Shown piece after piece: positions 1 through 64,000 of a DNA stretch of 64,000 bases (positions are counted from its first letter, which is position 1; every line of letters begins with the position of its first letter). The DNA lies in NCBI RefSeq assembly GCF_035083965.1, contig NC_089727.1:3849501-3913500 (forward strand). The letters are read 5' to 3'. A model generated the notes under the pieces. That model did not search any database. It saw nothing but the letters and a program-made list of their open reading frames with translations, and was not told where the DNA came from. This stretch comes from Branchiostoma lanceolatum (Eukaryota; Chordata; Leptocardii; Amphioxiformes; Branchiostomatidae). The position numbers and the translations under genes were made by a program.

Positions 1-262
1 AGACGTGAGAAACGAGCGAAAAGACACACAATGCAAAGGTAACTTAAGAAACTGGATACACTTTGTAAACGGTCAGATGTTTCATAAAGCATCTACTATC
101 TTTCGTTAGTCAGCGTTCGTAAACGAAAAGACGCACTCATAGAAACAACCGAACCCGCGTGTCTACTTAGAGATTAAACAACTTCTGTCAATTGATGCAA
201 AATATTGCCTACAGTATTTTCTTCAATTGCTTTGGACTAATTTACCCATTCTCCGAATGCAG

Positions 263-3200
263 GCGGACATGCGCAGTCGGTTCACGAGAGACGGCCGCTG
301 TTCCTACACCTTCGTCCTGCCTCCGTCAGACGACAGGACGTGCGGCTCGGGCCACGATCTGCGCACTCGCGAGGAGCTCAACCAGGTGACAGAGACGGTA
401 CGTAAGGATATCATGGAGCTGACGAACCCTTTGTTGTCTTGAGATAAATGTTGTTCTAATATACATACACATGTATGCACATATAATACCTCAGTTTGAT
501 ATGGGAATTCCAGCTTAATTTGGGACTACCTCCCACATTTCCGTAATATTAAAACCAAATGGCTTAATATCACATCCGGTAGGTAAAAATGACGTTAAAG
601 ATATGTAGCAGGCATTGATGACCCCCTGGGGATTAGCCCAATTCTGAAGAATTCTGAAGAATTCTAGAACTAGAGCCAGAATTCTGGGAACTGGAGCCAG
701 AATTCTGCAGAAAACGTTTTCTAAGGGGGTCATCAGATTCCCAAATTACACTGGAGGCTGTTTTATACAGTGAACGTGTTCGTCCAAGGACATAATGTCC
801 TTGGTTTGTCTGAAAAGGTTGTTTTAGAGTAGCCTCTACCTGACTACAGAGGTGGTTCGAAAGTGTCACGGAAATTGGCCGAATAAACAGATAAAATGCC
901 AGGAGGTTAGCCGGCCGGGAGTACAGTTTACCACCTCAGGCATTGTCAGGAGGCAAACAGTACTGCCGACCGGCTAACTCCTCTGGCATGTTATCTGTCA
1001 ATCATTTGGCCAATTTCTACTCTTTCCAGCCACCTCAGATACATCAAAAGGATTGCAATTTGGAATGAAATGTTTATGATAGTATTTTTGCCATACTTAC
1101 AGATAGAACATCAACAAAACGTCGTGCAGCACATACAGGGTGAGCTGGAGCGGCTGGCGCAGCAGGCTGACGATGTGGAGGGCAGGGTGATGTTATTGGA
1201 GGGGAAACCGTCCAGTCTGCTGTGGGAGGAGGTGCTGAGGTTACAGAAGCAGAACCAGGCGCTGGCGGGACAGGTTTGTTCATTTGTTTGTTTGTTTGTT
1301 TGTTTGTTTGCTTGTGATATGGAGGTCAGTGTGATGTTAAGTTATAGAAGCAAAGCCAGGCGCTGGCGGGACAGGGTTTGTTACCTTCGCCAGAAGGTCA
1401 TATTTTGTCTAAGCGTATAACAACATAATTCAAGAAGCTGTGGCTGGAACGTCATGATATGTGGTAGGTGGGTAGGGGTCGGAAAAAGGAAGATCAAGTT
1501 CCATAATGGGCCTCTTAGAGGCTACCTGAAGCGGATCTTCGAAGTTTGAGACGTAGTTTCATGTGCTAAAGTGTTCTTTCTCATTCCTAGAGGGGCTAAA
1601 GGGTATCTCAATAAACTCAATAAACTCAACGTAATATTTCAAATATCTGTTCTATGCGTGAAAATATCCCACACTTAACCTTAAGGTCCAAAGCAGTAAT
1701 TAAGTTTATTGATACAACAAATGACAGGGACTTTCATTAGGGTTTCTACAAGGTAGATGCAAATGTAGAATGTTTCTTACACAGACTTGGTACAATACAG
1801 GGAATAGCACGGTATTTCAATGAATAGATATAAGTAAACTAAACATGACTTAAATAATGATAAAACTTAAGGAACAGGGAGTTCAAGCTCGTCCCAAGCA
1901 GACAAAATCACCGGAACAGGCAGATTATCCCGGCGGCTGCAGTGCTCACATTGGGCCGAAGAAGCTCCCGGAAGCCCCGGGAGAAGCTGGTTCACCCGGT
2001 GTCACATTGTCAAAGGCCTTCTGCCAATTTCACGTAACCCTCTATCCGTGTTCACTAAACGATAGTAGCTTTAATAGGAGCGTGGATGGTGGATTTGACA
2101 CAGGCCGAGACCGCAAGTTTATTCTGTACCTTGCCGTATCCCTTTCCGTATACCATTACAAGACGTTTTCTTCCCTCCGTACACCTGAAAAGGAATGTTC
2201 TAAAGCGACGTAACATGAGTAAACATCAATGAGAAAGCGCTCAAAGCTTTTCGCTGTGACCCCTTTTGACGCTACAGTGGCCAAAGTCAATATTCAGTAC
2301 TTGGTAAACATGGCGTCCAACGCGATCAGCGACATTACCGACGAATTCCTCGTCTGCCAGGTCTGTTTGGAGGACTTCAAGCAGCCTAAGATGCTGCCGT
2401 GTCTTCACACCTTCTGCCAGCCGTGTTTGGAGAGGCTCCTGGCCACAGAGCCCGTAGGGAAACTGGACTGTCCAACGTGCCGACAGGACGTGCCCCTCCC
2501 CAGAAATGGCGTCCAGGGACTGAAGTCCAACTTCCTCGTCGGCAAACTGCGCGACATTCTGCAACAACAGCCTAAAGGGGAAACTTCCGAGGCGAGGGAG
2601 GATGGAGTCCCCTGTACGGCCTGTGAGGTCGGCAACTCGGCTCAGTTTTACTGTGTGGAGTGTACCGACTACCTGTGTCAGACGTGTAACGACACCCACC
2701 GTCGGTTCAAGGCGACCAAGTCCCACAAAGTTGTAACAATTCAAGACCTGCAATCTGGCCAAGCTGCCGCCGAGCTCCGGGCAAGGGAGACCTCCAAGTG
2801 TGAGGATCACCATGAACTGAACAAGTTCTACTGTGACACCTGTCACCGGGTCATCTGTCTGCACTGTGTGGTCACAACGCACAAAGATCACCAGTATGTG
2901 GAGATAGAGAAGGCAGCCGAGAGGGAGGGGGCAAAGTTCAAGTCAAAACTGGTGACAGTAAAGAACGCAACAGAATTGCATGAGAAGTGGATACAACAGT
3001 TGCAGTCAATGAAGAACGAGTGGTCTTCACAGGTACAGCGAACAGAAGAACAGATCAGAGAACAAGTCAACACGATCATCGAGACCGCGAAGAAGGTGGG
3101 AGACGACAGAATCGGTCAGCTTCGCGCCATGAATGCTGCTCGGGAGAAACAGCTGGAAGCCGCCATGGAGGCAGCTGAGATGGACCTGGCCTCAGCCAGG

Positions 3201-6200
3201 AGCTGTGTCCAGTTCACGGACAACGTGTTGGAGTACGGGAGTCCGGCCGAGGTCATGTCGGTGGCCGAAGAACTGACCGGACGGCTGGATCAAACCATGG
3301 AACACAAAAATACCGAGAAATCCGAACTGACCAAGGACTTTGTGACCTTGACCTTTGACCTACCAGCGGGTGTACTGGAGCAGGAAGTAGCTAAACTTGT
3401 AGGTGGGATAAACCAGGTGAGAACACCTTTGCGCCCACCTCAAATCATGCAGGTACGACCGAACGTGGTGATCGGTGGTGGCGGCGCGAGTCTAAAACGA
3501 GTGAAAGCTGTTGGGGAGGAAGGCAGTCAAGATGGACAGTTTTACTATCTGACCTCTCTCGCTGTCACCGTGGAGGGAGACATTGTAGTGACTGATTGTT
3601 ACAACGAACGCCTGCAATTTCTGGACAAAGATGGCGCCTTCCAGAAGAAGGTCGATCTGGGGTTCGGGCCATTGTGTGTGGCGGCACTGACAAACGGTGA
3701 GCTGTTGGTGACAGGAGACGGACACAGGATTCACGTACTGGACAAACAGGGGAGGGAGTCACGTGTCATCCAGGTGACAGGGGCTGCAGAGCCAGAGGAA
3801 ACTACAAAAGGCGTTGCTGTTGACGGTTTGGGACGCATCATCGTCACTATCGGGAACCAGGTTTTCGTACTCAGTCCCAGCGATGACGTCATGCTGAAGT
3901 TCGGGGACGGAGGTCAAGGTCAGCAGCTGGGTTCCTTCCTCCGCGTTGCCGTCAACAGCAGCAACCAAATTATCATCAGTGACGAAGTCAAGCACGACTT
4001 GAAGATATTTGACCCCGCCGGTCGTCATCTCATCACGTGTGGGTCATACGGCTCGGAACCTGGTCAGCTGTACAACCCCGATTGTGTCATCACGGACAGC
4101 GAGGACAACATCATCGTGGCTGACGGGAACAACCATCGTGTTTCCGTGTTCAGTCGAGACGGCACGTTTATCAGGCACGTGCTGACACGGGAAGAACACG
4201 ATCTGTACTATCCACGGGTACTGGCGCTGACTCACGACGGACATTTGGTCGTTTTCGATTATGATAATTCTATCATATTTTTCCACGGAAAATGAAAGTT
4301 TTTCTAAAAACTTCCCAACATCTTTCTAAGACACTACTAGTATGTAGCGTCATATATTTATGTGTGCTGCTACGTTACGATTCAAATTCATTCTCTACAA
4401 GAACAAAGTATGTCTCCAAAATCATTGTATCATGTGTACGTTATTTGTAATCGTTTTATATCCAACAAGGACAAAATAATAATTTTATATCAGCTAGAGC
4501 AAAAAGGTTGTCATTTTAGAATCATATCTTTGTATCATCAATATTGCTTTCAAGTATGTTTACATTTTTAACCCTCTGTATTTTAATGTAACGGGGGTTG
4601 CCCTACCTTAGGACGCGCCCTAACTTAGGACGGGTTTTTTAGTGATCTTTTTATGCATAAGTACGCCGTGTTTGTGTCCACTGATTATGCTCATAAGGAA
4701 GATAAATGAACCAAGTCCATGCACATAATTTTTATTTGCATTCAAAACATATGTGTACATATTCATTTCTTGTTTTGTCGAAAAGTAGTATTTTGACAAT
4801 AATGATGGCAACGCTGAGTAGAGGGTCACTGCGTAGCTAGACGGCCCGGCACCTAAATATACGACCTGTGCCAAGCAGATACATAAGTCACACAGCTATC
4901 ATACACATAAAAAAAATAATTTCATAAAACACTAAAAATTTGGGTCTTTAAGTGTTTGTTGAGAAGAAAACCGACCAAAGAAAAACAACGTAAACATTGC
5001 TGTCGTCTGACGACGTTGTTTTCCCGCCATTTTTTTGGACCGCGATGGCGGCGGGACGATTCAACGCACAGCTTTGTTACGCTCTAACATGTGATTGGTA
5101 CCGTCTATGAAAAGGAAACTGTATACAGAGATGGCGAAGATGTTTCCCAATAAGTAGACGGAGTATTGTTGATGTAAGCGGTGTCGTTTTTTCGTAATGA
5201 TTTCGTAAGTCGGGCCGCATTCAATACGTACGTCGGGCCGCGTAGTAGCCTATTTCCCGTGGGAACATGAGCTGGGATGCGCTAGATATAGCCCTTCTCA
5301 CATGACGTTAGAAGTGCACACAGTCAAAATTTTCCGGTCAAAAGAAAGCTAGAATATAGCAGACTTCAAGCCTTATTTACATTTCCCTAACTTCATCACC
5401 AACTTCCGAAGAGAGCAAAATTACCAAAGCGTACGAAGTTAGGCACACTATCTGGCGTAGCACTAAATCAGAAGGTACATTCGTGAAAATGTCTCACAGC
5501 GTCTTCCGCATGTAACGCGGAGCATGAAGGGCCCATGAACAGTATGAATACATTTCTTGTCCAAGTATGGTCTTTAGATGAATGTGTTCAAAATTCATTC
5601 ATTAAAACCTGACCACTCTCTGGCAACCAGCAATGGAGCGCCGTGAGTTCCAGCGCGTAAAAAAACGTCCGAATATTGGGCACCCCCCGTTACACATAAA
5701 ATAAACGTTGATAAAGTTTAAAACCGTTAGGTGTTGGTCAATAAAGGATTGTTTTAGGCACACTTGAAGTTTTCTTTCATATATTGTGGGGGTTTCGAGT
5801 ATTTGTTCATACTATAAACTTCGGAACAGCGTTCTCTAAGAGCCAATAACTTGGGCGCGAAGATGGTTACTAGGCAAGCCACGGCTGTTAGCCTAATCTA
5901 ACAAAAGAAGCGCACTAATAAGGGCAATAAAGGATGTATGTGATAACATGAAGACGTTTTTCTCATTATATATTGCCTATTTGTTTGTTTGTTTGTTAGT
6001 TTCTTTGCTTGTTAGTTAGTTTGATTGTTTTGCTTGCTTTGATCTCGAATAGCAATTTACCCCATTGCTCTTCCCGGGAGACATTGTACACCTGAATATT
6101 TCCAACATTCAAAAACTTGAGACATCAAACACTAAGAGCTAACGTGGGGTAACATAAATTCGCCATTTTTCCGATAATGGTTGACTGAAATCAATCTAGC

Positions 6201-9200
6201 AGAACATTAAACCATCCTTTTTTTCTATTATTCTGTCAGTATCATTTGCTATCTTTGCACTAATCATATATATGGTAGATTTGGTCTCTAGTCGTGCTGA
6301 CACCATAATATTTCAACTTGAAACTACCGTCCGCCGCACGCACAATGACGGTGTTGTCGGACAGGTGTGAACATTATTTCGGGAGAGAAGATATCGATTC
6401 GTCTTGAATATCTTACCGCTAATGACATTTTATACAGCAGCTATTCGTTCCATCCTTGGCTTGAGGAGAGTGCTATGGATATAGACGTGTCCAAGTAAAA
6501 ATACACGAAAAAACGGCCGTACCGCACACATCAGGCCTTCGGGAACAACCCGTGTGTTGAGTTGGTAGAACGTCACTCAAAGTCGACCCCCACCGTCATG
6601 GAAATTTGTACATTATTCATCGGGGCGTTAGCTGGATGCCGTAGAAATGGTAATACTACTATGTCCATGTGTTTCTGCTTGTGCTAAGAGCAAACTTTGA
6701 GGAAAATATCGCCATCAGTCCACTATCACACACAACATTTAGACAAAAAAGTGTTCCTCGCAAACGTTTGTCGTCTGCCGAATGGCAGGATTCTGGGTAA
6801 CGAATATGGCGGCGGGAAAATTCACCGTAGTGCCGTAGCCATTGGTTGTAGCAACAAAGAGGCGTTTTGATGATTAATCACACTTAGAATCCAGTTGTAG
6901 GTTAGCAAAAGAGATTCTAATAAGTTGTATTGTAAATAATTGTGTTGAGCAGGAAGCGGATGTGACATTTGTCTTATAAACCAGCGAACAACTATGTAGT
7001 ATAATTCTCCCACGAAGCCTCAGACAGTGACAATAAGGGACGGAGAGTTTTTGACGTAGCCAACTTCTAATGCATGGTTATCGAAGCTTTTCAGACAGTG
7101 TTCTGAATACGTTAGTCTGTCAAGTTTGCATTTCTAGCGGTATTACTGATGTTGCATCTAGCACATATCCCTAAATACCCCGTTTTCGAAAAATCACGAA
7201 TTTAAGTACCCCGCGAATTTATGTTACCCAACGTTACATGCAGCTTAAATATCGTGGTTTCAAACGAAGATACAAGTGCACACGGTTCTAAAGGAGGCCT
7301 GAAATCTAACATTTTCTTAATCAGTAAGACCTTAAACCAGTTTGGTAGTCCTTAAACCACAGATGACATTATATCATGGAAATTGATCTAAGGCTTTTTG
7401 CGTTTTGCCGCTCACAAGGAAGATCACACTTTAACTTGTTATATGCTATACAGGAAGTATATCACTCTTTGCGAAAGGATTTCACTACTCATTCGTACCC
7501 ATGTCCACTTGTCATATGTATCATTTGTTCTATACTTTCGTTAAATGTCTTATATGCCTGGGTTTGATGTCTTATAAGCGCAAGGCACGTAAAGCTTAAT
7601 TCATTCAGCCATTCAAATTTTTGTACCGCAACTAAGATATACAATTGTTACAATGTTTGTGTTTTTTCCCTGGTACCAGTAGAATATGTTTAGTGTCGAA
7701 ATCAATCATCTCTTTATTGTCTACAATCATGTATCATTATGATCAGTTGTCCTTTTATCTCCAAGAAAAATGGAGACATTGTTATTGGCTCTGTCTGTCT
7801 GTGTGTGTGTGTGTATTTGTGTTGCCGGATATTTGTAGTAAGCATAACTCAAGAACCCCAGGATGGATTATGATGATATTTGGTATTTGGCAGTGTTCTT
7901 CATTATAGGGCTTAAGTTACTTTTTTCTTCTTATTTGTATAATCAGGATATTTCATGGAGATATGAGGTCTCCAAACTCTTGTTGTTGGAAGATTTTGTT
8001 TGTATCACTTATAGACTAAAAGGTTATCATCAAGCCTTTTCTTTTTTTTTATGATAGTAAACGTGAAATTCTTCTCTTGCTTTAGGTGTTGGACCAGCAG
8101 GGTGTTGAATGCCTATATTCCTTTATGTTAGTTCGCAATAAAATGAACTTTGTCTTGTTTTTTGTTAGAAATACATGGAACTTCTCTTTTGCTTCAGGTG
8201 TTGGACCAGCAGGGTGTCCAGGAGATGGTGCAGCAGCTGCGGCGGCAGAACGAGTTTCTGCAGAGCACGCACCACGTCATGGAGCAGCGGGTCCTTGCGC
8301 TGGAGAGCCGGCCCAGCAACATGCTCTGGGACGAGGTCAAGCGGCTCCAACAGCAGAACCAGGCGCTTCTACAGGTGCGTATCGCGTGAAGTCCAGTGGT
8401 TAATACCCTGGCATCTATTCTTTAAGCTTAGCACACTGGGCCCGGTATAAGCCGAGTTTCTGCATAGCACGCACCACGTCATGGAACAGCGGGTCCTCGC
8501 GCTGGAGAGCCGGCCCAGCAACATGCTCTGGGACGAGGTCAAGCGGCTCCAGCAGCAGAACCAGGCGCTTCTACAGGTGCGAAGCCTGGTGAGCATACCA
8601 CGGGGAGCTCCCCGGTATCTCTGCGGCGCTGAGTGTGATGCCCGTCCGCCCAGGCAGACTAGCGCACGCGGAGGTGGTTATACGGGCTTGGCTTCAATAG
8701 TTCGCTACCGACGCGATAACTCGATATACAAGCTAAGAAGACAGGCTGATAGAAACGGGCCAATACTTAAAGCAGACTGCATCTGGGTCCCTATATAACA
8801 CCCCTAAGCCGACTCGTATAGACTGATGAACAGGTTAACAGGTGCGTGAGAAGTCCAGTGGTTAGTACCGTGAATTATTAGCCGAACGATCTTCGGGGTA
8901 GAATAAGGTTTCTGCCGCCTGGGCAATCTTTGGCACCCGGTAGTTTCACGCGGTAGGTGACCAATAAACTCCATTCAAGATCATTTTCACTTCTTTCACA
9001 GGAGATGGAATCCCTGAGGAAGGGAAAGAAACCCTCCAAGCACGGCAATGGTCGGACCACACCGCGCATCATAGGTACGACTTTTTTGTGGGTTGAAGTT
9101 TATATTGTAACGATAGGAAATTCTTTCTAATCATTTTATAAGAACGTTTCCTCACTTTGAATCTATGACTCGTACTGAGAAATTAATTTTTCGCTTGCGT

Positions 9201-12200
9201 TTTGACCATAACTATCTTTGACATCACTTAGACACTAGATGAAGACGAACCTATGCATTAGAGTAATTTTAGAACCCATGTTTTAGACTAATCATGACCT
9301 GTACTTAGCTCATCAGAGCATAAACGGGCAATATAGGTCTTTCATTCATTAATACTGGAAGCCCTGTCGCCATATGTGATTTATTACGACTTTTGTATCC
9401 GTATGCCTGTACTTAGCCCGATAGAGCATGTATGTACGGTAAAGGCTGTCCTTTCACTCATTCATTGTAGGACCCAGAGATGTTCAGGACCAAGACGACA
9501 GTGACGACGAGTCAGACGTCACGACCCCGACCAGAGAGAAGCGGCTGTTGGCGCTGGAGGGAAAGTCAGCCAGCGAGCTGAAGGAGGAACTTCAGCAACT
9601 CTACGGACAGCTTCGCGACCAGGACGAGCTTCTGGACGAAGTGGAGGGACTGAGGCTGCAGAACTCGGAGTTGGAACGGTCGCAGCGGTTTCTGCAGCGG
9701 AAGCTGTCGGGAATTCTCGGGGAGTCACCAGCGTCATCGCCGCAGGGCAGAGACCTACCCGGATGGAATACGTCATCGGAGGGCTGTCAGTCATGTCATG
9801 GTGAGGAATCTGAAGATTCTAGTCTCTTTTCTATGTAGTGGTTATTTTCTATCATCACGTCGGCAAGGTGGTTTTGTAGTTAGGGTTGTTGGCTTAGAAT
9901 CTTACGGTTCTGGTTTCGAATCGCTAGAAGGCCCCAGTGCTGTGCCATTGGGAAAGTCATATTCTCTCACTTGACTGAAAATGAGTACTTACCTTCGGTT
10001 ACAGACGTCCTCGCGAACGACGAAAAGCCAAAGGCCTCGCGTTCGAGGAGAGCCACACCTCAAGCACGTTAAAAGACACGCTTATCGGCTATGATATTCA
10101 ACATTAATATCATTATCGATAGAGATATAAATAGATAACACACTGTGGATCCCGTATCACTAGAGGTAACGTTACCAGTCGAAGGATATAAGCCAGTGGG
10201 CCTATGGTCTCGGAATGGCCGTGGAGTTCATCACTAAATCGCGCAATCGATGAATTCCACGGCGAATCACCGCTATTAGCGTCGACATTGCCGTTGAGTT
10301 CATCACTATATCGTCTTGGAATGGCCGTGGAGTTCATCATTATACCAATGAATTCCACGGCCTCTGTTATATCTTATCTGACCATTACCTCTTCCCTCAT
10401 GACCTCGATGAAAAGCAGCCTGCATTCCGATTTGAGCTTCTCATTAGAATTAATAAACAAAGGTTCATACAAACAAACTTCACAAACAAATCATATGCTT
10501 CCTTCCAGTTCTGCCGGCAAGTTGCTCTGAAGTTTCCGAGACGTTGGGAAAAGAGTTCCGTTCAGGAGAGATTTACGCCATAGACCCCGACGGGCCGGGG
10601 CAGGGGGTCCCGCCCACTCCCGTGCAGTGTGAACGCGTCGGCGACGCAGGTGGGGACGGACTTATATCAATGGTTTATTTGATCGAAGAAACAATGGTGG
10701 TAGCCCATAGGCTGAATTGATGTCATAACATTACCATGCGTTAAATCGCATGGTGGAGAAAGTTTAGCAGTTAAGATAGTATATATACAGTGCAAGGTTG
10801 AATAGACATACATATCGACACCAAGATAATCGTTATGGAAAGGAAATATTGGCTTTAATTGAGAAACATTAATTTTTAGTAGTTACGAGAAACAGGATAC
10901 TGGATAGATTTGGAAAATTTTTCAGAATCTATTCAGTTGCTTGAGTAACTGTTTCCTTGTGTATCTTATTACCTGGATGTCTAAAGTTCGTCGACGTTTG
11001 TGAACTGCTAGTATTGTGTGTTTATTGTTTTTAGTTGCTTCGTCGTTCGGACATGACAGCGAGGCGCGCACGGTTGAAAAAATATGAGAGCAAGCTGTCA
11101 TCTAATAAACTAAGTATATTTTTCTCAGGGTTACTCATATTTGTGCATTGATTGTTATATTGTGGTTGGCAGTGGCGTCGTCGCTTTGGCAGAGCAGCGA
11201 GGCGCGCACGGTTGTAAACTGTGTTAGCTATGGTTATGTAGTGTTTTGTAAATATTGTGTATTGGTTGTTTTTAGTTGCGTCGTCGTTCGGGCATGACAG
11301 CGAGGCGCGCACGGTTGTGGAGGGTTACGGGGACCCCGGCTCGTACTCCCGCAACATCTCCTACTGGACGTCCCTGGAGCAGATCCGGGCCGTCATCAGG
11401 AGGTCCAAGAGATGCATGCAGTTCATCAAGGTAGCCGGAGATGTTTTATTTTTCGTCTCCGATTGACACAAACATGATGCTCTTCGCCCTGGTAGACTTA
11501 AAACGTCTTAAAGGACGCGGTCACATTCCTCGTACGATTGCAAACTGAGAGTACATTGTATTCTTGAGACAGCCGTGCATGTGTCCTGCAATATTCAGCT
11601 GTCTTGTTATGCCTGTGGATAGTTCTGCCACAGCTTGCTTGAACATTTTACGTACCTGCCGTAATGTGACGTTCCGAAACAAACGTTTCAGCGTTAAGGT
11701 CAGGCATTATGTCATTTATTAGATAAAAGAGACAACAACAACACAACTTTCAAAAAACATAGCACGAAACCGTCTTTTCTTTTTCCGGTTAACCTCGATC
11801 CTTCTGCTTGAGAATATACTTACTGCACAAGTGTAAATCTAGTTGTGACCCACTGGTAAAATAATGAAGTCGATAAATGAAATGAAGTAAAAGCTAGGAG
11901 CGAAGTTAGGTTCTGATTTATTTTGTTTCACTTTTGCAGTATGAATGCCTGAGCTCAGTCCTGCACAGAGACAATACGGGGTTCGGCTGGTGGGTGTCGG
12001 CTGACGGTCGGCGGAAGGACTACTGGGGAGGAGGGAGTCCTGGGAGCAGCAACTGCGCGTGCGGACAAGCGGGTAAACACACAGATTAAAGCTAGAGGCA
12101 ATGTTTTTACCTAGCCGACGTTTCAATGACCGTCTAGAGGAGTTCTTAAGTGAGCTTAACTGGTTCAAGATTACTTTCAAAGTGTATCATGTTATGTATA

Positions 12201-12518
12201 CCGTTATGTCCGTTATGTGTTCTACTGATGTACATGTATCTGTTCATGGCACTCGATGTCAGAAATGCTACCTGGGTTCTCCATCGTATTGCAATGTTGC
12301 AATTTCAATAAAATAAGTAAAAATCCACAATGTCGTTTGCAGGCACCTGTGGCGGAGGACGAGCCTGTAAGTGTGACTCTGGGTCTGACAGCTGGCAGGA
12401 GGACTCCGGCTGGCTCATGCACAAGAGACACCTGCCTGTCACGCAGCTGCGGTTTGGGGACACAGGCGGCGACGGCCAACAGGGGTACCACACACTGGGC
12501 AGGCTTATCTGCTTCTGA
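263..12518 (+). CDS. Secreted coiled-coil protein with Caspr-type fibrinogen-like C-terminal domain (5' incomplete)
   Basis: Exons: 263-397, 1103-1273, 8198-8374, 9002-9074, 9471-9800, 10509-10649, 11276-11430, 11940-12072, 12343-12518. Every junction is GT-AG and the phases join without a break, giving 496 residues plus a missing N-terminus. Exon 1 carries CSYTFVLP followed by a C, the motif at the start of mature angiopoietins. Exons 2, 3 and 5 encode heptad-rich coiled coil (RLQKQNQAL, RLQQQNQAL). Exons 6-9 encode a cysteine-bearing domain: SGEIYAIDPDG, then SYWTSLEQI, FGWWVSADG, YWGGGSPGS, CACG, CKCD, LPVTQLRFGDT and a terminal cysteine. This order matches the fibrinogen-like region of contactin-associated proteins (Caspr/neurexin IV) and resembles fibrillar-collagen C-propeptides. 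No transmembrane segment or EGF/LamG domain lies in the window, so an oligomeric extracellular ligand or matrix protein is inferred. Exon limits are firm; the true start lies upstream. Confidence 0.5.
831..1036. mobile_element. Foldback MITE, Mutator-like family, copy 1 (right end degraded)
   Basis: The left arm starts AGCCTCTACC and contains GGAAATTGGCCGAATAAACAG. The right arm is its imperfect inverse (GGCCAATTTCTACTCTTTCC), with inner arms around TTAGCCGG. It is related to copies at 45740-45957 and 61505-61691. The outer right terminus is missing and no target duplication is visible, so this is the oldest of the three. It lies in intron 1 of the coiled-coil gene. Confidence 0.5.
1284..1311. 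repeat. GTTT microsatellite beside a splice donor
   Basis: A GTTT tandem run begins ten bases inside the intron, directly after the donor of the exon ending at 1273. A similar run lies at 5982-6000. Confidence 0.5.
2310..4295 (+). CDS. TRIM2/3-type E3 ubiquitin ligase (RING, two B-boxes, coiled coil, beta-propeller), intronless
   Basis: One uninterrupted frame of 661 residues. The RING finger lies at residues 16-57 (C-x2-C, CxHxxC, then C-x2-C in CPTC). B-box 1 is near 100-140 (CTAC...CVEC...C), B-box 2 near 165-200 (CEDHHELNKFYC...CLHC...H). A coiled coil follows to about 330, then an NHL-like propeller with repeated GDIVVTD, NQIIISD and NIIVADGNNHRVSVF blades. The family transfers ubiquitin through the RING and recognises substrate or RNA through the propeller. 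The start is set at 2310 because AAACATGG is a strong Kozak context and the RING follows at once; an in-frame ATG at 2229 would add 27 unsupported residues. The gene is nested, same strand, in a host intron. Lack of introns suggests retroposition or the expanded single-exon TRIM class of amphioxus. Confidence 0.5.
   Translation: MASNAISDITDEFLVCQVCLEDFKQPKMLPCLHTFCQPCLERLLATEPVGKLDCPTCRQDVPLPRNGVQGLKSNFLVGKLRDILQQQPKGETSEAREDGVPCTACEVGNSAQFYCVECTDYLCQTCNDTHRRFKATKSHKVVTIQDLQSGQAAAELRARETSKCEDHHELNKFYCDTCHRVICLHCVVTTHKDHQYVEIEKAAEREGAKFKSKLVTVKNATELHEKWIQQLQSMKNEWSSQVQRTEEQIREQVNTIIETAKKVGDDRIGQLRAMNAAREKQLEAAMEAAEMDLASARSCVQFTDNVLEYGSPAEVMSVAEELTGRLDQTMEHKNTEKSELTKDFVTLTFDLPAGVLEQEVAKLVGGINQVRTPLRPPQIMQVRPNVVIGGGGASLKRVKAVGEEGSQDGQFYYLTSLAVTVEGDIVVTDCYNERLQFLDKDGAFQKKVDLGFGPLCVAALTNGELLVTGDGHRIHVLDKQGRESRVIQVTGAAEPEETTKGVAVDGLGRIIVTIGNQVFVLSPSDDVMLKFGDGGQGQQLGSFLRVAVNSSNQIIISDEVKHDLKIFDPAGRHLITCGSYGSEPGQLYNPDCVITDSEDNIIVADGNNHRVSVFSRDGTFIRHVLTREEHDLYYPRVLALTHDGHLVVFDYDNSIIFFHGK
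4591..5690. mobile_element. Non-autonomous DNA transposon, 1.1 kb, TA-flanked
   Basis: Terminal inverted repeats ACGGGGGTTGCCC at the left and GGGCACCCCCCGT at the right match at 12 of 13 positions, each flanked by TA. The interior has no coding potential. Subterminal copies of CTTAGGACG occur at the left end. The TA target fits a Tc1/mariner or related superfamily, but no transposase is present to prove it. Confidence 0.5.
6142..7234. mobile_element. Second TA-flanked non-autonomous DNA transposon, 1.1 kb
   Basis: The left terminus ACGTGGGGTAACATAAATTC and the right terminus (GAATTTATGTTACCCAACGT) are inverted copies with one mismatch over 20 bases, each flanked by TA. It is about the same length as the element at 4591-5690 and shares the ACG-GGG start, so the two may be related families. 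It is non-coding. Confidence 0.5.
7240..8065. other. Intronic sequence, no feature seen
   Basis: AT-rich intron of the coiled-coil gene with a short GT run at 7798-7817. I see no coding exon or clear repeat here. Confidence 0.5.
8070..8107 (+). pseudogene. Ghost copy of a splice acceptor and exon start
   Basis: The stretch includes a pyrimidine tract, AG, then the first 21 bases of the exon at 8198 (GTGTTGGACCAGCAGGGTGT). It diverges after that into a TGA. The offset from the real exon is 111 bp. Confidence 0.5.
8457..8576 (+). pseudogene. In-frame partial duplicate of the third coiled-coil exon
   Basis: These 40 codons repeat the last 40 codons of exon 8198-8374 almost exactly, including the donor CAG/GTGCG. 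An AG sits directly before it and its phase is 0, so splicing it in would keep the frame and add 40 coiled-coil residues. It lacks a pyrimidine tract, which argues against use. It may be a duplicated exon relic or a rarely used extra exon. Confidence 0.5.
9866..9990 (+). repeat. tRNA-derived SINE (probable)
   Basis: A tRNA-like head is visible: TAGTTAGGGTTG as an A-box-like segment and GGTTTCGAATCGC as a B-box-like segment, followed by an unrelated tail. It lies in an intron. Family identity cannot be set by eye. Confidence 0.5.
10211..10365. repeat. Foldback repeat
   Basis: GGCCGTGGAGTTCATCA occurs at the left and again near 10322. Inverted copies (GATGAATTCCACGGC, CAATGAATTCCACGGCC) follow each. 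The unit is therefore a tandem pair of palindromes. It lies in an intron. Confidence 0.5.
11031..11083 (+). pseudogene. Ghost copy 1 of the exon starting at 11276
   Basis: It contains TTTTTAG followed by about 45 bases nearly identical to the start of the next exon (GCTTCGTCGTTCGGACATGA, then GGCGCGCACGGTTG). It then diverges. The acceptor is intact. Confidence 0.5.
11170..11217 (+). pseudogene. Ghost copy 2 of the exon starting at 11276
   Basis: GGCAG is followed by GGCGTCGTCG and AGCAGCGAGGCGCGCACGG, the same exon start as at 11276 but with more changes. Three copies thus lie within 250 bp. Confidence 0.5.
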
Positions 12519-12619
12519 AGGACTCCTTCCTCCTCTTAAACTTTTCCTCCTGGGTTCTTTGACCGTACTGAGACAAGAACATTTTTGAAGACATTCCAAG
12601 GGGAAGATATCCGATGTAG

Positions 12620-12990
12620 GATATTGACAGAAAGAGCCCACAGGGACACCATGCACTGGGCTGGCTCATCTGCTTCTGAGGGACTGCGTTCTCACATCTT
12701 AAAGCAAACTTGAAGACTCTTCAAAAAAGGAGGAGCCTCCTGATAGCAGAACTTTCCTGCTGGGATACTCATCTGCTTCTTAAGGACGGGTTTCTGACAT
12801 CTGAAAAGGCTAGAAGGCTCATCTGCTTCGAAGGAGCATAGACTCCTCTTGCTGGGTTCTTAAACCTTGCCTAGACACACAGGATTTTGAAGACATTCCC
12901 AGGGCAGGTGTCCAAAGCAGGATACTGACAGCAACAGAGGTATCACACGTTGGGGTGGCTTGCCTGCAAACCCTGAGAGTCGCATCTGCT
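12620..12990 (+). repeat. Imperfect tandem copies of the last coding exon's end in the 3' UTR
   Basis: The stop-codon region (CTGGGC...CTCATCTGCTTCTGA followed by AGGACT) recurs near 12652, 12765 and 12815. A second shared block with TTTTGAAGACATTCC recurs at 12585 and 12882. The copies lie after the stop at 12518 and are probably transcribed as 3' UTR. Confidence 0.5.
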
Positions 12991-12999
12991 AAACACCCT

Positions 13000-14560
13000 G
13001 GACTTTTGTAACGGGAATTAACACTCAGCAGGGACAGGAGTCTCTATACTAGAGCTCTATAGCTCCTCTGCAAGTGAACTTGTTCTTAGAACTTTAAAAA
13101 GAAATATCTTGAGTAATTGTAAGGACAAGTCGTCCCAAGGGCAAGACTTTCCTGAGAATGTAGCAACATCTTTTGGCGGTGAAGGTCATACATGGGAATT
13201 GCTTCGCCATATGGTGCTCCTCCAAGGTGTCTATGGACCCTTGCACGAGACATTTTCTTTTGCAACAAGACAGCTCTGTGTGACAATGACGTACCAGCTG
13301 ATCTTTGAAAGATTGGTCACAGAAGGTTACTGTACAGCTTCAGGTTAGGGCTGATCTTTTTTGAAGAGATTGACTAAAGAAGGCATGCATAATAGCTTAG
13401 GGGTGAGACAAGAACACTGCCATGGCAGGACTGACGACACATTTGGCACAGCTGAATGTTGATGTGAAGAAATATTCCTGGTGGACAAACTGCTAGCCTG
13501 AGTTTACAAAATCTAACACTGCCAGGGGCTGATTGGCCTCCCCCAACCTTCTACATGTAGGGGGCTGGTTAGCTGGGTGCAAGATTTAGTCAGGCTAGAC
13601 AAACTGCATGTTCCTGGAGGTGAACTGATATTCAGGTGCCTCTAGTTCAACTGATAATCATATAGTGGAGGTGTAATGAGGGACAACAGTGGAAAAATGC
13701 AACTGAAGATTGAAGTGAAAAGGTATTGTTACAAAATGACAAATATGTAACGTTACATAAGTATACTTACATAAATCAAAGACGTAAATTGTAAATGCAT
13801 GCTTTGTAGAAAAACTATAGTGCAGAAGTAAATACAATTTATTCTGAAAGTATTGACACAACTTGAATGTAACATTGTCAACAACACGACTTGAAATGCA
13901 AACGATAAAGTAAAGCATGAATAGTGCCATATTTACATTGTATTACTGAAACATACACTACGGCTGATGACCAAGTCAGCAACATGATTTCAACGCCACT
14001 GTATAATGCAAAGCATAACATAGTACATGACATATTTTTTGTAAATAGAAGCACTTAAAGGAATCAACAGTGTTTTACAAAGGATCCTCGGCATGTTTGA
14101 AGCATTTCGGAAGCAAGACTTCTGTTTAAAGTAAATATATTTATTGTAGAGTTGTAATTAAGTTATATTTTTCTAGAATCTTAAATGTAGACAAGTTACC
14201 AAACCCAAACCGAAGTAACAGTTGTCAACAAATCTGATGTCATGTAATACATCAGTTTACTGTACATATTTTGCCAATACAACCTCAATACATTCAATGA
14301 TACAAATGTATACAGTAACAGAACACAACATGAGATGGCAATGTAAACTTCCTGGTATGTAACGTTAACATGCTACAAAGCTTGAACCAATAAAAATACA
14401 GATCGTTATCATCTTCTAATAAAGTTCTACACAGATTTTTGTACCATGGTGACACCTTTCCTCACTCACCGGCAAAAGGTAGCGCATGCCACCTGAAACA
14501 TCTGACCATTTACAAAACTTATCCAGCTGTTTCATGATCAGTAACAGTTATCTTGTTTAT
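13000..14560. other. Intergenic or 3' flanking DNA
   Basis: AT-rich sequence between the ends of two convergent genes. No exon is supported. AATAAA-like signals occur on both strands (for example 14395 AATAAAAATAC), so either gene's 3' end may fall here. Confidence 0.5.
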
Positions 14561-14589
14561 CTTATTACCTGGATCTCTAACCTTCATCA

Positions 14590-14830
14590 ATGATGGCACC
14601 TGTGGCTGGCACTTTCAAAGTTTCACCTTTGCTCTTCCTCCATCCCTTCCCCCTGTAGTAAGGCTCTGAGCTTGCTGCCCATGTATTGCAGTTCAGTGTA
14701 CACAGCTGTTATGAATCTTAACATTCAGCAATATAACAACACATCTTGTAGCTCCTGTCATCTGTTTAAAGCTTCACTCTTATTTATTCTCCCTCCCTCT
14801 GTAGTCCTTACCTTGCTGCCCATGTTAGTA
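14590..14830 (-). pseudogene. Two tandem partial copies of the FANCB terminal exon
   Basis: Plus-strand text at 14620-14715 and again at 14770-14830 repeats the segment at 14985-15100 that holds the FANCB stop codon (CCCTGTAGTAAGG, CTTGCTGCCCATGT). Flanking TTCTACACAGAT is repeated too (14427 and 14943), so the duplicated unit is longer than the exon fragment. They lie downstream of the FANCB stop. Confidence 0.5.
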
Positions 14831-14995
14831 TCTAATGTCATTTGGCAGAAGATTATGAGAAATGTGGACCATTTTGTCACTTTTTTGCCGTGCACTACCA
14901 CGGACCACGGTTGAACTGGGGTGTGCACCATTTAGATATACAGTTCTACACAGATATTTTTATCATGATGACACATGTTAAGGTACTTTCAAACT

Positions 14996-17900
14996 TCACC
15001 CTTGCTCTTCCCCCATCCCCTCTCCCTGTAGTAAGGTCCTGAGCTTGGTGCCCACGTGTAGCTGCTCAGTGTCCACAGATTTCATGTACTTTTCCACCTC
15101 CTCCTTCACCTGGCTGTCCTGAAGATCAGGGAGGACTTTTGTTCCTCTAGGGAGGATACTGTACAGGGAGTGGAGCAGGAGGGACAGTTGGGGCAGGTCC
15201 CTGCAGACAGAAAAGACATTTAGTTTAGTTTAGTTTAGTTAATTGAGATACCTTAATTAGCCCCCAAGGGGGCTAGTCTTCCAGGGTTAGTACATTCATT
15301 TATACAATACATACACAAACAGTGATACACAGATATAGATAATTCCAAGGTCAAAATACATACGTATACAAATTACACATCATGTTTGTTTTTTACTGCC
15401 TTTTGGCCTGACACACCACTTTTGTGCAGTAGGTACAAGCTGCATAAAGACTGAACTGATAAGATTGACCCACTCACTCTGGGATGAACCCTACTGAGAT
15501 AGCATCTGCTATCTTTCATCACTGACGTCCCTGATGGAAGATAGTGGATGCTACATGTATCTGAAACATCTGACCGTATACAAAAATGCTTGAGTAACTT
15601 TTCTATAGTGTACACTTCATATCATAATTCTAAAATCCTCCTACCTTGTACAAACAGACAGATCAGCCTCTGCCCTGCTGATGACAGTACAGGTGACTCT
15701 CACATACTGCAGAGGTCCCTGATGCTCACAGAACAGCCAAGGGGTATCTGGGATAGCCTGGAATCCCAGCCTGCTTTGCAACATCTGAGGCAGCTGTCTG
15801 AGGTTACCATGGCTACATCTGACCTTTAGCCTCATTTCTGACTGCACAGCTTCAAGGGCCAGCAAGTCTATCTTCTGCAGGTCAGCTGTGAATGAAATGT
15901 CGAAGTAAGTTGTAGATTTACTGGGCAAGGGAATTTGGAAAGCTTTTAGAAAATCTAGCCAGCTACTCTAGTATATCCTACTTGAAATTAGAAAGAGCTT
16001 AGAATGACTAATCAGCTCTATGCTACTTTCTCAGCAAGTCTCAAAGGTATTGCAGACAGAATATCTGTATCTGTACCTATATAGCTGGTATAACCGCCCT
16101 CCCCCGTAACACACCAGCTTTGCAGCCACGCGGCATGGCAGCAGCTGGTTAAATTACACTGAATGACCTGTTACGCCTAAACTAGATATTATAGTTGTAT
16201 GTACTTCATCAAAAAAGATATCTGAAGAGTTAAAGAAAAACAAGAGCTAACCAGTATTGCTGCAGTCCCCCGACAACACAGTAAGGTGTCTGTTGGTAAT
16301 GTCACCAATGCACAACTTCACATGCCCAACATCCAGACAGAAATCTCTACAGCTGGCCTGCACACCGTCTTCACATCTAGCTTCCTCATCTCTCCAGGAC
16401 AGGAGTAAAGAACATTGCACTGATGGGTGGGCACCAAAGTTAGGCAAGGGACACACACACACTAGTGTAGTGTTCAGTTTTGTTGCATCTTGTACACTTT
16501 TGTCCAGTCTTAGTTTCTTTGATTGGACGTGACTTGTCTCTGAGCCAGGTTTTACTAAGGGAGGAATTCTCGGAACAGTTCTACATGAAGATGTGCTCTC
16601 GCTCTTCCATCTTGAACGGTTCATGCCACCAGCATTGGCACCATCGTATCGAACAAGGGCAAGGTGTACGTCCCGCAAAGTTCTGGAAACAGAAGGAAAA
16701 TGCCTTAGACATGTCATCCACGACAACATAAAAGAAGATCCTTTAAAAGTCTACAACTTCCTTGCAGAAATGAATCTACTGAAAATCCTGATGGAAGTAT
16801 AAAGAAAGTAAGAAACAGCAAGCAGATTAACATTGGACAGAGCAGAGCACTTTGGACTAATGTTTCTAACCTTTTACAGCTTAAAGTATCTGATATTCTG
16901 TGAAAAACTTCTCTGTTACACAATTGATCATAATGATTAATGCTTTCCTGAAATTTTTTTTATTATTCCGTTAACCAAGAAAATGAATTGGTGTGGCCTA
17001 AGCTGAAAATGAAATGTCCCTACCTGTCTGACTGGTTGCTGATCTCCAGTCCGACCACCCACAGGTCCAGAACCAGCCTCTGCCAGACCTGCACAACTGT
17101 GATGGGGTCCGGCAGGGGTGGGGAGGGGGGCGGCTGGTCTGGACTGGGAGAGCTACCCTTTCCATTGTACAGGCACACCAGGGAGGGCTGCAAGTGTGAC
17201 ACCAAAATGAGAGGAAAGTAACAAGTTAATAGAGCAACAATGAGGGACAAAACCTATGGGGATGACCTCATAAGAGATGGATGGAAAACACAAGGGCAGA
17301 CTGCCACCTCCTTAATTGTGAGTGAGTGAGTGAGTGAGTGAGTGAGTGAGTGAGTGAGTGAGTGAGTGAGTGAGTGAGTGAGTGAGTGAGTGAGTGAGTG
17401 GGTGGGTTTGGGTGGGTGGGTGGGTGGGTGGGTGGGTGGGCGGGCGGGCGGGCGAGCGAGCGAGCGAGCGAGCGAGTGAGTGAGTGAGTGAGTGAGTGAG
17501 TGAGTGAGTGCCACTTGGTTGAGAGTTGGACAAGAATATGTATGTGTCATTTTGAGTTTTTGTAGCTCTATCATTCAGGGAACAGCAGATACAACAGTGG
17601 CACATACTACATAGAACAAATGTACCATGTAGGATGATTAAGGAGGGAGTTCTTACATCCTTTGGTAGGGTGGTTTGTCCAGTATCGTCACCACTCTGTA
17701 GAACCATGGCTCGTAGAGCCGTGCAGGCCTGCTGGATCACTCTGTCCTTCTGGTCTGACAGGGACCTCAGTTCCTCCAGGGATGCCTGGCTCTCCTGAGG
17801 TTCAAAACAAGGAAAACAACAGTATTCTTCACACCCTTGTACTGTACACATGATTTGATACTAGGTCTCAGCTCCTCAAAAGATGCCTGGCTCTCCTGGG

Positions 17901-20420
17901 ATTAAACACAGACAAAAGGTAGGACAAATTACTTGTAGAGTATGGTACAATAGCCATACTATATTTGTGCAATGGTCAAGTCTTTACCTTGCATTTGGTG
18001 GTTGAGTTTGAAACCTGGCCGAGTCATACCAAAGATTTTTAAAAAAGACTATGAAAATGGCACATACTGCTTACACTCAGCAATTGGGAAAAAGGACGCC
18101 GGGGGTTAAACACATACACATCAGTGGACTAGCCCCCTTCTGTGGTGATTGCAAAAAGTTGTGTGGTCCAAGGGCTGTTGAAACGGAGATGGAACCATCT
18201 CATGCACCATCAGGTACAGGATGGAATTTAAACTAACTAATTGACAAAGAGTAAAGTATTGGTAGGTTTGACTTGGATCTTATTTTTTATTACTTCATAA
18301 TTATGATGTCATAACAGTGAGTAGACTTACATATAGCCTGGCTTGTAAGGCCTGTACAGCTGACTGCATGGGTGTATTCCTGTCTGTACCTGGCACAGCT
18401 GGGTCTTCTTCAGCTTCCTCCCGCTGTTGAGATAACAGTCTTTTAGTCCACAAGCAATATAAATATGATACATGTACTACTAGACAATAAAAAGATTCAT
18501 GATTTTGAGACTAAACTAAATATGTTCTTCTGGTACCAGGGAAATAGGGAAAATGTTGCAACACAAACACTTAAATAATTGTATATTGTATATAAGAAGC
18601 AAATTCACCTGTTCTGTAATGTTGCAGCCCGTCAGATCAGTAAGGAGGAAATTTTCAAAGATGAAACTCCCAGACAACAGCAGCACCTGTTGGGTCCCAC
18701 AGGACAGGAAGTAGTCTGCCAGGGCTGTGTGGGCAGCCGGCCAATGGCCTGCAGGCTAGAATAAAAGAACAAGTATCATTTAGTACAGGCCCCCATTCCA
18801 CTAGACGGCGCTCTCGTTGCGACCTAAATGGGATTTGCGTAACCCTTGACTTCATTATTGGAATATCATGCAAAATGTAAAAGTATGACTGAAAAGACAA
18901 CAAAACACACAAAGCGTAAAAAGATATATTTTTTATCTATCAAATACGTTGAGCGCTATGTTAGATTTTATGTCGCATGCGGAGAGAGAGCCGTCCTAGT
19001 GGAATGGGGGTATCAGCAGATAAATTGAATGAATGATAAAACTCTTAGCAAAGCTCTTATCAAAAAGACTGTTTATTATACACCTATTGAATAACTTCCA
19101 AAATACATGGTTATGTGTACACAGCAATATCTTACTGTTCTTAATTACTGTCCTACATATATGCTAGCCCAATATATAGTCCTTTTTGGCACTAAATGCA
19201 TGATCAGATTAGCCTAGATAGTGATACCAATTAGGTTGATTTTATACCTGGTCCTATAGATGCTATAACATTATATAGCAAGTATCAGAGCTGACATACA
19301 TGTAGAATAAATCAGAATGCATACTAGCATGTACATTGTATTTCTATCTTCCCCAAAAGACATCAGAACTTTTTGTATATTACATTACGGCTACATAGTG
19401 GACACAAAAACTGAGCTGCACCTTGAAGTTGCTGCCCCACACTGCACACACCCCTCCTGTAGCTGACGTCAAAAGAACGACAGTCTCCCCTCCGCTGACG
19501 TACGCCACACGCACGTCAGATGGGTCCTGGAACGGCAGCTCACAGATCCTCCTCACCTCCCCATCCTCCAGCTCCACCAGCTGCCCCTGATTGGTCGCTA
19601 ACAGAACATGTGATTGATGGACATCAGCATCCTCCTGCTCCGGATTATCCCCATCTGTTGTCTGTTTGATCAGCCTGTATTCTAACACGTACACCGCCCT
19701 CGCCACACATGCGTAGGGATGAGGGATGAAGACACTGCCATCTCTTTTCTTCCACTCTTCATCCTTGGTTTCCATGGCAACGTACATCCATTTGTGACCC
19801 CAGATGAGGTCAAGATCGGTGACGACCTCCTCTTCAGTTTCCATCTGTTGATCAGTTGAGTATGCTTCGGTTCCCATGCCAACGAGGGTCCTTCCCAGCT
19901 TTCCCCACCATAATGGGTCAAAGGTCGATGTAGCGATCTTCATCTGTTGGAATGTTCCATTGTTCTGTTTGTCAGAGGCGACATATAAATCTCCATGGTA
20001 AGGATATGCAAGCCGAGGTCCTGACAGGAGCTGGAAAGTCTTTAGGACGTCGTCGTGACACAAGTGGTGAGATGTTGACATTTGTCCACAGGGCTGAAAC
20101 CTCGAATGTTCTCCATCCAGTATCAGGAACGCTGTTTGGAACACACATGGAGACCCAGAGTTTCCTTTGCAGTTATGAAGAAGAACGCATGGAAGGACGG
20201 ATCCAGTGCTTTCCTCGGTCACACACTTAGCTGTTATGATCTGGAACTGCCAAAGTTCTGAACTATCAACGACACGCACTAGTGCAAAATTGCCAATAGT
20301 CTTGTCCATCTTGAAAACCCTGGCCTGAACTATAATCCCTTTTCGTGAGTCTTCAACTTCATCGAGAAATTCCACCACAAATCCTTTGTGGGATACTAGA
20401 TGGTCTCTTGGAGATGCCAT
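14996..20420 (-). CDS. FANCB: Fanconi anaemia core-complex protein B homolog
   Basis: Exons on the minus strand: 20420-19422, 18755-18609, 18423-18331, 17794-17657, 17187-17024, 16682-16252, 15885-15645, 15200-14996; phases join throughout, giving about 805 residues (the human protein has about 859). Similarity to FANCB is seen in blocks: LLSGPRLAYPYHGDLYVAS, LLATNQGQLVELEDGEVRRI, CELPFQDP, GGVCAVWGSNFKV, ADYFLSCGTQQVLLL, and VQVWQRLVLDLWVVGLEISN. FANCB pairs with FANCL and FAAP100 in the catalytic module that monoubiquitinates FANCD2/FANCI at DNA crosslinks. The start at 20420 has a perfect CCACCATGG context; the frame is open 88 codons further upstream but lacks FANCB similarity and would run across the promoter. 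The first donor is the least certain (AAG/GTGCAG at 19421; alternative TAT/GTAGCC at 19394). Confidence 0.5.
17317..17511. repeat. Compound microsatellite
   Basis: It is a GTGA run, then GGTG, then GGCG/GCGA, then GTGA again, in a FANCB intron. It produces spurious Thr-His-Ser-Leu frames on the minus strand. Confidence 0.5.
17860..17895 (-). pseudogene. Ghost copy of a FANCB exon start
   Basis: On the minus strand CCCAG is followed by GAGAGCCAGGCATC and GAGGAGCTGAGAC, matching the first 36 bases of the exon starting at 17794. It lies about 100 bp upstream in the transcript and then diverges. Confidence 0.5.
17975..18225. repeat. SINE-like interspersed repeat (probable)
   Basis: It has a B-box-like GAGTTTGAAACCTGG and a body with GTTGTGTGGTCCAAGGGCT, shared with the reverse complement of 35180-35400 (TGTGTGGCCCAAGGGCT). 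It lies in a FANCB intron. Confidence 0.5.
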
Positions 20421-20592
20421 GGTGGAAAAAAAAGTACCCGATCTGACGAACTGCTGCGCTAAACGAGTCAAATAGGTAGCAACATTTTCACACACCCTCC
20501 CTCCAAGCTGACATCTTGTGTTTCCCGCCACGATCGGCCTGACTTCCGGGTGACCTTTGACCGACAACATCGTATGACCAAAATGGCGGAAG
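20421..20592. promoter_or_regulatory. Bidirectional FANCB-MOSPD2 promoter
   Basis: The two start codons face away from each other across 162 bp. Visible sites: TTTCCCGCC at 20521-20529 (E2F-like), ACTTCCGG at 20542-20549 (ETS/GABP), GGTGACCTTTGACC at about 20549-20562 (inverse of a DR1 nuclear-receptor site), and AAAATGGCGG at 20580-20589 (YY1-like) that overlaps the MOSPD2 ATG. No TATA box is seen. ETS, YY1 and E2F sites are typical of housekeeping bidirectional promoters; use in this animal is inferred. Confidence 0.5.
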
Positions 20593-23500
20593 TTGCAGAC
20601 GGCAAAGAGGTTGATCTCCGATTTTTCCTCGATTTTGTCGAGACTTTCATTGTGACTGACATTAATACTGTAGTACAAGTTCACGAAGACATGTATTAAG
20701 GTTTCTGTTTCGTTTTCAGGACCGGAAAGTGCAGATCAGAGAGCTAAGAGAGCGTTTTCTCCGAGAGCAAGCCGGTGAGTGTGCCTCTCTTCCGCTTTCT
20801 AATCACCCGTCGTTCAAACATCGCGTTCTGGAGCCCCGCGTTGGACGGACTGTTTCCAGCACACTGCGCGATCAATAGCTTTTACCACAGGAACGGGCGT
20901 ACGGGCGCTTGTTCTGTTCTGTTCGAAGGGTAACACAAGGGCGTTCGTGCCAGCCCGACCTTTGACTTGTGTGACAGCGGACGATAGAACACCGCAGAGG
21001 CTTTTTGTCACGTTATCCTCAGGGCTGGCCCCCGCCCCCTGGGCTTACCGTGAAACCGCGTAATACTGTGAAACATCTAAATTAACCTTTAGCACACTGC
21101 AGTAGCCGTTTGGCACCCCGTTCTCTTTTGGTTACAGAGTTAGGCAGCAGGGAGAAGGTTAAGACAGATGTGTGGCTCTGGCTTGTTTTGTACGTCTTTG
21201 ACGTTGACCATATATTTTGATCCACAACGAGCTTGACATTTCTGCTAGGCCTTTTTGCGGCGTTTTGCGTGTCAGTCCTTTTACACTGGCATGTCAGTCC
21301 TTTTGGACAGGAAGTCATACATTGAAGAGCGGCCCAAACGGGATGCCTGAATCCCTACCTACTCTACTCTATAAATGAAGAGAAAGAGTATGGAGGGAGA
21401 GAGGGGGTGGAGAGAGAGATGGAGGAGGGAGAGATATATGGATGGAGAAAGACTGAGAGGCAGAGAAGAGAGGGTGGGAGAGCTAGAGAGAGAAAGAAAG
21501 AGGGAGGGATGGATGGATGGGGAGTGATGGAGAGAAAGAGAAAAGAGAGCTTGAGAAAGCTCCTGGACCAGTGAAATGATGTACAAAATGCTACGTAAAA
21601 TCTTTTAAAAAAAGCCAAAATCATGCTTCTGCATTGAGATTTGTATCAAGATACAGTGCACTGTACAAAGCATACCGCCCACCCTTGGCAGGCTGCCTAG
21701 GTGTGTAGACTTTATAAGAAAAGCAGTCATCCTTGACCACTGATCTTTTGGAAAAGGGCACCCTTTAAAGCTCTGTTCCCTTGGTAACCTTACCTTTTTT
21801 CAATGCCATGGCTAAGTATCATGATATGTAACGTTAACCATGCTTAAGATATATCATTCGCAGTACTTAAACCATAAAACATTGTGTCAGCTGTGCACTT
21901 TACTGAGGATACAGTCCACTATTTTACCCACACTTGGCAGAATGCCTAGTTGCACACAGACATATTACACCGTACAATCTTTATCTAGGGATAAGCAGTG
22001 ATCTGAGCTGGAGGCACCCTTTTAAAGCAGTGAAAGATGACCTTAGCTCTTTCCAAAGGGCCTGAGTAGATGTAGCGATAGGTTGATATCTTTCACAGTC
22101 TTTGTGCGCAGGTTAGGCATGAGGTGTTTTATGTTATGCCATGGGCTCGAAGGAGTCAGCTTAAATAATCTAGACCGGCCATCAAGTTATTGCTTTTGAA
22201 AGAAATTCTATCTCTGTATGTTCGTTGGTTTCAAAGCCATGGTGTTGTCATTAACAGATGTTGCCATTGATTTTTTTGGTTTAGCATTAGAATTTAATCA
22301 TCATCTGTCAACAAGGCAGCTTTGGTTTGATAGATGAATGTTGGTTACGTACTGACGTTTCCATAACAACATGGTTGCCACAGCAACATGGAAACATGCG
22401 TCATTGAAAATTCTGTGAAAATGGATTCCCCCAGGCTAAGTTGATTTGAATCCATTTAGCTGAATGTGACGTCTTGCTGAGTTGACTTTGATGTATCTCA
22501 CTGAAGAAAATATCTTGCTGGCTTTTCATATCTACTCACAATTTCAGGGGAGTTGAACCATCCAGGGGGTATAGCTGATGTTTTTCATATAGCAGGCAAT
22601 TAACCATCCCTCAGCTGTGTACCTGACTTTGTACCTGCCCTATAAAAGCCAGAACACACTGTACTTTCACTCATCGAGCTTTGATTATTGAAAAGCGACA
22701 CACAGGGTAAAACTAGTCAATTTCTAAACGGGAACTATGCAGCTACAGCGTCTTTAGTAGCGTAGTAAGTAGCAGGGAGAAGGATGAGCAATCCACTTTT
22801 ATGTCAGTTGTTTCTATTTGGCTGAACGTTTCAGAGCTATTAATGTCTATCAGCAATTGTCACTCAAAGCCTGTATTCTGGATCAGCATCTTGCAAAAAC
22901 CCTGGAGATGCCATTAGCTTATACACCTGATGTAACAGGAGAGTCTGGGGGAAAAGATGAAGGTATAAGATGGAGGACTGATGTTATGTGAGCCGGTACC
23001 ATATGGTAGCTTGCTTTCACAGCCTATAGACTTGTTTCAGGTTTCAATTAGATGAAATGTCACTGTCTGGAGCGCCGTCTCCGTAGGGTTGCTTTGAAAA
23101 AAGAGATAAGTCTCATCAGGATCCGGATTTTAAGGCCATTTGAAGTTAAACAGGTGTACAAATTATGAGCTTGTATGCTGAGGAGACGAGCTTTTGTGCT
23201 GTGAGATTGTTGTGAGATTCACAAAGCAAAATGATACAAATATACACCCATATATATTATTATGTGAAATATTAGTTCAGTAATTATGGATTCATGTTTA
23301 TCTGTATAAATGATTTGGTATCTCTGTCAAGTAATTGCCCTTTATGTTCACCTGTACATGTTTTTCAACCTTCTGTAAAGTACTTGTTGATTTTGTTATT
23401 ATGTACCTCTGTCACCTCACCGTCGTATGTATCATTTATCATATTATTTTAGTGTCTCATATTTTTGTAAGCCCACATGGGCTGGGAGCATAAAGAGCAA

Positions 23501-26500
23501 GACATTTGAATACAATATCATTAATTCATTCATATACATGAACCAAATAGGTACAAATGTTAATGTATTCACATATCAATCTTTCATCTTTCTGCAGTTG
23601 TTTCATAAGCCATGTCAAGTAATGAACAAACATCTATATCAAAGACTTCAATGCTGATGTGTTAAGTCAAAGAGCGGTTATACCATTCATTTATACAGAT
23701 ACAGATACAGAATGCCCTTTCTTCTGATAGTAGAGCTAGAATTAGCAAGAACCGATGCTCTTTTCTGGGACAGGCCCTGGCTGAAGGTCAGTCCTGAGGT
23801 ATACATGTTAGCTTGATAACCAGACTGATAGAAACAGGGATTACACAGTGACAAGCTCCCTTTCTGTTGGGACAGACAGAGATAGTCCCTGGGGCTCTTC
23901 TGACATCCACAGCTCTGTTATGTGTCAGCGTTCTTATTGATTTATCAGCTAGCTTTCTACGGTACAGCAAACAAGAAGACCTTGAAAGGTATGCAACCCT
24001 TCTGGGAAATAATGTTGGTTTGCTGAAAACTATTTCCCAAAACTGGTGTAATCTAAAGGAGTGCAGAGGTCAGATTTAGGAAATGCTATTACCAGAGGGA
24101 GCAAACATAGCTGAACTTCATGATATGAAATTGGTAAAAGTGTATTTTAGTAAGGTAATAAAGTGATAGATTCAACAACAAAAAATTAACAACATGGGCT
24201 CCAAAACAATGAGTGGAACTGAAGAAAATTTAAAGCCCTGGTGTCAGAAAATAGTGGTGTCGGAACATAGGGGTGTAACTGGAAACACATTTTACTTGAT
24301 GCATATAAGGGTGATTCAGGTGAAACTGTACTGCGGCTGATACGATCTGTCTGTAGCTGTTGATGGATTCCGTCTCCCCCATTGATTACTGTTATCTGCT
24401 CGTTAGCACGTAATCCGAGCCTAAATCATTAATGGCTGACACGGCAGAATCCATCTGTCGGTGTTAATGTAGGCTAAGATCAGATGTGTGTGTTACATGT
24501 GGTAACTTCAATGAACTGAATAAGGCCATAGCATATCATTTGCTTGTTTATCAGACCCGCTATCATAAAGATGTTGAATCAAAAGGAATTATCGTTGATG
24601 AATTTGCATATGTTGTGATTATAAATTTAGTATCATTTAGCACAAATGGATTACAGTTGTATAGCATTAGGCCATTAGTCATTTCGAGAAGTCATGATTT
24701 TCATAATGCTCGGTGGTTAAAATTCAATCATAGTTTTAACCTTGTCCCTGCTGCCTAACCCTGTAACCAATGAGGAATTGGTAGGCAAACAGTGCATACA
24801 GTGTGCTAAAGGTTAATACATTTAGCCTACCCACAGACCAATATGCAAGGTCCATTCTTGAATGTCCATTATTCTTTCACAAAACAAGAAAGCAACAGAC
24901 AGCACAAAAAAACCTCTATAGAAAGGTCATAGAGCTTCATAATGGGCCATAGCAATGTCTGGGGTGTCCTTCATTTGGCACTTATCGTGCACATCATGTG
25001 TGACTCTCATTAGCCAGGTAATGTCCATCTCAAATGTTGTGCTTGTCAGGCCGACAGGTCTTTGTAGAAGCCATCGTTGTTTCATCTATATGTTAACAAG
25101 CTGACAAGAGTCATACTGACTACGAATGGCTCATTGACGTTTATTCACATTGATGAAATATTATACCCACAGGCTCTGTCTCATGACTGAAAGGATTGGG
25201 AAGTCTGAAAATTACATTTGATGCCTAGAGCTACTGTATAGTCCTGACAAGTCATTATATGGCCATAGGCCTGCGGCTTAACGTTGGTGAATTATTTAGC
25301 TGAGTTGTCACCTCAGAAAAACCCAGATAGTGTTTCACTTTGCTATTTTCCAACACAGTTCCATCAGCACATGTGATAAATCATTGCCACAGATGGGATG
25401 ATGTTCATCTTTTACCACTCTAATCCCTCAAGTACTTCTTGACAGCGTTGGGTTGATTATTTTTGTGACCAATTGGGAGTATTTCAATTTCAATGTAGGT
25501 GCTAAAAGCATTGCATATTTAGATCTTGAACCACTTTGGTTAGCTACCTGACGAGCTACTCTTCCACTGGTTATGACAGAGAAGATGGATTAGGGTCTTT
25601 TAGGGATATATACATATATATACACAGTATATCCAGGTTCACTGTACTCCAGAAGTTCCCCCAAGCTCTTTTTGAGAAGAACTATGAACAGTAGATTATG
25701 GCTTCACATCCCATCCTATTAAGTACTGCAGCCATTTCCAGTAGCAGGCTTATCGAATGAGCAACCACAGTTGGGATTATAACTCCCAACCTCTTTGTCC
25801 AAATGCAGGGTTGCTAACCATTGCACTCTATATGCAGACATAGTTGTAAGAAAAGGAAAAAAGGCATTGATAGATTCAAGTGAAGTGTCGACAAATCTAT
25901 GCCTATGCTGTCCCTGGTGCTGAAAGTATGGATATCATAACTTTTCTACTGCCTGAAATGAAAAATGCTGCTATCAGTATCACTATACATTTGGATATTG
26001 TTTTGACATGTGAACTGTTCAAAAATCTAATAGCAATTTACCATTAAGAAATAATCATTATAGTATGTCCTGAGGTTATGCTGCAGTTCCACAGAAAGCT
26101 GCCAGGGGTCCCATAATGTGATTTCTTCATTTTGTATTTTGTCAACAATTACCAACGTACCAAGTAGCATACAGATTCATCCACAACTTCTTCAGTTATG
26201 CTGTCTACAAACACACGGAGACACATGCAAACAACATGAAAAATATAGCTTTCTTGGCAAAGGTACTGAATATCTGTGCTTTCCTTGGTGCTGAAAGTAT
26301 GGATATCATAGCGTTTCCTTCTAATGTCTACTTTCCAGAAATGCCAAAATGCTGCTATCCCTTTCCCTTTGCCAGTGGATATTGTTTTGGAATGTGAGTT
26401 GAATATCAAACATGAGAGACTGCCAGTATGATGAAACCTGAAGATTACTCTGCACTACTTTGGGAAACTTTCTGTCTGCTGTCTGTATTAAACCTGTCTG

Positions 26501-29500
26501 CCAACAGCTATTGACCTTTTCTGTTACTAAACCTCACCAGACAAGATACAATGGCTTCTTGCTGTTTCTCCTTTTCAGGCTGTCCTCAATGTCTTGACAC
26601 TGCTCTTTAATCCATTTCCCGTTTGCTTCCTTCATATCTTTCTTGTTCTTTTGGTCAATAGCTCTGTACTGCTTGTATGTATTAAATCTGTCTGCCAATA
26701 GACATTGAACTTTTCTGTTCCTTAAAAGCACCAGACAAGATACAATGGTTTCCTGCTGTCATTACTTTTCGTGCTGCTCAATGTCTTGACACTGTTCTTC
26801 AATCCATTTTGCTCCTGCCTTCTTCATATCATCATTCATATCATGTCTTCCTTGATCTTCTGGTTAATGGCTCTGTTCTTATGTCTATATCAAATCTGTC
26901 TGCCGGCAGATATAATATATCATATTGATCTTTTCTGTTCCTAAAAACCACCAGACAAGAAACAATTCCCACATCCTCCCTTGTCCCGAGATGGCTGATG
27001 TCCCCTATATGATGTTAGCTTATGTTATTACCGGACATATTGCAGACATCGGCAGACTGTCATGTTTGATAAGCAACACATTCCAAAACAATGTCCATGG
27101 GGGAGAAGTACAGCTGCAGCAGCTCACGCCATTTCAGAAATTCCTGGTTGAAATGACAATCCATAATGTCTATACTTTCAGTGCCACAGACAGAATATGT
27201 AGTCTTGCTCATCATGCTTTGCCCCCTGCAAATATTGGGTAAATGTGTACAACCTGCTATGGACACAAAGCCTACCTTGTCAAACAAAAGTGTGAATACA
27301 TGCAAGCACACAACATGTTCTTTTTTATAAAAACTCTACTTGGTGCATATGGTTACAGTCCTATGTTGTGACTGCCCTATGTTTCGACAGTCCTATGTGC
27401 GAATGTTCTGACACGCCTCTATTTTCTGTCGCCCCTATGTTCCAGCATCCCCTAACCCTAACCCCATCCCTTGGTCTGTTGGAACATAGGGCTGTCCCCA
27501 ATGCATACATGTTTGTAATATGTATCAATTCTTAATGCAAGTTATCATTTCGGGCTGATATTGTTCCCATTCTTGCATTAGATTTGTCATATTCCCCCAA
27601 GGATGTTATCCTGATGGCGTGTCCAAAACGATGTTCTATTGTGTTTTCACAGACGCCATTACGCAGAACGACCTGTTTGACCCTCGGGACATTGCCAAGG
27701 TCAGGAAGGATGACGAGTACTTGGAGAGCTACCTGCTGTCCCGCCCCACCCCTGAAGCCGCCTACGACATGCTTGTCAGCGCGCTGAAGTGGAGGAAGGA
27801 GTTCGGAGTTTATGGTGACTTGGGTTTTTCTCTCTTAAAACCCCTGAAAGTTTGATTGTTCATTCTGACCCTTGAAGTGCCTAGTGGCACATGGGGCAGT
27901 AAATTTTCCTTGCTGTTTCTGTAGCAGGGTATATTTTTACAGGGAGGGGTTTCATGTCCCTTCCGAAAGACGAGTGCAGTCCCAACTAAGATGCCTTTCT
28001 CAGGAATAAACCCGGGTTTCCAAGTTACCAACTAATTGGAAGCAGGAGCCCAACTGTGAGGCTTCTACCAGTTGAAGTTCCGAGTTTATGGTGACTTGTG
28101 TTTTGTATCTCTCTCAAAGCCCCTGTCACACCTCAGGAAAATAAATCAGTCAATTCAATAGGTCTGTGGGCTCTAGATGACATTTTTGGCAGTAATAGAC
28201 CTGGTGTTCTTTCGATCATTGCATGATTTTAAGAGATGGAGTGTATTTTCAGGTGAAAAATATGCTTGAGTCTCTGGCAAGTTTTCAATTTGGCAACATT
28301 CTGACGCTCAACAAATGTGACCGAAGCTTGTTGCCTGTGTGACAGGGGCTTTAAAAACGTCTGGGCATGATCTTTCATATGCTCTTTTATCAGTAAATCT
28401 GCACAGGTCTTAAACTATCACTGGATTATGTGTGAAAACTCATATCACTAGTTATTTATATTTGGTTAGTCCTTCAACAGCAATGCGCTGCTGCAGTATA
28501 AACAAATAAAGTCCTTATAACGTTGTCAGACTGAAATACTGTTAGTATAGTATTTCTAATATTCCAGCCAGACATTTTTTACTGATTGCCAGAAGTTAGG
28601 AAAAATTTTACCAGTACATGTGACATGATAGCATAGCACACAAGTCATATAGTTGGATGTAAACAAAGTTAGAATCATGTATGAATAGTTCCTAGTACAT
28701 GTAATACCGACTTTGTTATTTCAGACATTTCTGAGTCCAGCCTACCTGTGGCCACGTTTGAGAAGGGAGCCATGTTTGCACACAACGAGGACAAGGAGGG
28801 GCATCCCATCTGTGAGTTTACTCATTTGTATGACTGTTTAGGCCACACCAATTTGACTTGCTGGTTCTCAGATTTAAAAAAAAGATATGCTCAACTAGAA
28901 AAACAGAATGAAAACAAAGCTGGTGGACCAAGATCATGGTTCAGTCAGTTTTTGTCTGGAATACAGTCATATTTAAGTTCCCTGCCCTCTGCTTTTATGA
29001 TGTCTGCTTGCTATACTTTCACGTTAGAATATCTGAGAACCTAGGAAATATATTGATGTGGCCTTTGGACACACATCCAGGGCTGTCCAGCTAGCCTGTG
29101 GATATTACAAAGGGCTAGCCTTGCTGACAAAGACAATACAGATGGTATTGAGGTTTTGACATGTATGATGACAATGGATACCAATATTCTATGGGCATTA
29201 AAACTACTACATATTGTATTATATATAATATCTATAAAGTATTTACAGCAAGAAGTAAGGGTCAATGTGTACTCTGAGTGGGTGCCTAGACATTCCCAGA
29301 GTTTCCCTTTAAAGGAGGCAGTGGTGGTTGCCATGCGAGCATCAGTTGAGAAGGACTGGTGTTCCAGAGTGGCATTGCTTGGTAGCACTCTGTCAGATCA
29401 ATGAACCTGGAAGCCCAGGTTAGCCCTGCTGTAATGCCTTCAGCTTGAGCCACTTTTCCTTGCCTGTGTGGTAGATAGCATCACCAAGATAATGGGGTGA

Positions 29501-32500
29501 CTCAGAAGTTACGTTCTGTGACGGATGATCATGAGGCGGATATCGTTGTATTTTAGGAACAGAGACTGTCTGTGGTTCCTCCAGGCCTAACAGTATCTTG
29601 CGTACACATGTGGTGCATGTACAAACATGTACATCTACAGTTGCTTTCCGTATAGAGGGAACAGCATCTAATCGGCATATAGAGGTGAACCTAATGTGAA
29701 GACACAAGAAGACAGGTGTAGCCTAAGTGGCGGTCGCATCTTCATGTAGTGCAGTCTGCAGACTTTGCTAAAGAAGTACAGAAGGATTTGTAGTTGGATG
29801 GAATCAAATCTTGAAAACAGCTACCTTAAAAACAGCTACTTTATGATTCTTTTTTTTAAAGTCTATTGTAATGATTTTGTGACTTAACGTTCAACATTTT
29901 TGTTATTTCCTTGTTGTAGATTTGGGTTTCGTTTTTCACACAAATTTGTATACTGTTGGGGACTTTGTCTTGTGGGCCAGGCTTGTCAGTGGAAACTATT
30001 CAAGGATTTTCAAACACAATTCTTCCCTTAGTTATACAATTTGAGCCTTGTTCCAACACATGCAAAGGAAACAGGAATGCAGCACCATTTTATCTTATTG
30101 GTTGTCATCACGCTTCCGGATTCTGGAAAGTCAGTGCAGTGAATCAGACATCTGATGAAGGTTGATGAGATGGACTGAAAAATGATGGTGTTTCCTTTGT
30201 GTTGGAAAAAAGATCGAATTGAACAACTATGGATTCTATCAACACAGATGAGCTCTCATTCAATCCATCCCATATTTTCAAACACATCTTTGTAACGCGT
30301 CCCGTCTTGCCTCTGACGGTTTTTCTACCGCTGGGTAGGATTTACAGTGAATAACACCAAGGCCAGGATGCACTTACTGATGGTTTATTCACTCCATCTC
30401 TCAGCAGACGTACATGTGAGGGCCTTAGATCTTCTCTCTGGATTCTTACACATGCATGTTAGTCTATGTCATGTGATAGTCCATGCTGATACTACAAACC
30501 TAACGCCACATATTACAATCTTCCCTGTTCCCCCAGTGATTTTCATTGCGAAGCTGCACAAGAAGGACTCATCGAAGTACCAGGAGCTGTGTCGGTTCCT
30601 GGTGTTCTGGCTGGAGAGGATCAGCACCAGGAACCCGGGGAAGCAGATGACCATCATGTTCGACATGATGGAATCGGGGCTGGGTAATATGGTGGGTTAT
30701 GTTTAGGTCACGATTGCTCCGGTGCCCGTAGGGGGTGTAGTCCCAGCCGGGCCCCGAAGTCACAAATGTGTCCCGGTTGGACTGCCAGGTACATGGGGGT
30801 ACCTCCCGGTTTTTGCACGATTAGCTTGTGGCGTCTATTTGTTGCCGGGTCCCATTTTGATTTTAAGTCTTAGTTAGAATGATTTGGGGTCCAGGCCTTG
30901 ATAAAAAATTACCCTACGGGGTGTCCAACAGGGCAACGTAGGGGGTCACGCCCAAAAGTTTTTAAAAAAGGCCTGTCAACTTATTGTCGGGGCCCCTTTT
31001 TCTAATTTGGACCTAAGCATTAACAGGAATGCAGCACCATTTCATCTTATTTGTTGTTGATGTTTTAGAAATGTTTAAGAAATTGTTAGTTTATGTAAGA
31101 AATGAACAAAGGTACTCATATTCAAGTGGAATGAAAAAATTAATACCTATGCTGTCCTTGGTGCTGAAAGTATAGATATCATAACTTTTTATTTCAAACT
31201 TCTACTACCTGAATTGCCAAAATGCTGCTGTTGCTGTCCCTTTGCCCAGTGGATATTGTTCTGAAGTGGAAATGGTATTAACATCCCAAGTTTGTTGAAG
31301 AGAGTCAATTGACCTATTTCTAGCATTAGCTATTTGACATGATAGCAACAGGCCTAGGGCTAGGCAATATGGTGGTTTAACCATAAGGTTGCACCGTTTT
31401 ATTTTATTGTTTATGTCAGTCACTCTGAAGTAAACAATGAAGCGAGAAACAAAATTAAAACTTCTGAAACTGTGTATTGATCATTTGGTTCAGCATAATT
31501 TTTTCATAAATCCAAGAACTAACAAATTGGATTGCATTTATTTACTCTTAATTATAGCCTTGTACAAAATAATGAAAATGCTTACATTTTACTTCCCAAA
31601 AACTTAATATCGTCTTCTCTTTTCCAGGATATGGATTTCATTAGGTTCTTAATCAACTGTTTCAAGAACTACTTTCCCAACCAGCTTGGTGAGTTGCCTG
31701 TTTGTTTGTTTGTTTGTGTTTAATTTGTTTTGCATAATCTGTAAACTGTCTTTAGGCATAACACACTAGTTTTTACAGCAAGTACAAGCTGCATAAGACC
31801 AGACTGTGAAATTTGGGGTATGGCCCTCCTCAAACACTGGACCTCCATTTAATGGCCTGTCCAAGGGATAGGTACTCATTTTTCTTTTTTTGAGTGGAGT
31901 CAGGAAATTTGCATCAAGTACCTTCCCAAGGGCACAACATCGGGGCATCTCAGGGGTTTGAACACAGGACATCTTGATTCAGGGCCAAACTCTCTAACCA
32001 TTATGCCACAGAATGCCACGAGAGTTCTTGATAAGCTGTTATAGCTTCCCTCCATTGATATCAGATTCAATACATCATGGGGTAGACTTTCAGCGGAAAT
32101 GAATTGAGAGGAATTACCCTTTGGGAAGGGGAAACCACTTAGACCTCATATGAAATGCTGCGGCATGGAAAAATCAATGTTCACTGAGCCAGGCTTAGAG
32201 TGGAAATGTGACCAGCTGCTTAAGTGTTGGTGTTGACTGAGCCAATGAAAATCTGTCTTGATCGAGTTTTAGCTTACAGAAATCTTCACACTTATCTTTC
32301 ACTTCTGGTGACGAGAATGGCTGGGTGGATTCAGCCTGCTCCTTTCAAGAAGTGCAATGAACAGTGGGCCATAGATATATTGATGTACAGTTGATAAAGT
32401 AAAAACAGAGATATGAAGATTGATCAAATTCAAGTTTCTTAACTTTTTGTGGTGAGGGTACATGTAGTTTCAGCTTACTGAAAAGCTGGTCTTCCACTGG

Positions 32501-35500
32501 TCACAAAAAGGAGGACAAGCTCCAACATACATGTAATACAGGCTCAATGTACCAGATAAATTCAGCCTGCTCCTTTCAAGAAGTGCAATGAACAGTGGGC
32601 CATAGATATATTGATGTACAGTTGATAAAGTAAAAACAGTGATATGAAGTTTTTTTAACTTGTTGTGGTGAGGGTACACATAGTTTCAGCGTACTGAAAA
32701 GCTGGTCTTCCACTGGTCACAATAAGAGGGACATATTGCATACAGCACATACAGGCTCAGTCAATGCACTAGATAAATTGCGCTGCTATTTTGAAGAAGT
32801 GCAATGAACAGTGGGTCATAGATATATTGATATACAATTATTGATGAAGTAATAATGGAGATATGTTTCATCAAATTTAAGAATCTGAAGTTTTTGTTTA
32901 GTTTTAGTTTTTTATACTACTGAAAAGCTGATCTTCCACTGGTCGTAAAAAGGAGGAAAGGTGTACATGTGCAACATAGTACAGACTTAATATAATAGAT
33001 AAATTCCCCTGCTGTTTTCAACAAGGGTAACAGACAGTGGGCCATAGATATGATACCTTTATATAGAATATATTCTATTCTAAGGACTGCATTTGCATTC
33101 TGTAGCAAAAAAAAAGCCTGGATACAAACTCAAAACCTTAAGACCAGAAGCAGTCTCACTAACATTACTTAATGTCTGCAACTGACTTGTCATGGGTATC
33201 TGAGACAGATCTTTAACCATCACTTTGATTTCTCTTCCTCAGCCTACCTGCTGGTCTATGAAATGCCATGGATTCTCAACAGTAAGTTACTTTCTACAAT
33301 GCAAATGAATGATTCCTTAACATACTAGTACATGTATCTTGAATCTTGAAAAAGAAGACAAGGCAAATCTTCCCATGACCTAAAAGATTTATAAAACCCC
33401 ATTCCACACTGTGAATCCACAGTCAACAAGGATTTATTTTTGTCACTTGAATTGATCATTATCTTCATTGTCTGTTTCACATGTATATTCCCTTACATTA
33501 TGCATTTGCTACACTATCATTGATAGCTGTATCATTTACATACATTAGGGCTAATAGCCACCATGGCACTTGATAAGCTAGAAAATTGCACTACACATTA
33601 TTTCTGTTACAAATATTAAACTCAAGCTTTTGAATATTTAAAAGAGCTTTTTCAAAACAAAATGCTAAATGTCTAACGTTAAGACCATAAAGTTTAATGT
33701 TAAAGCTGGAGCTAAAGCTAGAATCATATCCAGTTGCTTGAGTAACTTCTATTTGGGGTATCTTATTGCGTCTAACCTTCATCGACGTATCAAAACCATG
33801 TAATGTTGCATCCCTTCAGCTGCCTGGAAGATTATCAAAACGTGGCTCCCGCCTGATTCTGTCAAGAAGATCAAGTTTGTGAACCGTAACGAGGTTCAGC
33901 AGTATATCTCCCCCGACCAGCTGGCTACTCGCATGGGAGGCACGGTGGGTTCTCGTCCTTGTTTGCTTGTAGTGCAAACCTGGTAAACCGTGCCATGGCG
34001 TAACACATCAGGTAAACTTTGTACTTAAGAGTACAAGCTGCATATCCGGACAGATCTGTTTGATCCACTCATAACAGGAAGGACCCCTGCTCTTTTTGAT
34101 AAGTGTGGTGGGTTCTTTTACGTTCTCAAGGTGTGGCTGTCCTCAAACACGGGACCTCCATTTAACGTCCTATCCGAGAGACGTTCCTAACCGAAGCTAT
34201 GTAATCATTTTTACCCGAGTGAAGTGGGGAAAGTCGTGTAAAGTGCCTTTCCCAAGGGCATAACGTCAACAGGACAAATCAGGGAACCCCGGATTCGACC
34301 CCGATATCTGGGCCAAACACCCTACCACTACACCACTGCAACGCCACAACATGTATTTTCCCTGTATAGATAAAGAAATAAATGAAATGATTGTGTTTTT
34401 ATCTCCCTTCAGGACACATTCCTGTACACGTACCCACCCCTGCCTGACGACCTCCCCAACCCCTCCACACCCAGGGGCACCCCTCCCGAGTCCCCCAACA
34501 TTGTACGGGCCAATGGGGAGGTCTCTAACAACCCAAGCTCCAGAAAGGTCAGTTGGCATATCATACCTAGTATGTATACTTGGTTTTGATTAGTCAACTA
34601 CAATTCTGATCATCTAGATACAAACCCCAGAAATCAAAGCTGGACCACTTTCTGTCAGTTTTGCAGAAATTTGGTTTTCAAATCGGATTTGAAAACCAAA
34701 TTTTGGTAGATTTTTCTACTTTTGGTAAACCATTCCTGTCTAGATCTGGTGGGTCTTGAACAGATTAAGACGATTGGGAAGAAAGACTCCATTCCTTTTT
34801 CAACCTGAATCAGGAAATCCATGGTGGTGTTGCAGAATTAACTACTATTTTGATTTTTATCTTACTGAAAAATTATTGCACTGCATAGTCTGCACTGCTA
34901 AAAGCTGAAGACTGCATGTTACATCCATGATATCCTAATATAGTAGTGTAGCAATGTTTACGATGGATGATATGTACCTGTCTACAGGTGACGTTCTCAG
35001 CTGACACAAAGGACAGTGTGCGAAGAAGACACAGTGACTCCGGGGCGGCGGGAGGGGACACAAAATCTGACAAAGGGGTGAGGAGTTACATTAGGTTGTC
35101 CTGTACTTCAGTTACATGTATCAGGAACAGAGAAATTAATAGACAAATTTCATTAAGTTAAGTTATAGTATCCCTGACGTCTTGATAAGATTCATAGGGG
35201 TGGTGCCCATCTCCATCTCTGTCTGTAGCCCTTGGGCCACACATTTGTGCAAGTCACTACAGCAGGGAGCTGGTGATATGTGTGTAACTTCCATACCAAT
35301 TGCTGAGTGCTAAGCAGAGATAGCAGGTCATACCATTTTTAGAGTCTTTGGTATGACCATGCGTAAGGCAAACCCTCTACCCACTAGACCATTGCACATT
35401 GACAAATTTCATACCTTTCATATATTACTTGTTGTAGATTTTCTATCTTACTATCTAAGGTTAAGAAAATAGAAAGGAAAACCTTTCTGTTAACGGCACT

Positions 35501-38500
35501 TTTGCTAATGTTGTAATTTAGTTTGCTTTAATCATAAGTGAAATACCTTCAAGTTTACATCGGATTCAATAGACTACTAGAAATGCTCCAGTCACATTTC
35601 CAAATGGGGACACGGCCGGGCTGCTGCGGGAACAAAAAATAAAAGTGTATATATCAATAGATATACGCAGATATATGCTAATTGATTTCTTCATGTTGTT
35701 TGTGTTTTGTTGTCTTTAATATCATACTTTTCGTTCTGACAAACTGCCCGACCGGGCACCAGTTTGGAAATGTGACCATAGCAAAAGCAAACCAACTGAT
35801 TGCCATATTATGCCAACTTATCCTCAGCCACTGACGCCCCCCAGCAGACACAAACAGGTACAGCAGTTGCTATCCTCAAACAAGCGGACAGCAGAGGCAA
35901 CAGCACATCAAGGTCAACTCCTCAAGATATGGTAAGATGGCTGTCTGTTTGCTGTTTAGTGAAATATGTTTGACTTCAAGAATGCTCAAAGCGTTGGGCT
36001 GTATTCAAAGGAGAGTAAGCAAATTCAATTTTTGAGTCTGTGACTTCCAATATGGACTGATAAGATACCTAAAATATGAATTAACATAAAGCTGAAAATT
36101 GCCAAAAGGGATATTTTGAACATTTACACCTTGTAACTTTAACATGCTGAAGGTAAACGCTGACAGTTAACAAAAATTGTGATGACAATGTCTTTCAGAT
36201 GGAACTGTGAATATAGCCATTTAGTTTGAAGATTCCTGAAACATTTATCATTTTAAAGACAATCTAATAACAACATAGAGAATGCTTTTAATGGGACATT
36301 AAGATAATCATAACCTTTACTTAATTTGGATCCACAATTAGCTTGTGATGTGCAATGGCTCTAGAAATTGGTATACCATTCTCTGTGTTAAGTTGATGTC
36401 CAGCGTTTGTTATGAATGCACAACTCAGCGTATGGCTGCCATGTATTGTTTTCCCAAATAAACCAATTTGTAATGTTGTTCCCTTCAGTCCTGGAGATGT
36501 GCTGGAGTTTGTGACTGCCGACGGTGCAGAGGTGCAGCAGGTCCTCACTCTCACCAACACAACAGCAGGAACTGTGGCTTTTAAGGTAGGTGATCATGCC
36601 AGCACTTCAGCAGAGCTTTGTTAAGGGCTTCTAGTCTTAGGAAAACAGCTACAGTGAAATTGAGTATAAAGTGAAACGTATCCATGTTTTGAATTCGTCA
36701 ATCTTTTCAGCTAAACTCCAGCTGGAACTGTGGCAAAGATTTACTCTAGCTTGCTTTCGCATACAAGACTAGAAGGCTAGAAAATATATTATTCACAGTA
36801 CAATTGCATCATAATACATTTGTATGCTTGTTTTAGATGATACATTTTTAAAAAAAAGGTCTGTTCTTGCCCATCATGTTTCGTTGAGTTTGATAGACCC
36901 ACATGTAGGTGAGCTACTTCACTTTCCACCCAAAATAATTAGAGTTCCATATGATTTTTTTAATGTAATAAGATGTCTCAAAGATATGCATGTGTTGTGA
37001 CACATCTTACAAAACTGAGCTGTTTCTTGATACAATTTAGGTGAAGACGACGTCGCCTGAGAAGTACCGTGTGCGCCCCAGCTCCGGGCCGATCGCGCCT
37101 GGAGTGTCTGTGGACGTCAACGTCTTTCTGCAGCCTGGTGAGTGACTAAAGCACCCAAGGAGGTTATATAGACTATATAACCTCCTTGAAGCACCTAACA
37201 TGCATGTACCATACAGGTTGCCATTCTCTTTGTGAATAATAATCATCCTCAGCTGTTTGTTTGTTTATTTGTCTGTAGCATTAGGCCATCAGGCTTCCAC
37301 GCCACATGACAAGTTAGTGAGTTTATCAGGATGCTTTTTTTATTCAGTGACTTACCAACCTGATGAAACTATTCACAGCTGTTTTGTTTACTGTGTATAT
37401 GTATAATTATCACTACATGTATATTAATTGTTTGTCTGTGCCATTAGGCCATCAGGCGTCCACGCCGCGTGATAAGTTCCTGGTGCTGTCCATGGAGGTG
37501 CAGCAGGAGGTGAAGAACTCGGCAGAGCTGGCCGCGCTGTGGAAGTCTGCTCCCAAGAGCTCTGTCATGGAACACAGGTTAGGCACTATCTTATCAATAG
37601 AACTTAAAAAGCATTAACCTTTAGCACACTGAAGTAGCTACTTGACTGCAAATTCTGTATTGGTTACGGGGTTAAGCAGCGGGGAGAAGGTTAAGTAAAG
37701 TGGTGCTCTAAGCTGCTGGTATAGTAGTGAATTTACAAAACTCTTTTTAAAAAATGGGAAGGGAACATTCTGCATGAGAGTTCATCTGAGTTGGTAAATG
37801 TAACTGGTAAAGGAAATTGAGGTTTTGTTCCAACACAGACGATTCCTGAAGAAGGCTACAATGAAAGTAAAATCAAGTCCGGTTACAAGAATATTCATCA
37901 ATCAGTGACTTAGAAAAGGTATAAACGAGATACGCACCTCCAAATTTGATGTCTACTGTACATCTCGATCACGGAATGACCTAGTCTCGCGAGAACATGA
38001 GATTAGGACAAGACTTGTGAAGATTGTCTTGCCTCCCCCACCACCTTGTGGAGCAGAGGTAAGTAGGACTTGGGAAGCTCCCAACCTTCAGTAGACATCG
38101 AAAATTTGGAGGTGCGTATCTCGTTTATACCTTTTCTAAGTCAGTGATTGATGAATATTCTTGTAACTGTTATTACACGTGACTGATGAATCTCTTCAAC
38201 AAAATCAAGTCCAATTTTGTTGGTTGTAAGCAATCTTTTCTGCCCCCTCCCGGTGCCCAGGCTGAGATGTACCCACCTGACTCCTGAGGCGGCTGAGCTG
38301 CAGGAGGAAACGCCCCAGGGAGACATGGCGCGGCTGCAGAAACAGGTCCGAGATCTCACACAGACGGTACGGCACCTCTCTTTACTTCTGTCTAATCCTA
38401 ACCCAGGACGGTACGCCACCTCACTTTACTTCTGTCTAATGCTTGGGTCCCAATTGGAAAAGGGGGCCCTGCTGGATAGTTCACGGCTTGTTTTTTTGGC

Positions 38501-39188
38501 ACTTTTGGGAGTGCCCCCTACGGCTACCAAGCTAATTTTGGGCACAGTCAGACCACGTGGTGACTTTACCTCGGATTAAGATTCATCCCGGGACCCGCTA
38601 ACAAATAGGCGCGGTGATCTAATGGTGTGCGGACACGAAGACATAAAACTGTAACTTTACATGCAACAGTGGCAGCATATCTCAAATACTTGATTTCATA
38701 ACTTTGGCACCGTAAAGTGTGTCTGTAAAATTCATGATGACAATGATAGAGCTGTAGACTGCGTCCACATGTAAATGCATTCTGGTATCTCCAGGTTGGT
38801 AAGGTCTCCAGCACCTCCCACCGGCTGGAGGAGAACCTGTGGACTATATCAAAGATGTTATAGTTTTATGAATGTGATATGGACCCTTGGAGCAGTAAAG
38901 AACATAATGTGCTATCATTGAGTTGCTGTAGGTCTACTATATTGGAAAGAGATGATAACAGAGTACTTCTTTGGCTGGCTCCAGGTCGGTACCATCTCCA
39001 GTACCTCCCACCGGCTGGAGGAGAACCTGTCCCAGACGCTGCGCCTGCAGAAGCTGCTGGTGTTGCTGCTGCTGGCCCTGTCCTTGGTGCTGACTTACCT
39101 GATGTGGTCGGGCGGGGATGGCACGACATGCAGTGTAGCCAGCGTAACGCAGACAGCGGCGGCACACGCAGAACAACACAGTTTGTGA
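20583..39188 (+). CDS. MOSPD2: Motile sperm domain-containing protein 2 (CRAL-TRIO, MSP, C-terminal membrane anchor)
   Basis: Exons: 20583-20609, 20720-20774, 27653-27814, 28725-28811, 30537-30691, 31628-31688, 33243-33281, 33820-33944, 34413-34547, 34988-35077, 35828-35931, 36489-36585, 37041-37137, 37448-37577, 38261-38366, 38985-39188. All phases join, giving 557 residues (human 518). The CRAL-TRIO part has LVFWLERISTR, TIMFDMMESGL, MDFIRFLINCFKNYFP, EMPWILN and AWKIIKTWLP. The MSP part has VLTLTNTTAGTVAFKVKTTS, PEKYRVRP and VMEHRLRC. A hydrophobic segment (LLVLLLLALSLVLTYLMW) near the end is the ER tail anchor. The MSP domain binds FFAT motifs at membrane contact sites. Exon 1 (MAEVADGKE) ends at a weak donor (GAG/GTTGAT); ACT/GTAGTA at about 20670 is an alternative. 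Confidence 0.5.
21365..21548. repeat. Purine-rich GAGA low-complexity tract
   Basis: Nearly every base is A or G on the plus strand (AGAGAGAG, GGAGGGAGAG, GGATGGATGG). It produces Ser/Pro/Leu-rich spurious frames on the minus strand. Confidence 0.5.
25860..26010. repeat. Interspersed repeat family R1, copy 1
   Basis: It shares GGTGCTGAAAGTATGGATAT with copies at 26255-26405 and 31120-31275, followed by a conserved AATGCTGCT and GGATATTGTTTT. About 130 bp are shared among the three, all in the same orientation in MOSPD2 introns. The family is not recognised. Confidence 0.5.
26255..26405. repeat. Interspersed repeat family R1, copy 2
   Basis: Contains TTGGTGCTGAAAGTATGGAT, GCCAAAATGCTGCTATCCC and CAGTGGATATTGTTTTGGAA. 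It lies 390 bp downstream of copy 1 and may be part of a tandem duplication. Confidence 0.5.
26465..26960 (-). mobile_element. LINE fragment, tandemly duplicated
   Basis: A unit of about 225 bp occurs 2.2 times (blocks TCTGTCTGCC, CACCAGACAAGA, CAATGTCTTGACACTG). On the minus strand it encodes LADRFNTYKQYRAIDQKNKK followed by KWIKEQCQDIEDSLKRRNSK, which resembles the linker between endonuclease and reverse transcriptase in RTE/Jockey-type non-LTR retrotransposons. It is too short and damaged to classify further. Confidence 0.5.
27350..27490. repeat. Degenerate CCTATGTT-rich repeat
   Basis: CCTATGTT or its inverse recurs at least four times. A related stretch lies at 24240-24290. It includes a short CCCTAACCCTAACCCC. 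It directly precedes a MOSPD2 exon. Confidence 0.5.
27860..28080 (-). repeat. SINE-like repeat (probable)
   Basis: The reverse complement contains GTCTTTCGGAAGGGACATGA, reminiscent of the body of the tRNA-derived SINEs at 33975 and 31757. No clear tRNA head is visible. Confidence 0.5.
28812..30536. other. MOSPD2 intron, no further feature seen
   Basis: About 1.7 kb between two well-supported exons. Frames up to 119 codons occur but none has an exon signature or family similarity. Confidence 0.5.
30692..31015. repeat. GC-rich repeat remnant in a MOSPD2 intron
   Basis: GGTGCCCGTAGGGGGTGTAG, CAGCCGGGCCCCG and a second CAACGTAGGGGGTCACGCCC differ sharply in composition from the AT-rich surroundings. 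The same style of text (GGGTCCC, CCCCTACGGCTACC) occurs at 38446-38610 and 45140-45250. I infer one old repeat family. Confidence 0.5.
31120..31275. repeat. Interspersed repeat family R1, copy 3
   Basis: Contains CTTGGTGCTGAAAGTATAGA, GCCAAAATGCTGCTG and CCCAGTGGATATTGTTCTGA, as at 25860 and 26255. Confidence 0.5.
31757..32017 (-). mobile_element. tRNA-derived SINE, copy 1
   Basis: The minus strand begins with TGGCATAATGGTTAGAGAG (A-box region) and GTGTTCAAACCCCTG (B-box). A body follows with GCCCTTGGGAAGG and GGCCATTAAATGGAGGTCC. The same arrangement occurs at 33975-34340, so it is one SINE family. It lies in a MOSPD2 intron. Confidence 0.5.
32333..33060. repeat. Tandem repeat, about 230-bp unit, about 3.2 copies
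   Basis: Each unit carries AAGAAGTGCAATGAACAGTG, GGGCCATAGATATATTGAT and CTGAAAAGCTGGTCTTCCAC. Starts fall near 32334, 32567, 32790 and 33010, with divergence rising towards the 3' end. It lies in a MOSPD2 intron. Confidence 0.5.
33975..34340 (-). mobile_element. tRNA-derived SINE, copy 2 (near full length)
   Basis: On the minus strand GCAGTGGTGTAGTGGTAGGG forms the A-box region and GGGTCGAATCCGGGG the B-box. The body has GCCCTTGGGAAAGGCACTTT and GGACGTTAAATGGAGGTCCC. It is about 365 bp and less decayed than the copy at 31757. Confidence 0.5.
34667..34703. repeat. Perfect 18-bp hairpin with 1-base loop
   Basis: The left arm AAATTTGGTTTTCAAATC is followed by a single G and its exact inverse. 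It lies in a MOSPD2 intron about 120 bp after an exon. It may be a MITE remnant. Confidence 0.5.
35180..35400 (-). repeat. SINE-like repeat, second family (probable)
   Basis: The minus strand opens with AATGGTCTAGTGGGTAGAGG, a tRNA A-box-like head, and carries TGTGTGGCCCAAGGGCT, shared with 17975-18225. It lies in a MOSPD2 intron. Confidence 0.5.
35591..35776. mobile_element. MITE, 186 bp
   Basis: Perfect 14-bp terminal inverted repeats GTCACATTTCCAAA and TTTGGAAATGTGAC enclose GC-rich subterminal blocks (CGGCCGGGC, GCCCGACCGGGC) and an AT-rich core. It is non-coding. No clear target duplication is seen. Confidence 0.5.
37276..37315 (+). pseudogene. Ghost copy of a MOSPD2 exon start
   Basis: GCATTAG followed by GCCATCAGGCTTCCACGCCA matches the acceptor and first 35 bases of the exon at 37448, with three changes. 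The intronic TTTGTCTGT before it is also duplicated. The offset is about 164 bp. Confidence 0.5.
37882..38167. mobile_element. Foldback element with arms of about 78 bp
   Basis: GTTACAAGAATATTCATCAA at the left is mirrored by TTGATGAATATTCTTGTAAC-like text at the right, and the pairing continues through GAGATACGCACCTCCAAATT. The unpaired centre has CCTCCCCCACCACC. The text AAAATCAAGTCC flanks both sides. It sits just before a MOSPD2 exon. Confidence 0.5.
38446..38610. repeat. GC-rich repeat remnant, same style as 45140-45250
   Basis: GGGTCCCAATTGGAAAAGGG, CCCCCTACGGCTACC and CGGGACCCGCTAACAAATAG parallel GGGAAAAGGGACCC, GGCACCGTGGCTACCGG and CGGTAACAAATAG near 45160-45740. It lies in a MOSPD2 intron. 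Confidence 0.5.
38795..38863 (+). pseudogene. Partial copy of the MOSPD2 last exon with its own stop (possible alternative last exon)
   Basis: CCAG is followed by 23 codons, 14 of them nearly identical to the start of the true last exon (TSHRLEENL), then ending in TAG. Phase 0 matches the preceding exon's end at 38366. Use of this exon would yield MOSPD2 without its membrane anchor. Whether it is expressed is unknown. Confidence 0.5.
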
Positions 39189-39335
39189 GCATCTGCTGGT
39201 CAGCTGCTGTTGCTGTCCCTGTCCTTGGTGCTGACTTACTTGATGTGGTCAGGCAGGGACAGTGAGTTGTGCAGTGTAGCCAGCGTAACACAGCCGATGG
39301 CGGGACACGCAGAACAACACAGTTTGTGAACATCT
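39189..39335 (+). repeat. Tandem copy of the 3' half of the MOSPD2 last exon
   Basis: CTGTCCTTGGTGCTGACTTA, GATGTGGTCAGGCAGGGA, CAGCGTAACACAG and AGAACAACACAGTTTGTGA repeat the membrane-anchor and stop-codon part of 39060-39188. It falls in the 3' UTR. Confidence 0.5.
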
Positions 39336-42300
39336 CCAGGTCAGCTTTGCTTTGGCCACACCAGTTTAATTTCTTGGTTCTGAGATTTTTGAAAAAATTA
39401 TGCTTGATTGGAATATCAACATGAAAGCACAATATAACATCCACTGACATTAATCCACCGGGTTACATAAATCCGGAAAAAGTGTGTTTGAGAGATCTCT
39501 GGTGCAGCACCCTCCAGGTATGGACAGTTTGGATATACTGGAGTACATTAAACTGGGGGAGGTTGGGTTGGAGATCTGTTTAGATCTTTTCAGGATGGCA
39601 GAATTATGTACCCTGGTGGAATTATGTTAGTAGATGTTATATGAATACCAGTTGAGTGTACAGTCAAACCTGTGCAAGTGACCACCTCTACATAAGGACA
39701 CAAGCTTCAAGAATCCTGTCTATAGTGATCACCTGTCCACATAGATCAGATTTTATCGGCCCCCTGAGTGATCTTCTTGTGCAGTTTTGACTGTAGTCCC
39801 AATGGAATGTGTGGTAACAAAAAGTCTGCTAAATCGACACAGTTCTTTTATTAATGTATTATGTTGTGAGCCGGATGCCACTTTTAACCGTGGTATTTCA
39901 GTCTGACGTTTCTCCAGTTGTAGGACCAAATGTGGAATAGCCAGTCATACATATGTACCAGGAGAAGGGACACTCCCTTAGGTGTAATCTTGGACATTTT
40001 GATGTCATGAATTAGGTCGAAAGTCATTCCAAAAACAGGCATAAAACAGGAGTCTACTAAAAGAACATTTAACACCGATTACGTCGAATCAAGAAGGATT
40101 CTGGGTATTTGAAAAATTAGAATAATTTTGAAGGAAAATATCTCTACAACTGTGAAAGAAAAGACAAAAAAAACATGCTCTTTCAATTAACATGTGGAAC
40201 TTTACTGTGCATTCCGCAACTAGGTGAAATGAGACTTAAAGACAAATAGATCTTTCAATTTCTCAGAGATTTCTTTAAAGTGTGAGGTGGTAGCTATTCA
40301 ATGAGAAATTAATTGAGTCGTAGGCTTTTGATAGCTCTTAGGTCATTCCAGTTTACAAGTCATAGCAGGAGAGTTGATATCAACTGTTGCACCCACCAAA
40401 GAAATGAGATTTTGAGTGCTTGGTCAGGATACTAGTACAAATCTTTATGCAGTGCTAAGTTTTCAACTTTGTGGCAGGAATAACACATTTTCAGTAAATA
40501 AATAAGTTATAAAAGTTATATACTTGAATGTAAGTCTATTCAGGTATGGTACAGGTACATTGATGCTCTGGTATTTTAACTTCCTTTGATTTTTTTGTTA
40601 CCGGTATTTTCAGGGGATTTTAGATACTTGACACACAAGACTTGCTCATTACATATCAAAGTTGTTGTATGTCCTTTTTAGGTAACAAAAGCCTGGGACA
40701 GATTTTTACGTCGTGTGAAACATTCCATTTGGAAAGGAACATTCTAGGAGTAACTCTGGCTATTTTGTAGAAGGATTTTTTTCAAGATACAAAGACGAAA
40801 CCAAAACCTCGATTTTACAGGCTGTAGTATCATTAAAATGTCTTCTCCTGTTTGATACATTCCTGTGATGAAAGGAGTTTAATACTTTGCAACAGGAGTT
40901 ACATAAAAATTAGATGGTATTGTCTTCAACAGTACGTATGGAGATAGATTATCAGATATTGGACGAACCAGTTTCAAAGCCAAGCAGAAAGTTAATGTAA
41001 AACCATCAACAGTATAGAAAAAGCTGTAGATCTTATTCTATTGAGATTCAGATGTTCAATGCAGTCAAAAAGAAATGTTGCATACATGGTATTAATGTAT
41101 TGATGTTCACCTGACTATACATGTTTTTAACATAATATGCAGTACTAAGTAATCTTCTCAATGAAAATGTGAACAATTTTTGATTTGTTTTCTCATCAAG
41201 TACATAATTATGCAGTTTTGTTTAAGGTTGATTGTAAACGTTTGGTTCCCAACCAAGACTTGAAAATGTAAATGATGTGTTCTATTTGTATCCTGTAAGT
41301 TTAAAGTTTATAGATTATTGATAAATGTTTTGTTGCCATCTGAGGCTTATATCTTGCCAGGGTATAACGTTAAAATGAAAGGATAATGTTGCCTTTGTTA
41401 TGACATAAGTACATTGGAGGAACATAACAGTAGACAGTGAAATACATAAGGACACAAGGCATGCGCATACACGTAGAACATGTGTCGGACTTAGGCCTCC
41501 GCCCGTTAGTGGTGATTTGTAAGGTTTGTTTTTTTACATGGTAGATGTTTTATATTGTGGAAGATGACTTAGGAATGTACTGCAGCCAAGATTGGTGCTG
41601 AAGATTGAAATGTAACTGAGGGAGTTTGCAATGTGATTATGAGGAAACATGTTAGACGATTAACATAGCCAGTAAGAGACATAACTGGGAGTTAGATACT
41701 TGTCTTCTAAGCTATAGTGTGCCTCTATAAAGATATAGATATCTAGATATATATGATGTTGATTATATCTTGCGATATGCAGTATTCATGCATACATGTT
41801 ATCTTAGTATATGTGGTCATAAGATATCGATCTGACTATTCCTTTAAAGCGACCACCGGTAGATCATTGCAGTTTACTTCTGGAGAGATAGGGGGCGTTG
41901 CATTGTGATGAAAGAGAAGATATTGTGACCAATAGTTATGTTTGTTATTCCAGTTGTGGACTATGAATGATTGTTAACGTTAGGTTTAGTAGTGAACAGA
42001 GAAAAGTCTCATCGATCACAACTAACAGTATTCAACATTCTCTGTGCTAGATAGATACTGCACTAGTGTTATGCTTGCCGTACTATAGAAAATTTGAAAA
42101 ACTGATTATTGTCAAACGTACATGATTATTTTTGGATGTATTTTTGTGAGAACTCGGAGATTAGACGAAATGATATGATATATGATATGTGGAACTGTAG
42201 TTGACTCACATGTTGACATTTTGTCAAAATTATGGTCCATGTTGTGCAATATGTATTGAAATTGTTTATGATGACAATTAAAACTGTCTCTGTATTTGAC

Positions 42301-42360
42301 TGGTATTCTTATAACAATGTACATGTACTGTAGTTAGCATTATTTCTTAACCCTTAATAC
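39336..42360 (+). other. Presumed long MOSPD2 3' UTR and flank
   Basis: About 3 kb of AT-rich, repeat-poor sequence without credible frames. An AATAAA run near 40497 (GTAAATAAATAAG) is one candidate polyadenylation signal. The UTR extent cannot be fixed by eye. Confidence 0.5.
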
Positions 42361-42379
42361 TGACTGAAGTTACTGTACG

Positions 42380-43740
42380 TAACATGGTGGTCGTTTGGCC
42401 CTCAAAAGTCCCTCGAGCTCAGTCAGTTTTGAGTTTCGAACTTTTGTTCGATTTCGGGATCTTCAAACCGAACCTATGTTCGATCTTGACGTCTTCGAAC
42501 AGAAGCTTTGTTCTAAACAGGGGATTTAGAACATGTGTTCCCGATGACTTCTTTAGAATGAAGTTATCATCATCAGGAAGATCTGAAATGAGGGCTGCAT
42601 GCCCTTTTTCGTAAGGCGTAATCCAGCCTTTTTCGTCCCCGTACTAATCTGGTAGGTAATACTCGGGCACGGATCCGGACATGATTTAACGTTTAAAGAA
42701 AAGGAGTAGAAACTATTTTTTTGGTAAACGTTAAAATCGCGGTCACTTTCTATTACTTCCAAAGTGCCAAATTTACCAATCTGAAAACATCTCTGGAAAG
42801 CTGACACCATCCAGCGTCTCACTGGCGAGTTTATTTTGCCAGATTTAGTCGACGTCGCGTCGTTAACGCAACTTAGAAAGGAATTTGTCGGGAAATGGCT
42901 GATTCGAATCTGAGTTTCAATGCGATTCACGTGATTCGATTGGTCGGGGTGATATAGAATAAAAGACCGGCATTCCGTATATCACCCGAGGTACCAGCCC
43001 GACCGCGGGTAGGATCGCCCAACGGCCGGAGGGCGATCCGACCCGCGGGAAGGCTGAGACCGAGGGTGATGCGGAATACACCGTGTTGTATTTCATTTAT
43101 GTCATACCCACCCGAGAAAACACATTTCAATGCGGAATGCGCCAGAAGTTGAGGGAGGTTTGTGCCCTCGAACACAAAACTGAGCATTGATTCCAACCTC
43201 CGAATCCGGTTTTCGAATTTTAGACGGCGGCGCAACCGGCGCGCTCGAAATGCATTCGAAATATTCTATGGAAGCCCGTGTGATACAACTCCCGAACCCT
43301 ATGTGATACGGATAGTTATCACACGGTCCGGAACACCCATATCAGGCCCAGGTATGCGCTACAGCCGCTCTGATCGCTTCGCAAGGAGTTCGCCCGGCGC
43401 CTTTGGCGCCGTCGGGCGCTGTCGGCTTTCGGATAACTTCGGCATCCGCCCATCCGCTTTCGCCGATACTAGTTCCGGTGTATATATACGGTATATATAT
43501 AGATAGACTGATTAGCCTAATAGAATGTTATCTATGTACCAGTGAATGCCATACTCTGTACCTTGTACAATTGTTGTGCAATTAAGTTATTATCATTATC
43601 ATAATGATACAAACACCGCTTTCGCCGATATGTACGGTATACCTATAGTACAAACACTCCCTCCCTCCGTCTAAGGTGGAACGCTGATATTGACTATATC
43701 AGGTCCCTGTTGCCTTAAGGCTTATCTCTATGGAAACGTT
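42380..43740. repeat. Repeat-derived GC-rich block with hairpin at 43003-43048
   Basis: The hairpin pairs CCGCGGGTAGGATCGCCC with GGGCGATCCGACCCGCGG across a CGGCC loop, one mismatch. An outer pair joins ATTCCGTATATCACCC and GGGTGATGCGGAAT. CGCTTTCGCCGATA occurs twice (43458, 43619). No gene is seen. Confidence 0.5.
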
Positions 43741-43756
43741 GGACCTTCGAATCCTC

Positions 43757-44341
43757 GAGATGTTTTTCTTCACCCTGTGTCACCCAGACGCCGCACGCCT
43801 GATGCGGAACGCAAACAAAACTTTGTATTCTATTTATTTGTCATAACATTTGCCAATGAGTAAACTATGGTAGTAGCTAACACCTTTGTTCTGTGCTAGA
43901 GTGCAAGCTGTGTGAGGAACTTGCTGATTTGAGCCACCACACTCCGGAGACCTGACTACAGCTCTGTCAGACACAATGGCCTCAATATGTTTTTCTTCAC
44001 CCTTTGTCACTCTGACGCCGCACACCTGCGGTGGTGACACAAACAAGACTTTGTATCGTGTTTGTATGTCATCGCTAATTAGCTAACACACTAGTTCTGG
44101 AACTTCTTGATTTGAGCCACCACACTCCGGAGACCTGACTACAGCTCTGTTAGACACAATGGCCTCAAGATGTTTTTCTTCACCCTTTGTCACTCAGACA
44201 CCGCACACCCGCGGTGGTGACACAAAGACGACTTTGTATCGTGTCTTTATGTCATCGCTAATCAGCTAACACACTAGTTAAGGAACTTCTTGATTTAAGC
44301 CACAACACTCCGGAGACCTGACTACAGCTCTGTTAGACACG
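43757..44341 (+). promoter_or_regulatory. Triplicated 5' region of the FOLH1-like gene
   Basis: Three tandem units of about 185 bp carry ATGTTTTTCTTCACCC, CCGCAC, ACTTTGTATC, CTAACACACTAGTT, and CTCCGGAGACCTGACTACAG. Each ends in TTAGACAC or CAGACAC, then ATGGCC. The third ATG (44342) opens the signal peptide. The ATGs near 43976 and 44159 start short frames ending within about 50 codons. Confidence 0.5.
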
Positions 44342-45108
44342 ATGGCCACAATAAGGCAGCTGCTCATTGCGACTCTTTGCGGCCTTCTTGGCGGGGTTCT
44401 CGCTCAAACAGACTGGGCTGCCCAGCTGAGAGGCGAGATGAACTCAACGCGCATCGAGGAATTCCTGAGGTAAGACAAAAACGTTGATTATCCGTGAATA
44501 CTATCTGCAAACTTCCACAATCTTTGTAAAATGTGATGTGCTGCTGAAGTTAGACCTCTGACCCGTGTCTTCAATGTGTAGCTCAGTGATATTGTCATTC
44601 TATCACACAAAACAACGTACTAGGATGATATGTAATGTTACGTATATCCCTCGAGGCGTATTAGTGATACTTTTTAGGCCACGCCTATCTGATTTGTTGG
44701 TTCTTGTATTTGAAAAAACAAACAATGTTGAACTAAAAACAGAAACATGAAAACAGACTGTGAGGAGGTCTTCAGTCATTCATATATCATATTCATAATC
44801 AAACGCATTTGCACTTATTCGTTTGTATGTATGTATGTATGTAGTAGACCTTACGAAAGTCGCTGTGCTTTTGTTGTGTCAATAAAGATCTATCTATTTG
44901 TATATCTAATATATGAAATTGATTCTTTCCGAAGGATCTTGACAGAGAAGCCTCACCTCGCGGGCACCCAGGACGGGTACGACCTGGCCGAGTACGTGCG
45001 GCAGACGTGGGTGGACCAGGGCCTGGACTCGGCTCACATCGCTCCGTACGACGTCCTTCTCTCCTACCCGGACCCCGACAGGCCCAGCTTCGTGGCTCTG
45101 CTAGACGA
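44342..45108 (+). CDS. FOLH1/NAALADase-like peptidase (M28B), first two exons only
   Basis: Exons: 44342-44469 and 44935-45108 (alternative donor four bases later, TAC/GTAAAC). The frame joins at phase 2. It starts with a signal peptide (MATIRQLLIATLCGLLGGVLA), then a helix (LRGEMNSTRIEEFLRILTEK) and PHLAGTQDGYDLAEYVRQTW, GLDSAHIAPYDVLLSYP and PSFVALLDE. These are the hallmark N-terminal blocks of glutamate carboxypeptidase II and NAALADase-like proteins, which are zinc peptidases on the cell surface. Those relatives use a membrane signal anchor; a cleavable signal is suggested here instead. No PA or catalytic M28 exon appears in the remaining 19 kb, so the gene either has a giant intron holding other genes or is a truncated duplicate. 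Confidence 0.5.
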
Positions 45109-45139
45109 GTACGTAAACATCTTCCTCGTTGTGCTGTAA

Positions 45140-45243
45140 TGCTTCGGTCACACTTTGGGAAAAGGGACCCGGCCGGGTGGTTTACGGGCTGTTGTTGCAC
45201 TTTAGGGCACCGTGGCTACCGGTCTATTTCTTGGCACGGAGAT
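45140..45243. repeat. Left part of an older GC-rich repeat
   Basis: GGTCACACTTTGGGAAAAGG, GACCCGGCCGGG and CACCGTGGCTACCGG. It appears to continue at 45693-45739, after the inserted LINE, and at 45958 onwards, after the inserted MITE. Confidence 0.5.
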
Positions 45244-45692
45244 GAGATAATTTTTTTTTCATTTCAACTTTAATTCAGGCACCTGGCCCATATAATAAAA
45301 CATACAAAGGAGAAAGACTACATAAAGAAATACAGTACAATATAACTAAATTATACTATCTTTAAAAAACAATGTTGACATGATGACTCCAGAATGTGCT
45401 GTAGTAGAATGACTCAGAATGAACGAGTGTCTGTATGATAATATTCTCAGAACAAAGCAACACAAAAGAGAGTGATAGTTTTCGAAGTCGGGCATCAAAA
45501 GAATCGATTCTGTTCTTTGCAAATAACCAACTTGTGCTTGACTGCCTGCTCACACCGAGCAGTAATTTTAGAGCGCAATTAAAAGCCACACGAAGTTTGG
45601 AGATAACCCCCACGCTATAGTCAGACCAAATGTGTGCGCAGTACATAACGGAACAGTAGCTTTCAAACAGAATCCTCTTAATAAACCCGGGA
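45244..45692 (-). mobile_element. 5'-truncated LINE with 20-bp target duplication
   Basis: Flanking copies at 45224-45243 and 45693-45712 match at 19 of 20 bases (CTATTTCTTGGCACGGAGAT and the same with one C). The minus strand encodes the C-terminal tail of a non-LTR reverse transcriptase (FNCALKLLLGVSRQSSTS, NRIDSFDARLRKLSLSFV). A 3' UTR follows, ending GTTGAAATG and a short A run at 45251. The length is 449 bp. Confidence 0.5.
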
Positions 45693-45739
45693 CTATTTCT
45701 CGGCACGGAGATATACCTAGGACTCGGTAACAAATAGCT

Positions 45740-45957
45740 AGCCTCTACCAGGCTCCAGAGGCGGCTGGAAAGAGTAGAAACTGGCCAAATAGACAGAAAA
45801 ACATGAAAGAGGAGTTAGTCTGCTATAGGGGTATAAATAATTGGGGGATTAATTTGATACCCTTTCTTGATGCCGTGTCCGCACAGGCCCCACTATTCAC
45901 TCTATTAGGCCAATTTCTACTATTTTTCCAGTCATCCCGCGGGGCCTGGTAGAGGCT
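45740..45957. mobile_element. Foldback MITE, Mutator-like family, copy 2
   Basis: The arms AGCCTCTACCAGGC and GCCTGGTAGAGGCT are exact inverses at the ends and pair for about 50 bp. Identical 11-bp flanks AACAAATAGCT lie at 45729-45739 and 45958-45968. Target duplications of 9-11 bp are typical of Mutator-like elements. No coding potential. Confidence 0.5.
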
Positions 45958-46941
45958 AACAAATAGCTTCTGTAAGCTTTTTGCCAACCGTAGATCTGAT
46001 CAAGGAGGGTAAAACCTTATTTTAACCGATTTGACCTGACTGGAGATAAAACTTTTTCTACATCGATCGTATTGCATGGTGTGATTTTCTGACGACAACA
46101 TGTAACGTTACAGCTGGGAATAGAAAATCTTCATACCTTCGTGAAATGTTGAAATATCATTGTTTTGTTTTTCTTTATCATTAATTGTGAATTTCTGGTT
46201 TTGTCAATGCATTACATGACCTTTCGTAACCTATTTGGGACCTTTGACACAGCACTCCCTGTTAGCGTCCCCGAAGTGCCTAGTTCTTGAAGGCTGGGTA
46301 GAACATCTTGTATCAGATGAATAAATGTGTAAACTATGCTGTGTCGGGAATATGGGAACATGTCGTCTTTGAGACTCTATAGATTAGATTGTGGAGATTT
46401 GTCTTTTCTGTTCACACTGACTGCAGTTCAGTTGACCTACGCAGAGCGGCGCCATTTTTAAACAGGCCGTGAAAAGCCGATACGTAGACAGGATTATGAC
46501 GTTGTTGAATAGTTTGCAGACTGTACTCAAACTCAAATATCATTTCTTCATTTATCTAGTGTATCTTACTAATTCCAACCGCGTCGAAGTGAGTCACTCT
46601 GTGGTCCTTAACTATAGAAATTCCCATACGTCGCATACTGTGTTCTGCGATCTAAATTGTGGCGACACCCTGAAATTTATAGCTCTGTCCATTAAAAATG
46701 TTGTCAAGTACACGTTGTGTATGGTAACAATCCATACATGTGTAGTTTAAACAGGTAACTGAGGGTCCCCTAACTTCGGCATACCAGTATCGTCTGACGG
46801 ATTTTCAGTAGTCTCATTATGCATAAGTGAGCCATGTTTGTTTTCATCCACAGTGTTGGAGAAAATCATAATAAAGTGCTAAACTTTCTTCCAACACTAA
46901 GGTATTCACGAATCAAACTTTCGACGACCTCTGTCGCCTTT

Positions 46942-47046
46942 TTCAGGATCAATAATGACCAATCACTGACGAACGTAAACTCGCGTGTCTAGCTGTAACT
47001 CTCGCGAGTTAACGTTCGGCAGTGATTGGTCATTATTGATCCTGAA
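46942..47046. mobile_element. Short foldback element, 105 bp
   Basis: The left arm TTCAGGATCAATAATGACCA and its continuation to about 46985 pair with the right arm ending TGGTCATTATTGATCCTGAA. Only a few mismatches are seen over about 43 bp, and the loop is small. Confidence 0.5.
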
Positions 47047-47252
47047 GACCAATACGGATGGGCTTCCATTATAAGCTGGATAAAATCGTTAAGAACCCAG
47101 TTTCATGCATAGATCTGTGGTCCGAATGAAACATAGAGTTGTGTACAGTTCACCGATTTTTGCGTCACCGAGAAGATGTGACCACTGGTACAAGTTAGAC
47201 TGGGTTCTTTAGCTAAACGCAGTTCTTCGTACTTAGTAACCAAGTTGAATAA

Positions 47253-47470
47253 GGGCCCGTTCATATTTGTGCGTATGAGTTGCGTATTGACATGTTTTTG
47301 GTTTAGGTAAAGTTTGCGACTAAATAAGTCATTTTTTGTTGTTTCGATAACCATGCTGCACAAGGGTGGGTCAACGTTGAAAACAACCTTTCCCCGCAAA
47401 ATTTCCCTAAACCAAAATAAAAATTTAATACGCAACTCATACGGAGCTGAGTATACGCACAAGTAACACC
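47253..47470. mobile_element. MITE family M2, copy 1
   Basis: TTTGTGCGTATGAGTTGCG pairs with CGCAACTCATACGGAG and TATACGCACAAGT. TTTTTGGTTTAGG pairs with CCTAAACCAAAA. The core CTGCACAAGGGTGGGTCAA is shared with the copy at 48166. Confidence 0.5.
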
Positions 47471-47836
47471 CAGCAAAGCACGTGTACAACAACACTCCAT
47501 GATCCAGACAATTAATTCTGAACACAACTATTTCTGAGAGGTATCTTGAACATTTCCTGCTGAGATTAACTTCTTTGATGTTTCACTCGCGAAGTCCTTG
47601 TAAATGAATTATGAATGCTTTTCGCGAGAGCCATCCACCACTCTGAGATTCTTCAGTTTAATGAAGTTGTAATAGTCTGGGAGGAAAGCTGGGTGCGCTG
47701 AACTCCCGAGTGGTGCGAAGTAAGCGATGAGAAGTAACCCTGCAAACTTCGGGTATAAGCGGTGTCATGCTAAAGATATAATTTAGTGGCATCAATGGCT
47801 GAATGGGAATAAGATGAAATGGAAAAAATGTAAATA

Positions 47837-47837
<1 letters not shown>

Positions 47838-47884
<47 letters not shown>

Positions 47885-47902
47885 TGTGTGTGTGTGAGTG
47901 TG
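47838..47902. repeat. GT dinucleotide microsatellite
   Basis: A nearly pure run of TG/GT of about 60 bp with few interruptions. Confidence 0.5.
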
Positions 47903-48165
47903 TTAGTGTATAAACGTAGTATGGCGCAGCCGACCTTGCTCACGACAGACTCCCAACCATGGTCTGGAGAAGGTTGGGGCTGTTTGTATGGTTACGTGCC
48001 AAAGTAGTTTAGGAGTGGAGGCGAGAAGGGGACCAGAAGACTACCACGAGTTTTCTTTTTAGTCACAACCATTCGCCCTGTGCACTGTTTTGTTCTCACA
48101 CTAATCCGTGGGTATGATTTTCTCTCAATACTTCCCCGTACGGTTCCTCATGAATTACATTGTAA

Positions 48166-48393
48166 AGCCCCTGTCACACTTGTGCGTATATACAAGCCCG
48201 CATGGGTTGCGCATTAACATGATTTTGGTTTAGGTTAAGTTTGTAGCCGAATAAGGGATTTCTTATGTTCGATCACTAAGCTGCACAACGGTGGGTCAAA
48301 GTAGAAAACTACTTTTCCAACTTTTAAACCTTACTTAAACCAAAATTAATGCGCAACTCACGCGCACTTGAATATACGCACAAGTGTGCCCTA
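48166..48393. mobile_element. MITE family M2, copy 2
   Basis: Ends CCCCTGTCACACTTGTGCG and CGCACAAGTGTGCCC are inverse, and internal GATTTTGGTTTAGGTTAAG pairs with CTTACTTAAACCAAAAT. The core CTGCACAACGGTGGGTCAA matches copy 1. It lies 0.9 kb from copy 1. Confidence 0.5.
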
Positions 48394-48682
48394 ACACAGA
48401 ACTAAGGACAGGGAGCCACCTGATGAATAAGTATACTGTAAACGTGCTGTCGGTGTTGGGAAGAATTTTCCTAAATGAATATCAAACTTTTCCACCACGT
48501 AAGCGACATAGCACGCGGTGTGACTGACAGCTGTATAACTGTTGCCATGACTACAGAGCTAGAATGTTGAGAGGCGCGGCTCTAGCGTGTTTTCGCAGTT
48601 CATAACAAAATCAGAGACTGCAGAGGAAGGAGCAGAGACGATAACTTGCCATTTTTCGATCCAACCAACAAAAGATGTAAAC

Positions 48683-51600
48683 ATGAGAACAAGCCACCGC
48701 CGCCGCCTGATCCATCGGTAAGTATCTCTAACTTCTCACGCAGCTAGAACAGTTGGTCAACTTCGTTGTACGATTTGTTTTGTCATGGGATTTTTATAAA
48801 TATTAGAGCAGCGACGCTTTAATTTCCCCACAAATAGGATGGTAATTTTGCTTATGGCTCTAGCTTATTTATTGGTTGGTCTTGTGTCGCATCTAGATCT
48901 CCTTTTCATCATGCATAGATGGTTATTATTGTTATTATGTAATTAGTCGTAGTTTGTGTTTTTATATTGTGAAACCTGAAAAACAGGCTTGCCTGAGTAT
49001 ATTTTCCCTCTATAAATAAAATAAATGAAATAAATGAAATGGAACATTCGATAAGCTAATGAAGCGATAAGCGTGATAAGCGTGATGAAGCGAACTAATT
49101 TTTTGTTCGTACATAATTTTCAGCGACTGCTGGCCATTTACCATGTCAGGTTTCCGTGGCAAACTTGTTTTACAATGCAAGGAATCCTTACCGATATCAA
49201 GGGAGCATAAGGATAAACGTGGGCAGACACAATTCAGGTTTGGCGGGAACACAGTCATTTATTCCTCAAATGGAATTATAAACAAGTATAAAAACAGATG
49301 AGTATAAAGGAAATGATATAAAACAAGGTACAGAATGTATACGATAATTTCGTCTAAATAACAAACGTTCTTTTAGTTAATTTCCGTGGGGTTAACGCAA
49401 GACATTAATGATTTGCTAGTCAAGCTCCATTCAAAGTTTACGACATAGGCAAATATAATAAATCATAAACCAAGTTGCGTCCACGGTAAAGATTAGGCAT
49501 CAAACCACCATACGGCATTGAGTTGGGCATCAACGGGAGTAACTACTCAACGGAATATACAAACCAACTAATGCGAGATAGGGACTTATAAAGTTGGCCA
49601 TCAACGGGAGTAACAATCGAAACGGGTAACAATTAACAATATATTAAGAGTTGGCCATTAACAGGAGTTACGGCTCAACAGAGTAACAAGTAACAATATA
49701 ATAATGAACATAAAGTAACTAGTGCTGGGATACGGATATATAAGGTTGGTCGATAGCAGGAGTACCAATTCAACGGAGTAGCAAGTATCGATATAACATA
49801 GAGCTGCTCAAGCAGGAGTAGCATCTCAACGAGATAACAAGTAACAATATAATATCCATCATAAACTACTGTGGGATACGGGCGTACAAAAGGATCTGCA
49901 CTAAGGCCTGCACATGGTGCTTCCTTACACCATATCGTGTACACAGTAGAAAACATAAACTATGACTGAGGCGTGTACATAGCGCCTCCTAACACCATAT
50001 CGTTTACACAGTAGAAAACATAAACTATGACTAAGGCGTGTACATAGCGCCTCCTAACACCATATCGTTTACACAGTAAAAGGCATAAACTACGAACTAA
50101 GGCGTGTACATAGCGCTTCCTTACCACATGCCGTTTATACAGTAGAAAATAAAAACTGTTAACTAAGGCGTGTACATAGCGCTTCCTTACACCATGTCGT
50201 TTACACAGTAGGAAATATAAACTATAAACTAAGCCGTGTACATAGCGCTTCCTTACACCATGTCGTTTACACACTGGAAAACATTAACTAAGGCGTGTAC
50301 ATGGCGCCTCCTAGCACTATTATGTTTACACAGTAAAAAACTTAAAGTTAAAACTATCCTATGCTGCGCTATGGTCGTATGTATGACCGAAATGCATCTG
50401 AGGACCACCTCCCTAGCGCTCTAAGTTGTTTGTCAGGAACGCCGCTAAGGGCCGCATGAGTGGCGGCCCCAATACGGAATGAGTGGGCCGTGAATTCACG
50501 GGGGTCCAGTTCGACGTGTTTGACACATTTGCGTAGTGTGTGTGAGAAGAGATCGCTAGAAACTGGGCGGCCATCACTACGGAGGAAAAGGCAACCTGCG
50601 CGATTCCCCCGTATTGTGAGGTACGATTTCAGGCTGGCTACTGGGCAATACGAACTGCCGGTGTTTGGGGATATCGAGATAGTTGCAGGGCGGCTAGGGT
50701 TACCGTGCTTATAGGTGCGAAAGGTGACTAGTATGGAGTGGGGGTGTGAGGCCTGACTGTTGATATCCGAGAGCTGTAATGTGTGGTTGGCCGCGCCAGT
50801 GACCGTGACTTCCCCTATACGTGATAGTGAGTGGTAGCTGAATAGGAATAGAGCTTTGAATAGCTGTCGGTCGTAAGCGTGGCTGGTGACTGAAGGTATG
50901 GCGTCAAGAAGGGCTTTGAGAATAGAGGGAGTGATTGGTCTCCTTCCGTCCGGAGTTTGAGACTTGCGAGAAGCACGTACGAGTTTTTGAATGATGAATG
51001 ATTGAGTTGGGTCAGGAAAATTTAGCAGCTTATGGACGAAGGCAACAGCGGATAGTTTAGGTGGGATAGACGAAGCCGCATAGCCTTTGTTATGCATGTA
51101 TGCGACAAACTGAGATACAAGGTCTGGTGGGACTGGGAGGGTGGTCAGATCTTGACCGTGAATTTCCAGGGTGAATTGGCGGAATAACTGCCACGCCTGA
51201 CGGTAGGCACGAAAGGTGGACGGGGCAATTGACGAGGTGAGTAAGTCTGTCACAGTTTGATTAAGGCTGTCGGCTGCAGGGGTAGTGGTACTGGCGTTGG
51301 GTGGGGGTCCATATGGGGGTAGGCCTGTCGGAAACGGGATACCTGTAATCGAGACAGAGTGTCAGCCATGTCATTTTGTGAGCCAGGCACATGCGTCGCC
51401 CGACACATGATGTTATGTCGTAAAGAGACCAATACGAATCGGCGAACGAGTGGCATGATTAAAGGGTTCTTAGATGTTTGATGGTTAATAATATAAACCA
51501 GTGCTGCGTTATCCGTATGTAGGAGAATGCTTCGGTTTGACCATTGCTGACCCCACATGTGGAGAGCGACTACGATAGGGTAGAATTCTAAGATAGTTAT

Positions 51601-54600
51601 GTTCCGCGAGCGGAGGGAAGGGGGCCAGGGGCCATAGAACCAGGCTGACCCACAGATTCCCCCGTAACCCAGGGACGCGGCCGCATCGGTGAAGAGGTGA
51701 AGAGTTGAATTAGAAACGAATGTGTCATCTAAAAAGAAAGACCGGCCGTTAAAGTCGTTCAAGAAGGTGAGCCACAGACGCAAGTCTTGGTGAACTGTCG
51801 ACGGTAAAGGTATAAGGCTGTTTGGTTTGCGGGATTTTGTTAGATCAATTAGACGGCGTAAGAAAGCGCGTCCCGGGGGTACTACTTGACAAACATGATT
51901 AAGGAGACCGATAAGGGATTGAATTTGTTTAAGGCTAGCGCTATGCAGGCTCAGAAAGGAAAAGGATTTGCTCCCGGCATTTGGTTAATTTGTCTGGAGG
52001 AAGCCTGGCCTCCATAGCCACGGTATCAAGTTCTATCCCTAAGAAAGACATTGTGGTGTCCGGGGAAAACGTTTTCTCCTCCGCTAGGGGGACACCCACG
52101 TCGTGGCACATATTAGAGAATGCAGTTAGGTCGCGGTGGCAACTTGTGAAAGACTTGTTGGCGAAGAGAAAGTCGTCGAGAATATGGGTAGGGAACTTGA
52201 TGTGTAGTTTATTCCGGGCAATCCATTCGAGGGCAGAACTGAACGATTCGAATATACTACAGCTTATTCTGGAGCCCATTGGTAAACATTTGTCATAATA
52301 AAATTCCCCATTCCAGTAGAATCCTAGAAGGTGATGATCGTTGGGGTGAATCGGGATTAAACGGAAAGCCGCTTCGATGTCAGTTTTCGCCAAGAAACAG
52401 CCTGGGCCGAGAAACTTAATGTGGCGGATGGCGTTTGTGATGTTCGCATACGTAACAGTCGATAAATCAGGCGGGATACCGTCATTGACGGAATTGTTGG
52501 GAGGATAAGAAAGGTCGTGTATGAGGCGAAATTTACCGGGGGTCTTTTTGGGGACTGCGTACAATGGGGAGAGAAAGAGATTTGGAAAAGGTGGAGAAGA
52601 GAAGGGTCCAGCAACCCGCGTAGACACCAACTCTATCTGCAACTTGTTGTAGATTGGAGTGAAATGGGAATGTTTTGGCTGGGGGGGGAATATTAGGGGG
52701 CGGGTTCTAACGCCAAAATATTCTAGTGGGAAACCAAAGGTGAAGCCACTTAAAATGTAGTCTTTGTCTCGTACCGGGTATCCACAAAGATATGTAGAAA
52801 GAGAGCGGACATTTACTGGGGTAGGTAGCAGGGCGACCTGAGGTATGGGGTTAGCGTTTACGTGGATTGGCCGATGACGCGTCTTTGCAGAGTGGGGCCT
52901 TGTGTGCGCCAGAGCCGCATTTGTAGCAGGAATGCTTGTATAAGCAGTTGTGCTGGAAACACTGGCCGTTTGGTTTGTGGTATTGAAAACAATACCCGGC
53001 CGGGATGTTTGGGGTAGTCTTTGGGCTGGGAACAGCGGAGCGAGCAGAGGAGGCTGTTGACGAAGGGGGGGTGGAGCGGGCGGAGGAAGCTGTTGACGAA
53101 GGGGCGGGGTACAAGGCGTCTACATACAGTTGAAGGTGAGGAGTGTCCCAGGGGGCGGTGGGGTTCTTCTCTCTGTACTGTCTAAACAGCTCGTCATACC
53201 GAAGCCAGTCTGCTTGACGATCGGCTAGTGTACGCACGAGGTGTTGGTAGGCTAAGAGCTGAGGGCTGTGGGAAGGGTGAAGTTGGATGTAAATGTAGTG
53301 GAAAATGAGGAATGCAGTTGTCCACTGCTCCAGTGAGAGTGGGTGCCTTTGCTCGGTGGAGCGGTTTGCCAAAGTCAAAGTTGGGGTGAGAGTGTTTGAG
53401 AGGGATACAGTGTACTGCGGGGCCGACTGGAAGGCGGGGAGTAGGTTTTTGAAGTAGACGAATTTGTGACGCCAAATCTTGTCTTTAATGTTGTCAGAGA
53501 TCCCTGTGTCTAAGGGAACGTGGAGGCCGGTGTTGGCGTGGGAGACTGGGTCAAAAGAGAGGGGAGGCACGAGGGGGGAGGTCTCAGAATGCTGTGAATG
53601 TGTGGTCTTATCAGATGCATGTGATTCTGTTGTCTTATCGCTATTGATAGTGTTACCTAATATTGACGCTGCTATTGTCTCTGCCGGGGTCCTCGTGGGG
53701 GTGTCTATGCCGGTCGGCGGCAGGGTCGGGAGGCCGGAGGCTGTCGTCCCGGGGGCCCGCGGCGGGTTCTGTGTAGATGCTGGTGGTGTCATGATGGAGG
53801 CTAAGCTCTGCTGGATTGACTGGGTGACGGATGTGAGCGCGCCCAGCTGCTCCTTGAGGGATGTGATGTCTGCAGACGTGGTTGTAGACGTGGTCGTGGT
53901 CGTGGTGGTGCTGCTGGTCGTAGCGTCCTTGTCTGCCCGCGTTTTCCTCGGCCGCTTCGGAGGAGGCACGATGGGCTCAGGTGCTACGCCGGATGATCGA
54001 GTGCGTGGCATCGCTAGGGCTCAAGGTGAAAAGAAAAGGTGTGAATAAAATATATCGGTTGCACGGCAGAATGTTTCCGACAGGTAAGCGGATATACATG
54101 TCGGGACCGAAAGGGGTAGGTTTCGGATCGACATTCAAAGAACAGCCATGACGCCGCAACCTGCGTTATTGGGATGTTTAGTGGACCCTAGATATGGTTA
54201 TGGGAAAGTGCACCGGAATTTAGGTGGGTCCTGTCGGTCACCGTGGCAACCGCCAGAAGGATAATGAGAGTAAACAATGTTGCGCCCGTCAGCACGGGAA
54301 AATAATTAGCCGCACCACACGACAGGGTATAAAGAAATTCCTTTCGCCCGACAGCACAGTCGTAAAAGAAACAACTGCGCCACACGTCGGGACGAGGGTA
54401 GTAAATAAATCCTTTCGCCTGACAGCACAGTCGTAAAAGAAACAACTGCGCCACACGCCAGGACGAAGGGAGTAAGGAAATAACCTTGCACGTCAGTACA
54501 TTGCATTGGCTAGGTACCACACGACGTAACTAGGTTTAATAAAAATTAAAAAATTAGAAACGGCTATTTCACGCCGGTAGCGGTACGTTGATCAGGACAC

Positions 54601-57600
54601 GATACCACATGGCGTGACATACACAAATAACTGGAAAACGCACTACATGACGTGACGAGGTGCAGTTTTAATGGAATATAAGGTATGTCATCTATTATGG
54701 GAACTAGATGGGAGGGTGGGTAAAAACTTCGGAGCGAAAGATTGGCGTGTGCTTTCACAACGAGGTGTGGGCTGAGAATGATTTGGATATAGGTCTGGGG
54801 GATGTGGCGGTGTTGAGACCACCAGAGGGTGTTGTTCGTTCCTCGCCACAGGATATGATCCTGACACCCCCGTTTTACAACCCCGGTTTGTCGGCTACTT
54901 GGCACAAAGAGATCTCGGGTTTTCACGTGGGAACGGCCTGACCACCCTGCTAGCTAGTCGGTCGGAGTTCCTTTTCTTTCAAAACACGTTTTTACCATGT
55001 CAGGTTTCCGTGGCAAACTTGTTTTACAATGCAAGGAATCCTTACCGATATCAAGGGAGCATAAGGATAAACGTGGGCAGACACAATTCAGGTTTGGCGG
55101 GAACACAGTCATTTATTCCTCAAATGGAATTATAAACAAGTATAAAAACAGATGAGTATAAAGGAAATGATATAAAACAAGGTACAGAATGTATACGATA
55201 ATTTCGTCTAAATAACAAACGTTCTTTTAGTTAATTTCCGTGGGGTTAACGCAAGACATTAATGATTTGCTAGTCAAGCTCCATTCAAAGTTTACGACAT
55301 AGGCAAATATAATAAATCATAAACCAAGTTGCGTCCACGGTAAAGATTAGGCATCAAACCACCATATAGCTCACCAATTGTGAGCAGAAACAAAGGGGCC
55401 AAAAGGGCGCGAAATGCGACCAAACATGGAGAGTAGAAAAGCCTACCCGCGAAGAATTCCGCATTTCGAGTATCGGATCCAATTATATTATATCTGAACA
55501 ACAACATATGCTCGTAAGAAACGTCAAATATTATGAATGGTACGATTCAGGAGGCGGAAGGTGTGGGATAAGTGCTCCCCGTATACTTCTGTAATACTCT
55601 AAGTTGCCTAGTTCGCTGAGATGGAGTCCATCTTTGACAAAATAGTTTGGGTTTTTCTGCCAGAGTTTTTTGTGATACCATCTGTGGACCGAAGGTGTCG
55701 CGTCGACGAGGGGGCGAAATACTCGGCGGAAATCCTCGATGCGATCATGGAAGTTCGGCATCCCACGTGGCGGTTTCAGTCGCCATAATGGTTCAGCCAC
55801 TACGACGACGGAGACGGACGGAATGTTGGAGATTCGGCCGGATAGGGCTACTAGGTCATGTGCAATTTTGTCGGGATGCATGTAAGGCCGACAAATGTCG
55901 TTGTGAGCCAGTTCGACATATACAATGTCTGGGCGAGTTTCTCTAAGAATAGGGAGGACACTGTTGTAATATTTTGGAATAGAACAGCCCGGAACGCCGT
56001 GGAAGTTAATGTCGACATTCGCTAGCCAAAAGTCTGGACTGACAGCCCGTCCGGAGGCCGTGGACGTCCGTCGCTGAATGAAATTGTCAAGTCTAGAGAC
56101 AAAAGAGTGGCCAGTAATGGCGATACGTTTAGTAGGGGGATCCATTAATGTAAAAGGGGGCAGCTCACCGTGTGTTTGAATCCTTGGGTTGGATTGCAAT
56201 GGCCGTCTTTGAACGTTGGCTGTTGAAAGTTGGCTGTTGGCTGTCGTCCTGTTGCTCAGCGGGGCCAGGTTCAGCGGGGCCTGGTGTACAGCGGGGCCTG
56301 GTGTACGTAGCTCCGGGCGATACCACCGCTGTTGAACGTTGACTGTTGAACGTTGGCTGTTGGCTGTTGTCCTGTTGCTCAGCGGGCCCTGGTTCAGCGG
56401 GGCCCGGTGTACAGCGGGGCCTGGAGTACGTAGTTACGGGCAGGACTGTTCAGCGGGACCGCCGGGGCCGGATGGACGGAGCGAAGCAAAGCAAATGTCG
56501 GTGCCAAGAGTCCAGATAACAGCGTCTGGGGAGCAGATGTCGGTGCAAAAGTCCGGATAACAGCGTCTGAGGAGCAAATGTCAGTGCCAGAGGAGCGAAA
56601 GATTGGCGTGTGCTTTCACAACGAGGTGTGGGCTGAGAATGATTTGGATATAGGTCTGGGGGATGTGGCGGTGTTGAGACCACCAGAGGGTGTTGTTCGT
56701 TCCTCGCCACAGGATATGATCCTGACACCCCCGTTTTACAACCCCGGTTTGTCGGCTACTTGGCACAAAGAGATCTCGGGTTTTCACGTGGGAACGGCCT
56801 GACCACCCTGCTAGCTAGTCGGTCGGAGTTCCTTTTCTTTCAAAACACGTTTTTCCCGGACGGTTTCTGTCGGGACGCAGCCGCTCTACCGCGGAAGCGA
56901 AGGACGGACGCCGGGAAGCCGAGCGCCCCCCGCCGCCGGTAACTACCTTTCTCACTCCGTTCACTTCTCCGTTCCATAAGTACTTTTCAGCTAGCTCACA
57001 ACGGTTGAGATTTTCCTTGTAGAATCTCTTTGTAAAATATAAATGTTCAAGGCAACGGTAAAATTGTTTACATTTCCAACAATGTTAAACATTATACGAC
57101 TGGCAGTAAGTTGTCGGGAAATCTTGGAATAACCGTAGAACGATTTTTCGATTAGTCATACATATAGATGTTGAACAATATTTTCTTTGTTTTTAATGTT
57201 TGCCAACCAAATCATTTGTGATCTTTCGCCTAATATAATGATTTGAAAAAAATGTTACGTTCAATATCCCGCATGAGAGCTAATAAAAGAGCTGATTATT
57301 GATATGTGTTTTTTTCAGCGGGGTGACGCCCAGCCAGTCGGCCAACAACCGGCCAAACCTCCCGACGACTACCAGTGTCGCGGGTTCGACGGGCCCGCTG
57401 ACTACGGTGGGCGCGGACCAGGGTTTGACGGGGCCCCTGACTACGGTGGGCGGGCACCAGGGCTCGACGAGCCCGCTGACTACGGTTAGACTGTCCGTTA
57501 CTTTTACAGATAGTTAAGGTTTGCTAGCCTTCGCACAAAATACCTAAGGCCTAGGAAAGTTAATGTTGTTCATCCTTAAAAGAATAAGGTAAGGAGGAAT

Positions 57601-59013
57601 TTTCTTTCTTTTCTAGATATCGGCCGAAGTGATCTAAGAAATACAGTTTAGCGATGCAAAACTGAAATACACCAGGACACTGGTATTTTCAACATAATAA
57701 TGTAATTTTACAGATGTGCATTGTACAAGCACAAGTTTATTGATAAAATCAACCAAGAAGTACAATGGTTATGTTCTGTTCTGTTCCAAGCCTTAATCTG
57801 CTAACAGAGTATAAAACACATGAAGTCTATAGAAAATATGTAATAATAAAAATGTGTTAAATAATGTTTTATTTGCAAATTCATGCCCGTAGGCTAATTG
57901 CAAGGGTACAAAGAGTAGAGAGGGTAACAATGGTAACGAGTATCTAACTAACATTTCTACATAGAACATTACTGGGGTGACTTCTTCTTTGCAGACAGTG
58001 GCTGATGAAAAATCCCACGTTTTTAATGCTTAGTGATTAATAATCATATTTGCAAGACTACGTGGAATTTCTTTTCTTCAAATTTCATTACTCAGGTGTC
58101 ATATTGAACATGTTATGTCCCTTGCTATCGGTTGACTCCAAAAAAAGGCTAGAGTCTTTGCTAATATCGGTCGGGTAACCGGTAACACAACATTTTTTAT
58201 GTACAATTGCAACATTTTTCCTAGGCCCTAACATGTAGACCAGCCAACTGATTCAATGTATTATAGGAATTAACGTTAAGTCAGATATTGGACCATTTAT
58301 TTCCGATTAGAATCATCTTGAGTTTTTTATTGGTGATTGGTCAAAAAAATTTATTTGAAACGTTAATGATGATTTGTCCAAGTTCTCGTAAAACACCTAC
58401 CGTCATGGTACTACCAAGTAATGTTTTGTGATTCTTAGGTCTTGTATTTTCTGACCTTGATAATGATTTTCATTATTTGACAGTTTGAATACTTGTTGCT
58501 ATGATAGGTTGCTACATGGCTAAATATACACTTACATTTCTGATTAACGTTGATGGCGCGCTCACACCAGTGTTTGGTTGTTTATTTGTTTGTTTGGTCA
58601 GTTATTTGCTACCCCAGTTTTTATCTTATTTTATTTTTCTAGTTTGTTTATTGCATTTCACAAAATAAACAACACATGATAGAAAACAAGAGAAAGGCAA
58701 AGTACAGGAATATAACATAAGCCACGGATCCACTGTGTAGATATAAGTAATATCCATAAGAATGATTATAACAGTATCATTGGCAAATAATTATAAGAAA
58801 ATCAAGATCAACCAAAGATTACAGAACATTGAAATCAAACAGTTGCCAAATGAAATATGCTACCCCAGTTTACATTGTCATATCATAGACAGATGTCTTT
58901 ACATGCCAACCTGCCGAAGTCATAAAGAAAACATACAAAAATTACAATAATTCCCATTCATTTTTTCAGGTGAGACAGCCGGCTGGTTGTTCACCCGCCC
59001 CGAAAGTGGATGA
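48683..59013 (+). CDS. Small four-exon gene interrupted by a YR retroelement (function unknown)
   Basis: Proposed exons: 48683-48717, 49124-49139 joined to 56855-56938, 57319-57484, and 58970-59013. The frame is open only if the retroelement (49140-56851) and one duplicated TTT core are removed. Phases then agree at every junction (2, 0, 1) and give 114 residues. Exon 3 encodes a Tyr/Asp/Gly-rich repeat of 13 residues (GFDGPADYGGRGP and two variants) after PPDDYQC. There is no signal peptide or membrane segment. I do not recognise the family; the style resembles a cytoplasmic tail. With the element in place, exon 2 acquires 7.7 kb of insert, so this allele is probably broken unless the insert is spliced out. 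The start ATG is tentative: the frame is open upstream and further exons may exist. The exons may also be the 5' leader of the LRR gene. Confidence 0.5.
49140..49512 (-). repeat. Split direct repeat B2 (outer copy)
   Basis: It starts ACCATGTCAGGTTTCCGTGG on the plus strand and ends CAAACCACCATA. The same 373 bp occur at 54994-55366 in the same orientation. It marks the outer (left) edge of the element. Confidence 0.5.
49513..50348. repeat. Two minisatellite blocks inside the YR element
   Basis: From 49513 to 49860, a loose repeat carries GCATCAACGGGAGTAAC-like text with CTCAACGGAGTAACAAGTA. From 49903 to 50348, about seven units of 65 bp carry AGGCGTGTACATAGCGC and CCATATCGTTTACACAGTA. Both lie 3' of the YR ORF in coding orientation. 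Confidence 0.5.
50369..51253 (-). CDS. Tyrosine recombinase of the YR retroelement
   Basis: 294 residues. The N-terminal SAM-like core-binding region (STFRAYRQAWQLFRQF) is followed by a catalytic domain with R in SLSRIGEV, HSFR (H-x-x-R), GRW and the nucleophile Y in SYIRP. These are the R, HxxR, W and Y residues of the family. It would integrate the circular cDNA without target duplication. Its ATG overlaps the RNase H stop codon (ATGA at 51250-51253), a tight coupling typical of these elements. Confidence 0.5.
   Translation of the reverse strand: MTDLLTSSIAPSTFRAYRQAWQLFRQFTLEIHGQDLTTLPVPPDLVSQFVAYMHNKGYAASSIPPKLSAVAFVHKLLNFPDPTQSFIIQKLVRASRKSQTPDGRRPITPSILKALLDAIPSVTSHAYDRQLFKALFLFSYHSLSRIGEVTVTGAANHTLQLSDINSQASHPHSILVTFRTYKHGNPSRPATISISPNTGSSYCPVASLKSYLTIRGNRAGCLFLRSDGRPVSSDLFSHTLRKCVKHVELDPREFTAHSFRIGAATHAALSGVPDKQLRALGRWSSDAFRSYIRP
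51250..51960 (-). CDS. RNase H part of the retroelement pol (separate frame)
   Basis: The frame is open from about 51960 and carries the RT thumb/connection text (SLHSASLKQIQSLIGLLNHV), then the RNase H domain: LHLFTDAAASLGYGG (first D), FYPIVVALHMW (E is in LEFYP), LLHTDNAALVYII (third D), and SQNDMADTLSR near the end (last D). An ATG lies at 51783 but the connection segment upstream is clearly coding. It is out of frame with the RT by one base near 51954. Confidence 0.5.
   Translation of the reverse strand, partial: SFLSLHSASLKQIQSLIGLLNHVCQVVPPGRAFLRRLIDLTKSRKPNSLIPLPSTVHQDLRLWLTFLNDFNGRSFFLDDTFVSNSTLHLFTDAAASLGYGGICGSAWFYGPWPPSLRSRNITILEFYPIVVALHMWGQQWSNRSILLHTDNAALVYIINHQTSKNPLIMPLVRRFVLVSLRHNIMCRATHVPGSQNDMADTLSRLQVSRFRQAYPHMDPHPTPVPLPLQPTALIKL
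51941..52850 (-). CDS. Reverse transcriptase part of the retroelement pol
   Basis: The ORF extends upstream of the first convenient codon (52642) to overlap the gag end; text such as YLCGYPVRDKDYILSGFTFG is family-like. RT blocks: FRLIHDLSYPPNNSVNDGIP, LAKTDIEAAFRLIPIHP (first catalytic D), LPMGSRISCSIFE, and HILDDFLF (a LDD variant of YxDD), then VPLAEEKTF and MSFLGIELDT. The frame stops at 51941 just after QILFL, where related proteins continue into the thumb; see the frameshift finding. Confidence 0.5.
52851..54011 (-). CDS. Gag-like protein of the YR retroelement
   Basis: 386 residues. A basic N-terminus (PPPKRPRKTRADK), a Ser/Thr-rich linker and a helical middle part (YVSFKNLLPAF-like segment, LEQWTTAFLIFHYIYIQ) are followed by cysteine motifs: CFQYHKPNGQCFQHNCLYKH, a C-x8-C-x4-C-x3-H-type finger, and CYKCGSGAHKAPLC, a C-x2-C-x4-H-x4-C zinc knuckle. 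This pair is typical of DIRS/Ngaro gag proteins that package RNA. It is intact. Confidence 0.5.
   Translation of the reverse strand: MPRTRSSGVAPEPIVPPPKRPRKTRADKDATTSSTTTTTTTSTTTSADITSLKEQLGALTSVTQSIQQSLASIMTPPASTQNPPRAPGTTASGLPTLPPTGIDTPTRTPAETIAASILGNTINSDKTTESHASDKTTHSQHSETSPLVPPLSFDPVSHANTGLHVPLDTGISDNIKDKIWRHKFVYFKNLLPAFQSAPQYTVSLSNTLTPTLTLANRSTEQRHPLSLEQWTTAFLIFHYIYIQLHPSHSPQLLAYQHLVRTLADRQADWLRYDELFRQYREKNPTAPWDTPHLQLYVDALYPAPSSTASSARSTPPSSTASSARSAVPSPKTTPNIPAGYCFQYHKPNGQCFQHNCLYKHSCYKCGSGAHKAPLCKDASSANPRKR
54190..54520. repeat. Tandem repeat in the gag leader, about 65-70-bp unit
   Basis: CAGTCGTAAAAGAAACAACT and GCGCCACACG recur at 54356 and 54429, with a weaker copy near 54290. It lies between repeat A2 and the gag start. 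Confidence 0.5.
54731..54993 (-). repeat. Split direct repeat A2 (inner copy)
   Basis: 263 bp from GGAGCGAAAGATTGGCGTG to CAAAACACGTTTTT, identical by eye to 56592-56854. It abuts repeat B1 directly, forming the inner B1-A2 junction. Confidence 0.5.
54994..55366 (-). repeat. Split direct repeat B1 (inner copy)
   Basis: 373 bp, the same as 49140-49512. The junction CACGTTTTT/ACCATGTC with A2 reproduces the join expected in the circular intermediate. Confidence 0.5.
55531..56199 (-). CDS. SGNH/GDSL-type hydrolase of the YR retroelement
   Basis: 222 residues. The motif order fits the SGNH fold: block I is GHSFVSRL (the S follows GH instead of GD), block III is ELAHNDI, and block V is DGLHLSELG with the D and H of the triad. 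Such ORFs are known from Ngaro elements and some CR1-like LINEs; the role in the life cycle is unknown, with esterase action on lipids proposed. It sits alone between repeats A1 and B1, separated from the other ORFs. Confidence 0.5.
   Translation of the reverse strand: MQSNPRIQTHGELPPFTLMDPPTKRIAITGHSFVSRLDNFIQRRTSTASGRAVSPDFWLANVDINFHGVPGCSIPKYYNSVLPILRETRPDIVYVELAHNDICRPYMHPDKIAHDLVALSGRISNIPSVSVVVVAEPLWRLKPPRGMPNFHDRIEDFRRVFRPLVDATPSVHRWYHKKLWQKNPNYFVKDGLHLSELGNLEYYRSIRGALIPHLPPPESYHS
56205..56591. repeat. Imperfect tandem repeats upstream of the SGNH ORF
   Basis: GTTGGCTGTTGGCTGT with CAGCGGGGCC occurs at 56214-56330 and again at 56335-56450. GATAACAGCGTCTG with ATGTCGGTGC recurs in 56490-56590. 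It is non-coding leader between A1 and the SGNH start. Confidence 0.5.
56592..56854 (-). repeat. Split direct repeat A1 (outer copy)
   Basis: The same 263 bp as 54731-54993. Its TTTTT end joins host exon sequence CCCGGACGG, marking the right edge; the last TTT may be the shared target core. Confidence 0.5.
57485..58969. other. Intron of the small gene, no feature seen
   Basis: AT-rich, with a GTTT run at 58575-58600. No exon or clear mobile element is supported. Confidence 0.5.
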
Positions 59014-59113
59014 TACTAGAGCGATCTTCGCAGACGCCAGAATCTAAGGAGAAAAGCTTTGTATTTTCTAGTCATTACTTGAATGTTAAAGTATTGAATG
59101 TTGAATATCTAAC

Positions 59114-61204
59114 ATGTTTAAGGTAGTACCGATGATCGTAACTGTTCTCGCCATCGTAGTTGGGTGTGTAGGTTTAGACTCGGCATGTTTTCCTGGGTGC
59201 AAGTATACAAATCAATGGTCAGATTGCGTCCCTTTTCGTAGGTCAGACGGGTTGAGTTTGCAAACACGGGGCACTTGCATCTTATGCACCGTGCAGCTGC
59301 AGCAGAACTCCTCCAAGCCAAATTCACTATGCCTAGGGCTTTCCGATAAAAATCACGTGGCGGTTAGGGGGGTCAAGCTTGGGGAGCTCTCAATTCAGAA
59401 ACTACTGCCCCCTAAGAAGTCTTCAGTAGATATCTTTGATCTTGCTTTGGTGGAATGTGGAATCACAGATGTAGAACAGGGCACTTTGGCCGCGTTTCCT
59501 CGATTGAGTTTCTTGCAGCTTGATTCCAACAACTTGACTCACGTCAAGCGAGCCTGGTTTCACAGTTTGAAGCATCCAGAGTTGCTACGCACGCTGTCAT
59601 TGTCCCAAAATAACATAAGTATCATAGATCCATCATGCTTCCAAAACCTCACTTCCCTATCGACATTGCTACTTGACAATAACTCACTACAAGGCGTTAA
59701 GCCATCTTGGTTTCACAATCTGAAATGGTTAGGCCACCTTTCTTTGAGATCAAATTCCATCGACAGCATTCATCCTCAGGCATTTAAGTCACTGACGAGG
59801 CTGGACACGCTAGATTTGAGCAGAAATGAGTTGACGTGTCTGTCATGGGAGACTGTGAACGGGCCACAAGAACTAAGATTTCTAGCGGTGAGCGGGAATA
59901 GATTGTTTGCTATCCATGATTCTGCTCCTTCGTTAATGCACTGGCGTCTTGAGTATACTTATGCCCCCTTTTCCAGCCAGCGTACGCGTGTTGCAGTTAG
60001 GGTTAACCAAGTGCTTTTCTGTATCGCCAAAGGTCCTAAACTGACGCAATATTACGTACACATACACCATTACAACCTAGACCAGTCGGATAGGCCAATG
60101 TACACTCTATGTAGAAACTTTGAGTTGGCCGAAGCAAAGCAGATAAAGTATGACCTAACGTTACCATTTGTGGCCCTGGCTCTGTCAGTCAACACAGAAT
60201 CAGACAAACAAGTTTCAAATACGAACCACCTGTGCACACATGATTGGAAAGATGTCAGAGGCGTAACGGTAGCATTGCGGGGAGACACTACTCTGCAGAT
60301 TCTTCCCATAGGCGCACACAATTCCAACGAACCCCAAACTGTCGCTGTAGTCGTGTCAGATATCATGGCTGATACTAACAACAGAAGCATGTCGTATGCT
60401 GGTGGTCACAGTAGAAACATCAGCACCTTTGGTCATGAAGAAATGATGAATGTGACATGTCATGTCTGGTGGGAGACATACCGACATGTCTTCACCACGC
60501 CCATGTCCAGCACTCCCGATGTCTGTACAGAAAAGATGACCCAGGCCACAATTGAACCAAAAACCAAGGTCCCCCCGAATCAGACGACCCCTGTAAACGA
60601 AACCTTGACGGTGCGACCGGGAAAAGAGCGACGCGCATACTTTGATGTAGGGATCATCACAGTATTAGCTGTAACGTTAACGCTAATAGTAGTGGTCGAG
60701 AATGTAGCACTGCTAGTGGCGTGTATCATCAGAAAGCGGCGCTGTTGTTCGCGGCCGGGCAACCCACCTCCGCCGCCGGCTGTCGTCCCCCTGAATCGCT
60801 GGGTACTCGGTGGGGCAGGTGGCCATGCTGTCTCTACCGTAGGCGACCAGCATCCGTACAGCGAAATTCCCGACGACTACTACAGACACCACACCACACG
60901 GCCGGGGGTGCAACAGCCTTACTCGGAAATCCCAGATGAGTACTACACCCAGTACTACAACACACGGCCTTGGGTACAGAATCCTTACTGGGTAATCCCA
61001 GATGAGTACTACAAGTACGAGAACACACGGCCCCTGTCATACCCCCTGACTCTCCGGGTGCCCGACGAGGATGACGCTGCTAGTTTCTACGCCGCTGCAG
61101 CCGAGGTGGTAGCCTGGAATCCCGACCTATTTATAGCTGCCGGGTCTCTTCTCTCCCTCCGCTATTTTGCGGAGGGAGAGAAGAGACCCGGCAGCTATAA
61201 ATAG
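59114..61204 (+). CDS. Leucine-rich-repeat transmembrane receptor, single exon, C-terminus replaced by a MITE
   Basis: 696 residues. A signal peptide (MFKVVPMIVTVLAIVVGCVG) is followed by a cysteine cluster, then five to six LRRs at about 110-275 (FPRLSFLQLDSNNLTHV, LRTLSLSQNNISIIDPSCF, LSTLLLDNNSLQGV, LGHLSLRSNSIDSI, LDTLDLSRNELTCL). The ectodomain continues to about 510, with a membrane helix near 515-540 (IITVLAVTLTLIVVVENVAL) and RKRRCC. The tail has three 22-residue repeats (PYSEIPDDYY, PYSEIPDEYY, PYWVIPDEYY) rich in tyrosines with YxxI spacing, suggesting signalling adaptors. The last 32 residues come from the inserted palindrome at 61110-61221. The first in-frame ATG is used because it opens the signal peptide. 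No close named family is assigned. Confidence 0.5.
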   Translation: MFKVVPMIVTVLAIVVGCVGLDSACFPGCKYTNQWSDCVPFRRSDGLSLQTRGTCILCTVQLQQNSSKPNSLCLGLSDKNHVAVRGVKLGELSIQKLLPPKKSSVDIFDLALVECGITDVEQGTLAAFPRLSFLQLDSNNLTHVKRAWFHSLKHPELLRTLSLSQNNISIIDPSCFQNLTSLSTLLLDNNSLQGVKPSWFHNLKWLGHLSLRSNSIDSIHPQAFKSLTRLDTLDLSRNELTCLSWETVNGPQELRFLAVSGNRLFAIHDSAPSLMHWRLEYTYAPFSSQRTRVAVRVNQVLFCIAKGPKLTQYYVHIHHYNLDQSDRPMYTLCRNFELAEAKQIKYDLTLPFVALALSVNTESDKQVSNTNHLCTHDWKDVRGVTVALRGDTTLQILPIGAHNSNEPQTVAVVVSDIMADTNNRSMSYAGGHSRNISTFGHEEMMNVTCHVWWETYRHVFTTPMSSTPDVCTEKMTQATIEPKTKVPPNQTTPVNETLTVRPGKERRAYFDVGIITVLAVTLTLIVVVENVALLVACIIRKRRCCSRPGNPPPPPAVVPLNRWVLGGAGGHAVSTVGDQHPYSEIPDDYYRHHTTRPGVQQPYSEIPDEYYTQYYNTRPWVQNPYWVIPDEYYKYENTRPLSYPLTLRVPDEDDAASFYAAAAEVVAWNPDLFIAAGSLLSLRYFAEGEKRPGSYK
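60843..61030 (+). repeat. Three 66-bp coding repeats in the receptor tail
   Basis: Units begin CAGCATCCGTACAGCG, CAGCCTTACTCGG and AATCCTTACTGGG. Each encodes PY-x-x-IPD-x-YY and later TRP. Confidence 0.5.
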
Positions 61205-61221
61205 GTCGGGATTCCAGGCTA
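61110..61221. mobile_element. Perfectly palindromic MITE inside the LRR coding sequence
   Basis: The ends TAGCCTGGAATCCC and GGGATTCCAGGCTA begin arms of 53 bp that are exact inverses, with only TATTTT unpaired at 61163-61168. Direct 9-bp copies CCGAGGTGG flank it at 61101-61109 and 61222-61230. The 121-bp gain shifts the frame and supplies a new stop at 61202-61204. No sequence divergence between the arms is seen, implying great youth or arm homogenisation. Confidence 0.5.
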
Positions 61222-61230
61222 CCGAGGTGG

Positions 61231-61481
61231 CCCTCCCTCCATCGACCCGCCTGGGTGGCAAACATCCATCCTACAGCAGACCCCCTCTTACTAGATCAGT
61301 CTCACAGATACATGCACGCCAGAGGAGGACGCACATTAAATCGTACGGCATGCATGTAGCGGGCAGGTACAGGGTCAGAGATATGGCCGCCATTGGTAGA
61401 TATGGTAGAACACGGGGGGCCCTAGTGTCCACGGCTGGCCTGTATAATAACCCCTCTGCTCAGCGTACCCTGCCTTTATAG
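61231..61481 (+). pseudogene. Former 3' coding end of the LRR gene, now cut off
   Basis: If the MITE and one CCGAGGTGG are removed, the receptor frame continues from GAGGTGG into CCCTCCCTCC and stays open for 84 codons, to a stop at 61479-61481. That frame is basic and Tyr/Arg-rich (GRYRVRDMAAIGRYGRTRG). The open frame after the insertion is the main evidence that the insertion is recent and truncating. Confidence 0.5.
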
Positions 61482-61504
61482 CAAGCATACGGCAGACAAA
61501 CATA

Positions 61505-61691
61505 AGCCTCTACGAGGCTCCAGAGACTGCTGGAAAGAGTAGAAATTAGCCGAATAGACAGATACCATGCCACAATAGCTAGTCCGCTATAGTAGTACAG
61601 TTTGCTTGTAGGACTAACTCCTTTGGCATGTTACCTGTCTAGTTGGCTAATTTCTGCTCTTTCCAGTGGTCTCTGTAGCCTGGTAAAGGCT
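61505..61691. mobile_element. Foldback MITE, Mutator-like family, copy 3
   Basis: The arms AGCCTCTACGAGGCTCCAGA and the inverse of GGTAAAGGCT pair for about 60 bp through TGGAAAGAGTAGAAATTAGC. Direct flanks are AGACAAACATA (61494-61504) and AGACAAACGTA (61692-61702), 11 bp with one mismatch. This confirms the 11-bp duplication seen at 45740. Confidence 0.5.
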
Positions 61692-61704
61692 AGACAAACG
61701 TACG

Positions 61705-63055
61705 GCCTGCAAACGGACGCTCAAGGACACGCTCAAGGACACGCTAAAACTTGTCATACCTACAGGCCCCAAGTCCCCCGTTCTTAAAGAGAATGCCTTT
61801 TTAAGTATGGGAAGGTCAACGGTACAGTTTGAGCACCTGTAGCATGGGGTATCTAAGCCGGTAAAGAGGGGTCAGTCCACAAACAGGGTAAATCATCGCC
61901 TACAACGTATCTAGGGAGTGTACATTATTTATCTGGAAAGGGTTAGTACCTACTGGTTGGTTATGAGACAACATCCTGTCACACCAAGGGGGAGAGACAA
62001 GCAATCTATTCCTGTTCCAGAGACAGTCACAGTCAATATTTTTCACCCTCCAACTTCATGTTGTCAACAACACGCCCTGGCCCTGAATCTAAACCTAAGT
62101 AAAGATGCCGCCAAATTTGTGACACCCACCCCACCCAACCTGCCTAATTCCATATGCCTGTATCTAAGGTGCTGTGATTCCACCTCAACTAAGGGAAGAC
62201 ATAGAGCTTGCCAGATTTTTGACCAGCTGCAAATTGTTCTGTAAAGTTCGCGCCGAAGCCGCACCAACATTTGTGACATTCAATGCTTATCAATCTTGCC
62301 CCCAGGAAAATAGCCGGGTTTGGTAATTGGTCTTTTGATATAGAAATTGTCATCTTGTGGCTTTAAGTATGTATCAAGAAAATGTATTTCTAGACAATAG
62401 GTTCAGACAGTAAAAGCTCATCTGTCAGGTTGTACTGTCAAACACATTCAATTTAGAACTGTGAGTTGTGCATTAGGAAAATCCTCAAGATGAACCATGT
62501 AAAACTCAACCCTTTCAGTTTTCAGAACTGACAGTCAGAAATATAACGTAATGTACTACAATGCAGATGGAAAAGAGCTTTGATTCTAAATATACTTATC
62601 TAAATTGTACAAAAAGCTCAAGCAAGGTGGCTAGCAAAATGCACTTTTCAATAATAAGGCTGCTACGCTGTAAATCAAGGGCCTTTCCAGAAACAGCCTA
62701 GGGAGGGGCCAGAGTAACATTTTGAATGAATAATAATTCGGCTATTATTATGATTATGCATCGATCATAAACAAGCCTACAACAATGGATCATCCCTGTT
62801 TCCCAGTGCAATACACCTATTGTACCGGCCTGTCTTTCACTTCCTATTGGCTGTGCAAGGCCCTGAATATTTTGCAAATAATGATGATAATCAAATGATA
62901 CCTATTTGGCAGTTTTAGACCAGAAATGCCCAGTTGCTTTGTTTACTTCCTGTTCCAAATATCTGAAATCAATCTGGATCACAAGAATGTTAACGTTAGT
63001 ATTACATAGTTAATCTTGAAGAATGTGTTGTAACGTGCCTCAACAACCGATAAAT
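61705..63055. other. 3' flank without a recognised gene
   Basis: CTCAAGGACACG is tandemly repeated at 61721-61745. Otherwise it is AT-rich with no exon I can support. Confidence 0.5.
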
Positions 63056-63060
63056 GTAAA

Positions 63061-63306
63061 GCGGGTATCTCACAAGACTGCGCCTAATTGCGCTAAATTA
63101 TGGCGACAACTTTGCAAAATTTCTAGAAACAAAATTGTCGCACACGGAATGTCACATTCTCAGTTTCGGCTCCAAATCAGATACCAGATAACTTTACTGG
63201 AAATCACAGTGTTGCCATTGACTTGAAAACCAAAGTACGATGTTAAATTTCAGGCAACGAATTGTGCCACTTTGCATACTTATGCGCAGTCTGGTGAGAT
63301 ACCTGC
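63061..63306. mobile_element. MITE with 23-bp inverted repeats
   Basis: GCGGGTATCTCACAAGACTG at the left and CAGTCTGGTGAGATACCTGC at the right are inverse with two mismatches over 23 bp. The interior is AT-rich and non-coding. An ATAAAT occurs on both flanks but the target duplication is not exact. Confidence 0.5.
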
Positions 63307-63309
63307 ATA

Positions 63310-64000
63310 AATATCAATTTCCATCACAGATGTATCATTGGATGTAGTGAAGAGAGCATTCCTGTCGCCAGGGGGCGCAATTGGCTTGTATGACTTGTTT
63401 TGTGTCTTACAAATACGGACTGTGAATTTCTCATGACCAGCCCTTTGAGTTGAGTTTGTATCATCATGTTATCATATTTATAACGTTTATTTTACGCACT
63501 GCTGATACTGATATTGTTTCTATGTAAAGTTTTCAACCCAGGAACCCAATTCAGCACGTTTAAGTGCTGCAATATACTGAGATTGTACCAACAACAATCA
63601 ATAACCAACTGTTATTATTACATGTCAGTTGCTCCCTCTGGCGGCGAGGGTGCAGGTTGCAGGACGGCAGATGACGTGAAAAATGAAAGCAATTGAAACC
63701 TCTGTGAAACTATTCCATAGACTGACTGAAAACGACATGCTTGTACTGTTGTAGCTGGTGACATGTGAAATGTTAAGTGATGGTAGGAAGTCAATAAACA
63801 TTGCATTTAGAAATATATCAGGCCACATGTCTTTAATTATGTGTACAAGTGTATGATGGTTGTGAATGAGAGTGTTATAAAATACAGTAGTTTTAACTCA
63901 TTATGATCAATAGGATGGTAATATGGAAATATTTCATCATGATGATATGTCTAAAATACTAGTAACTGAAGATGAAATGGGGATCAGGGAAGGCAAAAAT
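63310..64000. other. Window end, nothing supported
   Basis: AT-rich sequence with short frames only. No splice-bounded exon or repeat is recognised. Confidence 0.5.

Follow-up and report, generated by a model that had tools for sequence, protein, structure and literature searches.

What did the element at this locus land in, and how much of the state before its arrival can still be read? The window, i.e., the whole 64,000-nt stretch of DNA that was analysed, contains a YR retroelement that the first-pass annotation had placed, as an intact copy, inside a coding exon of a four-exon gene. A young, precisely readable YR insertion into a likely exon is supported by the analysis. The best explanation of the whole, towards which we lean by a modest measure, is a recent and precise insertion of a Ngaro-like element into three T of a leader exon of an LRR receptor. 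The element and its two pairs of split direct repeats are as follows:

49140-56854, minus strand: YR retrotransposon, Ngaro-like, 7,715 nt, recognised by repeat ends, junctions, ORFs and domains
56592-56854, minus strand: terminal repeat A1, 263 nt, identical to A2
54991-55366, minus strand: internal repeat B1, 376 nt, with a coding-strand AATAAA at 55117
54731-54993, minus strand: internal repeat A2, 263 nt, adjoining B1 via a T5 tract
49137-49512, minus strand: terminal repeat B2 (in the coding direction), 376 nt including three T common to the target, with AATAAA at 49263

YR retroelements insert without target duplication, and for this reason it is difficult to tell from a single copy exactly where such an element ends and what its target was. 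In the present case, the two ends, the internal junction and the presumed target can all be read, and their T counts agree. The exact element ends float in the flanking T tracts, and there are three junctions to compare: GGCCA-T3-ACCATG on the left, CACG-T5-ACCATG inside the element, and CACG-T5-CCCGG on the right. The T residues balance (3+5 = 5+3), and beyond them element and target have nothing in common. On the assumption that a circle with the internal type of junction recombined with n T in the target, the T count requires 5+n = 3+5; n is then 3, and the reconstructed empty site is GGCCATTTCCCGG (GGCCA-TTT-CCCGG), the same as the joined text given in the first-pass annotation. The legible empty site that it described, with the flanks joined as TGGCCATTT and CCCGGACGG, is indeed found in the sequence. 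Its deletion needs a correction: the joined flanks stay in frame, but the interval 49140-56851 is wrong, since the exon coordinates given with it call for 49140-56854; removal of the shorter interval would leave six T, with the frame unchanged. As judged from the T3/T5 balance and the reconstructed empty site, target-site duplication is absent and a short junction is common to element and target. Identical split repeats and balanced T-tract junctions agree in showing that the insertion of a YR retroelement is real.

These junctions suggest a simple course of events. A circular cDNA with the junction CACG-T5-ACCATG would form and recombine, by means of the element's own YR, with the target GGCCA-T3-CCCGG, so that T3 remains to the left of the insert and T5 to the right. 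Such an integration would be recent, its target would be the three T, with no base lost or duplicated, and this target would belong to an internal exon, small and GC-rich, of a transcript read from the plus strand.

The age of the insertion can be estimated from the repeats. The segments 49137-49512 and 54991-55366 are identical (376/376), as are 54731-54993 and 56592-56854 (263/263), which bears out the earlier view that the insertion is young. As 0/639 paired positions differ, the rule of three limits the divergence to less than about 0.5%, indicating a young insertion unless the repeats were homogenised. Second copies of the element or solo repeats were not detected in the window (blastn, E≤0.01; tblastn of the five ORFs, E≤1). 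If the host is a lancelet, an empty allele is probably still around, a SNP polymorphism rate of 4.39% being given for the Chinese lancelet (PMC4284660).

All five ORFs of the element are encoded on the minus strand. In the order of coding, these ORFs and the repeat that follows them are:

55531-56145, minus strand: SGNH (GDSL-type) hydrolase, counted from the first Met of ORF 55531-56433
52851-54020, minus strand: Gag-like ORF with a C-terminal CX2CX4HX4C knuckle
51941-53119, minus strand: reverse transcriptase (RT) ORF, Pfam RVT_1, E 1.7e-10
51250-51984, minus strand: RNase H (RH) ORF, Pfam RVT_3, E 5.4e-4, and RT_RNaseH, E 0.0031, both below the cut-off
50369-51361, minus strand: tyrosine recombinase ORF, Pfam Phage_integrase, E 9e-10
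49900-50346, minus strand: minisatellite with a 66-bp unit, 6.9 copies, in the 3' non-coding part of the element

The hydrolase matches Pfam PF13472 with E 2.5e-7 and 31.8 bits, below the cut-off of 32.9; pattern search shows that its motifs GHS, AHND and DGLH are kept, and comparison with PDB gave no match at E≤0.01. The Gag-like ORF has no Pfam match at E≤0.1, and its name is assigned from its position and the knuckle. In the reverse transcriptase, the motif ILDD was seen by eye in the translation, while the pattern [YLFM]xDD did not match. The tyrosine recombinase matches Cre chains in PDB (best E 1.8e-5) and the XerC profile (E 4.7e-8, far below the model cut-off); it contains LSRIGE, HSFR and WSSDAFRSY, in which the R-H-R-W-Y residues were assigned by eye, the H-x-x-R pattern fitting two places. 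Neither a methyltransferase domain (Pfam, E≤0.1) nor a DDE integrase (Pfam) was found in the five ORFs. RT and RNase H occupy different frames with a 44-nt overlap, and because of this split the copy is not plainly intact, so that the description of it as intact was too strong; the split may stem from a mutation, a sequencing error or a frameshift site. On the coding strand of the element there are six AATAAA/ATTAAA signals, two of them in the 376-nt repeat (49263 and 55117) and the other four at 54672, 54540, 53489 and 52213; TATA[AT]A does not occur on the coding strand of the 263-nt repeat. Pattern searches for YR and RT relatives in viral_contigs and for RT in genome_contigs matched 8, 2 and 24 stretches, none of which was confirmed by tblastn.

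On the host side, the parts of the putative transcript and the ORF that follows it are:

48683-48717, plus strand: putative exon 1, from the ATG chosen in the first-pass annotation to the donor TCG/GTAAGT, with a GC block at 48693-48707
49124-49139, plus strand: interrupted exon, left 16 nt, acceptor TTTTCAG/CGA, possible branch point CTAAT at 49095-49099
56855-56938, plus strand: interrupted exon, right 84 nt, donor CCG/GTAACT; 56855-56940 has 76% G+C
57319-57484, plus strand: putative exon 3, a GC block of 0.71 with a 39-bp repeat in 2.7 copies
58970-59113, plus strand: putative start of the last exon, i.e., exon 4 as first annotated (stop at 59011-59013) extended to the LRR ATG
59114-61204, plus strand: single-exon LRR receptor ORF, 696 aa, Pfam LRR_8, E 2.7e-48, with LRR ectodomain matches in PDB

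The splice sites were scored with vertebrate-like consensus matrices, which gave 8.7 for donor 48718, 3.2 for acceptor 49124, 6.7 for donor 56939, 8.7 for acceptor 57319, 4.6 for donor 57485 and 10.8 for acceptor 58970. The weak sites of the model are acceptor 49124 and donor 57485, and stronger sites are left unused by it, namely donor 57589 (11.2) and acceptors 57510 (9.6) and 57617 (13.1). Acceptor 49124 is the sole AG scoring above 0.2 within 200 nt to the left of the insertion, and acceptors as good as this one occur at 10.7 per kb; acceptor 58970 ranks among the top 0.3% of AGs. In exon 3, donors ACG/GTGGGC at 57407 and 57446 (7.0) are carried by two of the 39-bp repeats; they are in the same phase and outscore 57485, so that exon 3 could vary by whole repeats. 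At 58955-58980, the string TTTTTTCAG/GTGAGA scores highly both as an acceptor (10.8) and as a donor (11.1), and has the look of a recursive splice site. Just 5' of exon 1, two related inverted-repeat stretches (47272-47481 and 48175-48402) are 77-82% complementary and MITE-like.

Could these exons make up a separate four-exon coding gene of 114 aa, broken in its second coding exon and thereby inactivated? We regard this as unlikely. The joined exon 49124-49139/56855-56938 (100 nt) is open and ends at the donor CCG/GTAACT, as had been stated, and the phases 2, 0, 1 do fit, the lengths 35+100+166+44 giving one open 345-nt frame of 114 codons; but openness is expected at such G+C, exon 2 being open in a fraction of 0.59 of base-composition shuffles and exon 3 in 0.35, and the joined exon 2 is open in all three forward frames. 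The 39-bp (13-codon) repeat, which preserves the frame in exon 3, speaks for a gene of this kind, as does the codon score of the proposed frame (trained on three host ORFs), which exceeds 99.3% of single-base shuffles; yet at -0.015 versus -0.011 for the next frame and -0.003 for the reverse one, this score does not single the frame out. Chains of at least 114 aa with three introns and a splice sum of at least 42.6 were obtained in 3/60 dinucleotide shuffles, and those of equal or better score in 19/38 same-length segments elsewhere in the window, real genes included; the length of at least 114 aa alone was reached in 22/60 shuffles, and the real locus also has a higher-scoring chain (49.6 vs 42.6 for the model). 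The 114-codon chain has no Pfam match at E≤1, nor does it have an AATAAA/ATTAAA signal to itself upstream of the LRR ORF. Thus, the open four-exon coding gene of the first-pass annotation is not supported: chains as good turn up in shuffled sequence and elsewhere in the window, no frame is singled out by codon usage and no domain is matched. Coding by the interrupted exon is not supported beyond openness. A reverse-strand gene across the joined locus was also considered and dropped, as no three-intron ORF chain appeared at the thresholds used.

The question of whether the interrupted segment is an exon at all was approached through base composition. G+C segmentation of the joined flanks, which is blind to splice sites, delimits the blocks 49123-56939 (102 nt, 0.74) and 57318-57485 (168 nt, 0.71), whose ends fall within 1 nt of the proposed splice sites. 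The outer ends of the blocks are constant at all seven penalties from 3 to 12, the first block being cut once internally at penalties 3, 4 and 5; with the element left in place, the left block edge is not detected. Of the 23 GC islands in the window freed of the element, two, the interrupted exon and its neighbour, are the only ones with an acceptor and a donor within 2 nt of their ends, and random intervals on one strand have both splice sites at their ends with a frequency of 0.00135; the score thresholds of this comparison were set just under the weakest sites of the model, making it partly post hoc. Pyrimidine tracts at splice sites help to place GC edges, and the evidence from islands and splice sites is therefore strong but not wholly independent. 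A search of the window for paralogues of the host flanks returned nothing but the 39-bp repeat of the exon itself and short stretches, 14 to 42 nt in length.

The same data bear on a more sceptical explanation, in which splice-like sites and GC-rich patches line up by chance and the element landed in non-exonic DNA. It would account for the weakness of acceptor 49124 and donor 57485 and for the ease with which equal-scoring chains are found, and it gains from the control joins, because an AG of any score lies within 1 nt of the block start after 11/52 wrong left cuts, which makes the left exon end alone modest evidence. Two neighbouring GC islands that each have an acceptor and a donor, 2/23 against 0.00135 by chance, speak against this explanation, and we consider it less probable still than the four-exon gene. 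The least probable, by a shade, is a three-exon gene that would end in exon 3 with a poly(A) signal near 57845, be hit in its second exon and have the LRR receptor as an independent neighbour: an AATAAA at 57845, the weak donor 57485 and an in-frame TAG (57487) after exon 3 suit it, but the GC block stops at 57485, at a GT, and acceptor 58970 would be left idle. The insertion thus likely lies inside an exon, as far as sequence features can tell; of the earlier placement inside a coding exon, the exon-like GC block with both splice sites holds, while its coding nature has no support in these tests beyond openness.

The reading we favour, in which exons 1-3 and the segment from 58970 onward would be spliced together as a 5' leader for the LRR receptor mRNA, draws on what lies downstream. 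The stop of the chain at 59011-59013 is 100 nt before the receptor ATG, and acceptor 58970 is 144 nt before it. Plus-strand AATAAA/ATTAAA signals in 56856-63000 occur at 57282, 57845, 58664 and 61335, with none between 59013 and 61335. Because the chain stops so close to the LRR start and no such signal intervenes, a leader appears more likely than a separate coding gene. Against a leader, the 114-codon upstream ORF and the ATGs at 59010, 59083 and 59098 would make a poor one, and G+C drops to 0.26 across 59041-59113; with so AT-rich a stretch between them, the connection of exon 4 with the receptor ORF is no more than putative. The receptor ORF has a signal-peptide-like start and a transmembrane stretch, both noted by eye.

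The element is antisense to the gene, and the most likely consequence of its insertion would be skipping of the 100-nt exon, or altered or lost expression of the allele. If the exon belongs to the leader, skipping would keep the receptor ORF whole, which may help explain why the insertion is tolerated. An empty allele, if found, would provide a natural allele pair for an exon insertion 5' of an LRR receptor.

Some other features of the window can be mentioned here. The receptor tail includes a 66-bp repeat of 2.7 copies (60863-61032) encoding YSEIPDDYY, YSEIPDEYY and YWVIPDEYY, peptides reminiscent of tyrosine signalling motifs. A near-perfect palindrome at 61107-61224, with 58-nt arms and at most 3 mismatches, extends over the final ~32 codons of the LRR ORF together with its stop. 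At 2223-4295 there is an ORF of 690 codons with RING, B-box and NHL domains (TRIM type).

As to the class of the element, RVT_1, weak RNase H and Phage_integrase matches in the absence of a DDE integrase identify it as a YR retrotransposon (DIRS order). In the coding direction, its parts are arranged as A1 (263) - SGNH - B1 (376) A2 (263) - gag - RT - RH - YR - minisatellite - B2 (376). The split direct repeats A1, B1-A2 and B2 and the lack of a methyltransferase are those of Ngaro, and the latter sets the element apart from DIRS1-like and PAT elements. In Ngaro, however, the internal repeats are reported to sit downstream of YR (PMC4157794) and RT and RNase H to share one ORF (PMC9210276, PMC3783388), whereas here B1A2 (55366-54731 on the coding strand) comes before gag (54020), and RT and RNase H are in two frames. 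The element would best be seen as a variant, and it is the position of the internal repeats that makes us call it Ngaro-like rather than plain Ngaro. No description of a Ngaro with the hydrolase first or with internal repeats before gag was found in the accessible portions of the literature searched.

This order, the most novel point of the locus, may have a rationale, which we put forward tentatively, as possible rather than probable. The element could be composed of the cassettes A-SGNH-B and A-gag-RT-RH-YR-B, both of which open with the 263-nt repeat and close with the AATAAA-bearing 376-nt repeat; the presence of AATAAA in both copies of the 376-nt repeat suits two cassettes each closed by it. 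A circle would have two identical B-A junctions, either of which could be opened by the recombinase, and a family would therefore be expected to come in two circular permutations, with permuted copies derived from one circle. If so, the present copy would be the permutation with the SGNH cassette first, and the hydrolase would be a gene with transcription of its own.

A close likeness is to DIRS-53_XT of Xenopus, a Ngaro-like element that, in the account available, also has a Gag-like ORF, RT/RH, YR and an SGNH hydrolase ORF, lacks a methyltransferase and has split direct repeats with pairs 100% identical (PMC9210276). Its order is different: it starts at the 5' end with A1 and finishes at the 3' end with B1-A2-B2, the hydrolase coming after YR, whereas here SGNH lies between A1 and B1, and B1A2 precedes gag. 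A Ngaro-like element at the amphioxus VCBP2/5 locus likewise has Gag, RT/RH and YR ORFs; the portion of the report at hand names these three ORFs and no hydrolase, in contrast to the SGNH ORF of the present element (PMC2632668). According to the authors, the split repeats of that element are arranged in a manner distinct from that of others, and this arrangement may be the same as the present one (PMC2632668). Cafeteria Ngaro of virophages, again a split-repeat YR retroelement, is also found inside genes, and since 7/20 analysable insertions are in virophage genes (PMC8547959), Ngaro insertion into genes is not new; its order is given as A1-[ORFs]-B1A2B2, with the hydrolase unmentioned in the part of the paper available, as opposed to B1A2 before gag here (PMC8547959).

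Other split-repeat YR retroelements, VIPER and TATE of kinetoplastids, include some Bodo saltans copies with odd repeat orders, A1 / B1-B2-A2 and A1-A2 / B1-B2 (PMC6681497), unlike that of the present element, and for such complex cases the authors suspect assembly or nested insertion (PMC6681497). For DIRS1-like elements, with ends such as NTT, the same model of integration has been described, in which recombination takes place between a circle junction of 3 bp and the same trinucleotide in the genome, without target duplication (PMC3266345); unlike the present element, they have inverted terminal repeats and a methyltransferase domain (PMC3266345). PAT-like elements carry a methyltransferase domain, for which no match was obtained here, and share the split direct repeats, with a placement of internal repeats that differs between nematode and echinoderm forms (PMC4157794). 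An element of two cassettes that can be opened at either junction, if this is what the present copy represents, would help explain the varying placement of internal repeats across YR retroelements.
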